DNA of 64,000 bases from Thuidium tamariscinum (lineage: Eukaryota; Streptophyta; Bryopsida; Hypnales; Thuidiaceae): positions 9,625,501 to 9,689,500 of the forward strand of contig OX344749.2 of the NCBI GenBank assembly GCA_947034885.2. Reading direction: 5' to 3'. The notes below the pieces were generated by a model. It made no database searches. It had not been told where the DNA came from and was given only the letters and a program-made list of their open reading frames with translations. This document shows positions 1 through 64,000 of this stretch, piece after piece; position 1 is the stretch's first letter; the number at the start of each line of letters is the position of its first letter. The position numbers and the translations under genes were made by a program.

Positions 1-1080
1 GCAACAAGATAAACCACTCATTCTACATGTCATAGAGAAGTTTACATTTTATTAGAAGGTGATGTGTAGGACAATTCAATTTCCAAAAAAATATTCCTCA
101 TGCAATCTAATATACATTAACCCCTCTACTAAGGACTAGAGGGGCATAATATATCCTTTGCAAATTTTCAATGGTAAATTCTTGGTAGGGTGAAATAAAT
201 CTCAATATTATGTAAATTAGTATCTTGTAGGAATATCAAATTTACATACTTTGTGCACTTTCCAATTTGAATGTGAAAAGTATTTAAAAATTTAGGAAAT
301 GTATTGTAAAAGAAAAAAAAAGTGACTATATAATGTTTTTCCAATGAAACACTAAATAATAGAGATGGAAAAATTTTCTTGAACATTTTTAATCTAAATG
401 AACAAGACTTGAAGAATTTTTTTTGAAATTTTAGAAACAAAAGGCTCAATATAATGTAATTAAGATTACAAAGTAATTAAAATGATTCCAAATTTTTTGA
501 AGATGTTCCAAACAATATGATAATAATATCAATTGTTAAATTAAAAAAAATTTATACATATGTAAATTTTAAGTTTTTTTGAAAGATCCAATTTGGTCAA
601 TTTTGGCTTCCTGCTCCTTTAGCTTGAAAATGTGTACAAATTTAAGAGAATTTTTTATTTTTCAAAATTTTAAATTAAAAAATGCTACATTTGCCTTAGA
701 TTCCAAGATAGATTTTGTGGTGGGGTAAAAAAACATTATCCTTTTTTTTATAAAATTTTTTCCTCAAAATCTACATTTAATGCTTATGAAGTTGATCATC
801 AAAAATTGTTATAACCTTAAAATCCAACAATCAAAATTTTCCATAACTAATTCCTTACATACTATACAAAGTAGTCTTTACTTTTCTACAATTAATATAA
901 AAAATTTCAATGACATCTTTATGCAAAAAAATATCAAAGAGACACAATTCATTAAAAACCTTCATCATCAAAAAGTCATTGGGACTCAAGGGGTTAAGAA
1001 CCTCAAAGCTTATCCCAAGAGAAGTCAATAGTTCTAACCTCACCTAAAACTTCAACAATAAAAAGGAAAAAGAAAAGACC
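1..1080. other. AT-rich non-coding flank
   Basis: This stretch is very AT-rich with many homopolymer runs. The only open frames are short and low in complexity. I see no exon-like conserved protein, RNA gene or clear transposon end. Near 985-1000 the sequence CAAGGGGTTAA resembles the right end of the TTAA-flanked elements seen later in the window, but no partner end was found. Confidence 0.5.
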
Positions 1081-1087
1081 ACACTAA

Positions 1088-1720
1088 ATAAGATGCCTAA
1101 GGTCAACAAAGACATGAAATTTGAAGAGAATTGATCATTCTGAAACCTCAAAGCATGAAAGTACTTGTGCTGAAAAGCATTCATTGCCAAACAACCTAAC
1201 ATTATTTGGGAATTGGTTTAGAGTCCCAAGTAAAAAAACCCAATGCCATCAAAGACAAGAATGTGGAAAAAACAACCTCATGATCACAAAGGCGATCTCC
1301 AAAACAATCCACTTGTAGAGAATAATGTCCATCAGAACTACGTAACATCCGTACCAAACCTCACCGCCTATCCACAGACCAACAAACATCCTTCAAGCCA
1401 ACCCTTGTCTTCACCTACAACTCAGTCCAAAAAAGGAACAGGGAAAGACCCTAAAAACCCTAAACCCTAAAAACCCTAAGCAAGATGCCTAATGCCAGCA
1501 AAGACATGAATGTGGAGAAAGATCCCATGAATGTGATCTTTATAATGATCCACTTGTAGAGGAAAATGTTCATCGAACTACCTAAGATCGAGCAAACCAA
1601 CAATTCTGTGCTCTCCTCAAACTCGGTCAAAAACAGGAGAGGCAGCAGCCAAAGGGAAAGCTGAAAATACTAAGCAAGATGCTTAATTCCCACCGAGACA
1701 GGAATATGGAGAGCATGTCC
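1088..1720. repeat. Degenerate tandem repeats at the 3' end of the subtilase gene
   Basis: Related blocks recur at about 1088, 1240, 1483 and 1678. Each contains a variant of GATGCCTAATGCC followed by CAAAGACATGAATGTGG. Two further blocks beginning CCACTTGTAGAG lie about 235 bp apart (1309-1345 and 1549-1580). The block at 1678-1720 holds the last codons of the subtilase reading frame on the minus strand, so the downstream blocks look like decayed duplicates of the gene's 3' tail. The boundaries are approximate because the copies have diverged. Confidence 0.5.
1448..1480. repeat. Telomere-like CCCTAAA tract
   Basis: A short run of ACCCTAAA and ACCCTAAAA units matches the Arabidopsis-type plant telomere repeat in degenerate form. 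A second short patch lies at 2144-2161 inside the last subtilase intron. Such interstitial telobox tracts are common near plant genes. This is not evidence of a chromosome end. Confidence 0.5.
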
Positions 1721-4700
1721 CGCGTCTCCTTTGAACGTGATTCTCCCGAATGAGGCTTCCTGCGACGCTGCAGTAACGCGCAGGGAGAATCGGATGACTT
1801 GAGTATTCGTCCTTCCGACGCCGATTGCGAATTGCGAAGGAGTGGCCGTGAGAATGACGCCTTGAGGGTTCGTCCAGGTAAGCGTGTAGCGCTCCCCGAT
1901 GGCCATGACGTTCGTCACGGTCCTGGAGATGGTTTTGGTGCCCACCAGAGTGGCGAAGGTGATGGAGGGAGTGTTGAGGTCGGCGGGGATGCCGGCACCG
2001 TGGGGGCATAAGCTTTTGGTGGCGGAGAGGACTTCTGCAGGGGTGGACATGTTGCCGGAACAAAGGAACTTCACGTAGTCGAGGTGACCTGGGGCAGAAA
2101 AGCGAACAGAGAAGTGAGCTAGGGGCCCAGATTCGGAGATATTAACCCTAAATCCTAAACCCTCAAACTTCACCAGATAGATGGATTAATCCATGTTTGA
2201 TTGTGACTTATTAACTCGTGTTTGGTTTTGGTGCATTAAACCATGATTTTGATTTTGATTTTGAAATCTGTACGATGCTGAACATTTATTGGATTCTTGA
2301 GGAGTTTCATCAATGCCCTAGGGAAAGGAACCCTGGACCCTAAACCCTCGATGTAACCCTTAATGTATGGACCTATGTTTGATTTTGATTTTTGAATTTG
2401 TTGTACGATGCTGATGCTGTACTGTTATTGGATTCTAGAGAAGTTCTTGACACCTCAGGAAAAGGAACCCTAAACACGAAGCCCTAATTGATGTATAAGT
2501 CCATGTTTAATTTTCATGTATTCAACGGATTGTTTGATTTTGGATTTAATTTTTGAATCTGTACAATGCTGAACTGTCATTGCATTCGTGAGGAGTTTCC
2601 TGGACACCTTAAGGTCATGCACAAGTGAAATCTAGATTCCTTTTCCGAAGTTAGTGTCATGAGGGAGGTGCTAACTACTAAAGGATGAAGACTACGTACA
2701 AGCATTATCTACACATTGCGTACTAGGGTTTCTTGTACCATTTTGAAGGAGCGGCAGCAAAAAAATATTTAGACCAGAACCACGTCGAACAAGAGTAGAT
2801 CAAAATTAAAGCTGTGACATGCTCTGACGTGTGAAGAGAATGGCTGGTTGGCTTAAGAAGCATCCTTTTGCTCAGATGGAGCTCTGGACAAGGTGAGAGG
2901 GACTCGTTTTTATGCCGATGCAGAGGGTGCTCAACAAGGATTCTCCGGCATGCTACGGCAATCTACAAGTGATGCATGGTTCAGTGAAGGACCAGGGGGT
3001 TCAGCTCGGTGCAAGTAACGACTGGTTGGATAAATGAGTGTACAAGATCGACTGGCCTTGCACAAGAGTTGTTGGACAGAGGACGGACTCACCTGCATCG
3101 AAAACGAGGCCTGGATTTTTGGCAGCGTTGATGTTAAGTGCTCCACCTCCCATTTCATAGGGAGTAGCATCTTGCAACAACGGAGTAGCACCTCCAGAAA
3201 TTTGTTGCGACTGGATGGATCGCCCTTGCCGGTCGAGGACATCAGCTGTGGTGGACAGGGCGGAAGACAGCGCGGCTGGACTCCATGTTGGGTACTTGGC
3301 TTTCAGCAGTGCAGACAGACCCGTCACATGAGGGGTTGCCATACTTGTTCCCGACATCATTGCAAACCGTTCGCCTACAAGTCCAACACCAAACCATCTC
3401 AACACAACTCCCAAAACCTTAAACTTGGTTATCCATCGCAATTTTCTCTTGCACCGTAGTTGCGAAAGGATGCACAAAATCAGTTTTTCTGCTTCGTAAT
3501 TTCATTCCACCTATTCCACTTCAAGTATTGTGCTTCTAATATGGTCATTAAAGTTAGGCGGATTAGAGTCTGGCGACTCCCTCTCTTTCCAATTGATACC
3601 TTTTACAACCATTTTTGTGGAAAATTCACTGGCTATGAATTTATGCATAATACATTTTTTCAAAAACCATGGACACTTTTAAGAAATTCGATGAACTCTA
3701 CCTTCATGAAGTAGCATGAAGGCAAGAGAAAGAAACAATATTAACATTTGTCAAGCCAGGATCGAAGAAGTGAAATACATAGTTACACACATTCAAATGC
3801 TGAAGCGGAATGTACATCATACATACCCTGATAAGCAGCGTTGTCGACAGCGATGGGAGTCCACGCTCCCCAGATCAAAAAACCTGGTCCCATGACGTTG
3901 GGTTTCAAAACATCAGCCTCATTGAAGTTGAAATCTTTTACGTTGGGTCCTCTGGAGGAGAACAAGGCCACCTGCTGGGCCTGGCCCGTGTAGAATGTCC
4001 TTTGACCATTGCCCACCTTCGCCGAAGCTCCGAACAAGAGGATTTTGCCGGTCTGGTCCTTCTTGGTGTTGGCTTCGTAGTAGCTCAGAAGGGCCTGGCA
4101 TAGCACATATGAGTAGTTACTGTTACTGCCACTTGAGATTGAAGCAACAAGCCTGAGATTGAAAACGAACCTAAAATAAATCAATTGTATAAATTTATGA
4201 CTCATTTGAGGTAACAAATGTCCAACGCAAGTCAAAGAGGTACGTAACTTAAAACCTTCTCATACTTCAAATATTTTCAGCTTGCAACACGGCAAGAGAC
4301 AACTTTTCATGCTTACGTTTTCTTCTTACTTGAATTCATGTGAAATCAAAATTGAATAGAACAAGAAAAAACAAATGAAAATCGATTTCTAGTTATCTCA
4401 ACTTTCTAGCTTCGACCTGTGCAATCTATAACCTGAATCGAAGATTTTGTTGATCGACAATGTGATCTCAATGCTTGAAATTGCTTCTTGCCAGCAAACT
4501 AATTGATGAGGTGATGAAGCCTTACAGTTGAGTCAACTGTCGTGAGAAGGGCAATGGCAGGGACTCGAAGGGGCACGGGGTCAAACTTGCTGCCAGAGCC
4601 ATCACTATCCACGACCAAAACCACACCACTTGCGCCTACAGCCTCCACAGTCTTCACCAATTGCTGTAATGTACTTCCGCCAAAAATGTAACTGAAGCCG

Positions 4701-7700
4701 AATGTGCAGATGAGAAGTTTGCCACTGATCACAGCTTTGTTATACAAAGAAGGCTCTTGGCAATCGGTTGGGGAGAAGAGCGGATTGCTTTGTCCTTGCA
4801 GAGTTGCATCTTGAGCCAAAATCAACGGGTACAGGGCTTCACCTTTCGTTGCCGCTGTGATCACAAAACGCCAATACTCCATCAGAAGCGTAACATCACG
4901 CATGATCACAGAAGTAGATTAACGTGCATGAGAGGGGAGAGAATCTAGCTTGCTTAAGATTCAGATTTCTTTGGATGTACATTTCCAAGTTCTCGAGAGA
5001 AACACTTCTGTAATTCTATTGCAAACTTCATGAAAATCTTAAGAAGTTTTTTGTAAATTAGAAGCTACAAAAAGTTCATGAAATTACTTACGAGCTATTC
5101 CTGTTCCGTTCAGAACCCTCTGATCTCCAAGAGTGATCACGTTCCGATAAGTCCTGTCATCGACTCCGGCTGCCACCGAGAGCACCCAGGGACTGAAGGA
5201 TGTTACCGACTTGGGAAAAGGACCCCCGTTTCCAGCCGCTTGAACAACAAGAATGTTCGCTTTGACAGCATTCAGGAGTGCTACATCCAGGATGTTCAAG
5301 AAGGTACTTGGAGGACCTCCAGGTGGGGCATTAGGTCCAAGAGACAGATTTAGTATATCGACTCCATCCGCAACAGCCTGCAACAAAAATCACTGCCATT
5401 TGAGATTCTACAAGTATAACAAAGGCTTTGCATCAAAGTTAGCAACAAATGCTTTTCATCATGTCTGTATGTTAAAGCTCGCACACGTGTCACAACTGAG
5501 GTTTTCCTCGATGTCAATGAGCTTGGAGAGACTTGAAGTGACCAAGTTGACAATGGAAAACGAACCTTATCGCAAGCGGCAATAACATCTGGTATGAACC
5601 CTCCTATGATCGGAAACAATGCCTTGTAAACTGCAATTCTGAACGACAAAAGAAGAACTTGCAGTTAGTTCGCTTGAACAGGAATACCTGGCACTAACAA
5701 ACACAGGAATGCGGAAACAGTCAAGATATTACCCCTATTCACATGCACTGTTCCTGCCGATTTTAAAATTCGTCCCTATTTTAATTATACTTGGCCCAGT
5801 GTGATCAGTTGATTCATCGTTTTAAAACCATGAATCCTTGGCTCTTCAGGGGTTAAATGCCTTTCCGAACTATGCTCCCTTGACGAAGACAACTAAGTGC
5901 AGGAACAACAGTTCATGCCTAGGACTTCCTAAGTTTAAATTAAGGATCCTTGCTTGTGTGTACCACAAACAAGATAATTACATTCTTGCCTCATTAATTT
6001 AATCGATGTAGAAGCCAGGTGATTTACACAGGCTTGGTAGATGAAGTCTAGCTCCTGTAACTTTCACGTATAATGCAATTGAACTCACCGCGCTCTGGGT
6101 GCCATGCCACTTGCTTTGCCATATGTAACATTGTTGAGTACAACTGGCACTCCGTAGTTTCCAGCAGCAGTAGAAGCCACGTGACTGCAACAAACTCTCC
6201 ACAAAAGACTGAGAAATAGGCAAAAAAAAATTTGTGCGGAACGTACTGCACAAGCTCAATCATATTAATATATAGACACCTGCCTTTATCAATTAGACAT
6301 GTTCTCTGGTAGAGGATTATGTTGCATTCGAATTGAGCATGACAGAAACAATGTACACATTTCATTAAACAATGAAACGATGATGATAGGAGAGCCCTAG
6401 AAGTGAGCGAAGAAATTTAAATAACCTTCCATGACCGTCGCCGTCCAACGGGGATGCGTAATGCAGAGAGGCATTAAATACACCATCTTCACTAGCAGCG
6501 GCAGCAAAATGCCGAGCTGCAACGATTTTCCCATTGCAAGAGCCCGCGGGAAACTCTTTGGCAACCTCACAGCCTCCTCGGAACTTCGGCAGAGGACCGT
6601 AGGGCTTCTCTCCTGCAGTCGAGAAACTCGGATGCGTGGGGTCAATGCCGGTGTCCACTATGCCGATGACCACGTTTTCCCCGGCACCCAATACTCCACC
6701 CATCTCCGACCAAATCCCCAAAGGTAAGTTTAGTCCCAGATACTCGGGGGTGTGCACCGTTGCCACTTGCACTTTGTAACTCTTCTGCACATGCACCACT
6801 GAGGGATGCTCCGCCAACTTCGTAGCCTACAACAGGGACACAAGTCTTCGAGATTATTATTTGCCGATACACCAAAATGGGTTTCAGGTTAGTGAATTCT
6901 CGCTCACACAAGCGCACTGTCATCAATCTATGATAACAACAAAATAACATATGCTTACAGAACTTATAAAATCTGGATTCACAAATTCAAGGACGTCAAT
7001 GGAGATATCTAGATTGATTTCTGTAGTGACCAAACACGAAGCTTGTTAAAAGTGCCCAAATTTGTACTCCCTCCGTACCGAAATAAGTGTCCGCATTGGA
7101 ACCTCATGTTCTTTATACCAATTTCATTGACCCTATTGTAAAATGCATAGTTTAGAAGGGTCCAAATTTTATTTGACCACAATCAACGAAGAACATTGTC
7201 TGTGTTCACTGCAACCTCAATGAATCACTGAAAAAAACGGTCGCTAATTTCCAATGTGGACACACTTCCAATGGGGACGGAGGGAGTATATCTTTTATGT
7301 GCCTAATTATCTCATTCTACCGATACAACTCTCAATACAACCCGGCCATGATTCTGCCTCTAACGTGGTAGTCAAAGCTGGAGGGGGTAGACAACTGCCT
7401 ACGTCGACATCTTTGGTAATCGATTATGTGCAAAAGTCTCCAGATGAGAATTTGCCCATGAAACATACTTTTCACTATTAACAAAATCACGTTTAGACGT
7501 CAGATATATTCGCATCAGGACCTCATAGAGCTTAAAATTCTCTACCTGGTGAGACGTCAGTCGAACAGCAGCCCCATTGAGGATGTGAGTGAAGCTGTAG
7601 AGCTTGGTGAAGTTCAGCTCCTGGAAGACATCGCTGAGAACTGAATGGTGCTTTTCAATTAAATGATTTTCATACTTCCGCACCAAATCCTGTACACGAA

Positions 7701-8054
7701 CTCTGGAAGAAGAGAAAAACAAAGATTATTGGTCATATCTTTTGGCTAAAGATCACTGACTACAGAAGACTTATGGTAGCAGTGTTGCCCTAACAAGAGA
7801 CTTCAGAAGTTTCCGAAAAACGGTACAACATACCTTCGATGATGTTTCTTCCAGTCGTTTGTGAAGTACTTGGCTGTGCCTAGCAAACCAGGAATCTCCC
7901 CTTTGTACCCAACGACGGGCTTCCCTTCCAGGAGCACCATGTATGTGTCGACATCTGCAGGCTTGGCTTCATAACCAGGCATAAAAGCCCCTAATGATAG
8001 ACTTACCACTAGAATCCATCTCGCCCAGCTCAGCAACGCAAATTCCATCTCCAT
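1670..8054 (-). CDS. Subtilisin-like serine protease, SBT2 subfamily (10 exons)
   Basis: Predicted secreted subtilase of 843 aa, of the type represented by Arabidopsis SBT2.5/SBT2.6. Minus-strand exons in gene order are 7834-8054, 7546-7702, 6426-6826, 6089-6184, 5566-5638, 5092-5377, 4526-4854, 3827-4094, 3093-3374 and 1670-2088. All junctions are GT-AG and the spliced length is 2532 nt, an exact codon multiple. The chosen ATG (MEMEF) gives a signal peptide at about residues 1-30; upstream in-frame ATGs would place extra residues before it. Domains: I9 propeptide about 36-145, S8 catalytic domain about 175-690 with a PA insertion about 430-520, and an Fn3-like C-terminal domain about 740-840. 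The catalytic set is complete: Asp184 (VVIGIVDTG), His258 (DGDGHGSHV), Asn366 (QAAGNGGPF) and Ser621 (SGTSMATPH). Intron 2 carries a Stowaway MITE. Family knowledge supports processing of wall or apoplastic proteins; the substrate is unknown. Confidence 0.93.
5740..5852. repeat. Decayed repeat end in a subtilase intron, ending AGGGG|TTAA
   Basis: The end of this stretch (TGAATCCTTGG, then TTCAGGGGTTAA) resembles a stretch ending at 39992 before TTAA. The two also share upstream sequence, such as a TGATCA block and GTTTTAAAACC versus GTTGTAAAACG. Together they suggest remnants of one repeat family with TTAA-flanked ends. No left end was identified in either place. Confidence 0.35.
7067..7286. 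mobile_element. Stowaway-like MITE (220 bp) in subtilase intron 2
   Basis: The left end is CTCCCTCCGTACCGAAATAA and the right end is GGGGACGGAGGGAG, which form a terminal inverted repeat. The element is flanked by the dinucleotide TA on both sides (7065-7066 and 7287-7288), the target duplication of Tc1/mariner elements. The CTCCCTCCGT terminus is the hallmark of plant Stowaway MITEs. The element has no coding capacity and sits wholly in the intron between exons 2 and 3. Confidence 0.9.
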
Positions 8055-8159
8055 TCCCTTCGCTGGGCTCAAGTTATGTGCCTTATATCTTGTGGGCTCG
8101 CAAGCGCCAGCCCTGTAATCCATCCCTGTGGAGTCCTGGTCAAAGAAACCACGAAACAT

Positions 8160-8960
8160 TATGATTATCAGAGTTTATGAGTTCTCCTCTTCTTTGAATG
8201 ATGGATTCTGACGTAAATGAAAGCTGACACTGAAACATGCCATTCTGCCTTGAAATTGCATCATGTAATACAGCAAAATAAATGATTAAGCCGAACAGAG
8301 TAATCCCTTGCTGCAATGTCTGAAAAGCGGACTAAAGTAGAGGAGGATTAGAACCCTCACTTATTCTGCAAGATCATGTGGATCTCATCGCAAGGTTCCT
8401 TGATCAGCGCTATTACACAACATCCAGCTGCTGCATCAGTGGCGCTAGACTTCGTGTCACACATGAGTGCAATCCAATCCGCTCCCAATCATCAAAAATA
8501 TCTGCAAAAGAAAAAGAAAGTTGAGTATGATTATCGCCTTGCCGTGATGACCACACAACAGCACCCGACCAAAAAATTTATCTACACTGCATGCTATTAT
8601 GACCGGTGTCAGTAACTGTCCATACTCAGGAAACTGCACCCAACAAGATTTTCTATACACTGTACCTGCTCGCTTCGATTCAGACATTCAGTAGCCGAGT
8701 GAAAATGATCAAAGAGACTGTGACTAACAGCATTGGACAGCTTCTATCCTAAATTTTCCTCCACGGAGGAAGAAGGAAAAGTGGCGTGCGTCCGCATGAT
8801 CTCATCATATTACAAAAATCCAATCCCAGTCATTCTCTTCACCTTCTACACCCAAAGCGATCACAAAACCTCTTTTCATTCAAACTGACTCATTAAACTC
8901 TCGGTTCTCAAGAATTTAGACTACACAAATACAACCTCTACAGCGACCCAGCTTCACCAT
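8160..8960. other. Intergenic DNA upstream of the subtilase
   Basis: This should hold the promoter and 5' leader of the minus-strand subtilase. I could not place a confident TATA box or leader intron. Short frames on both strands show no recognisable domain. Confidence 0.4.
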
Positions 8961-10300
8961 AGCCAAATGCTCAGTCCTCAAAATATAACAACTCCTCTAG
9001 CTCTCCCTCCTCCCCGCCCTCCTCTCCTCCAAAGCAAAATTCAAATGGCGTCAAGATTAATGGACCCTTCAGCTACCTTCCTTGCTGCCCAAGAATTGAC
9101 AGCCATTCCCAGCTCAGCAAGCACCCCGCCATTACTAGCACCCGACGTGACCGTCAGCGAAGATACTGATCCTTGCATTGAGAAAAAGAATGTAGCGCGC
9201 GCGAGCGTCTTAGCGCGCGCGAGCGTCTGTGCGCGCTTGAAGCCACAAGTACAATGGCGGCATGGAAAGCCAGCGAGAACCCACGGAACTAGCTCTTAAC
9301 CGGTAAACCATCACCAGGCTAGGGAGCGAGGACAATGATCGAGGGGCTAACTAACTTAGTCCCAATAGATTGATTTTGAGTAAAATATTCCCTGAGCATG
9401 CAAGGCACGAGGAGAGCGAGCCAGCGCTGCGGCCGAAGCGAAACGCCCTGCCGCGCTTGCATTGAATGTTGATGCAAACCGGCCATGGCGAGAAGGAAGG
9501 AGACAAGCGAAGAGTTGCCAGCTAGCGATGACGCACCAACTGGCGTGGCCACCAGCTGCGAAGGTAGCTGATGCTCATGAGTACTACTCGCTCCAACACT
9601 ACCAGCTAGCAATGCTTGCTTGCGAACCCGATCGACGGGCATCGGCTTGGACAAGGACGACGTACGCGCACGACTCCAGCTAAGAAAGCTCCTTGCTTAC
9701 CTCGCCATGATGACAGCCGCGCTCCAACCAAACAGCACTGGGAAACATACAGTTGGTATATCCTCCTCCGGCTAACGTAACTTCGTTGGTAGTCACTAGC
9801 TACAGGTCTGCGTGTCTAGCTAGTCCAAGCGAAGCGCAGGCAACGCGTCCATTGCGCCTCCCTTTTGGAAGCTGAAACTGATGGCCATGGCAATTGCTGG
9901 AGGTGGGCTTTGGCTTGTCCTCGGCGTGGTCTTGTCCGCAGCTGGGCGAGCTGGGAGCTTGCATTGGGCCGGCCTTGTCTCCGTCCTCGCCTGACTGCAG
10001 TGGCGAGGCAGAATGGCAGCAGAAGCTAAGAGCTGGCTGCACGGAACCCGAAGACTGGGGAGCGCGCCTCTCCAGGAGGGGAGGGAGGGAAGTCCCCCTC
10101 CCAAGACCCCGGGTCTTGGACAGCCTGGTGGAGGACTCACCTGGGGCAGCGCAGTTTTCCATGGGGCTGGCTCAGGAGGAATTGAAGTCGGCTACGACTT
10201 CCGATGACCATACTTATGGATTTCATGGGAATGGGAAAGTTACATTTATGGAGGTTACCGAGTGGACTGGATTGGGGATGACGTGACGTTTTTAACCTAG
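8961..10300. other. GC-rich stretch, no recognised gene
   Basis: The composition rises clearly above the AT-rich surroundings. Several open frames of 70-130 codons overlap on both strands (for example 9319-9654 and 9800-10162 on minus, 9894-10286 on plus). They are rich in Ser, Pro, Arg and Gly, overlap in opposite frames, and carry no motif I recognise. This could be a decayed gene, a repeat or a regulatory CpG-rich stretch. Confidence 0.35.
9193..9228. repeat. 18-bp tandem duplication rich in CpG
   Basis: The unit TAGCGCGCGCGAGCGTCT occurs twice head to tail and is followed by TGTGCGCGC. The alternating GC steps are unusual for this AT-rich window. Confidence 0.85.
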
Positions 10301-11326
10301 CGAGGTGGAACCTCAGGTTTAACCGTAAGTAAAAAACTCAGGGTAAGTTAATCTACGAAAGAAGTCTCTAAGAATCAGTGTTTTTTAGGCATTTATGGTA
10401 GAGGTACCCATAACCGATAAAATAAGCACATTTGGACGTGAACTAGGGTAGTGTAAGGCTAAGTAAAAAATTTGAGAGGTGCATTGACGTAAATAATGGG
10501 GATTACAAAGAATTTGGAAATTTTATCTCTTGAATTGAAATTACTATGAATTTTGAAAGGCCCAAATTGGGTTTCATTTATGACCAACATCTAGAATCAT
10601 CCAATTTCAATCATTCAAGAATACTTTCTCACTAATTACTTTCTACTTTCATGCTCACTTATGTGTCATTAATTTATAAGTCCAAACTATGAAAAAGTAC
10701 AAAGACACACATTCCAAGGAGAAAATAGAAATCCATTTTTATCTTGCTTGGAATACGGTACCCTATTTGATGATAATGGGGGGGTGTCAACATTAGGTAC
10801 CTCTACTGTAAATACCCAATTTCTTTGATAAAAAATGGGCAGTTTCAAGCCTATAGAAAAAAAAGGATAAATGTGTTAAAAAATGCCAAACTATGATCAT
10901 TGCACACCTGTACACACCATTGTCACAATGTTTCTAAAACCTCACTTCATTTGTTGTGCAAAGCTAGTACATACAAAATTGCATACTAAAATTACATACT
11001 CCAAATCACATATTCAAAATGGGCCTCCTTCAATACAAGCTCTAAAAAAATGAAGGAGTCTGGAAACTCAAAATTCTCTAGAAAAAAAGGCTACATAACC
11101 ATTGGTCCAAAAACAAAAACAAAACACATTTGGAAGAATGAGAAGGCTAGACATTGATGTAGTCATTCAAGGTTTGCAATTTTTATTGCTAAAAAAAACA
11201 TTAGAATATTTATTTGCCATCCATGTTAAAATTTGAGAAATTTTGAATTCTAACTTGAATTTGAATTCAATGTATTAGCTTGAAGAGATGAAGAACATAG
11301 TAAGAGAAAACAAGGCATGAAGCAAT
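10301..11326. other. AT-rich intergenic DNA
   Basis: No exon-like or RNA-like feature was recognised. A stretch near 10746-10800 contains GGTACC and the run of G at 10780-10787, but no repeat partner was found. Confidence 0.4.
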
Positions 11327-12162
11327 CGGGGATGCTATTTTGTGAGCCTGCAAGCGTGAGCCTGTGAGTTTGTTAGTCTAGAATTTTTGGTGAAATTTTT
11401 GATGATTTTTAGGGCGTGGACCTATTACCGTGCTTTAAGAATTTTGGATTTCATATCTAGTATCCCCCTCATGGGATTTGAAATTTGTAAAATTTAAAAA
11501 CTCTTTTTTTCAAAAAAAAAAATTTCAAATTTTTTCAAAATTTTTTCAGTCTTCTTTTTATTTTTCAAATTTTTTTCAACTCCATCACCTTCCAAAATCC
11601 TTCTTGATGTTGAAAGGGGTTTGGAGGTAGAGGGCTTTGGAATGCTCAAAACTTTTTTTTTCATTTTTTTCAACTTTTTTTTTTCCGACTATGTTACTAG
11701 TTCAATTTTTTGCAACTTTTCACCCTTGAAAACCTTCTCTCGGTACCGAGAGATCAATTTCAGGGTGAAAAAGTTGGAGGGAAAACAAAAAAGAAAACAA
11801 AAACAAAAACCTTTTTTTTTCCTCATGACTCCATCACCCTAGAAAACCCCTTGTTGGATTTTGGATTCTGAACCTAAAAAAAATTCAAAAATTCAAAATT
11901 GTTTTTGGAAGGTATTGAGAGGCTGTTTGGAGATAGTAGGGTTTGAAATTTTAAAATACATTAACCACATTTTCACGGTCATAGGTCCATGGTCATGAAG
12001 CTGAAATTTTACTATAAATAGATTTTTTTTAAATGACTAAATTTTTTAAGCCAAGAGGGAAAAAAAAGTGAAAAGTTTTTTTTGGTTAATTCTCTGGGCT
12101 CACAAAACCTACGCTCACAACTCGCAAGCTCATGCTTTTAGGCTCACAAACTAGCATCGTTG
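11327..12162. mobile_element. Mutator-like non-autonomous element (836 bp)
   Basis: The left end CGGGGATGCTATTTTGTGAG is inverted at the right end, where the reverse complement reads CAACGATGCTAGTTTGTGAG. Similarity continues for about 50 bp inward through GAGCCT and GTGAG words. The flanks are ATGAAGCAAT (11317-11326) and ATGAAACAAT (12163-12172), a 9-10 bp target duplication with one mismatch, as expected for Mutator-superfamily insertions. The interior is T-rich and homopolymer-rich with no transposase. Confidence 0.7.
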
Positions 12163-12172
12163 ATGAAACAAT

Positions 12173-13700
12173 TACAATATAGAAGTAATTTTTTCATTTA
12201 CCTTTTGTTAGAAGAAGGCAAACATAGGATACAAACTTCATAACATTAGAGTTGGCAGTTACTGCCACTTTTGGATACATTGTGTGAATAATGTACCCAG
12301 AAGGGCAATAACTACCAATTTTAATTTTTTTAATCCCCTTCCCCCCTCCTTGTAAGTTTTAGTAAGCAACTTCATTGATAAACAATATAGGATAATGCAT
12401 CCCGTATCGTGTATCCATATATATATTTTGTATTGTATTTGTATGATTTTTGTATTGTATCTATATCCATACACAAATTTAGTATTCACTATATACTTCG
12501 TATATCGTACTATATCCGCATCCGTATTTGAATGGCTTAAATTAAATCTCACAAGATCAACGGATCTTGGTTTTTTGAGAAATCAACGGTGATTTCAAAG
12601 GTAAGCAATTTTTTTAAAGCAATCAATTGCCTAAAATAATTTTGAGAGAAGGGGGGGCTAATTAATTGGCTAAGGGTGGTACGATACTTTTGGGTACATT
12701 GTGTTAACCACTAAAATCTTCTCCCCTTGAGAAGAGGTAAAATTTGCCCCTAGATACTTGGGGGGAGGGGATTTGGTTATAATCCCATGTATAATATTAA
12801 TTCTACAGATATAATTTTTGTTTGATTGAATGTTTTTACAAATTGCAGGTAAATTAGTCCATTTTTTGCGTTTCAAACCTTGAAGGTCAACAAAGTATGA
12901 CAGATTGTATTGACCTTGTATTTAATTATTGATTTTGTTTGTATGACTTAGTAAATTTTAACATTGGGGACTCCCACATTTGGAAGGAGCTAAAGAACCC
13001 CCTCAACGTTGGTTAACAATATTAAATTTGAATGACTACTTTAACATCATGCTTTCAATAGGAGGAGATGGATATATTACAATAACTTTGGAAGGTTAAT
13101 TCTTTCTTTGAGCCTAATAAGTGTATCCTAGGATGTTTTAGCATTGCACCAAGGGTCTCAACTTGATAGAATTACAATGTGATGGACCAACCTTGGGGAT
13201 CCCAAATTGGACTAGGACCTTTGATTTAATCCTTTATTGCATCTTTTCTTCCCTAAAAGAAATTATTGAAACTTATTACTATATTTGGCAATCATGGTTG
13301 ACATTATCTACTAAAAATGATCTACTGAAGTTGTTAAATGTAATTTGGTAGATGACTAAAAATAGAAATATTTTCATGTGATATTCATTTTTTCAAATAT
13401 ATTGTATCCCAATGATCCAACATCGATTTTTGAAAATATTAGTTGCTCACCTTGACGACTAGGTACATTATTTACCATTGATAGTAGAATTTGGAAAATC
13501 TAAATTCATATTTGAAATCCAAGACTATGACTATGACTATACCTATGACTATGACTATGAGGGGCAAGTGAACTGGCTCCCTTGCTCAACCAATCCAAGT
13601 AATTGTAGGGGTGCAAGTAAAATAAAAGCCCTCTATTTTGTACTTAATTAAATTACCTTGCACACTCCTCCTAGCCAATTTGGGGAATATGAATCCAGGA
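12173..13700. other. AT-rich intergenic DNA with short repeats
   Basis: No gene was recognised. A stretch close to ACTTTTGGATACATTGTGT occurs near 12266 and again, diverged, near 12688. A hexamer microsatellite lies at 13523-13560. Confidence 0.4.
13523..13560. repeat. GACTAT hexamer microsatellite
   Basis: GACTAT repeats in tandem, interrupted once by ACCTAT. Confidence 0.9.
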
Positions 13701-14587
13701 TTTTAAAAAAAAAATTATTTGCAAAAAATAAAAAATTCCAGGATTTTCCCAAGCGGCCGAGCGAGGGGGTCACTCACCCCTTCCCCTGAGGGAGAGGTTG
13801 GTAAATTCGAAATTAACCACTACAAAAGTTACGATTTATCCCTGGCCGGGGCAATTCCCTGGCGCCCAAAAGGAGTTCAAAAGTTGTTCGTCTTCATCTT
13901 CATCTTCTTCTTCGAATTCAAGTTCCTCGAAGTTCACATTCTCTGTTGCCGCAGGGTGTAAGTTATCATGCCCTGAACTGCTGCGGCACGAATGCTGGTG
14001 TGCATGGGCCATCGGAAGAGGCCGGCAGTTCAGCGCTCTTCTGCTTCTTCTGTGCAAAGTTCAGTTGTTTCCAGGAAAAAAATAAAAAAGGAAAGGTGAG
14101 GCCATCCCTGACCTAACCGAAAGTAGCTGACCTAATGTAGATTTGGAGGTCCTCCTCGCGACTCGGAACAATTGGCGGAATCAGGGTGTGCCTGTACTAT
14201 TTTTCGCATGTTTGCATGAACAGTCGCCACCTTCTCCTTCGTCGTTCTCATAGCTGCTTCTTTCTGCATTCTCAAACGTAGGGTTACTCGTATTATTTTG
14301 ACTCTTTGAATTTAGGCATCACGTCCTACTCGGAATTTCATCACCCCCTTTTTGTAGTTGTACAAATCACAGCATCACGGGGATCGGAGGGTCTTCCATT
14401 GCCGCACGTTTGATCGAGTTTCCAAATTTCTAGATCTTGGAAGAGTCATGCTGCTTTGATGTGTGCATTCAGTGTGCTTCGTCGATGAGAGCGCAGTGGT
14501 GATGTGGTGATCCTAGTTGGAGCTTTCTAGGGAAGAAGGGCGCCATCGTCCAGGAATTAGGGTTTAGGAATTAGCAAGGGTTGCGAA
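13701..14587 (+). promoter_or_regulatory. Probable promoter and 5' leader of the TMEM45-like gene
   Basis: The composition becomes GC-richer towards the start codon. An unstable TCATCTTC/TCGTCTTC pyrimidine tract lies near 13890-13920. Open frames here (13719-14085) are low in complexity and not recognised. No TATA box or transcription start could be fixed. Confidence 0.4.
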
Positions 14588-16382
14588 ATGGGGACGCTCG
14601 TGGGCCACGTTGTGCCATCGATAGTGCTGGTGGCGATGGGGTTGTGGCATTTGGTGTGTGTGTTCGCAAACTACGTGTACTCTCCCCGGGATTACGTCGC
14701 CAAGGCCTGGCACCCCGTGACATGGTTGCCGAATCGGTGGAAGCAGATCGAGCTCTGGTTGCTGGTGGTGTTCATTCCGCTGGCCGTCTTCTACGAGCTT
14801 GGAATCTCCACCAACTTTGGGGCCGTCGTGGATGGGATCATCCCGAAGAACCGTGTGACCAGCTTCGAGCACTCGACCACGCTCATCATGTTCTGGATGT
14901 TCGCCGTGATCGTGTTGCTGAGCGAGACCACGACGGTGTTGCCGTTTCCCGCGGATGCTTCCTTCTTGTTTGCTAGTATCGCCTTTGGGATGGAGTGTCT
15001 GTCGGTGACGCATGAAGCTGCGCGGAACCAGGGGCTGGAGAGCCAGTGCAACCTGCTGCTGGGGTACATTGCTGGGTTGTGTGCTGTCACTTCAGGTACG
15101 AATCTTCTTGTGGATCTAATTGTGAGGAGAAAGAAATGTGATAACGATACTAGGTTCTAGTTATTTCTTACCTCAAATTCCTAGGGTGTGAGTGTTCATC
15201 ATTTTGAACGCTTTGATTTAGTGAACATTCACCCCACGCTTTGAGACATCCACCTTGTTTCGAACGTATGTACTTCGTCATTTAAACATCATTCTGACCA
15301 GGCTAGGATGGTTAGGGCATCTCGTTACAAACGTTTGGGCTAGTTTGATCCATAGAGGACCTAGAGGCTCAAAACCCGACCTGATGCTTTAAAACCCCGA
15401 ACCTGGCTTTAGTGTGATCTTTGAAGACTCTCATGAATCACGAGTCCTGCGGAGAGGAGTCCGTGCAGACCGTTCTACTTAGGTTCTTATGAATAATTTA
15501 CGAAATTGGGGTTTCCTTGGGACTTTTATGCAGTCACTGAGCACAATATCTGTAACCTGAAATTTTCCTCCCCTGGCTCTTTTGTGTCATATTCCTAGAT
15601 GATTAAAATATCCTTTACCCTGGATTTAGGTATGGATTTAAATTAAAGTGTCATCGGCAAGGTCCATATTTTTGTGGGATTGAAAATGGTCCTGCTATGA
15701 CAGTTCTGTCGGGTCTTGTACATACTTTGGAGAGGATTTTATCACCTTCCAAACCGCTTGATTCCTGGGTCTGCACAGCGAGTCGTCTATTCTTCTCCCG
15801 TGCCAAACTTTGTGTGCTGAGTTTAGCAACTGAGATTACTCCCCTGACCGTCTTCATTGAGGCTTTCTTTTCAATTTCTTAGTTTTGCTGTTTCTTTAGC
15901 AAGCCCCATTGGGAAAAGTTTTATGTCAAGGTTTTGTCTTGGGTGTGGAATTATTTCCAGTCAAATCTCTAATGGCAGACACGAATGCAATGACAGGTTT
16001 TCTTGCTCTCCGGCCCAAACTATTTCTCGTCGACGTAGTTTTGTGCATGGGGATGATCTTGCAAGGCACGTGGCTGTTCCAAATTGGGCTATACCTCTAC
16101 GTGGAGGACTACATCCCTCAAGGGTGCCATTACAGGCTGGACCTTCCCACTGGGATCGACGGGTCCACCGTCTGCGATGTGGAAACCTCCAGAATTCGGG
16201 CAGTAGCTCTGATGAACTTGGCATTCAACTTCCATGTCATCATGGTGTTGTGCTTCTCAGTTATCGTGTTTGCGATAGTGGCCAAAGTGAATGGACTCAG
16301 ACGTGGTGGGCCTGCCTATGACCCCATCTCTCGGGACACGTTGGATGCCGACAATGTGCAGATGAAGCCACTTCAACCCTAG
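14588..16382 (+). CDS. TMEM45/DUF716 family multi-pass membrane protein (2 exons)
   Basis: Exons 14588-15095 and 15997-16382 join at a GT-AG intron within a Gly codon, giving 894 nt (297 aa plus stop). The length and layout fit the plant DUF716/TMEM45 family, whose biochemical role is poorly defined. About seven hydrophobic segments are visible, near residues 10-30, 52-72, 98-116, 122-142, 152-172, 178-200 and 240-265. Conserved-looking polar residues sit inside membrane segments: the His before STTLIMFW, FGMECLSVTHE, and the His in AFNFHVIM. The C-terminal tail is short and cytosolic-looking (ending QMKPLQP). The last 43 bp of this coding sequence are repeated at 40769-40811, where copy B of the segmental duplication begins. 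Membrane localisation is well supported; function is not. Confidence 0.9.
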
Positions 16383-19300
16383 ATTAGGGAGGCGTATTCT
16401 CAATCGTCTTGTTGGATTTGTATAAAAAGTCACCGATATTCTAGAGAGAGACTGATTTTCTGGATTGATACATCTGTTCATTCCTTGGTCGTCCGCATGT
16501 TGCTAAGCTTTGTGCGGAGGTTGTTTTCTCCACCTTAATCTTATATACCCTTACAATACCTACAATCCCACATGATCTCCGATTCTGGTGTGCAATTTCT
16601 TAGCAGTTGGGCGTTGACCTTCGTGGAAGTGGCAACTTTTTGTTAGAATGTAAGTTGCCATCAGTTTGAATGTTTGAATTGAAGCTTAGTTCCGGAGCTT
16701 GCAGAGAATCTCGGAACAGTTCGAATGTAGACATGAATATGTTTATTTGCTTGTGTTGACTGGCTTGACTGAAATCTAGATCGACATTACTACGAGCAAG
16801 GGTTAATGCACTCCATGTCACAGGCTTGTAAGTGAATGTGGATAGTGGCAATCATCGGCCCAAGTTTTTGGCTGAGTCCTGGCAAAGCCTTTGCAGGAAG
16901 CTCGTGTATTGTAACCCGCAAGGCTGTTTCTTTGAGCCGAAGTTCTGGACTGAAGGAAGAGGAACCAGTTAAGTCGTCTCTATTGGTAGCGCTGCTGTGG
17001 ACAGGAGCTCCGGACCACCCTCTTCGCGGAGTAGTTTTACTTTCGACTGTAACGTTATACCATTACCGTTCCGTGACTTTTGTAATAAGTGAGGCCTATG
17101 ATGCTACAAACGAGATTATCGTTCTCCTAAATTGTCAGGAAAGGCGGAAGTCAATTTGTTAGATTGTCGGTAGCGGTTGATGAATGAGTTCACGACCGCT
17201 GGCTTTGCTTCTGGATTGGTCGTCATCACTGTTTTTGCTTGCTTTAATGGGTTTTACATTTCAATCAGTTGTTCTTGTATTCATTTCTTTCACTCACAAA
17301 AGCCTGGAGTTTCTGAGCACAGATGAACTCCGGTCTGCGTCTGGAGAGAGCAGATAAAATTTGAATTCGAGATCGTTTCATGGTTCGAACCTGGGGATTT
17401 TTGGTGGACTGTTTGCTGTTGGATATGAGCTTCTGGCGACAAAAACGTCTTGTCTACTGAAGCTAGGTTAGTTGCTACGAAACTTTGTGTTATGTTTGTA
17501 CTCACTATGATTGTAGAATGCATGTACGTTGGAGCATTTTGCATAGCCCACTGGGAATCCGTTGGAGATCCACTGGGGATTTAAATGTACAGACCCTTTG
17601 TTGATTTGATGGTGAGGGTAGACATGAAACTTTGCAATAGTAAGAAATTTTGTGGAATGCATTCGCAGTTGCGTGTGATTGGAATCCTAACCCAAATGAG
17701 TTCTTACTTCTAGTTGTAGGCTTCACTTTGTTCGGCGATAATTATCTGTGCCGTTGGGAGGGGCCGGGATGGCAACAATTTGATCTACCAAACCTGAAAA
17801 TATTTCTCCAACCAGAATGTTTCAAATTCGCTGAAACTTTGCGGCTGCACTTCTTTCCGCTGTTGGTATCAACAACCACACATACCGGCTTCAAGGCTGG
17901 TGGCATTGTACTGTACGTACCTGCTAGCGTGTCAATGAACGACTTGAGGTGCATTGACATTGTATGGCTTTAATCTGACTGTTTAAGTGAATGTTCTGTC
18001 CTATTTTTACTCCAAAGTATGCTCGGGTGGGAGCAACTTTGCTGACTCGGACAAAAGGTTCCCTCGATATTTACCGACACTCGCAATTTCAACTCCGTGA
18101 GTCAATGTTTCTTAACCCAGTGGATTTCTTGATGAGCTTGGGTAGGGATTGTGAGGGTTAGGCTTGGATCACCCTATGCCCTCTCTTTTTGTGATTGTTA
18201 TGCAAGTGGGGAAAGGCTGTGATGCTCGAAATTTACATGTCAACAAGATAGTTCATGAGGTAGTCGGTGGCGGTTGTTTGAGTTTGTGCGTTGGCTCAAA
18301 TGTACCATGACCAACTATGGTTGCGAAGCTTGTGCGTGGACAGGTCTGCTAGTGTGAGGAGCAAACAACATGATGTCCTTGTTGTTGACGATTTAAGGAT
18401 TTAATCTCTGATGGAAGAAAATTGTTCGTGAAGCCAGCTTATTTCAATGCCAGCTTAGTAGAACTCACTTAGAAGTTTGTACGTTGGAATCAGGAGTGCA
18501 TCGAATTGTGCGTCTAGTGGTGTCGTCTGCAATTAAGTGCCCCAGAGCTGAGCATTTTGCTTTTCAAATGGTCGTTCTTTTCTCTTTCCTTGGCCAGGTG
18601 AGAATGTGGATTGAATAGCAAATTTGACAGCTTTCATGTTTGCGAAGAGTGTTTGATCTACTATGTCTTTATATACTTCAACTGATGAAAACGTTCTTAA
18701 ATGTAACCCAACTGGAGAAAGCAAGGCAACTCACATTGGGATGCCGTGAATCCTGTCAAGTGTGAGCGCCTTGGAACTTGGAACAAAATAATTATGCCAT
18801 TTAACATAATTTTGTGATGATCGTTTCCTTGTGAGCACCTGCGTAATCTTGTGTTAATAGACAATTTAGCTCGGTGCATTTCAAACAAGGAATGTGCAGT
18901 AGTTGAGAAAACTTTGGGTTAGTTTGTTATCTGATAATGTGGGAGTATAATTAGAGGTCAAGGAGTTTGTCAACACGTGTGTGCTTGTCCCTGGTGCTTG
19001 TGCAGTGATCTCAAGCATATCAAGAGTCAGCTAGCTTTGAACTACCGCATTTCCTGTGGTGGAAGAGGCTTTGATTGGTGTACTTTAGGTGATAATTTAC
19101 TGAATGTTCGTGTACACTCCACGGGGATGTGTAACCCTTCCCAGTTCCAAGGAGCTGCCATTGATTAGTGTCTGCAGCTTGCAAGATGTAATCTTCTGGG
19201 CTGTTTAGATCAAAACTCACCATGCACAGTAAAGTTCTCAGTCGTTGATTACCTGCAGATGTTTAAATTATTAGTGCTTGGTAGGTTCATCCTAGTTCGG

Positions 19301-19446
19301 GTGTTTGCGTTTCGACTCCAGTTTGTAGTTTGTAAACTTTAGTTTGATGATGAGAACTTTTTATTTCCAAGTTTATTTCAATTTCAGTGCTCCTCATCAT
19401 GATATAATAGGAGTTGCACATGTAAAGTGTTGAGTGGGGCTGGCTT
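16383..19446. other. Remnant of an older kinase transcription unit
   Basis: This contains the TMEM45 3' flank and a region resembling the upstream part of the kinase gene. For example, 17160-17290 matches 20275-20390, about 18300-18420 matches 21350-21430, and 19130-19250 matches 22870-22985. It therefore looks like the upstream half of an older tandem copy of the kinase gene that has lost its body. The exon-1 equivalent at about 19182 has a stop directly after its ATG (ATGTAA). Confidence 0.5.
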
Positions 19447-19530
19447 AACATTGTCGTAAGATATGTGAAGGCAAAGAGCTCAAGCATTCATTAAGTATCG
19501 GTAAAAGTGACCAACATCGCTTATCAACTT
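19447..19530 (+). pseudogene. Kinase pseudogene fragment, copy A
   Basis: The sequence AACATTGTCGTAAGATATGT and the following bases correspond to the kinase HRD-to-DFG stretch (N-I-V-V-R-Y-V-K). The same tail is preceded in copy B by about 680 bp of additional decayed kinase exon. In copy A the sequence jumps directly from the promoter-side DNA to this fragment, so an internal deletion removed most of the pseudogene. Confidence 0.7.
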
Positions 19531-19789
19531 ATATGATTCATGTGAGGAGCCCTCCTCAAGTCTTCATAAATTGCATTAAATTACATAATGCAAAGAAGTT
19601 CAGCACACTTGAGTGTTCGACATTCACTATGTATTAGCAAAAGTTAATTGAAATTTGCAGGTGTTCTTTATGATTGGGGTCATTTCGGACATGAACACGC
19701 GCTGGAAACCTCTAGGAATACTGGTGTCCATCATATTCGGACCTTGAGTATATAAGGAGTATTTCATATCAAATCACCTGACTGTGAAA

Positions 19790-20760
19790 AGTGACGCACA
19801 TTCCTTCGGAGTAGGAGAGGTCGCCGGGTGCGACGACGACGAAAACAGGAGCTCGGCGGAGGTCGTGAGATGAAGTCGCCGGTTTGAGAACCGGGCAGGG
19901 TGGGCCTCACACCGGGCCGGAGGAAACTCGAACATGAATTTCTAGGCAGGCCAGCGTGGGGCGTTTTGACGGGTGAGGGTTTGGTCTCCAAACCCCAGTT
20001 CTGCTCGTCTCTCTCGTTCTCTCTCGTTTTGACGAGAATCCTTTCTCCTGTGGCGGATCTGTTTTCCTCCCTTTGCAGCGAGTCCTGTGGAATTCCGCAG
20101 TCTAGGACAAAAGCAAATCCGTACGTGAGCGAAATTTGTCGAAATCGCTGCTCCTCTGCGGCAGCTCATCTTTACCGACATTCCCAGAGACGAGGTTGCT
20201 TCCCGATCCCAAGGCAGAATTGATCGGCGCGTTCAGTGAGAGAGATCGCCGGCCCTGTAAGTTGTCACGATTTTGTTTGTTAGACTGCTGGTAGAGGTTG
20301 ATGCATGAGTTTGAGGTCAGCAATTGTTGGCGGTCACGTACCGCTGCTCTGTTCTTGTCTGATTGGGTTTAAATTCCTTTCACTTCTTGAAGTTGACTGT
20401 CCCTTGTGTGATTCACGACAGGATGGAGTTTCTCAGAGAAGACGGACGTGGTCTGTTCCTCTCTCTTTGTTTTCGCTCATAGTGAACTCTTTTACATTAT
20501 CTTGCGAAAGTGCTTCCATCAGAATCTGTCTGCGGCGCCGATGCTCTTCGGCTGCTATTCGATCCTCTATCTGTCTGCTTCACCAACAATTCGCCGACAT
20601 TGAAAGAGGTGTGCGGGGAGGAGCGCGCTCCTGTATCCTGTACAGTCCACACAAGGCAAATCCCAGTGCAGGGTACATCAGGTACGGTGCACTTTTCCGT
20701 GTTCCCCTTGTCCTGGGATTTTGCGTAGTAACCTTGTTATCTTCTGATTGTTGCGTAAGG
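19790..20760 (+). promoter_or_regulatory. GC- and CT-rich upstream region of kinase gene A
   Basis: This tract contains CTCTCTCGTTCTCTCTCG and is strongly conserved in copy B at 43270-44260, more so than neighbouring AT-rich DNA. Open frames across it are not conserved: a 4-nt indel between the copies near 20610/44120 shifts the frame. It is therefore more likely promoter or 5' leader than coding. A possible splice donor ATCAG|GTACGG lies at about 20679 and is conserved as ATCAG|GTATGG in copy B. Confidence 0.4.
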
Positions 20761-22919
20761 AAATAAGATTTGCGGAGTGTGAGGGTTATGATGCTCGGGA
20801 CTAGTAATGCTGGGGATCGGGAGACTCGACAGGAGTACTAGACATAATGCCAAGTATGGTCGTATTCGTTAAAATGGTTGTTTCGAAGTGTTGCCATCGT
20901 GACATTCCAAGGCACAAAGCTTTGAAACTTAGGGGGCGTTTAGATAAGAGGATCCAGAGTATGCGCCTGGGAAAATGCAAATCTTTCGAACTTTTCTCAT
21001 TTTGAATAATGCATAAAGATAAATTGACTGTTCTAGGGAACATCGAGGTAAACAGGTCTATACATTCTCCTTGATTTGAAGGTCTTAGCATGAGGTGAAG
21101 GATGTGTAACTTGGGGCTTGAAATGAGGGGACTGATATATCATGATCTTATATCTTCTTTTTGCTGGTCAATGAGACAGCAAAACGGTTGCCTTGATTAT
21201 CAGATTTGGCATTATATCTGAGATAATCACCCTTTGTTAGTTGTCGAACAAAGGCACAAGTCCGTGAGTTGGACTTTCGGTAGTGGTTGAAAGTTGAGTT
21301 TGTGACCACTGGCTGCGTCACTGCTCCATTCCTCAATTTTTTCATACACGGTTTGCTGGTGTGAGGGGCGGCCAGTAGATGTCTTTGGTAGTGACGATTT
21401 AACTCTTGAAGGATAAACCTGCCGAGGGGTCCAGTTTTAGGATTAAACTTCATTTTCACAAAGTTCTTGATTTCATATATGTAGAAGCTTGACTAAAAAA
21501 ATGTAGTTCCAGTAATTTACTTTTTATTCATTTTCATTTTTTTCAAAATTGTTAAGATTGTAATTTTTGTGACACTTTGAAGGTTCCATCTCGAAAGCTT
21601 AAAATGCACTGCTTTTGAACTATTGTATCAATTTTCTGTTCGAGAAATTTATGGATAAAATCATATAGATTTCAATTTAATGTTTTAATTATGAGAAGAT
21701 GAAGTTAAATTCTGGATATACTTTACCACATGAGAAAATCCTACATTTATGAATGGTGCTTTAATATAGAAAGCTTATGACTTTTGACCCAACGGGAATA
21801 TGGAATGGTTAAGAGATCTACACTTTGATGCGAGAAGTTGCTCATGAAGCACTTACTAATGCCAAATCGTGTCTCTCCAGATAGAATAAATTATTTTGAA
21901 CTGTTAGGTCGGATACAGGAGTGCATCAAACTAGACATGAATGCGCAGAGTTCTTTGTTCAGATTTGGAATGTTTTAATACGGTAGTGTGGTTTGTCACT
22001 CAACCATATAAGCCGGATACTCAGTTGTTTGTTGTATTTCATCTTCCTCCATGACCTTCTAATATATTACCTTGATTGCTTTTATAAATTTGAACCGATA
22101 GTTGTCTAATGTGCCATTTTCAACATGTTTCAGAGCAAATTAATAATTCAGTTGAGCAAGCAAGCATAGCAATGTGGGTTGACGCAGTAGTTGCTTGAAC
22201 TCCAGGGAGTCCCTAGTTCAGGTGCAGTTTCTTGACCATGAAACCCCCGAAGAAACTAGGTGACAACTAGCTGGGAAAACCTCAATGCTTCAAACTGTAA
22301 ACTGTATTTTAATGCTATTTTCCGATTTTTTATATGAAAATTTTAAAATCATGAGTTATTTTTTTCTCATTCTTGCGTGGTGTGAGTTCACTTGCAAATG
22401 AAGGATATTTGTCTTTGTTGTTTTCCTCCGACAAGCTTAGAGCCTAGATTTAAGAAAAGTGGAATGGATGCAAGAATGTAGATCTTACTTCTAAAATGCA
22501 GTAGAGAATTTGTTTTCTGTCATAAATTATTGTCAGTAAAACATCTGTTACAGCAAAGTTCATGAAATTGTTCCTTACCATTATTGATTTCTTCATTCCA
22601 AAAAGAAAGTAGAATGATGGTCGATGTTCATCCTTATTCTTTTATACATACAAAATTAGTCGTAAGAGCTCAACCGTTGAGGGTGATTCCAAGAGTAAAT
22701 TTGAAATTGTTGATAATACAAGCTTGATAGCATAGGTGTAGGCGTCATCATCTGAAGGTAAAGCACATCAAGAATGAACATTGAACCATGTTTTGTAGTA
22801 GAAGAGGATTGTTTTTTGTACCTTGGATGCTACCATTGAATGATGATATCTTTATCAGGAAGAAGCGCAAACCCTTCCCACTTGCAAGGTGCTCTTGATG
22901 AGTTGTTGGTGCTTCCAAG
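20761..22919. other. Upstream DNA of kinase gene A
   Basis: This is conserved in order in copy B (44270-46550) but is AT-rich and has no consistent open frame. It probably represents leader introns and promoter-proximal sequence. Confidence 0.4.
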
Positions 22920-25900
22920 ATGTCGTTCTTTACGTTATTCAAATCAAATGTCACCGTAAATGGTAAACTTCTCATCCCTTGACAGATTTGCCTAGGTAAA
23001 ACTATAGAAGTGACATAGTATCTTGTTTGGAATGCATTTGCTCATGATGTTGTTAGATTGTTATAGTAAATTTTTTTTTGAATTCAGCAAGTCATTTTGG
23101 ATGGTTTTTTTCCTGAGCTAGTAAGGATTATGGTTAGTTCATTGTACAAAGTGATTGTTTCATCGTGTTTTTTCCTCCAGCCCATACATCGGAAGACTTC
23201 TTGAAGCTCACAAGAGAATGTATGGAGCGTGTGCAAACGATGACTTCGAAGGGTATTACGTCAACGCCTCCAAAATTCAACTATGACCAATGCAAATATC
23301 TAGCGGATAAGCTAAAATTGGTCGTAGAGAGCGTCGAGACTCTTCCACCTGGTGAGGTTACAAATTGCTTCGAAGTTATCAAGCTTGTACATGGTTTTGG
23401 AGGTGTTGTAGAGAACATCATTCAAAGTTGTCGCCAAGACAAATGGATTCAAGTTGCGATGACAATGACAAATATATCGGAGTGCATATCATCATTATGC
23501 TTTTATTTGGAGGCAATTTCGCGATCCTTTCGTGGAGTCTTGACTTCAACCTCCGTTGATGATATATATCAGTCCGAAGTGAAAATTGTTGAAGAGAAGG
23601 CATCTTTTGATAGAGAAACATTGTTGAGGAATTTGAGTGCGTTGCTTCAGAGAAAGCCAACAAGAACCTCGGAAGAGCGCCAATTGGTGACTCTTCTACT
23701 TGAGGGACTTCAACGCCAGCAACGTGACAACAATGGTAGTATGCCAAGACTTTTTCAAAATGATACAGACAATTTCAAAGTAAAGGGGAAATTGGGGAAG
23801 GGTTCTTTTGCCACTGTATTCAAGGCATCGTGGCTAGGAATTGATGTTGCTAAGAAGACATTTTTTGTTGGAGATTCACCTGCTTTTGAAAACGAAGTGT
23901 CCATTTTGCAGACATTATCCCATCCTAGCATTGCTTCTTTATTTGGCTATGCAAAGGATGATCAAGAATGTTCCCTGATCATGGAGTTAATGGACGAAGA
24001 TCTTTTCAGTTTGATTCGGAGGAGAATGAAAGAAAACAAGAAGCGGGGATATCCATTTGATATAATGGAAGCGATGGATCTGATGCTTCAGATCGGAGGC
24101 GGCATGAAATACTTGCATGAGATGCGGATTGTTCATCGGGACTTGAAATCAATGAACATCCTGGTGAAGTATGTGAAGACAAGAGACCCAAATGTTGCGT
24201 TTGTATTGGCAAAAGTTTCCGACTTTGGATTGTCAAAAATAAAACAAAACAGCTTGACCCACAGCAACCAAACTCCCAACATGGGTACTCCACGTTGGAT
24301 GGCTCCAGAAATGATAAAACTCCACCTTGTTGAAAGTTCAATTGAGATCTCAAACATTGATGCCAATGAAGCCGAAGTTGCCAAACATCCTTTCAAAAGT
24401 GATGTGTATAGCTTTGCTATGGTTTGCTACGAGATCTTGTCTGGACAAATGCCTTACTTTGAAGAGCGCTTCCCGAATGAAGTGAAGAGGAAGGTATTGA
24501 GGGGTGATCGTCCTCAGTTACCTAGTCATTGTCCTCCTGGTATGAAGTCCTTGATGGAGAAATGTTGGAATGCGGATGCCAGCAAACGTCCTTCTTTTAC
24601 TGAAATCCTTGTAGAGTTGCGACAATTACAATGTGGACTTGTAATTTCTCGTAAGTTTCTTAATCTAATTCTGTGCATTGGTTGTGAATGTATTATTATT
24701 GTAGCGGAGGATATTTTACACTAAAGATTAGAGATCTTATGTTCATGTTTCTCAATTTTGATATGTGCATGTGATATATTGAATTGATTGGACTCTTTGC
24801 TTTGCTAGGGATGCCTTTATATTTAAAGAGACTTCAAGTGTGGATTTCAAGTGGAGAATTTGAATGGGGAATTCTACCTAGAAAGTTCACAATTGGTGAA
24901 CTGAGCAGAATGACAAATGACTTTTCCATGAGTCTTGGACAAACAGATTTTGGAATATTTTATCGGGGTGTTCTTCCTGATGGGACATTGTTAGCTGTCT
25001 GGCGCTCAAATCCGTATTCTTACAGGCAGAACTTCAAAAATATTCAAGCAGAGGTACTTTCCACCCCGAGATTTGTAGTTTAAGATTTCAAAAGCTTAGA
25101 TTTAGCTCAAGTTATAACATCTGGAGGTTTATGTTTAGGATATGAGTTGAACTAGCTAATTATGCATGTATAGGAAAGCTCCACAATGAATAATATGATG
25201 CAAGTACAATATAATATATAATTTGTTTCCATCTTTTTCATTTTCATTTAGAAAATTATAATTGAAATATTGTGGCTAATTATCATTGTCGGTTAAGAAT
25301 AATTTTGATCAAAGCTGCCGGAATGTTAGGGAAATTGCTTTTCATTGAGAATATTTTTTTGTATGAAGAAATTACAAATTATAAAGAAATATTTCTATTT
25401 GGAGCATCTGCAAGACTTAATTTCCCAATTTTAATTAAGTATTCAGCATGGAATATTGATCTTCATAGCGAATAGAATAATAGAGGGTTCTATGGTTTTG
25501 GGACATATATGTTAGTGATGTGCAATGAGAACATTACAAATTATTCTTAAAGGACTAGTCATTTTAATTGTGAGTGATGGAGTAAAATATGTTTTATGCA
25601 CCCGATAAGTTGTTTTTTGTTCATTCTAATGTTTGTACATTAATTCTTAAATATTGGTAATGTCCAAAATGTCAAGATTGTTCTTTACAAATTTTCTTCA
25701 GCTTAAGAAATGCAAGCATGTTTCACCTTGAAAACTAACTGTTTTTTGGATTGAAAAATGGCTATTGAGTATGACTTCATCTTCTATGTAAGATATTATT
25801 TCATGAAAAAATTGACCGTACTTAGACCTAATCAATCTAATTCTTAGGTGACAAGTTCTTGTGAAGATCACTAGCATTCAATCTATAATCAATCTTAGAG

Positions 25901-28473
25901 GGAATTTTAATGTTTGGTTCCAGAATTTATTGGTACAATGTTGGATTCAATAGTATGGATGTGATCTATGGGTCATAATTCACAACTTGAGTTCAATAGT
26001 CATAGTTGATTATTCTTCTAAGTTACACTTTATTCCACTTTTTTTCTTTAAATTTGAAGTAACCCATGGGGTTAAGGGTATGGGTTAAGTAGGTAAATTA
26101 TAAAGAGACATCACTATGAATTTTATTGGAATTTTTGGATGATTGTGATCTAATAGTTTAGCATGACGTAAGACTCTTGTAAGAGTAAATTAAGTTGATT
26201 ATTGGAAAGCCTCTTCATGGACAAGTCTTCTCATGAATTGTATCAAGCTTGTTTGCCTTCCTGTGGTTGGTTTCACTATGATAATGTAAATTTCTTGAAG
26301 TAGTTTCAATTGGTTATTTTGATTTCATTGTAAATTTGTTTTTTCTTGCACTAATTTTGATGTTGTATTGTATTAGTTGTCACAAAATAAATAAATTCTA
26401 GTTTTGTACCTTCACTCATAGACAAGACATGTCATTGAGACTACATATATAAGACATGTCATTATGGTGTGCATTCATCTTCAAATTGGTGTAACTATCT
26501 AGTTAAATAAGACTTACTTTTCAAGTGCTTTTTGTGTGGTATATTAGATTGAATCATCCAACATTCGAAAAGGCCATCCAAACTTACTGCAACTAGTTGG
26601 TGTTTGTGTGACTCCAAAAGAGTGTTTCCTAGTCTACCCTCATATTTCAAATGGAACTGTACGTTCCCAGCTAAAAAGTAAGTTTCCTTCACAAAAAACA
26701 CACCTAATAGTGGAGAGCTTGAAATGTTGCCAATTTCTAAGAAGAAATGACATTGCTTAGAATTACACTTTATTGCATCACTTAGCATTAAATTAATTAA
26801 TGGTTTAAGACTTGTATGCGATTTTGTAACTTTGGTTTCACATGTGACTTTCTTTAACTTTGGTCTCACATATGATTTGTTTGCAGAATTTGATGATGGA
26901 AAGTCTGCTTTGAGTTTCAAGATGCGAAAACATATTGCTCTAGGAGTAGCAAAGGGATTGGCATATTTGCATGAAGAATGCAGCCCAAAGATTGTTCACT
27001 ACAATGTCCAGAGTGATAAGATTCTTCTTGATGATAAGTATGAGGCCTTGCTTTCAGGTTTTGAATTTTGTGAGGTTATTGACCCTGTGTCTTCGAGATT
27101 GATACAAAAAACTTTGGGCCACGTGAAGCGAGGCCACAAGACACCTGAAGATTTGTCCAATGGAGTGATCTCTGAGAAGGCCGACGTGTATAGCTACGGA
27201 CTTGTATTGCTGGAACTCATCACTGCACGAGATGCTTATTGTGGAGATAATTTATTTCTCCATCGTTGGGTAAGTCGCACACATTCACATGTTGGACTTC
27301 CTAAGTAGTAGTACTTCCATTCCAAGAACACACTGCTACGTAAAAAAACAAACCATTTTCCTAAGTTTGCGAGGTCTAAATTTGGATCAAACTCAATAGT
27401 AATTCCAAACCTTGAATGAAATTTTATAAGTATGAAAACACAATTATCCATTTGTATGAATATGTGATAATTGGTTGTAACATTATGAATTTAATATACT
27501 TGATATCAAGTTCATTAGTACATCCAAAGAAATGTAACTAAAAAAATAGTTAAGAATAAAACATTTTTTGTGTATAGTTTGTTTAATGGATGTGAAAATA
27601 ATATTTTCTTTGGAACAATCTGGTGTTGATTTCTATCACATAAGTCTTCTCTTCTCATTCATTTAAATTGTTGAAAGTTTTTGAATTTATATTATGAATA
27701 GCAACTTTAGTTTTGTGTGAGTAGGTTTAAGTTGGTGATTTTGTAGAGATATCCTCATGAACAAAATAGGGAAGGTCTTGTTATAAATTACATCATACTT
27801 TCTACTACATCTTGTAACAAGTTATTTCCTTATGATGTTATTTAAGTTCTTTAAATAGCACATTTTCATTAACAACCACATTATGAGTGCAAATTGTATG
27901 TGTGATATTTGTGCCATTCACTAGCTTATTAATTAAATTACATTAGTGGAGAAATTCAAATATCTTCTTTAGTTGAATTTGATCCATGGTATTTGACATC
28001 TTGCTTTTTGTATAGGTCGTAAGAGTTTGAATCTCACAAATTAATTCCTTGTCGAAATCACAGGTTTGGAGTCGGATGTATTGGGGCATCTATGACATCC
28101 AAGAATCGCATTTGAAACGAGTAGTAGACTCCAAACTTGGGGAATACAATTTGATAGAAATGGAAGATTTACTTCAAGTGAGTTGAATTCTATATTTGTT
28201 CTTGATCATATACTTTGTATCACGATATGTTATTTTCAAAGTCATGTGGATTGTATAAATGATATAGCTGAATATATAGTTTATTTGTTACTAATGATAT
28301 CAATTAGGTAGACAATTTCTTTACCTAAATTTGAAAACACATGCATGCATTCCAAGTCATTGGTATTCAAATGGATCATTTGTAATGAACAGGTGGCTCT
28401 ATCATGTACACAAGAGTTCCCACCAGCCAGGCCAAAAATGAGTGAAGTGGTGAGAATGTTGCAGCCAAAATGA
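22920..28473 (+). CDS. Tandem kinase protein: active kinase plus pseudokinase (7 exons)
   Basis: Exons 22920-22962, 23181-24650, 24809-25053, 26548-26677, 26887-27269, 28064-28177 and 28393-28473 keep phase throughout (2466 nt, 821 aa). Residues about 15-190 form a helical N-terminal region. Kinase 1 (about 214-500) looks active: Gly loop GKGSFATV, Lys240, Glu253, HRDLKSMN (Asp335), DFG (Asp362) and APE (391). Kinase 2 (about 529-815) has the exon layout and ending (ARPKMSEVVRML) of a receptor-like kinase, but its catalytic residues are lost. Lys is Trp569, HRD is HYN (667-669), the metal-binding Asn is Lys674, DFG is GFE (687-689), APE is TPE, and the Gly loop is degraded. I see no signal peptide or transmembrane segment, so it is probably cytosolic. 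Exon 1 was chosen because its ATG, frame and length are conserved in copy B; it is the least certain part. An immune signalling role is inference only. Confidence 0.82.
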
Positions 28474-30438
28474 TCTTAATGAGCATTACGCACAATGGAA
28501 TGCCATGGTGATGTACTATCTAGAAGTCAGAGTTGATTTCCAACATAGACTGACTTTTGCAATCAAGTGTTTAACCATGTTAGGCATTTCATCTTTTGGT
28601 ACTAGCTTTGAGTTTTGAACTCATTTAAAATATTGGTGATAGTAAATGGTTGTCCACCGCTACAAATAGATAAGGTAGGATGCTCTAAAAGCAACCATGT
28701 TTCTAACAGCGACCATGCCACAATGGTAAATTTTGGTTTTTGGAATGTCGTGCAGTTGTATATTTAGAGTACAGTGCGGTTGAACTTTGAAAATTCATAA
28801 CTAATTCTACACAAGTCCAAAAAAGATGAAACAACTTGGGTTAGATGTCAATTCCATTTTCCTTCCTAAAAAAATTTACTAAAAATTGATTTTGAGGGTT
28901 CAGCTTCCCCGAAAAGGCAATCAGCTCTTAAGTGGTTGCTTTTAGAGTAGTCTACCTTACATTTATGGGAAGTTTCAAGGATGAGCATGCTCAATATAAT
29001 AGTTATGCATCTACATAGCATGGACATCTATGTCAAGTTGTGTACTTAATATATTTGTTTGTATCTCCTATATGCCAAAGCCTTTTTTTGAGCTTCTTGA
29101 AGTTTGCTTAAAACTATTGTAAACAAAAAGACCAAATTTTCTATTAGTTTGGTCAATCTTTTAAGAATTGTAACTAAATTTAGTTGTAATACAGATAAGA
29201 GAATATAGGAAAAGACTACACAACAACATCACTTATGGATTGAAAGGTTATAATGTTTGATCAAGATTGTTAAAGTGATTTGAAGTTTTTCAATTTTCTT
29301 GTTACATTTCAACCCTAAAATTGAGGTAATGAAAAAAATGAGGGGAAAAGATTTAATGTGTAGTACTTCACCATGGTTAATCTAAGTCTTTTAAAAAACA
29401 TTTAAACCTCTAATAGTCAAAGCAGGGTGTACTTTCAAAATAAGCATAAATTGCCAAGAACTTGAACAATTCTTTTGTTCATTTCTTTTGGAGATTGGAT
29501 AGAATGTGAGATAGAATTACCTATACTCAATCACTTAACCCTCGAATACCGCCCCAAACATTTGGTGTTTATTGAATGACAAAGAATCTTTCTTTGAAGG
29601 ATAGAAATGCAACTTTTCATCCTTGGTATCAAAGGTGGAAAGGGAAGATTTTCTATAGTTCTTTGACTTCTAATGAGTATATTTGACTTATTCAAAGTAG
29701 ATGATGTCACTTGGTATAAATATGCATGATTTCCACAGCCACTAATCTATCCTTCAAGGGTTAAGAAATTTTGGAACAATTTATAAAGAGTAAAAAGCTA
29801 TGCAAATTTTTCTCATGTAGAAAGATAGGAAATATAGAGATTACATATTTTTCATAAGTTCATTCCCCAAATTGTAATTATTATGGTTTTTGGAAGCCAA
29901 AAAGCACTTTGAACCTATAGCCAATGTCTAAAGTCTTCTAATTGAGATCATATCTAGGACTACTTTTCTACTTGGTACTTTCCACATACTTTATGATACT
30001 TTGGAACATGTGTCATAACTTTATTAGTCCCAACCTAGAAAATGGAAAAAAGTAAATTCCAAGCTTTGATTGGAAATCTCTTCAAGCCTTGGATGGAAAT
30101 AGCCGCGTTCTACACATTGGATATAGAACCTTGGTTGGAAATAGGTGGTTCTACCTTAACCCCTAGCTAATAGCCCAAGGCACCAGAATTTGATGTTTGC
30201 AAAACTTTGAAGTTAAATAAAACCTAATTAAGTTGTTATTTTTAGTAGATTATATTTTTGGAAAGTTCTTTTCAAGGTCTCGTTTTAGTGTCAAAAATCC
30301 GATTTGGAGAATGAATGATAGTGATTTTTCTATTCAAGATTTTGTACAAGGATACCCATTGCAATCTTGAATTTCTATAGTGTTGAAAGCTCTTGAATAG
30401 GAGCCTCAAATGTACTAGATCTTGGAGAAAAAATCACA
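28474..30438. other. Downstream DNA of kinase gene A
   Basis: AT-rich 3' flank, also present in copy B (from 52191) and copy C (from 62334). It includes the 222-bp TTAA MITE listed separately. No gene was recognised. Confidence 0.5.
29539..29760. mobile_element. 222-bp TTAA-flanked MITE, copy A
   Basis: The ends CCCTCGAA and TTCAAGGG are inverted, with TTAA immediately outside on both sides (29535-29538 and 29761-29764). Copy C has the same element (63095-63314). Copy B has a single TTAA at the matching site (54079-54082) and nothing inserted. Confidence 0.75.
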
Positions 30439-30442
30439 TTCA

Positions 30443-31165
30443 GGGTGAATTCACGAAACACTTGTACTATTTTTTGTCACACGGCATGTGCTGATCTGTT
30501 TTTTGGCCATAACTTTTGTATTTTGACTCGAAATGACTCGAAATTCATAGGGAAGGTACTCATGACTATCATACACCTTACATAATTTTTTCATAATTTT
30601 CAAAAATATTTGAAGATTAAAACAGTACTAGTGATTGAATGTCACATTTGGCAGTTTAGGGGTTTTTAGTCACTAAGGAGTACCTTTTTTTCATGATTTT
30701 GAGCTCAAATTTTGATGAATTGGTCTTCTATTAGACTTCTAGCTTTCTACAGAAGGGATTTTTGAAAAAGTTATTTTTGTGTGGTGTACAAGTCCACAAA
30801 GTGGACCTCCTTCTATGTTTTTTTGGAAACATGTAAGAAATGATTTTGGTGATTTTTTTGATGAATAACCATCTCCATAAAGTTTTTGCAAATGGCCAAT
30901 TTTTATTTTATTTTTTAAAAAATATTCCTATTTTTTACTAATTAAAGCATCAAAGTATGTATTTTCTTGAGGTTTGGCAAATCTCAAGTTCTCCTACTTA
31001 GAGATTTTTTTAACAAATTTCCTTCGGTGGTTTTCTTCATCTTAAAGGTTCTTACATTAATCATATTTTTTTATAAAATTTAAAATTATTTATCTAATTT
31101 TAAAGTACTCCCAAAGAAAATCAGCAAAACGCAACAAATAGTACAAGTGTTTCGTGAATTCACCC
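30443..31165. mobile_element. TIR element 1 of the GAAACACTTG family (723 bp)
   Basis: The inverted ends read GGGTGAATTCACGAAACACT and continue as a near-perfect repeat of about 30 bp. TTCA lies on both sides (30439-30442 and 31166-31169) and occurs once at the empty site in copy B near 55970-55980. The interior contains a CCATAACTTTTG block shared with other members of the family. No transposase was seen. Confidence 0.8.
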
Positions 31166-31169
31166 TTCA

Positions 31170-32186
31170 AAATTCATTTACAAAAATTGTAGAGTAGATT
31201 TTGAGAAGCCATAATTTGATTGGAGTTATGGATATTAGGTCCTTTATCTCTATATTTTTTTGTCACCAACATTTTAGATTTGACTTGTGAAAAGAGGATA
31301 GAAAGACTTCACATTACTTTTGTAGTTCTAACACCCTCATGGTCAAATATTATAATCTTTCACTCTATAAGTGATATTGTTTTTTGTTTTTTTCCTATGT
31401 GATTTCTAGCATGTTTAGTTTGAATTTGTACGGTTATAATCCAAAAAAAATTGATACAACTTATCAAAATGTTGACATTTTGTTCAATTTAGAGCAAATT
31501 CCAAGAAGCTCAAAACTAGACCTTGGGCATTTAGGGGTTAATTGTAGGTCTTGAATTTCACAATGAGCGTGAATACTTCAAAAAAATTCAAATTATTTGA
31601 CTATACACTTTTAGAGATACATCCTTTGTCTAACTAAAAAACTCCAAAAATTTATGTCTCGAGGGGTTATTTGTATTTTCAATCATAGTGCCACGAATAT
31701 AAGCATTCAAGAATGAATAATACATCCCTTAAAATAATACAAAACCTCTACCTTAGGTACTAACATTTAGGCATCCAAAATCCATGTGGAAAGCATGATA
31801 TTTGAACACATTCTAAAAATGCTATCAACTTTGTCATTTTAGATAATTGAATAGGTAGTGGTTACAAAGGGATTCTAGAAACATGTTCCCCAACCCAAAT
31901 ATTTTCAATCAGAAACCCAACCCACTTTATGATCAAATTTTTATAGTGCCAAAATAGTCACTAAATACATCATCAACACTACCATTGAGGAAACAACTGA
32001 TACAAGGTGCCTCCTATGGGCAAGGCCAAGCTTGTAAGGCTAGAGAAATCCTCTTAGATTGTTTCACTTGCTTCTATGAGATTGTTCAACACAATAAACA
32101 TTTATTTAATGGTCAAAATTAAGAAATAGAGTTTTTAGTGGAACAAAAATTTGACTTAATTTAGAAGGTTTTAATGGGATAAAGGG
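31170..32186. other. AT-rich DNA with a transposon end and a coding-like relic
   Basis: The sequence GCATTTAGGGG|TTAA at 31527-31541 is the right end of a TTAA-type element; its last 140 bp are repeated in inverted orientation at 63827-64000. Positions 31985-32122 resemble the copy B frame starting 57722 (see there), but here the frame is interrupted by TAA at about 32119. Confidence 0.45.
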
Positions 32187-32190
32187 AATA

Positions 32191-32925
32191 GGGTCATTGC
32201 AAGAAACACTTGTTGATTTTGTTGCGTTTTGGAACAGTACTCATGACTTTTTCAAGAATACAATAAAATTAGAAAACTAATTTTTAAAAAATTAAAAAAA
32301 AATATGAATAATGTATATACCTCTAAAATGAAGGTTTTCACCAAAGGAAATTGATAGAATATTCTCTAAGTAGGAAAACTTGAAAAGTGCCAAATCTCAA
32401 GAAAATAGGTACTTTGATTCAAAAATTAGGGAAAAATTGTAAAAATAAGTAATTCCAAAAAATAAAAAGAGACCATTTGCAACAACTTTATGGAGATGGT
32501 CATTCACCAAAAAACCCGCCAAAATCATATTTTATATGTTTCAAAATACAAGCGAAAAGAAGCTCACTTTATAGACCTCCACACCATATAAAATTAACTA
32601 TTTTTGAAAATCCTCCCCTATAAAGCTAGAAGTCTAATAGAAGACCATCTCATCTAAATTTCATCTCAAAATCATTAAAAAAAGGTATTCTATAGTACTA
32701 AAAATCCCTAAACTGCAAAGTGTAACATTCAATCGGGGTCTATTTTTGGATAGTGAAATATTTTTGAAAATTATGAAACAATCAAGGAAAATGTATAATA
32801 GTTATAAGTACCTTTCCTATAAATCTTGAGTAATTTGGAGCCAAAACACAAAAGTTATGGACAAAAAACAACTCAACATGCAACGTGTGACACAAAATAG
32901 TACAAGGTGTTTCTTGCAATGACCC
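32191..32925. mobile_element. TIR element 2 of the GAAACACTTG family (735 bp)
   Basis: The left end GGGTCATTGCAAGAAACACT is inverted at the right end (TTTCTTGCAATGACCC). AATA flanks both sides (32187-32190 and 32926-32929). Copy B lacks the insertion at the matching place, near 57930. The interior matches element 1 in the opposite orientation. Confidence 0.8.
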
Positions 32926-32929
32926 AATA

Positions 32930-34775
32930 TTTAAGTTTGAAGGTTTATTTGAATAAACGAAAAATAAGGTTGTGCTCTTTGAAAGAACATATCTTTGTGG
33001 GAATATTTTGAAATGATGCTTTTTGTACTCAATGAAAGATAAGAGAATTGAGAATATATGTATATTTAATGTAAATTTGACCTTCTTAAGATGGGCAAGA
33101 ATCACATTGGTTGGTAGACTTTTTAGTCTACAACCAAACTGAACCCCAAAAAATGAGTTGTTAGCTATACTACACCATTTAATTTTGAAAAATTTCATAA
33201 GGTGGAGCTTAAGTTGGAATTTGATGAAAATACCACCATTGAATTCTCAACACACTCTAATTTCTATAAATGATTAGATTTTCAAAAAATTCAAAATTTG
33301 AAAATGAGAAGCTCAAAAAAGAAAGGGAGTGACAAAAAGTTGGTCATTTGGGTCATTAGAGGTTGAGTGAATTTCTAATGTGATTTTTTCCTTAAGAGTG
33401 TATTTGAGGTTCACCTTCATAAGCCTCTAACAAGATTTGCAATGGATTCCTTTTCACAAAATCTTCAATAGAAAAATCATAAAAAAGGAATTTTAATTAT
33501 ATTTTTGATGCTTAAAATAGACTTTAAAAGATAATCATTTATTTTAAAAATTCAAAAATAGTATTTTGATGAGATTTTATGTAACCTGAAAGATTAGTTG
33601 ACACCCAAATATGATGCCTTACACTCTTAGGGATTACTCACTAAGAAACCAATAACAAAACTATAATTAGTAAGATTTTGTGTAGAAATTAAGATGCATG
33701 ATACAACAAGAACTAATACTAGTTAAGTCAAAGTGAGAAGAGGAGGTGAAATTGTCCTTTAAGGGCTAGCCACACATTTTGAAAAAATGTTGGGAAGTGA
33801 ATTGAAAATACATTAAAAGAATTAGAACATTTTCTTATTATTTGTGAAAAAAAAAAGAAGTAGAAAGAACTATAAAATGAAAGAGAAACAAAATTGCATA
33901 TAATTTTGGCTTACGATTTGAAAAGAATTTAAATAATACCGATGCTACAATTTTTTAGGTAAGTAAATAACTATATATGTCCTTGGGCCTCCTTAAAAAT
34001 TCAAAAATTCCTCTCAAAAACAATCTTGAGTATTCACTATTTAGATATTAGAAAAATATGATTTTTTTTGTATAAGTATCATTACATTAACTTGTGCATT
34101 AATTAAAATAGAATTATTCAAAATAAATTGCTTACAAATCAATATGTAGAATAAAAAAGAAAACTAAAATCAAATTTACCTTCTTGCTTAGAGTTCACCA
34201 ATGAAACCAAACTGCACATCTAAAGTATGTTGATTAAAAGTGCTTTTAAGAAAATACATGCTAAGCATATCTATCATTTAGAAGAGATTGAATCCGCAAG
34301 AGGCTAAGAGTATTTTTACTAATTTAAATATTGATTGGATGAGTAATAGGATGGTCACATTCTCATTAGAACCACCACATAGAATTGCTTGTTGTGACTT
34401 GGCATGTAGAAATTTGTGGGAGTTGCATACTCTATTCTCAATCATGAAATTTATGAAATTATGGAGATGGATTGAGTGATGATGATAAATTTTTGACTTC
34501 ACTATGCAATTAGTGGCCCAATTAGTGAGTTGAAAAGGTTCTTGTCACCCAAATTTATGAGATCATAGAGACAAATTGGGCAATGATGGCAAATTTTTGA
34601 GTTCACCATGCAATTCTTGGCCCAAGCAACCCTCCTATGTAAACATGAAAATGCGAGCATGTGAGCCTTCAGTCCATATATAAGTAGATATACTACCACC
34701 ACTAAAGGCTCTTATAACATAAACACTCATAATATAGGTATCTATAATATAAATGCACTATAATCATAGAAGGTT
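32930..34775. other. AT-rich DNA shared with copy B
   Basis: This aligns with 57930-58132, 59135-59206 and 60136-61630 of copy B. Short frames such as 34288-34479 are present in both copies but have no recognised domain. The A/B similarity ends near 34715. Confidence 0.45.
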
Positions 34776-34782
34776 TCCTTAA

Positions 34783-36461
34783 CCCCTAAAGCACCGTTGT
34801 CTTTTTAGGGGACAAATGGGATTTTCGGTAGATACCTAGGTGATTGCAAGAAACACTTGTCTTTTATTTTGTCCCTCTAACCTTGAACAAGTAGTTTTTT
34901 GCTCATAACTTTTGCATCTCTTATCTTATGGGCTTGAAATTTGGAATGATAGTACATATAAAAGTTTTAGATGTTGGATAATTTTTTAAATTTCTTAGAA
35001 ATTAGTTTAATATTTTAAAACTGCTCCCAATTGGATGTTTACCTTGGCCATTTTGGAGGTTTTTAGTCCTATTTTTGACTCAAAAATCCGAATTCAAAGC
35101 CACCAATCTGGCAGGTTCGAGATCTACTAACATTTTAATGATTGGCAATGAGATTTTATGAAAATAGTAACATGTCTATTGTGCACATAGGGGCAAAGTA
35201 ACCTTCCTTTGTACAAACACTATGAAGAGGGAAAAAATTTCCTAAAGGAATTTTATTTTGCAATGAAAGCACAATTTTGTTTAGAATTTTTTTTTTGAAA
35301 CAATTTTTTGAATTTTTTTTGAATTACTAAAAATAAAAAGTTCCATAGACTCCTTTCTTGCTATTTTTTGCTTTTAGTAGCTTGAGTAGTACTTTTTAGC
35401 ACTTTGTACTACTATATACTACTACATAGTACTACATCGATGGCCAAGATTTATAGGCGCCTTAAATCAACGGCCGACATTGATAGGTGCAATGCAAAAG
35501 CGCAGTATTGGCAAGATTGCGTAGGACTACTAGCTAGTCCTACACCAAAAAACTACATTTTTGAGACAAAAATATGAAGTATTTCTTGCAATGACCCACC
35601 TATGGGCCCAAATTTTGTCCTGGTTTTTTGAAACATTTTTCAAGAAAGGAGAATTTATTATCTTGATGGGAATATTATTGTTTTTCTAATCAGTGTCCAG
35701 GATCAAAAGTTATGTCCAAATGTGCTCAAAACAAGGAAGAGTGGGCATCCAAAAGAATTTCAATATTTGAGTTTTATGAAAAATAAAAATTTCTTCTCAT
35801 AGATTATATTTTTGTCTAAATGAAAAGCTTTGATTCAATCCATTTGGATTCATTATGAGAAAGTAATGGACAATCTTGTTTTTCGGGCAATTTCATCATG
35901 TTCTTGAAAAAATAACTTGAGGAATTCAATTTTGAATACAAATTTTACAATTTAAAAAAAAAAAAATTTCATATGGTTTAACTTTCTTATAAGAATAGTC
36001 TCACTATTAGTACTAGAGCATTTTAATTCCATCTTCGAGATATTAATAATCTAAGTTTTTCTTTTATCTTATACCTATTTCTATTTAATAAATTTTTAAA
36101 GAATAAAATGAAGTTTTTTTGTACTCTTTTTTTCCATAGAATTTCAACTCAATTATACACCACAAGGACTTAAAACTCAAAACTCTATAGTGCAAAAAAG
36201 TGAAGTTAAGAAAGCTCAAAGTCAAATAATCCAATCCAACAATGTTCTAAAAAATTTGTTTTTTTCACTTTAAACATAGAGATCTTGCAATTTGTGTAGT
36301 CAAAAATTTTGAAATTTTTTCCACATACTCTCATACTAGTTAGGTACAAGATCTTATGGTTTGATGTTTAAGAAAATAGTTTTCAGATATTTTTACTCTT
36401 TGCTATAGAAATGGTAGTTTTAGTTTTTTTTCACAAAAAGAAGATCTTTGTCCTTTAAGGG
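34783..36461. mobile_element. TTAA-flanked element with a nested insertion
   Basis: The left end CCCCTAAAGCACC and right end GTCCTTTAAGGG are inverted, with TTAA on both sides (34779-34782 and 36462-36465). Subtracting the nested element (34839-35597) and its 5-bp duplication leaves about 915 bp, matching the two intact members at 56774 and 59211. Internal words such as CGGGCAATTT are shared with those members. Confidence 0.75.
34839..35597. mobile_element. TIR element 5 of the GAAACACTTG family (759 bp), nested
   Basis: The left end GGTGATTGCAAGAAACACTT is inverted as TATTTCTTGCAATGACCC. ACCTA flanks both sides (34834-34838 and 35598-35602). It lies inside a TTAA-type element and so is the younger insertion. 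Confidence 0.8.
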
Positions 36462-36465
36462 TTAA

Positions 36466-37440
36466 ATTGCCATACTACAATGCAATTTAATAAATTAGCT
36501 ACAAATACTTCTATAGAGTACTATAACTCATGGATATGTGTAAATGAAACTAGTGAAAATATTTATTGGTCAAATTGTTTGACTCACAAGTGAGGTGGGT
36601 AAATAGAAAATTGCACCCTACCTTAAAATTGCCATCATTACTCCAAGAACCCTCCAAAATCAATAAGTATATTGAGGAAACAATTTTCAAGCATTTGCTA
36701 ATTGCTATAAAAAAACTTAAACCCTTCCATAACTTCAAACCCTTGCATATAGTATCTAAATGTTTGGTGCATTGGAACTTCTTTCACTTGCCAATATGAA
36801 GAAAACTTGAGAACTTGATCAGTCTAATTATAATAAATAGCTAAAATATTAAAAGTAGTGGTTTAGAGACTACTCGTAAACAACATCGAGGCCATTTTCT
36901 GGTTGATGAAAGAAGGAAAATGTCTTTGTTTAGGCCAAAATGTAACTATTCATCTTTAAAATTAAGACGTAGAAAGGGAAGATTTTCTTTAGTACTTTGA
37001 CTTCTAGTGCTCAGTACTTTTGGATTTTTTTGAACCAATGATTTCTACAGTATCAAATTAAAACTCATGATTTTCATAGACACTAGCTTGTCAAATCGTC
37101 AATTACGGGTTGAAAATAGAGTTGTTTTGCTTGACATACTTTTGGATCTTTGTATTGTGTAGGACATTTGACGTCGCATGTCATATTAGACAATGTATCA
37201 ATACCAATAGCAACCCATCATGTAAGTCCATTGTCAGCAACTCAATTTAAAAAAAAATTCACTACAATTATGAATTTAAATTTAGAATGTAATATATATT
37301 CTTTGAATTGAGACACTCCAATGAAATGGAATTTTAATATGTCAAAATCATAAATTTCTCATGTTGCTTTTAAAGTCAAGCAAATGTTTAATTATCTAAA
37401 CATCTTCAGGACTCTATGACGTCTATATGTCATGTTGTTG
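36466..37440. other. AT-rich single-copy DNA with a MITE-like fragment
   Basis: Around 36960-37110, words such as GGAAAGGGAAGATTTTCT and TTTGACTTCTA match the interior of the 222-bp TTAA MITE, so a decayed relative is likely. No gene was recognised. Confidence 0.35.
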
Positions 37441-40400
37441 TGCTATCCGGAAGAACAACCATGGTTGAAAACTTAAAATGTGTCAAAAGTGGAAAACGCC
37501 CTGGGACAGGGTCCAACAAGAGCACACTCGTGCGCGCGATGATGGAGCCCGGCAGTGCAGACGCAAAGGGAGCCACTCACTGAACCTGAATGCAAGCCAG
37601 GCACGAATCTTCCGTTTCATCAGTCGCTGCATGACGAGCGAGGAACTATCTCATCCCGCAAGCACGCCACAGCGGAGCTCTCTCCATCTCCCTCCGATCC
37701 ATCTCGAGAATTCTTCCGTTCATGCATTTCCGCCTTCGATTTTAATTTCTCTGGGACACGCTTGCCGTTTACTGTTGTGGCCAAATCCCAAGCGCCTACC
37801 GCCATAGCTGGTGCAACTGGAGGCTTCTAGACTGCTCCGATCCTCGTCGGTCGGTCCAGTGCATGCAGGGCTGCAGCCCGATGCATGAATTCGCTTCAAT
37901 TCAGGCGGTCCAAAAGAAAGGGAACCAGCTAGGTGCTACCTCGATCAGTTCTGATGGTACACGCTTGTTTCGCTTCCTATTCCTCCATCTGGCGAAACGG
38001 GAAAAGCGCCGAGCCACTGCGTCGATCGATCATTACTGTACATCATCAACGATGATCACTGATCGCGATCACTCCCAAAAGATTTAATTTGAATGCACAG
38101 GCACACTAGTTTAACTACGAGCTGGCCCTCCGTTCGCAATCTCTTTGTTGGCGAACGAGAGTTTCCCGGACAGAAGGGAAAGGTCGTTAACACGGCATTC
38201 AAGGGTAAGTAATGAATTCGAGTGTCAACGACCGAAGTCGCTGGATATAATTGACAACAACGGAAGGCGTTTTTGAAGACGTACTCGTTGTTAGACTATG
38301 CGATCAGTGCTTCGACCATACTTGGATGCGCTGTCGAGGAACGTAAGGCGACTGAAACATACTGATCGGCTGGGTCACATGGTTAGCATATTGGGCAGAT
38401 AATCTCGTATGGCCGGGTGACAGATGATTTATTCCAATTGAAGACTATTTCGTTTACTTTAGACTATCTCCCTGTTGAAAGGTTTGGTTATTCTGGAATT
38501 AGAGTGCATTGTACACTTCAACAGTCTTCGAAACAGCTGCTAACATATATCTTCGGCCGAACCACTCATTCGAGGAAGAATTAGGATATCCAAAGCGTTT
38601 TAATCCTCGCCGACATCATTGAGCATAGATCAATAACCCTTGCTAGTAACATATCACTGGTCAGAAATTCTGTACAGTAAGGAGTACAGAATGAAACATG
38701 AGCACCGCAATTTGTCGGAACCAGACCAATGGCAGTCCTGGAGTCCAATGCCTCCCTCTGAGAAGCCATGAAAAGGGCAAGACTTCGTACGTGGCAGTCG
38801 CAGAGCTCGCCATGTCTGTCTGTTTGCCATCAAACCACCTCCATTACGCCCCCAGCACAGCAATTTCCTTCACTTTTCACATGGGAACGCTCTCCAGCAT
38901 TTTTCAGATTGGTGCCCATTCTCACAAATTACAGAATCTCAGAAATTCACTTGCTCTGCTTTGTGCAGACCTCGGAATATTCAGACTACAGTGGAAACAC
39001 CCAAAACCGGCCAAATAAGGAATTCAGCATAGTTGGAGGCAACATTTTCTAAAAATGATATTTTTCTAGTATTAGCGAGTGAAAATCATGGATATTAAAA
39101 AAAATTATATTTTTCGGATACAACATGTAATTTCTACAAATTTTCAAAGTGTTGGCTCCCTAGACCTGTGGAACTGTCCTGTAGGTGCCCAAAACTGAAC
39201 CCTGCAAAAATCAGCACTCAGCCAACCAAATTTTTCTATGTGTCCCTCATCAAATTACAATCATACATGTGGCGAACACATTAAGAGAAGTCTACTGACG
39301 CATTTGGGTGAATCTACAGTCCACTGCCAGGAACAGGTGCGGGAATGGGTGTTTTGCCCTGAGGTTTGAAATTGGAGTAGGTTTGAGACTACACGCAGAG
39401 AGCAGGGCGATCGCGTTCTGTTCACGTCATTAACTTACTCTGGTCTTGGCCATTCTTGCTCATTTCAGCACAATTGTTTCAGCTCTGTGATATCTCCTCT
39501 TTGGCATTGCAATTTGGGTTGACATCAAAGCGCTTGAAGAGACCTTGGTTGTTTTATAGTTGTATCGGTGAAAGAAACGTCAGAAAGAGCGACGTTGGAG
39601 AGAGAATTGCAGCTACGGAAGTAGCGACTCAGCGCGCTCTCTTCACGAGTGCTGCCGAGCCGCTAGTTGCACGGACCCAGGTGGGCCTAGATCGAATTTT
39701 GCGAATGAGTGGAAGTTGCCCCGATCGTGCATGTCTTGTGATCGCTTTCAATTTGTGTGGGTTTGCCGAATGATTATGGAGCTTGTATTAGTCAAGCTTA
39801 TAAAACCCAAAGCCCTCATTTTTTTCAAGCAGTTTATGGAGCTTAAATGGAGATTTGTATTTTTCATCGTCATTAGTTTTTGGACTGAAGTTTTTTACCA
39901 AAACTTCTTTCCATCTAAATTTCCCTTTCCACAGTATGATCAATCACCAGTACGGTCGTTGTAAAACGCTTGAATCCTTGGTCCTTCAAGGGTTAAGTTG
40001 CTGTGATTAGGTTGGTAGTTGGAAATAGTTGGAGTCGTCCTCACCTTTTGATATGCGGATGGTGCCGATTGCGAGAAGAAAAATTCGGCTAATGCCTCAT
40101 GTTTTTATTGAAGGTGGGGTTGCGGTGGATCTTTTGCAGCGAGGTCGATGCTTGAGTCATGAGAGCGCGTTTCCCAGAAGAAGTGTGCAGTTTGTCACCC
40201 GGGAGTTTGCAAAGAGCGCCGCCGGTGTGCGTCTGAAAGTGCTCGTCGTTAGGGTTTCAAAGGGAAGAAGCCGAAGCTCAGTTCCTATTTATGCAGGTGT
40301 GTTTTCGGGCCTGTTGATGATTTTAGTTATGGCTTCCAGTGCAGAATTTTATGAATCTTCACTCGATCAGAAATCACTGATGGCAGGGGATACGAGAATT

Positions 40401-40766
40401 GTTGGAGATGCGATTTGACCCCTGTTTTCGAAATAGCAACTCATCTCTTTCAGTACACTTGGTTGGACTTTCAGCAAGTAGTGAAAATGCCTATCTTTGA
40501 ATGGAATGTGTTGTTTAGTTCCAGTAATTGTGGTCTACAACCTTTCACTTCACGCTTTGAAATTGCATCAGAGATTCATTCATAGCAATAAAATTCTTGA
40601 ATTCAAGAGAGTTTGGCTTTTGTGCCCTGGAGTGGTCTCTCCAGACCTGTGTGAACTTCCCCGCAAAACTGTCACTCCTGCATATGTTAAAATGCTTCAA
40701 CTGATGCAACTATATGCTCTCCCTTGAATTGGAGGCACAGTTATTTGATTGCTTGCTTTACTGTGT
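37441..40766. other. GC-richer single-copy DNA, no recognised gene
   Basis: The composition rises at 37.45-38.3 and 38.6-40.7 kb. Open frames of up to about 130 codons exist (37478-37807, 37555-37830, 40029-40418 on plus) but none shows a motif I recognise. A repeat end (GTCCTTCAAGGG then TTAA) lies at 39981-39996. A small gene or promoter here cannot be excluded. Confidence 0.3.
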
Positions 40767-40811
40767 ACGTTGGATGCCGACAATGTGCAGATGAAGCCAC
40801 TTCAACCCTAG

Positions 40812-42275
40812 ACTATTCTCAATTGTCTTGTTGGATTTGGATTATTCTCTTGAGAGAGGCTGATTTTCTGGATTGATACATCATTCTGTTCATTCAGTAG
40901 GTTCATTCCTTGTTCGTCCGCATGTTGCTAAGCTTTGTGCGGAGGTTATTTTCTCCACCTTAATCATATATACCCTTGCAATACCTACAATCCCGCTGTG
41001 CAATTTCTTTGCAGTTTGGCATCGACCTTCGTGGAAGTGGCAACTTGCTGTTAGAATGTAAGTTGCCATCAGTTTAAATGTTTGAATTGAAACTTAGTTG
41101 AGGAGCTTGTAGCCAAGAACTCCGCTCTGGGGATGCACTGGATCTATAAATTATGCACCCACTGGAGATCTGGTGGTGAGGACAGACCGATTTAGACCAT
41201 GAAACTTTGCATGATCACTGGATGTCCTTGTTCTTGACGGTTGAAGGGATTTAATCTGTGATGGAAGAAAATTGTTCGTGAAGCCAGCTTAATCATTTCA
41301 ATCTCATTTAGGATAACTCACTTCGAAGTTTGTAGGTTGGAATCAGGAGTACATCGAATTGTGCGTCCCGTGGTGTCGTCTGCAATTAAGTGTCCCAGAG
41401 CTGAACATTGGGCTTTTCGAATGGACGTTCGATCTTTTCTCTTTCCTTGTCCAGGTGAGAATGTGGATCGAATAGCAAATTTGACACTTAGCTTCCATGT
41501 TTGCAAAGAGTCTTTGATCTACTATGTCTTCTAAACTTCAACTGATTAAAATGTGCCTGTATGGAGCACAACTGGAGAAAGCAAGGCAACTCACATTGGG
41601 ATGCTGCGTATCCTGTCAAGTGTGAGCGCGTTGGAACCATATAATTTTGCTATTTTAACATAATTTCGTGATAACCGTTTCCTCGTGAGCACTTGTGCTA
41701 AGAGACAATTTAGCACGGCGTATTTCAAACAAGGAATGTCGTTGAGCAAACTTTGGGTAAGGGTTTGTTGCTTAACAATGTGGGGGTATAATTAGAGGTC
41801 AAGGAGTTTCTCAACGTGTTCTTGTCCCTGGTTCTTGTGCAGTGATCTTTAAGTATATCAGGAATCAGCTAGAGCTTCGAACTGGCATTTCCTGTGGTGG
41901 AAGAGGCTTTGATTGGTTGTACTTTAGATGATAATTTACTGAATGTTCATGTACACTCCACGCCCTTCCCAGTTGCAAGGAGCTGCCATTGATTAGTGGC
42001 TGCAGCTTGCAAGATGTAATTTTCTGGGCTGTGCAGATCAAAACTGATCATACATGGAAAACTTCTCAGCCGTTGATTAACTACACATGTTTAAAGCTTT
42101 GGATTGACATTGTAATTATTAGTGCTTGGTAGGTTCATCCTAGTTTGGGCGTTTTCGTTTAGACTCCAGTTTATAGTTTGTAAACTTTAGTTTGACGAGT
42201 GCTTTTTTTATTTTCAATTTTATTCAAATTCAGTGTTCCTCATCATGAGATAACAGGAATTGTTGAGTGGGCTCT
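40812..42275. other. Upstream remnant of the older kinase unit, copy B
   Basis: This aligns with 16383-19446 of copy A but lacks about 1.6 kb corresponding to roughly 16.75-18.35 kb. The exon-1 equivalent near 42016 reads ATGTAA, as in copy A. No intact gene is present. Confidence 0.5.
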
Positions 42276-43040
42276 TTGTCGAGCTCACACGCCTGAGCAG
42301 TTTCTGCAGCTCTCCAAGAAATGTATGGAGCAAGCGCAAAAGATGACCAACTAAGCAACGAGTGTGGTTTCTACCTCTTTAAAAGACACCTATGGACAAT
42401 GAAAATGATGAACTTAGAAGTTGGATTTAGCTGTGGATGCTGCAGGGTCATTCTTATCGATTTTTGGCAAGAATGATTCCCTTCTAAATGACATGGAAAC
42501 TTGTCTTGAACTTTCAAGCTCCTTTGATATGCTTTAGCCATTGTAACGAAGAACTTCATTTCATTCGAAGTTGTTGCCCAGGAGCATGGATTCAAGCAGC
42601 CGTGTTGTTGACAAATCATGTGGCAGAGCCTATTTCATCACCATATAGGCTTTGATTCGGAGGTGTTGACACTATTCTTTATGGGACGCTCGTTTGCAAC
42701 CACAGGGGATGGTGTTTATGAAGCGAAAGTGTGTTGATTGATGAGGAAAAGGCAATGGCCGATAGAGAAATGCTGTTGAAAAATGTGACTGCATTGGTTC
42801 ACTTGAATAAATTCATCAATACAGGACGCAAGGTTCGTGGCTATTTTCTTTGGCGTACTTGAATTTTAACTGTTGAAATGATGCTCCGATCCAAGTTGGA
42901 AGAGGTCTGGAGTACCTACATTAGATGAGGATTGTCCACCGGGCCTTGACGTCGATGAACATTGTCGTAAGATACGTGAAGACGGAGAGCTCAAGCATTC
43001 ATGAAGTATTGGTGAAAGTGCCCAACATTACTTATCAACT
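42276..43040 (+). pseudogene. Decayed older paralogue of the tandem kinase gene
   Basis: The translation begins A-H-T-P-E-Q-F-L-Q-L-S-K-K-C-M-E-Q and then meets a stop, matching the start of exon 2 of the intact genes. Further blocks match the helical region (CPGAWIQAAVLLTN near 42580 and EEKAMADREMLLKN near 42747). The sequence then jumps to the catalytic-loop stretch (IVHRALTSMNIVVRYVKT near 42931, HRD changed to HRA). Most of the kinase N-lobe is missing, and there are several stops and frameshifts. Copy A retains only the last part (19447-19530). Confidence 0.8.
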
Positions 43041-43269
43041 TAATACATGATTCATGGGACGAGCCCTCCTCAAGTCTTCACACTGTATTAAATTTCATTC
43101 ATTATGTATCAGCAAAAGTTAATCGAATTTTACAGGTGCTTTCTATGCGGTCATTTTGGACACGCGATGGAGCCTCCTTGAATACCGGTGTCCATGATAC
43201 CGTATTTGGACCTTGCGTATAGACAGAGTATTTGACATTAAATCACCTGACTATGAAAAGTAATGTACT

Positions 43270-44260
43270 GTATGTTCTTTCGGAGTAGGAGAGGTCGCGG
43301 GGGTGCGACGACGACGAAAAAGGAGCGCGGCGTAGGTCGTGTTTATGAAGTCGCCGGTTTGAGTACCGGGCGGGACGGACCTCACGCCGAGCCGGAGGAA
43401 ACTCCAACTTGCATTTCTGCGTGGGGCGTTTTGTCGAGGATTTAACTCAGTGCCGACTGCCGAGGGGCCACCGGTGAGGGTTTGGTCTCCAAACCCGAGT
43501 TCTCCTCGTCTCTCTCGTTCTCTCTCGTTTTGACGAAAATCGTTTCTCCTGTGGCGGATCTGTTTCCCTCCCTTTGCAGCGAGTCCTGTGGAATTCCGCA
43601 GTCTAGGACAACAGCAAATCCATACGTGAGCGAATGTGTCGAAATCGGTGCGCTTCTGGGGCAGCTCGTCTTTACCGACACTCGCAGAGACGAGGTTGCT
43701 TCCCGATCCCAAGGCAGAATTGATCGGCGCGGTGAGTGGGAGAGATCGCCGGTCCTGTAAGTTGTCACGATTGTGTTTGTGAGACTGCTGGTAGAGGTTG
43801 ATGCATGAGTTTGAGGTCTGCATGATTGGCGGTCACGTACCACTGCTCTGTTCTTGTCTGGCTGGGTTTAAATTCCTTGCACTTCTTGCAATTGAAGTTG
43901 ACTGTTCCTTGTGTGATTCACGACAGGATGGAGTTTTTCAGAGAAGACAGACGCAATCTGTTCCTCTCTCTTCGTTTTCGCTCATAGTGAACCCTTTTAA
44001 ATTGTCTTGCGAAAGTGCTTCCATCAGAATCTGTCTGCGTCGCCGATGCTCTTCGGCTGCTCTTCGATCCTCTAGCTGTCTGCTTTACCGACAATTCGCC
44101 GACATTGAAAGAGGTGGGCAAAATCCCAGGAGCGCGCTCCTGTACCCTGTACAGTCCAGAGAAGGCAAATCCCAGTGCAGGGTACATCAGGTATGGTGCA
44201 CTTTTCCGTGTTCCCGTCCTCCTGGGATTTTGCGTAGTAACCTTGTTATCTTCTGATTGT
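43270..44260 (+). promoter_or_regulatory. GC- and CT-rich upstream region of kinase gene B
   Basis: This is the counterpart of 19790-20760, including the CTCTCTCGTTCTCTCTCG tract. High conservation together with frame-breaking indels between the copies suggests promoter or leader function rather than coding. Confidence 0.4.
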
Positions 44261-46550
44261 TGCGTAAGGAAATAAGATTTGCGGAGTGTGAGGGTTATGA
44301 TGCTCGGGACTAGTAATGCTGGGGATCGGGAGACTCGACAGGAGTACTAGACATAATACCCGAGTATGGTCATATTCGTTAAAATGGTTGTTTCGAAGTG
44401 TTGCCATCGTGACATTCCAAGGCACAAAGCTTTGAAACTTAGGGGGGTTTAGATAAGAGGATCCAGATTATGCGCCTGGGAACATGCAAATCTCTTGGAC
44501 TTTTCTCATTTTGAATAATGCATAAAGATAAATTGACTGTTCTAGAGAACATCAAGATAAACAGGTCTATACATTTTCCTTGATCTGATGGTCCTAGCAT
44601 GAGGTGAAGGACATGTTTGGGGATACATTTTCCTTGATCTGAAGGTCTTAGCATGAGGTGAAGGATGTGTAACTTGGGGCTTGAAATGAGGGGACTGATA
44701 TATCATGATCTTATATCTTCTTTTTGCTGGTCAATGAGACAGCAAAACGGTTGCCTTGAATACCAGATTTGGCATTACATCTGAGATAATCACCCTTAGT
44801 AAGTTGCCGAGCAAAGCCACAAGTCCGTGAGTTGGACTTTCGGTAGTGGTTGAAAGTTGAGTTTGTGACCACTGGCTGCGTTTTATTGTAGAACTGGATT
44901 ATGGTAACCATGTTGGCAGACCCCATGATCAGCTATTTCTCCAAGTCCCGTCGTCACTGCTCCATTCCTCAATTTTTTCATACACGGTTTGCTAGTGAGA
45001 GGGGCGGCCAGTAGATGACTCTGGTAGTGATGATTTAACTCTTCAAGGACAAACCTGCCGAGGGGCACAGTTTTAGGGTTAAACTTGAATTTTACAAAGT
45101 TCTTGATTATATATGTCTGAAAGCTTGACTAAAAAAATGTAGTTCCAGTAATTTACTTTTTATTCCTTTTTATTTTTCCCAAAATTGTTAAGATTGTAAC
45201 GTTTGTGACACTTTGAAGGTACCATCTCGAAAGCTTAAAATGCACTGCTTTTGAACGATTGTATCAATTTTTTGTTAGAGAAATTTCTGGATTAAATCAT
45301 ATGAATTTCAATTTAACGTTTTAATTATGAAAAGATGAACTTAAATTTTGGATATACTTTACCACATGAGAAAATATTACATTTTTGAATGGTGCTTTAA
45401 TATAGAAAGCTTATGACTTTTGACCCAACAGGAATATGGAATGGTAAAGCGATCTACACTTTGATGCCAGAAGTTGCTCATGAAGCACTTACTAATGCCA
45501 AATCGTGTCTCTCCAGATAGAATAAATTATTTTGAATTGTTAGGTTGGATACGGGAGTGCATCAAACTAGACATGAATGCGTAGAGTTCTTTGTTCAGAT
45601 TTGGAATGTTTTAATACAGTAGTGTGATTTGTCACTGAACTATATAAGCGAGATACTCAGTTGTTTGGTGTATTTCATCTTCCTCCAAGACCCTCTAATA
45701 TATTACCTTGATTGCTTTTATAAATTTCAACCGATCATTGTCTAATGTGCCATTTTCAACATGTTTTAGAGCAAATTAATAATTCAATTGAGTAAGCAAG
45801 CATAGCAATGTAGGTTGACGTTGGAGTTGCTAGGATTCTAGGGAGTCCCTAGCTCATGTGTAGTTCTTTGACCATGAAAACTCCAAAGAAACTAGGTGAT
45901 GGCTAGCTAGAAAAACCTCAATACTTCAAGCTTAAACTGTATTTTAATGCTATTTTCCGATTTTTCATATCAAAATTTTTAAATCTTGAATTTTTTTTTC
46001 TCATTCTTGCGTGGTGCGAGTTCACTTGCAAATGAAGGATATTTGTCTTTGTTGTTTTCCTCCGACAAGCTTAGAGCCTAGATTTAAGAAAAGTGGAATG
46101 GATGCAAGAATGTAGATCTTAATTCTAAAATGCAGTAGAGAATATGTTTTTGGTCATAAATTATTGTAAGCAAAACATCTATTATTGCAAATTTCATGAA
46201 ATTGTTCCTTAGCACTACAGATATCTTCATTCCAAAAATAAAGTAGAAGGATGGTCGATGTTCATCCTTATTCTCCTATATATACAACATCAGTTATAAC
46301 AGTTGAATCGTAGAGGGTGATTCCAAGAGTAAATTTGAAACTGTTGATAATACAAGCTTGATGGCATAGGTGTAGGCGTCATCATCTGAAGGTAAAGCAC
46401 ATCAAGAATGAACATTGAATCATGTTTTGTAGTAGAAGATTATTTTTTGTACCCTGGATGCTACCTCTGAATGATGATGTCTTTATTAGGAAGAAGCGCA
46501 AACCCTTCCTACTTGCAAGGTGCTTTGGATGAGTTGTTGGTGCTTCGAAG
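44261..46550. other. Upstream DNA of kinase gene B
   Basis: This aligns with 20761-22919. It contains a short local tandem duplication near 44575-44665 (CATTTTCCTTGATCTGA repeated) that is absent from copy A. No gene was recognised. Confidence 0.4.
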
Positions 46551-48653
46551 ATGTTGTTGTCTACGTTCTTCAAATCAAATGTCACCATAAATGGTAACTT
46601 CTCATCCCTTTATAGATTTGCCTAGGTAAAACTATAGAAGTGACATTTGATTAGTATCTTGTTCGGAATGCATTTATTCATGATATTGTTAGATTGTAAT
46701 AGTAAATCTCAAAGTTTGTTTTTATTGAATTCAGCAAGTCATTTGAGATGGTTTTTTCTCCTTACGATAGTAAAGATTATGGTTAGTTCATTGTACAAAT
46801 TGATTGTTTGATTGTGTTTTTCACCCAGCCCATTCATCTGAAGACTTCTTGAAGCTCACAAGAAAATGTATGGAGCGTGTGCAAAAAGTGACCTCGAAGG
46901 GTATTATGATAACTCCTCCAAAATTCAACTATGATCAGTGCAAATATCTAGCTGATAAGTTGAAGTTGGTCGTGAAGAGTACTGAGGCTCTTCCACCTGA
47001 CGAGGTTACGAACTGCTTCGAAGTTATCAAGCTTGTACATGGTTTTGCAAGTGTTGTAGAGAACATCATTCAAAATTGTCGCCAAGATAGATGGATTCAA
47101 GCTGCTATGACAATGACAAATATATCGAAGTGCATATCATCACTAGGCTTTTATTTGGAGGCAATTTCGCGATCCTTTCTTGGAGTCTTGACTTCAACCT
47201 CCATTGATGATATATATCAGTCCGAAGTGAAAATCGTTGAAGAGAAGGCATCTTCTGATAGAGAAACACTGCTAAGGAATTTGAGTGCTTTGCTTCATGT
47301 AATGCCAACAACTTGGAAAGTGCGCCAGTTGGCAACTCTTCTACTTGAGGGACTTCAACACCGGCAACATCACAAAAACGGTAGTATGCCAAGACTTTTT
47401 CAAAATGTCAAGGACAACCTCATAGTAAAAGAGCAATTGGGAAGGGGCTCTTTTGCCACTGTATTCAAGGCATCGTGCCTAGGAATTGAAGTTGCTAAGA
47501 AGACATTTTATGCTCGAGATTCACCTGATTTTGAGAACGAAGTGTCCATTTTGCAGACACTATCCCATCCTAACATTGCTTCTTTATTTGGCTATGCAAA
47601 GGAGGATCAAGAATGTTCCCTGATCATGGAGTTAATGGACGAAGATCTTTTCAGCTTGATTCGGAAGAGAATGAAAGAAAACAAGAAGCGGGGATATCCA
47701 TTTGATATAATGGAAGCTATAGATTTGATGCTTCAGATTGGAGGCGGCATGAAATACTTGCATGAGATGCGGATTGTTCATCGAGACTTGAAAGCATTGA
47801 ATATCCTTGTGAAACATGTGAAGACAAGAGACTCAAAGATTGCTTATGTATTGGCAAAAATGTCCGACTTTGGATTGTCAAAAATAAAACAAAACAGCTT
47901 GACCCACAGCAGTCAAACTCCCAACATGGGCACTGCACGTTGGATGGCTCCGGAAATGATAAAACTCCACCTTGCTGGAAGTTCGGTTGAGATCTCGAAC
48001 ACTGATGCTAGTGATGTCAAGGTTGCCAAACATCCTTTCAAAAGCGATGTGTACAGCTTTGCTATGGTTTGCTACGAGATCTTGTCTGGAGAATTGCCTT
48101 ACTTTGAAGAGTGCTTCCCAAATGAAGTGAAGAAGAAGGTATTGAAGGGTGATCGTCCTCGATTACCGAGTCATTGTCCTCCAGCTCTGAAGTCCTTGAT
48201 GGAGAAATGTTGGAATGCGGATGCCAGCAAACGTCCTTCTTTTACTGAAATTTTTGCAAAGTTGCGACAATTACAATGCGGACTTGTAATGTCTCGTAAG
48301 TTCCTTCATCTAATTCTGTGCATTGGTTGTGAATGTATTATTATCATAGCGGAGGTTATTGTACACTAAGGATTGGAGATCTTATGTTTATGTTTCTTAA
48401 GTTGGATATGTTCCTGTGACATATTGAATGGATTAGACTCTTTGCTTTGCCAGGCATGATTTTTTATAAGAAGAGAATTCAAGTGGGGACTTCAAGTGGG
48501 GAAATCGAATGGGTAATTTTACCCAAAAAGTTCACAATTAATAAACTGAGCAAAATGACAAATTACTTTTCCGCAAGTGACAAGATTGGAGATGGACGTC
48601 TTGGCACATTTTACAAGGGTGTTCTTCCTAATGGAACAGTAATAGCTGTCTAG
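46551..48653 (+). CDS. Kinase gene B: helical region, active-looking kinase 1, then a TAG stop
   Basis: Exons 46551-46593, 46829-48295 and 48454-48653 give a 569-aa product. The N-terminal helical region and kinase 1 match copy A closely and look active: Gly loop GRGSFATV, Lys239, HRDLKALN, SDFG and APE. The third exon enters the second kinase domain, where the Gly loop GDGRLGTF is better preserved than in copy A. It ends at TAG (48651-48653), exactly where copy A has TGG and an active kinase has its VAIK lysine. The product would thus be a single kinase with a short tail. A GT at 48640 (ACA|GTAATA) would splice in frame to the next exon and skip the stop; transcript data would decide. Regulation is probably similar to copy A, since the upstream DNA is shared. 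Confidence 0.75.
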
Positions 48654-51600
48654 CGCTCAAGACCCGATGGTTACTGGAAGAGCTTGATAAATATTCAAGC
48701 AGAGGTAATTTCCACCACGAAATTTGTAGTTTAAGATTTCAAAAGCTTAGATTTAGCTTATAACATTGGGAGGTTTGTGTTTAGGATATGAATTGAAATA
48801 ATTAATTATGCATGTAAAGAAAAGCTCCGTAGTGAATAATATGATGCAATTACAGTCTAATATATAATTCGTTTTTATCTTTTTCATTTAAATTGAAATA
48901 CCGTGGCTAATTATCATTGTCGGTAAAGAATAATTTTGATCAAAGCTACTAGAATGTTACGGAAATTGCTTTTTCTTGAGAATATTTTTTTGTATGAAGA
49001 AATTACAAATTATAAAGAAATATTCCTATTTGAAGCATCTGCAGGACTTAGTTCCCCAATTTTAATTAAGCATTCACCATGGAATATTGATCTTGATAGC
49101 GAGTAGAATAATAGAGGGTTCTATGGTTTTGGGACATATATGTTAGTGATGTGCAATGAGAACATTACAAATTACTCTTAAAGGACTAGGCATTTATATT
49201 TTGAGTGATGGAGTAAAATATATTTTATGTACCCAATAAGTTGTTTTTTGTTCATTCTAATGTTTGTACATTAATTCTTAAATATTGGTAATGTCCAAAA
49301 TGTCAAGATTGTTCTTCACAAATTTTCTTCAGTTCAAGAAATGCAAGCATGTTTCACCTTGAAAACTAACTGTTTTTTGGATTGACAAATGGCTATTGAG
49401 TATGACTTCATCTTCTATGTAAGATATTATTTCATGAAAAAATTGACCGTACTTAGACCTAATCAATCTAATTCTTAGGTGACAAGTTCTTGTAAAGATC
49501 ACTAGCATTCAATCTATAATCAATCTTAGAGGGAATTTTAATGTTTGGTTTCAGAATTTATTGGTGCAATGTTGGATTCAATAGTATGGATGCGATCTAT
49601 GGGTCATAATTCACAACTTGAGTTCAATAGTCATAGTTGATTATTCTTCTAAGTTACACTTTATTCCACTTTTTTTCTTTAAATTTGAAGTAACCCATGG
49701 GGTTAAGGGTATGGGTTAAGTAGGTAAATCACGAAGATACATTACTATGAATTTTATTGGAATTTTTGGAAGATTGTGACTAATAGCTTAGGAGGATATA
49801 AGACCCTTGTAAGAGTAAAATAAGTTGATTATAGAAGAGCCTCTTCATGGACAAGTCTTCTCGTGATTTGTATCATGCTTATTTACCTTCTTGTGGTTGG
49901 TTTTGTGTGATAATGTAAATTTCTTGAAGTAGTTTCAATTGGTTATTTTGATTTTCATTGTAAATTTGTTTTTTCTTGCACTAATTTTGATGTTGTATTG
50001 TATTGCTTGTCACAAAATAAATAATCTCTAGTTTTGTACCTTCACTCATAGACAAGACATGTCATTGAGACTACATATATAAGACATGTCATTCTGGTGT
50101 GCATTCATCTTCAAATTGGTATAACTATCTAGTTAATTAAGACTTACTTTTCAAGTGCTTGTTGTGTGGTATATTAGATTAAATCATCCGGCATTCAAAA
50201 AGCACATCCAAACCTCTTACAAGTAGTTGGTGATTGTGTGACTCCAAATGACTGTTTTCTAGTCTACCCTGATATTTCAAATGGAACTCTACGTTCCCAA
50301 CTACAAAGTAAGTTTCTATCACAAAAAACACACCTAATAGTACAAAGTCTAAGATGTTGCCAATTTTTAAGAAGAAATGTTTATCTCTTTACTTAATCTT
50401 CCAAATGTCTCCAAATTGTAATTTTCATTTCATCTGACATCACTTAGAATCACACTTTATTGCATCACTTAGCATTAAATTAATTAATGGTTTAAGACTT
50501 GTGTGCGATTTTGCAACTTTGGTTTCACATGTGACTTTCTTTAACTTTGGTCTCACATATATTTTGTTTTCAGAATTTGATGATGGAAAGCCTGCTTTGA
50601 GTTTCAAGATGCGAAAACATATTGCTCTAGGAGTGGCAAAGGGATTGGCGTATTTGCATGAAGAATGCAGCCCAAAGATTGTTCACCACAATGTCCAGAG
50701 TGATAAGATCCTTCTTGATGATAATTATGAGGCCTTGCTTTCAGGTTTTGAATTTTGTGAGGTTATTGACCCTGTGCCTTCGAGATTGATACAGAGAACT
50801 TTGAGCTACATGGAGCGAGGCTACATGGAACGAGGCTACATGGCACCTGAATATTTTAACGAAGGAGTGGTCTCTGAGAAGGCCGAGGTTTATAGCTACG
50901 GAGTTGTATTGCTGGAACTCATCACTTCACGAGATACTGATTGCGGAGTTTCATATCTCGCTGACTGGGTAAATTGCTCACATTCACATGTTGGACTTCC
51001 TAAGTAGTAGTACAACCATTCCAAGAACACATTGCTACGTAAGAAAGCAAACCATATTCCTAAGTTTGCTAGGTCTAAATTTGGATCAAACTCAATAGTA
51101 ATTCCAAACCTTGAATGAAATTTTATAAGGATGAAAACACAATTATCCATTTGCATGAATATGTGATAATTGGTTGTAACATTGTGAACTTAATATACTT
51201 GATATCAAGTTCATTAGTACATCCAAAGAAATATAACTACAAAAATAGTTAAGAATAAAACATTTTTGTATATAGTTTGTTTAATGAATGTGAAAATAAT
51301 ATTTTCTTTGGAACAATCTGGTGCTGATTTCTATCACATAAGTCTTCTCTTCTCATTCATTTAAATTGTTGAAAGTTTTTGAATTTGTATTATGAATAGC
51401 AACTTTAGTTTTGTGTGAGCAGGTTTAAGTTGGTGAATTTGTAGAGGTATCCTCATGAACAAAATAGGGAAGGTCTTGTTATAAATTACATCATACTTTT
51501 TACTACACCCTCTGACAAGTTATTTCCTTATGATGTTATTTAAGTTCTTTACATAGCACATTTTCATTAACAACCACATTATGAGTGCAAATTGCATGTG

Positions 51601-52190
51601 TGATATTTGTGCCATTCACTAGCTTGTTAACTAAATTACATTAGTAGAGAAATTCAAATATCTTCTTTATTCTAGTTGAAGATGATCCATGGTATTTGGC
51701 ATCATGCCTTTGTATAGGTCGTAAGAGTTTGAATCTCACAAATTAACTTCTTGTCGAAATTACAGGTTAAGACTGAGGTGGTCTTTAAAAGTTTGGACAT
51801 CCATGAGATCCGAGAGTTGCATTTGAAACGAGTAGTAGACTCCAAACTCCAAGAATACAATTTTTTAGAAATGAAAAATTTACTTCAAGTGAGTTGAATT
51901 CTATACTTGTTCTTGATCATATACTTTGTATCAAGATATGTTCTTTTCAAAGTCATGTAGATTGTCTAAATGGTTTAGATGCATATATAGTTTATTTGTT
52001 ACTAATGATACCAAATAGGTAGACAATTTCTTTACCTAAATTTGAAAACACATGCATGCATTCCAAGTCATTGGTACTCAATTGGATCATTTGTAATGAA
52101 CAGTTGGCTCTATCATGTACACAATCATCCCCATCAGCACGGCCAAAAATGAGTACAGTGGTGAGAATGTTGCAGCCAAAACAACCTTGA
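48654..52190 (+). pseudogene. Second kinase domain of gene B, beyond the stop
   Basis: The remainder of exon 3 (48654-48704) and exons 50178-50307, 50574-50968, 51766-51888 and 52104-52190 are all open and keep phase, ending QPKQP and TGA. Only the single TAG interrupts the full tandem-kinase frame. Like copy A it is a pseudokinase (HHN for HRD, GFE for DFG). It has a 15-bp in-frame duplication giving YMERG twice before a canonical YMAPEY. It could be translated by readthrough or from an alternative splice form, or it may simply be decaying. Confidence 0.75.
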
Positions 52191-52656
52191 CGAGCAGTAC
52201 GCACAATGGAATGCCATGGTAATGTACTATCTAGAAGTTAAAGTTGATTTTCAACTTAGACTAACTTTTGCAATCAAGTGTTTGCCTATGTTAGTCATTT
52301 CATCTTTTTGTACTAGCTTTGAGTTTTGAACTCATTTAAAATATTGGTGATAGTAAGTGGTTGTCCACTACTGAAAATAGATACATTTATGAGAAATTTC
52401 TAGGATGAGCATGCTCAATACAATAGTTTTGCATCTACATACCACTAACATCTATATCAAGTTGTATACTTAATATATTTGTTTTTATCTCCTATATGCC
52501 AAAGGCTTCTTTTGAGTTTCTTGAAATTTGCTTAAAACTGCTATAAAGAAAAAGACCAAATTTTTTATCAGTTTTATCAATCTTCTAAAAATTGTAACCA
52601 AATTTAGTTGTAACATGGATAAGAGAATATAGGAAAAGTCTACACAACAATATCAT
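52191..52656. other. 3' flank of kinase gene B
   Basis: This aligns with the 3' flank of gene A from 28474, but lacks about 270 bp corresponding to 28680-28950 of copy A. No gene was recognised. Confidence 0.45.
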
Positions 52657-52659
52657 TTA

Positions 52660-53772
52660 GGGTACGTTCACACCAAAGCTTAGGGAGCCAAACTTATACT
52701 GGTTTTTAGCTGTACGCCTGTACTTGAAGCATGAAAGCCGATCCACATTGACACAGTCACGGACCCTACGTGGAACGGGACATGGCGAGGTATACAACTG
52801 TTTCAGGAACACTCCTCACTTGTAATGTGCATGACGAACTTATGCCCACATGAAGCACTACGTGAAGCTTTGTGCATGTGTGAAAGAAGCCGTCATGGGT
52901 GTTGTAGTTTCACTTGGCCTATTGAAAGCATCCATGGTCATTGTAAGAGGACAGTTGGCAATGGTAAGCTACGCTCATCAATGACAAGTTCCACAATATA
53001 CTTGCAACGATATACAATTATATAGCAAATCATGAATTTATGTAGAACGTTGGCTGAAGGAGCTATGAAGCAACACGCATTTCAAGAAGAGGGAACCATA
53101 GTACTACACAATTCGAGCGTTCAAGTAACGATGGATCAACAGCCCTGGCCTTCTCAATTCTGGTGCATGAACTCCAATCGACCAATTCAATCGCCCACCA
53201 CTTAAGGTGGAAACACCCATTCCCATGCATGTATCCATTCATGTCCATATGTAGCAGGGGTGCACATTTTTCAAAAGAAAAATGTGCACCCCTGCTACAT
53301 ATGGACAGGAATGGATGCATGCACGGGAATGGGTGTTCCCACCTTAATTCAGCACCAAAGGGTCCAAGCCCGTCGCATTACTTCCAAGTGCTCACAATGT
53401 ATAGCTTCATGAATCGTCCACAACCGCACGCAGCGGAGCCTTTTTTCCAATGCAATACACCCATCGACCTTTCGATGGTCTGCAAAACAGCCGCGGCCAA
53501 TTGCCTCCTCACGCAATAGCACCGACGGAAGCTTGCTGCGGAAATTCAAGAACAAGGATGTAGAGCTGTACGAGTGTACATGTCGTCTGTCTAAACTTAG
53601 GTGAACCTACGTTGCATTGATGAGGACCATTGCTCTTCTGAATGGTGCCAGGTAACGTGGCACGCTGCTCAATCTCCGAAGCTGGGCTTTGGAGACGAAG
53701 CCAATTTCGCTCTAGTCAGCTTGCTTTGACCAAGTTATTGCTGCAGCTTCATCTCTCGGTGTGAACATACCC
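52660..53772. mobile_element. PIF/Harbinger-like non-autonomous element (1113 bp)
   Basis: The ends GGGTACGTTCACACC and GGTGTGAACATACCC form a 15-bp inverted repeat with one mismatch. TTA flanks both sides (52657-52659 and 53773-53775), and copies A and C show the uninterrupted site. A TTA duplication with a GGG terminus is typical of PIF/Harbinger elements. The interior is GC-richer than its surroundings, has no long frame, and holds a large palindrome. Confidence 0.85.
53202..53347. repeat. 146-bp near-perfect palindrome (fold-back)
   Basis: Arms of about 70 bp run from TTAAGGTGGAAACACCCATT to its inverted copy ending GTGTTCCCACCTTAA, with a loop of only 4 nt (53273-53276). The ends sit in TTA/TAA contexts, so it may be a fold-back MITE nested in the larger element. 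Transcripts would form a long hairpin. Confidence 0.9.
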
Positions 53773-53775
53773 TTA

Positions 53776-54754
53776 TGGATTGGATGATTATAATGTTTGA
53801 TCAAGATTGTTAAAGAGATTTGAAGTCTTTCAATTTCTTTTTTACATGTCAACCCTAAAATTGAGGTCATGAAAAATTATGAGGGGAAAAGATTTAGTTA
53901 CATGTAGTACTTAACCATGGTTAATTTAAGTTGTTTTTGTAAAGTTTCAAACCTCTAGTGTTCCAAAGAGGGGGTACTTTTGAAATAGGCATAAATTGTC
54001 AAGAACTTGAACATTTTTTTGTTCATTTTTTCTTGAAATTGGATAGAATGTAAGATAGAACTACCTATATTCAGTCACTTAAGCAATTCTGAAACAATTC
54101 ATGAGGAGTTAAAGGCTATGATAATTTTTTTCATCTAGAAAGATAGGGAATATAGGGATTGCAAATTTTTCACAATTTTATCTCCAAAACTGTAATTACT
54201 ATAATTGTTGGAAGCCAAAAAGCACTTTGAACCTATAGCCAATGTCTAAAGTCTTTGAATTGAAATCATAGCTGGGACTACTTTTCTACTTGGTACTTTC
54301 CACACACTTTATAACACTTTGGGACAGGTGTGATGACCAGTGATCCCAAAACTAGCTTAATTTCGCTCATTTTCTACTTAATTTTTTCATGCCCTTTGCA
54401 TAAATTTTTAAAAAACTTCCAAAAATGAACATTTGGCTAAAAACCTTGAATCTCTTCTGAGATCACTGGTGATGACATAATTACTTCTAACCTTGAAAAT
54501 TGGAAAAAAGTACATTCTAAGCTTTGATTGGAAATCTCTTCTAGCCTTGGTTGGAAAGCCACATCCTACAAGTTGGGTATAGGTCTATGGTTGGGAATTG
54601 GTGGTTCTACTTTAATCTGTAAATGCCTAAGGGACCAAAATCTAGAATTTGCAAAACTTTGAAGTTAAATAAGACCTAATTTAGCTATTGTTTGTAGTAG
54701 TTTATAATTTTGGAAAGTTTCTTTTGAAGTCTGGTTTTAGTTTCAAAAATATGA
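53776..54754. other. AT-rich DNA shared with copies A and C
   Basis: This contains the empty TTAA site of the 222-bp MITE at 54079-54082. A B-specific stretch near 54330-54470 carries GTGATGACCAGTGATCCC and, inverted, GAGATCACTGGTGATGA, so it may be another small insertion. No gene was recognised. Confidence 0.45.
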
Positions 54755-54759
54755 TTTGG

Positions 54760-55835
54760 GATCATTGCAAGAAACACTGACCACTTTTGTAGCACTTTGC
54801 AAAATTTGTTTTTGTCCAATGCTATAACCTTTGATTGATGAGTCCAATGCCCAAACCAAAAAAGCTATTTCTAGAGTTTTTGATTTCAATCATATTCTAT
54901 ATTTTTCAAAATTTTAAAAAAATCACCTTATATTTAAAAGTTATTTTTGTTAATTTGTCACACTTTCAAGATTAGAGGTTTTTTATACAATTGATTAGTT
55001 TAAATTAATGATTTTTGGTTGAAATTTTTGTGGTATACTTTTGTAGTAGGTATAGATGTCCCTATTAGAGGAAATCTAAAAAAACATTATTTTATGACCT
55101 CTACATTAGTGCAAATAGGCCTCCCTTGCGCACACACTTCAAAACATTAGAAATGATTTTGAACTCATTTTCTTAGTCAAACCTCATCACCTTAAAGTCT
55201 TCTCAAATGGCCAATTATTTGTTTTGTTCAAATTGTTTTTCCTATTTTTTACAAATTAAAATGTCAATGTATGCATTTTCTAGGACATCATCTTGGACAT
55301 TGAATTCTACTAAAGAAAATGCATACATTGACATTTTAATTTGTAAAAAATAGGAAAAATAATTTTGAACAAAACTAAAAATTTTCCATTTGAAAAGACT
55401 TTATGGTGATGAGGTTTGACTAAGAAAATGAGTTCAAAATCATTTCTAATGTTTTGAAGTGTGCACGCAAGGGAGGCTTGTTTGCACTAATGTGGAGGCC
55501 ATAAAATAATGTTTTTTTAGATGTCCTTTAATAAGGACATGTATATCCTCTACAAAAACATACCACAAAAAATCAACCAAAAATCATTAATTTAAACTAA
55601 TCAATTGTATAAAAAACCTCTAATCTTGAAAGTGTGACAAATTAATAAAAATAACTTTTAAATATAAGATGATTTTTTTTAATTCTAAAAAATATAGAAT
55701 ATTATGGCAATCAAAAATTCTAGAAGTAGATTTTTTGATTTGGGCATTGGTCTCATCAATCAAAAGTTATAGCATTGGACAAGAACAAATTTTGCAAAGT
55801 GCTACAAAAGTGGTCGGTGTTTCTTGCAATGGCCC
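54760..55835. mobile_element. TIR element 4 of the GAAACACTTG family: giant hairpin, 522-bp arms
   Basis: Left arm 54760-55281 and right arm 55314-55835 are inverted copies of equal length with a 32-bp spacer. The ends contain ATTGCAAGAAACACTG and its inverse. TTTGG flanks both sides (54755-54759 and 55836-55840). Copy A has the empty site near 30302-30312 with one TTTGG. The arms are nearly identical, implying a recent origin. Short frames within it are by-products of the palindrome. Confidence 0.9.
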
Positions 55836-55840
55836 TTTGG

Positions 55841-56769
55841 AAAATGAATGATAGTGATTTTTCTATTCAAGATTTTGTACAAGGGTACCCATTGCAATCT
55901 TAACTTTCTATACTCTTGAGAGTTCTTGAAAATGAGCCTCAAATGCACCAAATCTTGGAAAAAGAAATCACATTCAAAATTCACTTAAAAAATTTGTAGA
56001 ATAAATTTTGGGAAGCCACAAATTGATTGGAGTTATGCATATTAGGCCCCTTAACTTCATATTTTTTTAGTCATGAATTGTTTAGATTTGACTTGTGAAA
56101 AGAGGATAGAAAGACTTCACATCAGTTTTGCAATTTTAACACCCTCATGGTCAAACATTATAATCTTTCACTTTACAAGTGATGTTGTTGTGTTTTATTT
56201 TTCTTTGTGATTTCTAATACGTCTAGTTTGAATTTGTACGGTTATAATCCAAAAAAGATGGTACAACTTTTCAAAATGTTGGCATTTTGTTCAATTTTGA
56301 GCAAATTCTAAGAAGCTCAAAATAGGCCTTGGGCATTTAGCGGTTAATTGTAGGTCTTGAATTTCACAATGAGCCTGAATAGTTCAAAAAAATTCAAATT
56401 ATTTGACTTCATAGTTTAAGAGATACATCCTTTGTTTGACTAAAAAATTCCAAAAATCTCCTTGTTGAGGGATTATTTATATTTTCAATCATATTGCCAC
56501 CAATGCATGCATTTAAGAATGAGTAATACATCCTTTAATATTATACAAAACCTCTACATTGGGTACTAACGTTTAGGCATCCAAAATCCATGTGGAAAGT
56601 ATGATATTTGAATACATTTTGAAAATGCTACCAACTTTGTCATTTTAGATGATTGAATACGTGGTGATCACAAAGGGATTCTAGAAACATGTTCCCCAAC
56701 CTAAATAATATCCATAATATGGAATACAACCTACTTTATGATCAAATTTTTATAGTACCAAAGTGGTCA
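55841..56769. other. AT-rich DNA shared with copy A
   Basis: This aligns with copy A 30310-31960 minus TIR element 1. The TTAA-type right end at 56332-56348 is mutated (TTTAGCGGTTAA). No gene was recognised. Confidence 0.45.
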
Positions 56770-56773
56770 TTAA

Positions 56774-57697
56774 CCCCTAAAGGTCAGAGACTATGTCTTC
56801 ACCAAAAACACACCAAACTGCCATGTCTACTTCAAGCACCAAATTTTTGAAAAAAAACATATTTAGACATATATAACCGTAGGATCTTATAGTACACTTG
56901 TGTGAAAAGATGTGGAAAAAATTTCAGAATTTTTCACCATATACATTGCAAGATACCAGCATTTGAATTGACAAAACCCCTTTTTTTGTCCCTGCAAAAA
57001 AGCGGGCAGCTGCACTTCACAAGGTCACATTTCTATGAAAAAATGTCCAAAATGGTGGTTACTCTTTGAATTAATTTTACAATTCAAGTTGGGTATATGG
57101 TCAAAAAATTTCAAATCATTTGGAATTGTACAACATATAGGAAAAAAATAGTAAGTAGAAAGAAGTAGAAAATGTTTGAAAATACTAAATTGTAAACAAT
57201 TTATTTATAAAAATGAAAAATGAAAATCCCAATGGTTGTAATGTTGTGAAAAACAATCAACATCCAAATTTTTAATTTTTTTTCAAAAATATTTAAAATT
57301 GAGGAAAATAAAGGCTTCCAAAGTTTATTTTAGAGTAGAGAATCCATAACTGCCCGCAAACTAAATCTCTTTATAACTTTTGTCTCATAAATCAAAATGG
57401 AGTGATTCAAAGCTTTCTGCATATATGTACATTTAGATAAACAGTTTCAAAATTTTAATTTTGAAAAAAAAAAATTCATAAGAAATTTTTGGGCTGCCTG
57501 CCGACCAATGAAAACTACATATCATGCAATAACTTTTTGACCATGTAGTCAAAAGTTATGAAAATTGTTGGACCTTAAAGCTACTCCTCAAGCACATGTT
57601 GTGTGAAAATTTCAATGAAAAAAAATAAAAACTCCATCCGTAGTGAGCTGCCCAAAATTGCTATGTTGCCAAAAAACGTAGTTTGGTCCTTTAGGGG
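56774..57697. mobile_element. TTAA-flanked TIR element (924 bp)
   Basis: The ends CCCCTAAAGG and CCTTTAGGGG are inverted, with TTAA on both sides (56770-56773 and 57698-57701). Copy A lacks the insertion near 31963. TTAA duplications with CCC-starting ends are a piggyBac-superfamily trait. No transposase frame is visible, so it is non-autonomous. Confidence 0.85.
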
Positions 57698-57721
57698 TTA
57701 AACACATCATCAATACTACCA

Positions 57722-58132
57722 TTGAAGAAGCAATTGATACAAGGTGCCTCATATGGGCAAGGCCAAGCTTGTAAAGCTAAAGGAATCCTCCTAGATTGTT
57801 TTACTTGCCTCTATGAGGTTGTTCAATACAACAAACATTTATTCAATGGTCAAAATGAAGAAATGGAGTCTTTTAGTGAAACAAAAACTCTACCTAATTT
57901 CGAGTGTTTTAGTAGGACAAAGTGGGAGGATTTAAGTTTGAAGGTTTATTTGAGTAAATGGAAATACAAGGTTGTACTATTTGAAAGAGTACATCTTTGT
58001 GAGAATATTTTAAAATGACATTTTTTGTGCTCAATGAAAGATAAGAGAATTGGGAATATATGTGTATTTAATGTAGATTTGAACTTCTTGAAATGGGCAA
58101 GAATCACATTGGTTGGCGTACTTTTTAGTCTA
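57722..58132 (+). other. Coding-like relic of unknown identity
   Basis: A frame from 57722 reads through 98 codons. The stretch containing QLIQGASYGQGQACKA is also found in copy A at about 31994, with several conservative replacements (Arg/Lys, Ile/Val, His/Tyr). A second frame (58025 onward) continues with IGNICVFNVDLNFLKWARIT. Copy A has a stop at 32119 and a transposon at 32191, so any gene is dead there. I do not recognise the family. It could be an exon remnant or a piece of a transposon. Confidence 0.3.
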
Positions 58133-58138
58133 CAGCTA

Positions 58139-59128
58139 GGTGAATGCAAGAAACACCTATACTATTTGTTGTATTTTACTATAGAACTCATGACTTTTTC
58201 TGGAATACTTTAAAATTAGAAAATTAATTTGAAAAAAATTTGAAAAATTTGAACAATGTATATACCTCAAAGATGAAGGTTTTCACCTAAGGAAGTTGAT
58301 AGAAAAATTCTCTAAGTAGCAGAACTTATAAAGCGCCAAACCTCAAAAAAATACATACCTTCATATTTTTATTCGGAAAAAATAGTAAAAATAAGTAAAT
58401 ACAAAAAATAAAAAGTGACCATTTGCAACAATTCTATGGAGATGGCCATTCACCAAAAAAATTACCAAAATAATATTTTATATATTTCAAAATTTAAGCA
58501 AAAAGAAGCTCACTTTGTGGACTTCCACACTACATAAAAATAACTTTTTTCAAAATCCCTCATGTACGTCTATTAGAAGACCATCTCATCCAAATTTCAT
58601 CTCATAATCGTAAAGAAAAATTACTCCTTAGTAATAAAAACCTCCAAATTTTTATTTGTGACATTTAATCACTAGTACTATTTTAGCATTAAACTATTTT
58701 TGAAAATTATGAGAAAATTATGTAAAGTATATGATAGACATTAGATGAAATTTGAGGGCATTACAGGGCCGTTTCGGGCCTATTCTCGACACGGCTCCCA
58801 ATGCCGCAGACCCCTGTCATGCCGACTTTTATCAAAAAAATAAAAAATAAAAAATTGGGTCCTGAAATATGAAAATAAGTCCAAAAACATTATTTTTTTC
58901 GAATTTTTTTTTATTACATGGCAATGTCCCGACCACGTAGGATTCAAGTTCACGGGGCAGAAACTGCGTTCCCGCAGTCTCCTAATGCCTTCAAATTTCT
59001 TCTAATGCATGAATACCTTCTCTAGAAATCTTGAGTCATTTTCAGCAAAAATGCAAAATTTATGGGCAAAAAACAGATCAACACTAAGGTTGTGACGGAA
59101 AATAGTACAAGTGTTTTTTGCATTCACC
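58139..59128. mobile_element. TIR element 3 of the GAAACACTTG family (990 bp)
   Basis: The left end GGTGAATGCAAGAAACACC and right end GTTTTTTGCATTCACC are inverted. CAGCTA flanks both sides (58133-58138 and 59129-59134). Copy A has the empty site near 33130. It contains a nested GC-rich inverted-repeat insertion at 58747-58999, which accounts for its larger size. Confidence 0.85.
58747..58999. mobile_element. Nested GC-rich TIR fragment (253 bp)
   Basis: GAAATTTGAGGGCATTA at the left is inverted at the right as TAATGCCTTCAAATTTC. The interior (GGGCCGTTTCGGGCC and others) is far GC-richer than the host element. The superfamily is not assigned and the target duplication is unclear because the inverted repeat extends to the edge. 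Confidence 0.6.
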
Positions 59129-59210
59129 CAGCTAAACCAAATCCAAAACATTCAGTTGTAAGCTATAGTACACCATTTAGTTTTGAAAATTTTCATATAG
59201 CGGAGCTTAA

Positions 59211-60131
59211 CCCCTAAAGGATTGAGGCATTTTCTGGCTTGAAAACCACTCAAAATTGCCATGTTTGCTACTTCCTCCCAGAAAAAAACAAAACCAATTC
59301 TATTAGAATCTAACCATAGGATCTTGTAAATTACTTGTCTGAGATCATATGGTAAAAATTTCATGAAGTTTGACCTTACCGATTGGAAGATATTAGCATT
59401 CAAAGTTGGAAAAAAAAGTTTTTTTGAACTCTGACTTGCAATTTCAGATGACTTTGATTGCCATTTGTTGAATTCTTTTGCACTATGGACCATGAAGTTA
59501 AAATTTATTATGTTGAACATTTGAGTTGGGAATTAGGGAAAAAAATTTCAAAAAACTACTACTTGATTTTCATTCATTAAAAAATTGTTGAGTAGAAGTA
59601 GGTCCAAGATTGAATAAAACACTAAGTTGTTAATAACTTTAAGATGGAATTGAAAAACCATGATCCCAACGGTGAGCTTGTTCTTGCAAACATCCTAAAC
59701 CCTATCAAAAAAGAAAATTTGAAAAATTTGAAAAATTACATTCAAAAATGAATTCTGTAAGTTATTTTCTGAAGAAGGTGCTTAGATTGCCCGAAATTCA
59801 AGATTGTCCGTAACTTTCTCATTATTAGTCCAAATAAAATGAAACAAAGCTTCAGATGTAGAACAAAACAAAACCTTCAAGAAAAAACATAAAAAATAAA
59901 AAAATAATTTATATTGTGTTTTTTTTTTCTGCCCGGCGAACTGCTTTTTGGACATAGAATGGCATAACTTTTGCTTCCAAGCACCAATTGAAATAAATAT
60001 TATATTTTTGGAAAGCTAATCTGATTTCCTATCTTCAAAAAAAGTTTCAAAAAATAATATAAAAAATTCAAGTCACACAAGCCTGCCCGAAATTCCAAGT
60101 GTCCCCCAAGGGGACTTCAGTCCTTTAGGGG
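59211..60131. mobile_element. TTAA-flanked TIR element (921 bp)
   Basis: The ends CCCCTAAAGG and CCTTTAGGGG are inverted, with TTAA on both sides (59207-59210 and 60132-60135). Copy A shows the exact empty site, GCTTAAGTTGG near 33209. The size matches the members at 56774 and 34783. No transposase was seen. Confidence 0.9.
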
Positions 60132-60135
60132 TTAA

Positions 60136-61633
60136 GTTGGAATTTGGTGAAAATACCACCATTGAATTCACAACACACTTTACTTTCTATAAAGTAATTA
60201 GATTTGAGATTCAAAATTTGAGAACGAGAAGTTCAAAAAAAAAGGATGTGACAAAGAAATGGTCATTTGGGTCATTAAGGGTTAAGTGAATTTCCAATGT
60301 GATTTTTTCCTCAAAATTGAGTGTATTTGAGGTTCATCTTCATAAGCCTCTAACAAGATTTGAAATGGACACCTATATTTCATAGAATCCTCACTAGAAA
60401 AATCATGAAAAGGAAATTTTAATTATATTTTTGATGTTTAAAATAGACTTTAAAATGTAATCAATTTTCATAAACTACCAAAAATAGTATTTTGATGAGA
60501 TTTAATATAAATTCAAAGATTAGTTGACACCATAATATGATGCCTTACAGTCTTAGGAATTAATCACTAAGAAACCAAAAAAACCCTATAATTGGCAAGA
60601 TTTTGTATAGAAATTAATATACATGATACAACAAGGACCAACACTAGCTAGTTAAGTCAAAGTGAGTAGAGGAGGGGGAGTGGTCCTTTAAGGGCTAGCC
60701 ACACATTTTGACAAAGTGTTGGAAAGTGAATTGAAAGTACATTAAAAAAATCAAAACATTTTCTTATTATTTGAGAAAAGAAGAAGTAGAAAGAACTATA
60801 AAATGAAAGAGAAACAAAATTGCATATAAAGTTGGCATAAGATTTGAAAAACTTACATAATACCAATGCTACAAGTTTTTAGTTATGCAAATAATAATAT
60901 ATGTCTTTGGGGCCTCCTTAAATATTAAAAAATTCCTCTCAAAACCATTTTTGAGTATTAACTTTTTAGATACTAGCAAAATATGATTCTTTTTGTATAA
61001 TTATCATTACATTAATTAAAATAGAATGATTCAAAATGAATTGCTTACAAATCAATATGTATAACAAAATAACAAAGTAAAATCAAATTTAGCTTCTTGC
61101 TTAAAGATGGCCTATGAAACCAAACTTCACATCTAAAATATGATGATTAAAAGTGCTTTTAAAAAAATACAAACTAAGCAAATCTATCATTTAGAAGAAA
61201 TTAAATCCACAAGACGCTAAGAGTATTCTTACTAATTCAAATATTGATTGGATGAGTAATAGGGTGGTCCAATTCTCATTAGAACCACCACATAGAATTG
61301 TTTGTTGCCACTTGGCATGTAGAAATTTGTGGGAGTTGCATGCTCCATCCTCAATTGTGAAATTTGTGAAATTATTGAAAGGGATTAAATAATGATGATA
61401 AATTTTTGAATTCATCATCCAACTAGTGGCTCAAGTAGTGAATTGAAAAGGTTCTTCCCACCCAAATTTATGAGATCATAGAGATGAATTGGGCAATAAT
61501 GGCAAAATTTTGAATTCACCATACAATTCTTGGCCCAATCAACAGTGCTAGGATGTGAGCATGAAAGTGCGAGCATGTGAGCCTTGAATACATATATAAG
61601 CAAATATACTACCACCATTAAAGGTCTTAGTAA
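60136..61633. other. AT-rich DNA shared with copy A
   Basis: This aligns with 33212-34715. No gene was recognised. It ends at the junction with copy C, where sequence matching about 34714 of copy A is followed directly by sequence matching intron 5 of the kinase gene (A 27780). Confidence 0.5.
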
Positions 61634-62333
61634 CATGTTATAAATTACATCATCCTTTCTACTACATCTTGTGACAAGTTATTTCCTTATGATGTTATAT
61701 AAGTTCTTAATAGCACATTTTCATTAACAACCACATTATGAGTGCAAATTGTATGTGTGATATTTGTGTCATTCACTAGCTTGTTAATTAAATTACATTA
61801 ATGGAGAAATTCAAATACCTTCTTTACTCTAGTTGAAGATGATCTATGGTATTTAACATCTTGACTATTGTATAGGTTGTAAGACTTTGAAGCTTACAAA
61901 TTAACTTCTTGTTGAAATCACAGGTTAAGACTCGGGTGAGCTTTATTAATTCAGACATCCATGAATCAGATTCGAAACGAATAGTAGACTCCAAACTCCA
62001 AGAATACAATTTTACAAAAATGAAAAATTTACTTCAGGTGAGTTGAATTCTATATTTGTTCCTGATCAAATACTTTGTATCAAGATATGTTCTTTTCAAA
62101 GTCATGTGGATTGTCTACATGGTTTAGTTGCATATATATTTTATTTGCTACTAATGATACCAAATAGGTAGACAATTTCTTTACCTAAATTTGAAAACAC
62201 ATGCATGCATTCCAAGTCATTGGTACTCAAGTGGGTCATTTGTAATGAACAATTGGCTCTATCATATATACAATCGTCCCCATCAGCCAGACCGAAAATG
62301 AGTGAAGTGGTGAGAATGTTGCAGCCAAAATAA
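61634..62333 (+). pseudogene. 3' fragment of a third tandem-kinase gene
   Basis: Only the last two exons are present: 61924-62037 (38 codons, open) and 62253-62333 (ending LQPK and TAA). The acceptor before the last exon is AA instead of AG (62251-62252). There are no upstream exons in this copy. It is therefore a truncated, non-functional fragment, closer to copy B than to copy A in sequence (for example VKTRV and SKLQEYNF). Confidence 0.85.
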
Positions 62334-63094
62334 CCTTGACGAGCTGTACGCACAATGGAATGTCATGGTGATGTACTATCTAGAAGTCAGAGTTGATTTC
62401 CAACCTAGACTAACTTTTGCAGTCAAGTGTTTGCCCATGTTGGTCATTTCATCTTTTGATACTAGCTTTGAGTTTTGAACTCATTTAAAATATTGGTTGT
62501 CCACCACTGAAAATAGATACATTTATGAGAAGTTTCAAGGATGAGCAAGCTCAATATAGTAGTTGGGCATCTACATAGTTTTGACATTTATATCAAGTTG
62601 TGTACTTAATATACTTGTTTTTATCTCCTATATACTAAAGGCTTTTTTTGAGCTTTTTGGAATTTGCTTAAAACTATTGTAAACAAAAAGATCAAATTTC
62701 CTATCAGTTTTGTCAATCTTTTAAAAACTGTAACCAAATTTAGTTGTAACATGGATAAGAGAATATAGGAAAAGACTACACAACATCACTTATGGATTGA
62801 AAGATTATAATGTTTGATCAAGATTGTTAGAGTGACTTGAAGTTTTTCAATTTTTTTTTTACATTTCAACCCTAAAATTGAAGTCATGAAAAAAATATGA
62901 GGAAAAAAGATTTAACATGTACTTAACCATGGTTAGTTTAAGTCTTTTAAAAAAAAATTAAACCTCTAGTGGTCGAAGGAGGGTGTACTTTCAAAATAGG
63001 CATAAATTGTCAAGAACTTGAACAATTTTTTTGCTCATTTTTTCTTGAGATTGGATAGAATGTAAGATAGAACTACCTATATCCAATCACTTAA

Positions 63095-63314
63095 TCCTTG
63101 AATGCCATTGTAGACGTCGGGTGTCCTTTGAATGACAAAGAATCTTTCTTTATAGGATAGAAATGCAATTTTCATTCTCGGTAATAGACGTGGAAAGGGA
63201 AGATTTTCTATAATTCTTTGACTTCCAATGAGTATATTGGCTTATCCAATGTAGATGATGTCACTTGGTATCAAAATGCATGATTTCCATGGCCATCAAT
63301 TTGTCCTTCAAGGA
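63095..63314. mobile_element. 222-bp TTAA-flanked MITE, copy C (220 bp)
   Basis: Same element and position as 29539-29760 in copy A. The ends are slightly eroded (TCCTTGAA and TTCAAGGA), with TTAA on both sides (63091-63094 and 63315-63318). Confidence 0.7.
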
Positions 63315-63826
63315 TTAAACAATCCTGGAACAATTTAAAAAGAATAGAAGGCTATGCAAATTTTTCTCATGTAGAAAGATAGGAAATATAGAGATTATAT
63401 ATTTTTCATAAGTTTATTTCCAAAATTGTAATTACTGTGATTTTTGGAAGCCCAAAAAGTACTTTGAACCTATAGCCAATGTCTAAAGTCTTTTAATTTA
63501 GATCATACTTGGGACTACTTTTCTACTTGGTACTTTGCACATACTTTATGACACTTTGGAACATGTGTCATGACTTTATTAGTTCCAACCTTGAAAATGA
63601 AGAAAAGTACATTCCAAGCTTTGATTGGAAATCTCTTCAAGCCTTGGTTGGAAATAGCCGCATCCTACAAATTGGATATAGGTCCATGGTTGGGAATAGG
63701 TGGTTCTACCTTAACCCCTAATTGCTCAAGGCACCAAAATCTGATGTTTGCAAAACTTTGAAGTTAAATAAAACCTAACTATGTTGTTGCTTTTAGTAGA
63801 TTACATTTTTGAAAAATTATCTTTAA

Positions 63827-64000
63827 CCCCTAAATGCCCAAGGCCTGTTTTGAGTGACTTGAAATTTGCTCTAAATTGAACAAAATTCCAACATTTTGAT
63901 AAGTTATATCAATGTTTTTAAAATTGTAAGCGTATCAATTCAAACTAGACATATTAGAGATCTCATAAGAAAAGAAAACACAACAATATCACTTATAGAG
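63827..64000. mobile_element. Left part of a TTAA-type element, cut by the window end
   Basis: TTAA at 63823-63826 is followed by CCCCTAAATGCCCAAGG. The sequence then matches, in inverted orientation, the right end of the element that stops at 31537. The other end lies outside the window. Confidence 0.65.

Follow-up and report, generated by a model that had tools for sequence, protein, structure and literature searches.

In a window of 64,000 nt from the genome of the moss Thuidium tamariscinum (contig OX344749.2, positions 9,625,501-9,689,500, forward strand), we identified a gene that, judged from its sequence, unites two known kinds of plant gene: a plant MLKL, with executioner, brace and intact kinase, and a tandem kinase-pseudokinase. 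The features of this gene, hereafter copy 1, are given below in window coordinates, with its two kinases abbreviated K1 and K2.

22920..28473, + strand: copy 1 gene, 7 exons, 821 aa, comprising HeLo, brace, K1 and SERK-type pseudokinase (GT-AG borders, phases, homology)
22920..22962, + strand: exon 1, start codon and 14 codons (ATG and donor also in copy 2)
23181..24650, + strand: exon 2, N-terminal helices and the entire K1
23183..23734, + strand: MLKL-like executioner (HeLo/DUF1221, about 23183-23542) and brace helices (about 23546-23734)
23753..24637, + strand: K1, MLKL-type, catalytic residues intact
24651..24808, + strand: intron 2, 158 bp, separating the two kinase parts
24809..25053, + strand: exon 3, start of K2, with the VAIK lysine changed to Trp569 (TGG at 25000)
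26548..26677, + strand: exon 4, K2
26887..27269, + strand: exon 5, K2, with HRD changed to HYN and DFG to GFE
28064..28177, + strand: exon 6, K2
28393..28473, + strand: exon 7, end of K2 and stop

The first-pass annotation of this DNA had proposed that seven exons join in phase into an 821-aa frame, and this model held: the exons sum to 2466 nt without an internal stop, all borders are GT-AG, and the phases are compatible. That the model is beyond chance is indicated by a paralogue 23.6 kb away (copy 2), in which every exon border and all splice sites are preserved, and by the indels that distinguish the two copies, which are multiples of 3 in 5 of 5 cases in exons and 3 of 14 in introns (hypergeometric p 0.0048). 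The junction between 24650 and 24809 is a predicted one, and it is very probable that the two kinase halves of copy 1 belong to one fused transcript. Exon 3 starts with an ATG in both copies (24811 and 48456), as would be expected if K2 were a SERK-like pseudokinase gene in its own right, starting at 24811 next to an MLKL gene. We find this very unlikely, given that the gap is just 158 bp, that in both copies it has GT-AG borders and the phases on its two sides match, that exon 3 opens after K1 with a juxtamembrane-like stretch and no receptor ectodomain or membrane segment ahead of it, and that similar joins are annotated in Physcomitrium patens and Ceratodon purpureus, with a TWTKA linker between the kinases common to four related Ceratodon proteins.

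The N-terminal helical region, which had been recognized only as an addition to the kinases, models as an MLKL executioner and brace, with a four-helix HeLo/DUF1221 bundle followed by the brace helices in the predicted structure. K1 spans about aa 206-500 and, as had been claimed, carries all key residues (GKGSFA, VAKK, HRDLKSMN, DFG and APE). The four catalytic residues K/D/N/D are retained in 101 of 115 K1-type kinases (rows P0001-P0105 of the best 120 of 3011 homologues, plus the window). The first-pass annotation had described K1 as RAF/MLK-type; it was right that the lineage is distinct from that of K2, but the RAF assignment gave way to plant MLKL. In single-sequence comparisons against the PDB, K1 scored 151 bits with 6ka4 and 147 with 6lba, compared with 139.5 for 9p9u (labelled EGFR), 118.5 for B-RAF and 107.9 for CTR1, and with a 21-protein profile the only two solved-structure chains with E < 1e-52 were AtMLKL2 and AtMLKL3. 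By both profile and end-to-end structure match, AtMLKL2/AtMLKL3 (6lba/6ka4) are the nearest solved relatives of the module. A plain RAF/CTR1-type kinase was ruled out because the AtMLKLs score higher, and by these comparisons K1 is closer to plant MLKL than it is to either RAF or CTR1. We think that the HeLo-K1 module probably has cell-death activity, and hold this with some reservation.

K2 spans about aa 525-821, the second of the two kinase stretches that exceed Pfam cut-offs in the 821-aa product. Its glycine loop reads GQTDFG, and the reported loss of Lys, HRD, Asn and DFG was borne out in full: the lysine is Trp569, HRD is HYN, the catalytic-loop asparagine is lysine and DFG is GFE, while APE is TPE. 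All four of K/D/N/D are lost in K2 and all four are kept in K1. What had been called a receptor-kinase-like domain can be narrowed to a SERK/BAK1-type kinase turned pseudokinase. BAK1 is its top PDB match (199 bits, the next being 128), and it groups with the SERKs on a long branch (support 99/98) in a 63-domain kinase tree, whose reference set is rich in SERKs because it was gathered by a search using K2 as the query. The two kinase domains are of different lineages, K1 matching plant MLKL best and K2 grouping with the SERKs. Although K2 is closest to the SERK/BAK1 co-receptor kinases in PDB score and tree, it differs from them in that the predicted product lacks an LRR ectodomain, a membrane segment (Pfam finds the two kinase stretches only) and the catalytic residues of K2.

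Comparison of the window with itself matched 21316-28672 to 44952-52383 at 89%, flanked by weaker matches to either side. These belong to a large tandem duplication with rearrangements (16338-36383 and 40767-64000, with blocks 75-90% identical), which encloses the kinase gene and has a third partial unit beginning at about 60132. Fold-back repeats occur at 54763-55831 and 53202-53347, 90-92% identical to their own reverse complement, and the neighbouring genes encode a subtilase (1670-6826, - strand) and a DUF716 protein (14561-16382, + strand). The additional copies of the kinase gene, which the first-pass annotation had overlooked, are as follows.

46551..52184, + strand: copy 2 gene, module open, K2 interrupted (self-match, all splice sites kept)
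46551-46593, 46829-48295, 48454-48704, 50178-50307, 50574-50968, 51766-51888 and 52104-52184, + strand: copy 2 exons
48651..48653, + strand: copy 2 TAG stop where the VAIK lysine would be (TGG in copy 1; exon 3 comparison)
61924..62330, + strand: copy 3, truncated, only exons 6 and 7 (self-comparison)

The HeLo-kinase module of copy 2 is 83.9% identical to that of copy 1 over 484 aligned residues, and the final stop of copy 2 is displaced two codons further on. Were intron 2 retained, both copies would yield a similar short, hydrophobic, Cys-containing tail behind K1 (24651-24724 in copy 1 and the corresponding place in copy 2).

The two halves of the gene have contrasting substitution patterns. 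Nonsynonymous and synonymous differences number 114:34 in K2 and 88:60 in the rest of the gene (p 0.0017). By the Nei-Gojobori method, dN/dS for copies 1 and 2 is 0.36 in the HeLo part, 0.34 in K1 and 0.96 in K2; with the intron substitution spectrum, which is no clean yardstick because synonymous sites differ 1.9-2.4 times more than introns predict, the values are 0.57 (P for fewer nonsynonymous 0.016), 0.55 (0.011) and 1.36 (P for more nonsynonymous 0.079), and neither K2 value proves positive selection. The copies differ at 147 of 950 sites in K2 exons and at 161 of 2688 in K2 introns. The introns of this half (25054-26547, 27270-28063 and 28178-28392) differ by 5-6% and the exons by 10-22%, synonymous sites included, a gap behind which could lie conversion, context effects or selection. 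In K2 all 4 of 4 indels are multiples of 3 (p 0.011), and frame-breaking indels number 0 against 3.4 expected (P 0.033). From these indels and the K2 dN/dS, therefore, K2 is changing fast while its frame is held, a pattern that fits diversification and fits equally a domain that is still translated but under relaxed constraint. The open frame, the splice sites and the indels in threes rule out that K2 of copy 1 is a plain pseudogene.

A K2 dN/dS close to 1 would also be expected if the working product were the MLKL part alone, either through retention of intron 2 or because K2 is dispensable, and the SERK-like piece were a decaying passenger of the fusion. Retention of intron 2 terminates the frame of copy 1 beyond K1 at 24722-24724 and likewise brings in a stop in copy 2; K2 of copy 2 carries the stop at 48651 and the shifted final stop, yet its module is open; and 30 of 70 homologues in the module tree are classed as module only. 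We nevertheless regard this explanation as rather unlikely, given that the K2 frame and all splice sites are intact in copy 1, that the K2 indels keep the frame as described above, and that the layout recurs among other mosses.

This recurrence, also absent from the first-pass annotation, emerged from the best 120 of 3011 homologues, all of which were scanned with HeLo, K1 and RLK profiles; the layouts given here are those of rows that exceed 640 aa or hold more than one kinase. Within this set, the organism-labelled rows above P0109 are all from mosses (Physcomitrium patens, Ceratodon purpureus and Sphagnum). The closest homologue among the matches listed is at most 55% identical, over part of the query, and none is near-identical, so that the source species is apparently missing from that database. 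In at least nine listed homologues an RLK-type kinase of full size comes after HeLo-K1:

P. patens: P0003, P0006
C. purpureus: P0013, P0014, P0016, P0025, P0029, P0038, P0039

Among the matches listed, P0044, P0047 and P0081 have an RLK kinase fragment only behind the module, and in P0022 and P0035 a lectin-type RLK precedes it; in P0119, K1 and RLK kinases are present and HeLo gave no match. In copy 1 and the nine homologues together, K1 keeps all four catalytic residues in 10 of 10. One or more of the four are missing from K2 in 8 of 10, the exceptions being P0029 and P0039, where the set is complete although P0039 has DCF in place of DFG. The second kinases are of different kinds: that of P0003 is FERONIA/Pto-type (349 and 308 bits; BAK1 190), that of P0029 is nearest to BRI1 (128 bits), and that of P0013 is equidistant from several kinases (168-172 bits). 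In a 72-module tree, 11 rows, not including the copies in the window, were labelled as ending in an RLK kinase, two of them with fragments, and this label requires at least five changes on well-supported branches. The same HeLo-K1 module thus appears, on these trees and scores, to have captured RLKs several separate times in mosses.

Four groupings of K2, picked after the tree was made, were rejected by AU tests: a single clade for all 11 K2 rows, as from one fusion at the root of the moss K2s (p 2e-62); the window K2 with that of P0003 (p 2.5e-6); P0003 with the Ceratodon quartet (p 0.0062); and the window K2 with that quartet, rejected only at p 0.034. P0003 and P0006 are 90.8% identical in the module (467 aligned) and 31% in K2, although K2 of P0006, without its start, may be a faulty gene model. 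Lineage swapping, lost catalysis and fast change of K2 are only indirect signs of an integrated decoy.

The module is predicted in mosses beside NB-ARC, TIR, WRKY, HSP70, MBOAT acyltransferase or IRG-type GTPase domains as well (rows P0049, P0052, P0062, P0009, P0011, P0015, P0036 and P0070), and some of these chains may come from gene models that were wrongly joined. A phytochrome-domain protein of Ceratodon purpureus, P0059 (1307 aa), has a C-terminal HeLo (789-979) and K1 (1004-1286); we take it to be the "light-sensor protein kinase" described long ago from Ceratodon, and that oddity, if so, would be a phytochrome-MLKL fusion. Another tandem kinase type is seen in P0106-P0108 (831-866 aa), where Pfam MLKL_N is barely over its cut-off and is followed by two kinase domains; hhalign detected no kinship between their N-terminal part and the HeLo part of the window (0.4%).

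K2 might instead be a regulatory or scaffold domain that acts in development or SERK-receptor signalling and not as an immune bait, docking the MLKL-kinase to receptor complexes. Docking to SERK partners would suit a SERK-type K2, and some chains pair the module with a phytochrome (P0059) or with HSP70, neither of them an obvious bait. The swapping of K2 between several RLK lineages and its rapid change, however, suit a bait better than a fixed docking surface, and we consider the scaffold role unlikely. That the pseudokinase is a decoy or sensor is a reading that we advance tentatively, as a real possibility.

The gene resembles the plant MLKLs (AtMLKL2/AtMLKL3 and wheat Pm13) in having a four-helix executioner, brace and kinase in the same order, and differs from them in its extra C-terminal RLK-type pseudokinase. 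According to the available part of PMC10951266, the AtMLKLs are pseudokinases and the Pm13 kinase is complete; K1 is like Pm13 in keeping its catalytic residues and unlike it in lineage, the Pm13 kinase being of the RLK DLSV type. The tandem-kinase reading of the first-pass annotation survives as a description of layout: as in the WTK1/Yr15 class, an active kinase is followed by a pseudokinase in one predicted chain, but membership in that class is by layout only, K1 here being MLKL-type and preceded by a HeLo executioner. The 92 plant tandem kinase-pseudokinases in the accessible text of PMC6170490, one of them from P. patens, are reported there to have a polyphyletic origin via fusion and no additional conserved domain, whereas this gene has HeLo and brace before K1. 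Moss kinase-NBS-LRRs (PNL/Pkn-NLR) were previously known, from what could be consulted of PMC3352924 and PMC3991678, the latter describing the PpC24 kinase as Pto-like; a "modest yet variable" response is given for a P. patens NLR kinase domain in the available part of PMC11218826. At least one Ceratodon NB-ARC protein (P0049) has the same HeLo-K1 module as our gene, from which NB-ARC and LRR are absent. The available portions of PMC6170490, PMC3352924, PMC3991678 and PMC11218826 do not call the pre-kinase part HeLo or MLKL, and we found no description of an MLKL-tandem-kinase fusion in the accessible text of the non-subscription literature searched.

We give nearly even weight to the proposal that this MLKL-type protein, joined to a SERK/BAK1-type cytoplasmic kinase turned pseudokinase, works as a cell-death switch controlled by a bait or platform. 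HeLo-K1 would carry out execution and signalling, and the RLK pseudokinase would be the bait or restraint. The resting protein would be inactive, its pseudokinase resembling the co-receptor BAK1/SERK and serving as bait or regulatory platform; a pathogen factor or receptor partner that binds or modifies the pseudokinase would alter the restraint on the module, K1 would then signal, and the HeLo bundle would oligomerize and act upon membranes. BAK1/SERKs and FERONIA are hubs attacked by pathogens, and therefore a copy of either is plausible as bait. More speculatively, mosses might own a receptor class outside the NLR/RLK scheme, in which an MLKL executioner (HeLo, brace and active kinase) has repeatedly captured sensor domains, so that sensor and executioner form one chain. 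The sensors would be baits in the form of pseudokinase copies of key surface receptors, namely SERK/BAK1 in our gene, a FERONIA-type receptor in P. patens and further ones in Ceratodon, as well as NB-ARC, TIR, WRKY, HSP70 and even a phytochrome, and copy 2, in which only the bait is lost, would be a co-oligomerizing partner; we see this wider scheme as conceivable, if on the unlikely side.

Wheat tandem kinases depend on another protein to execute the response. In the present gene, from a lineage that branched early among land plants, the predicted MLKL executioner shares one chain with a bait-like pseudokinase, in a pairing that appears to have arisen several times with different receptor kinases. 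The constant module and its swapped pseudokinases form a natural series in which to test whether pseudokinases act as decoys, and they offer a hypothesis that can be tested on other carriers of the same module in Ceratodon, its phytochrome-kinase and at least one of its kinase-NB-ARC proteins. Since related moss genes have fused the module to other receptors, it may work as a switch for cell death in which the bait can be swapped.
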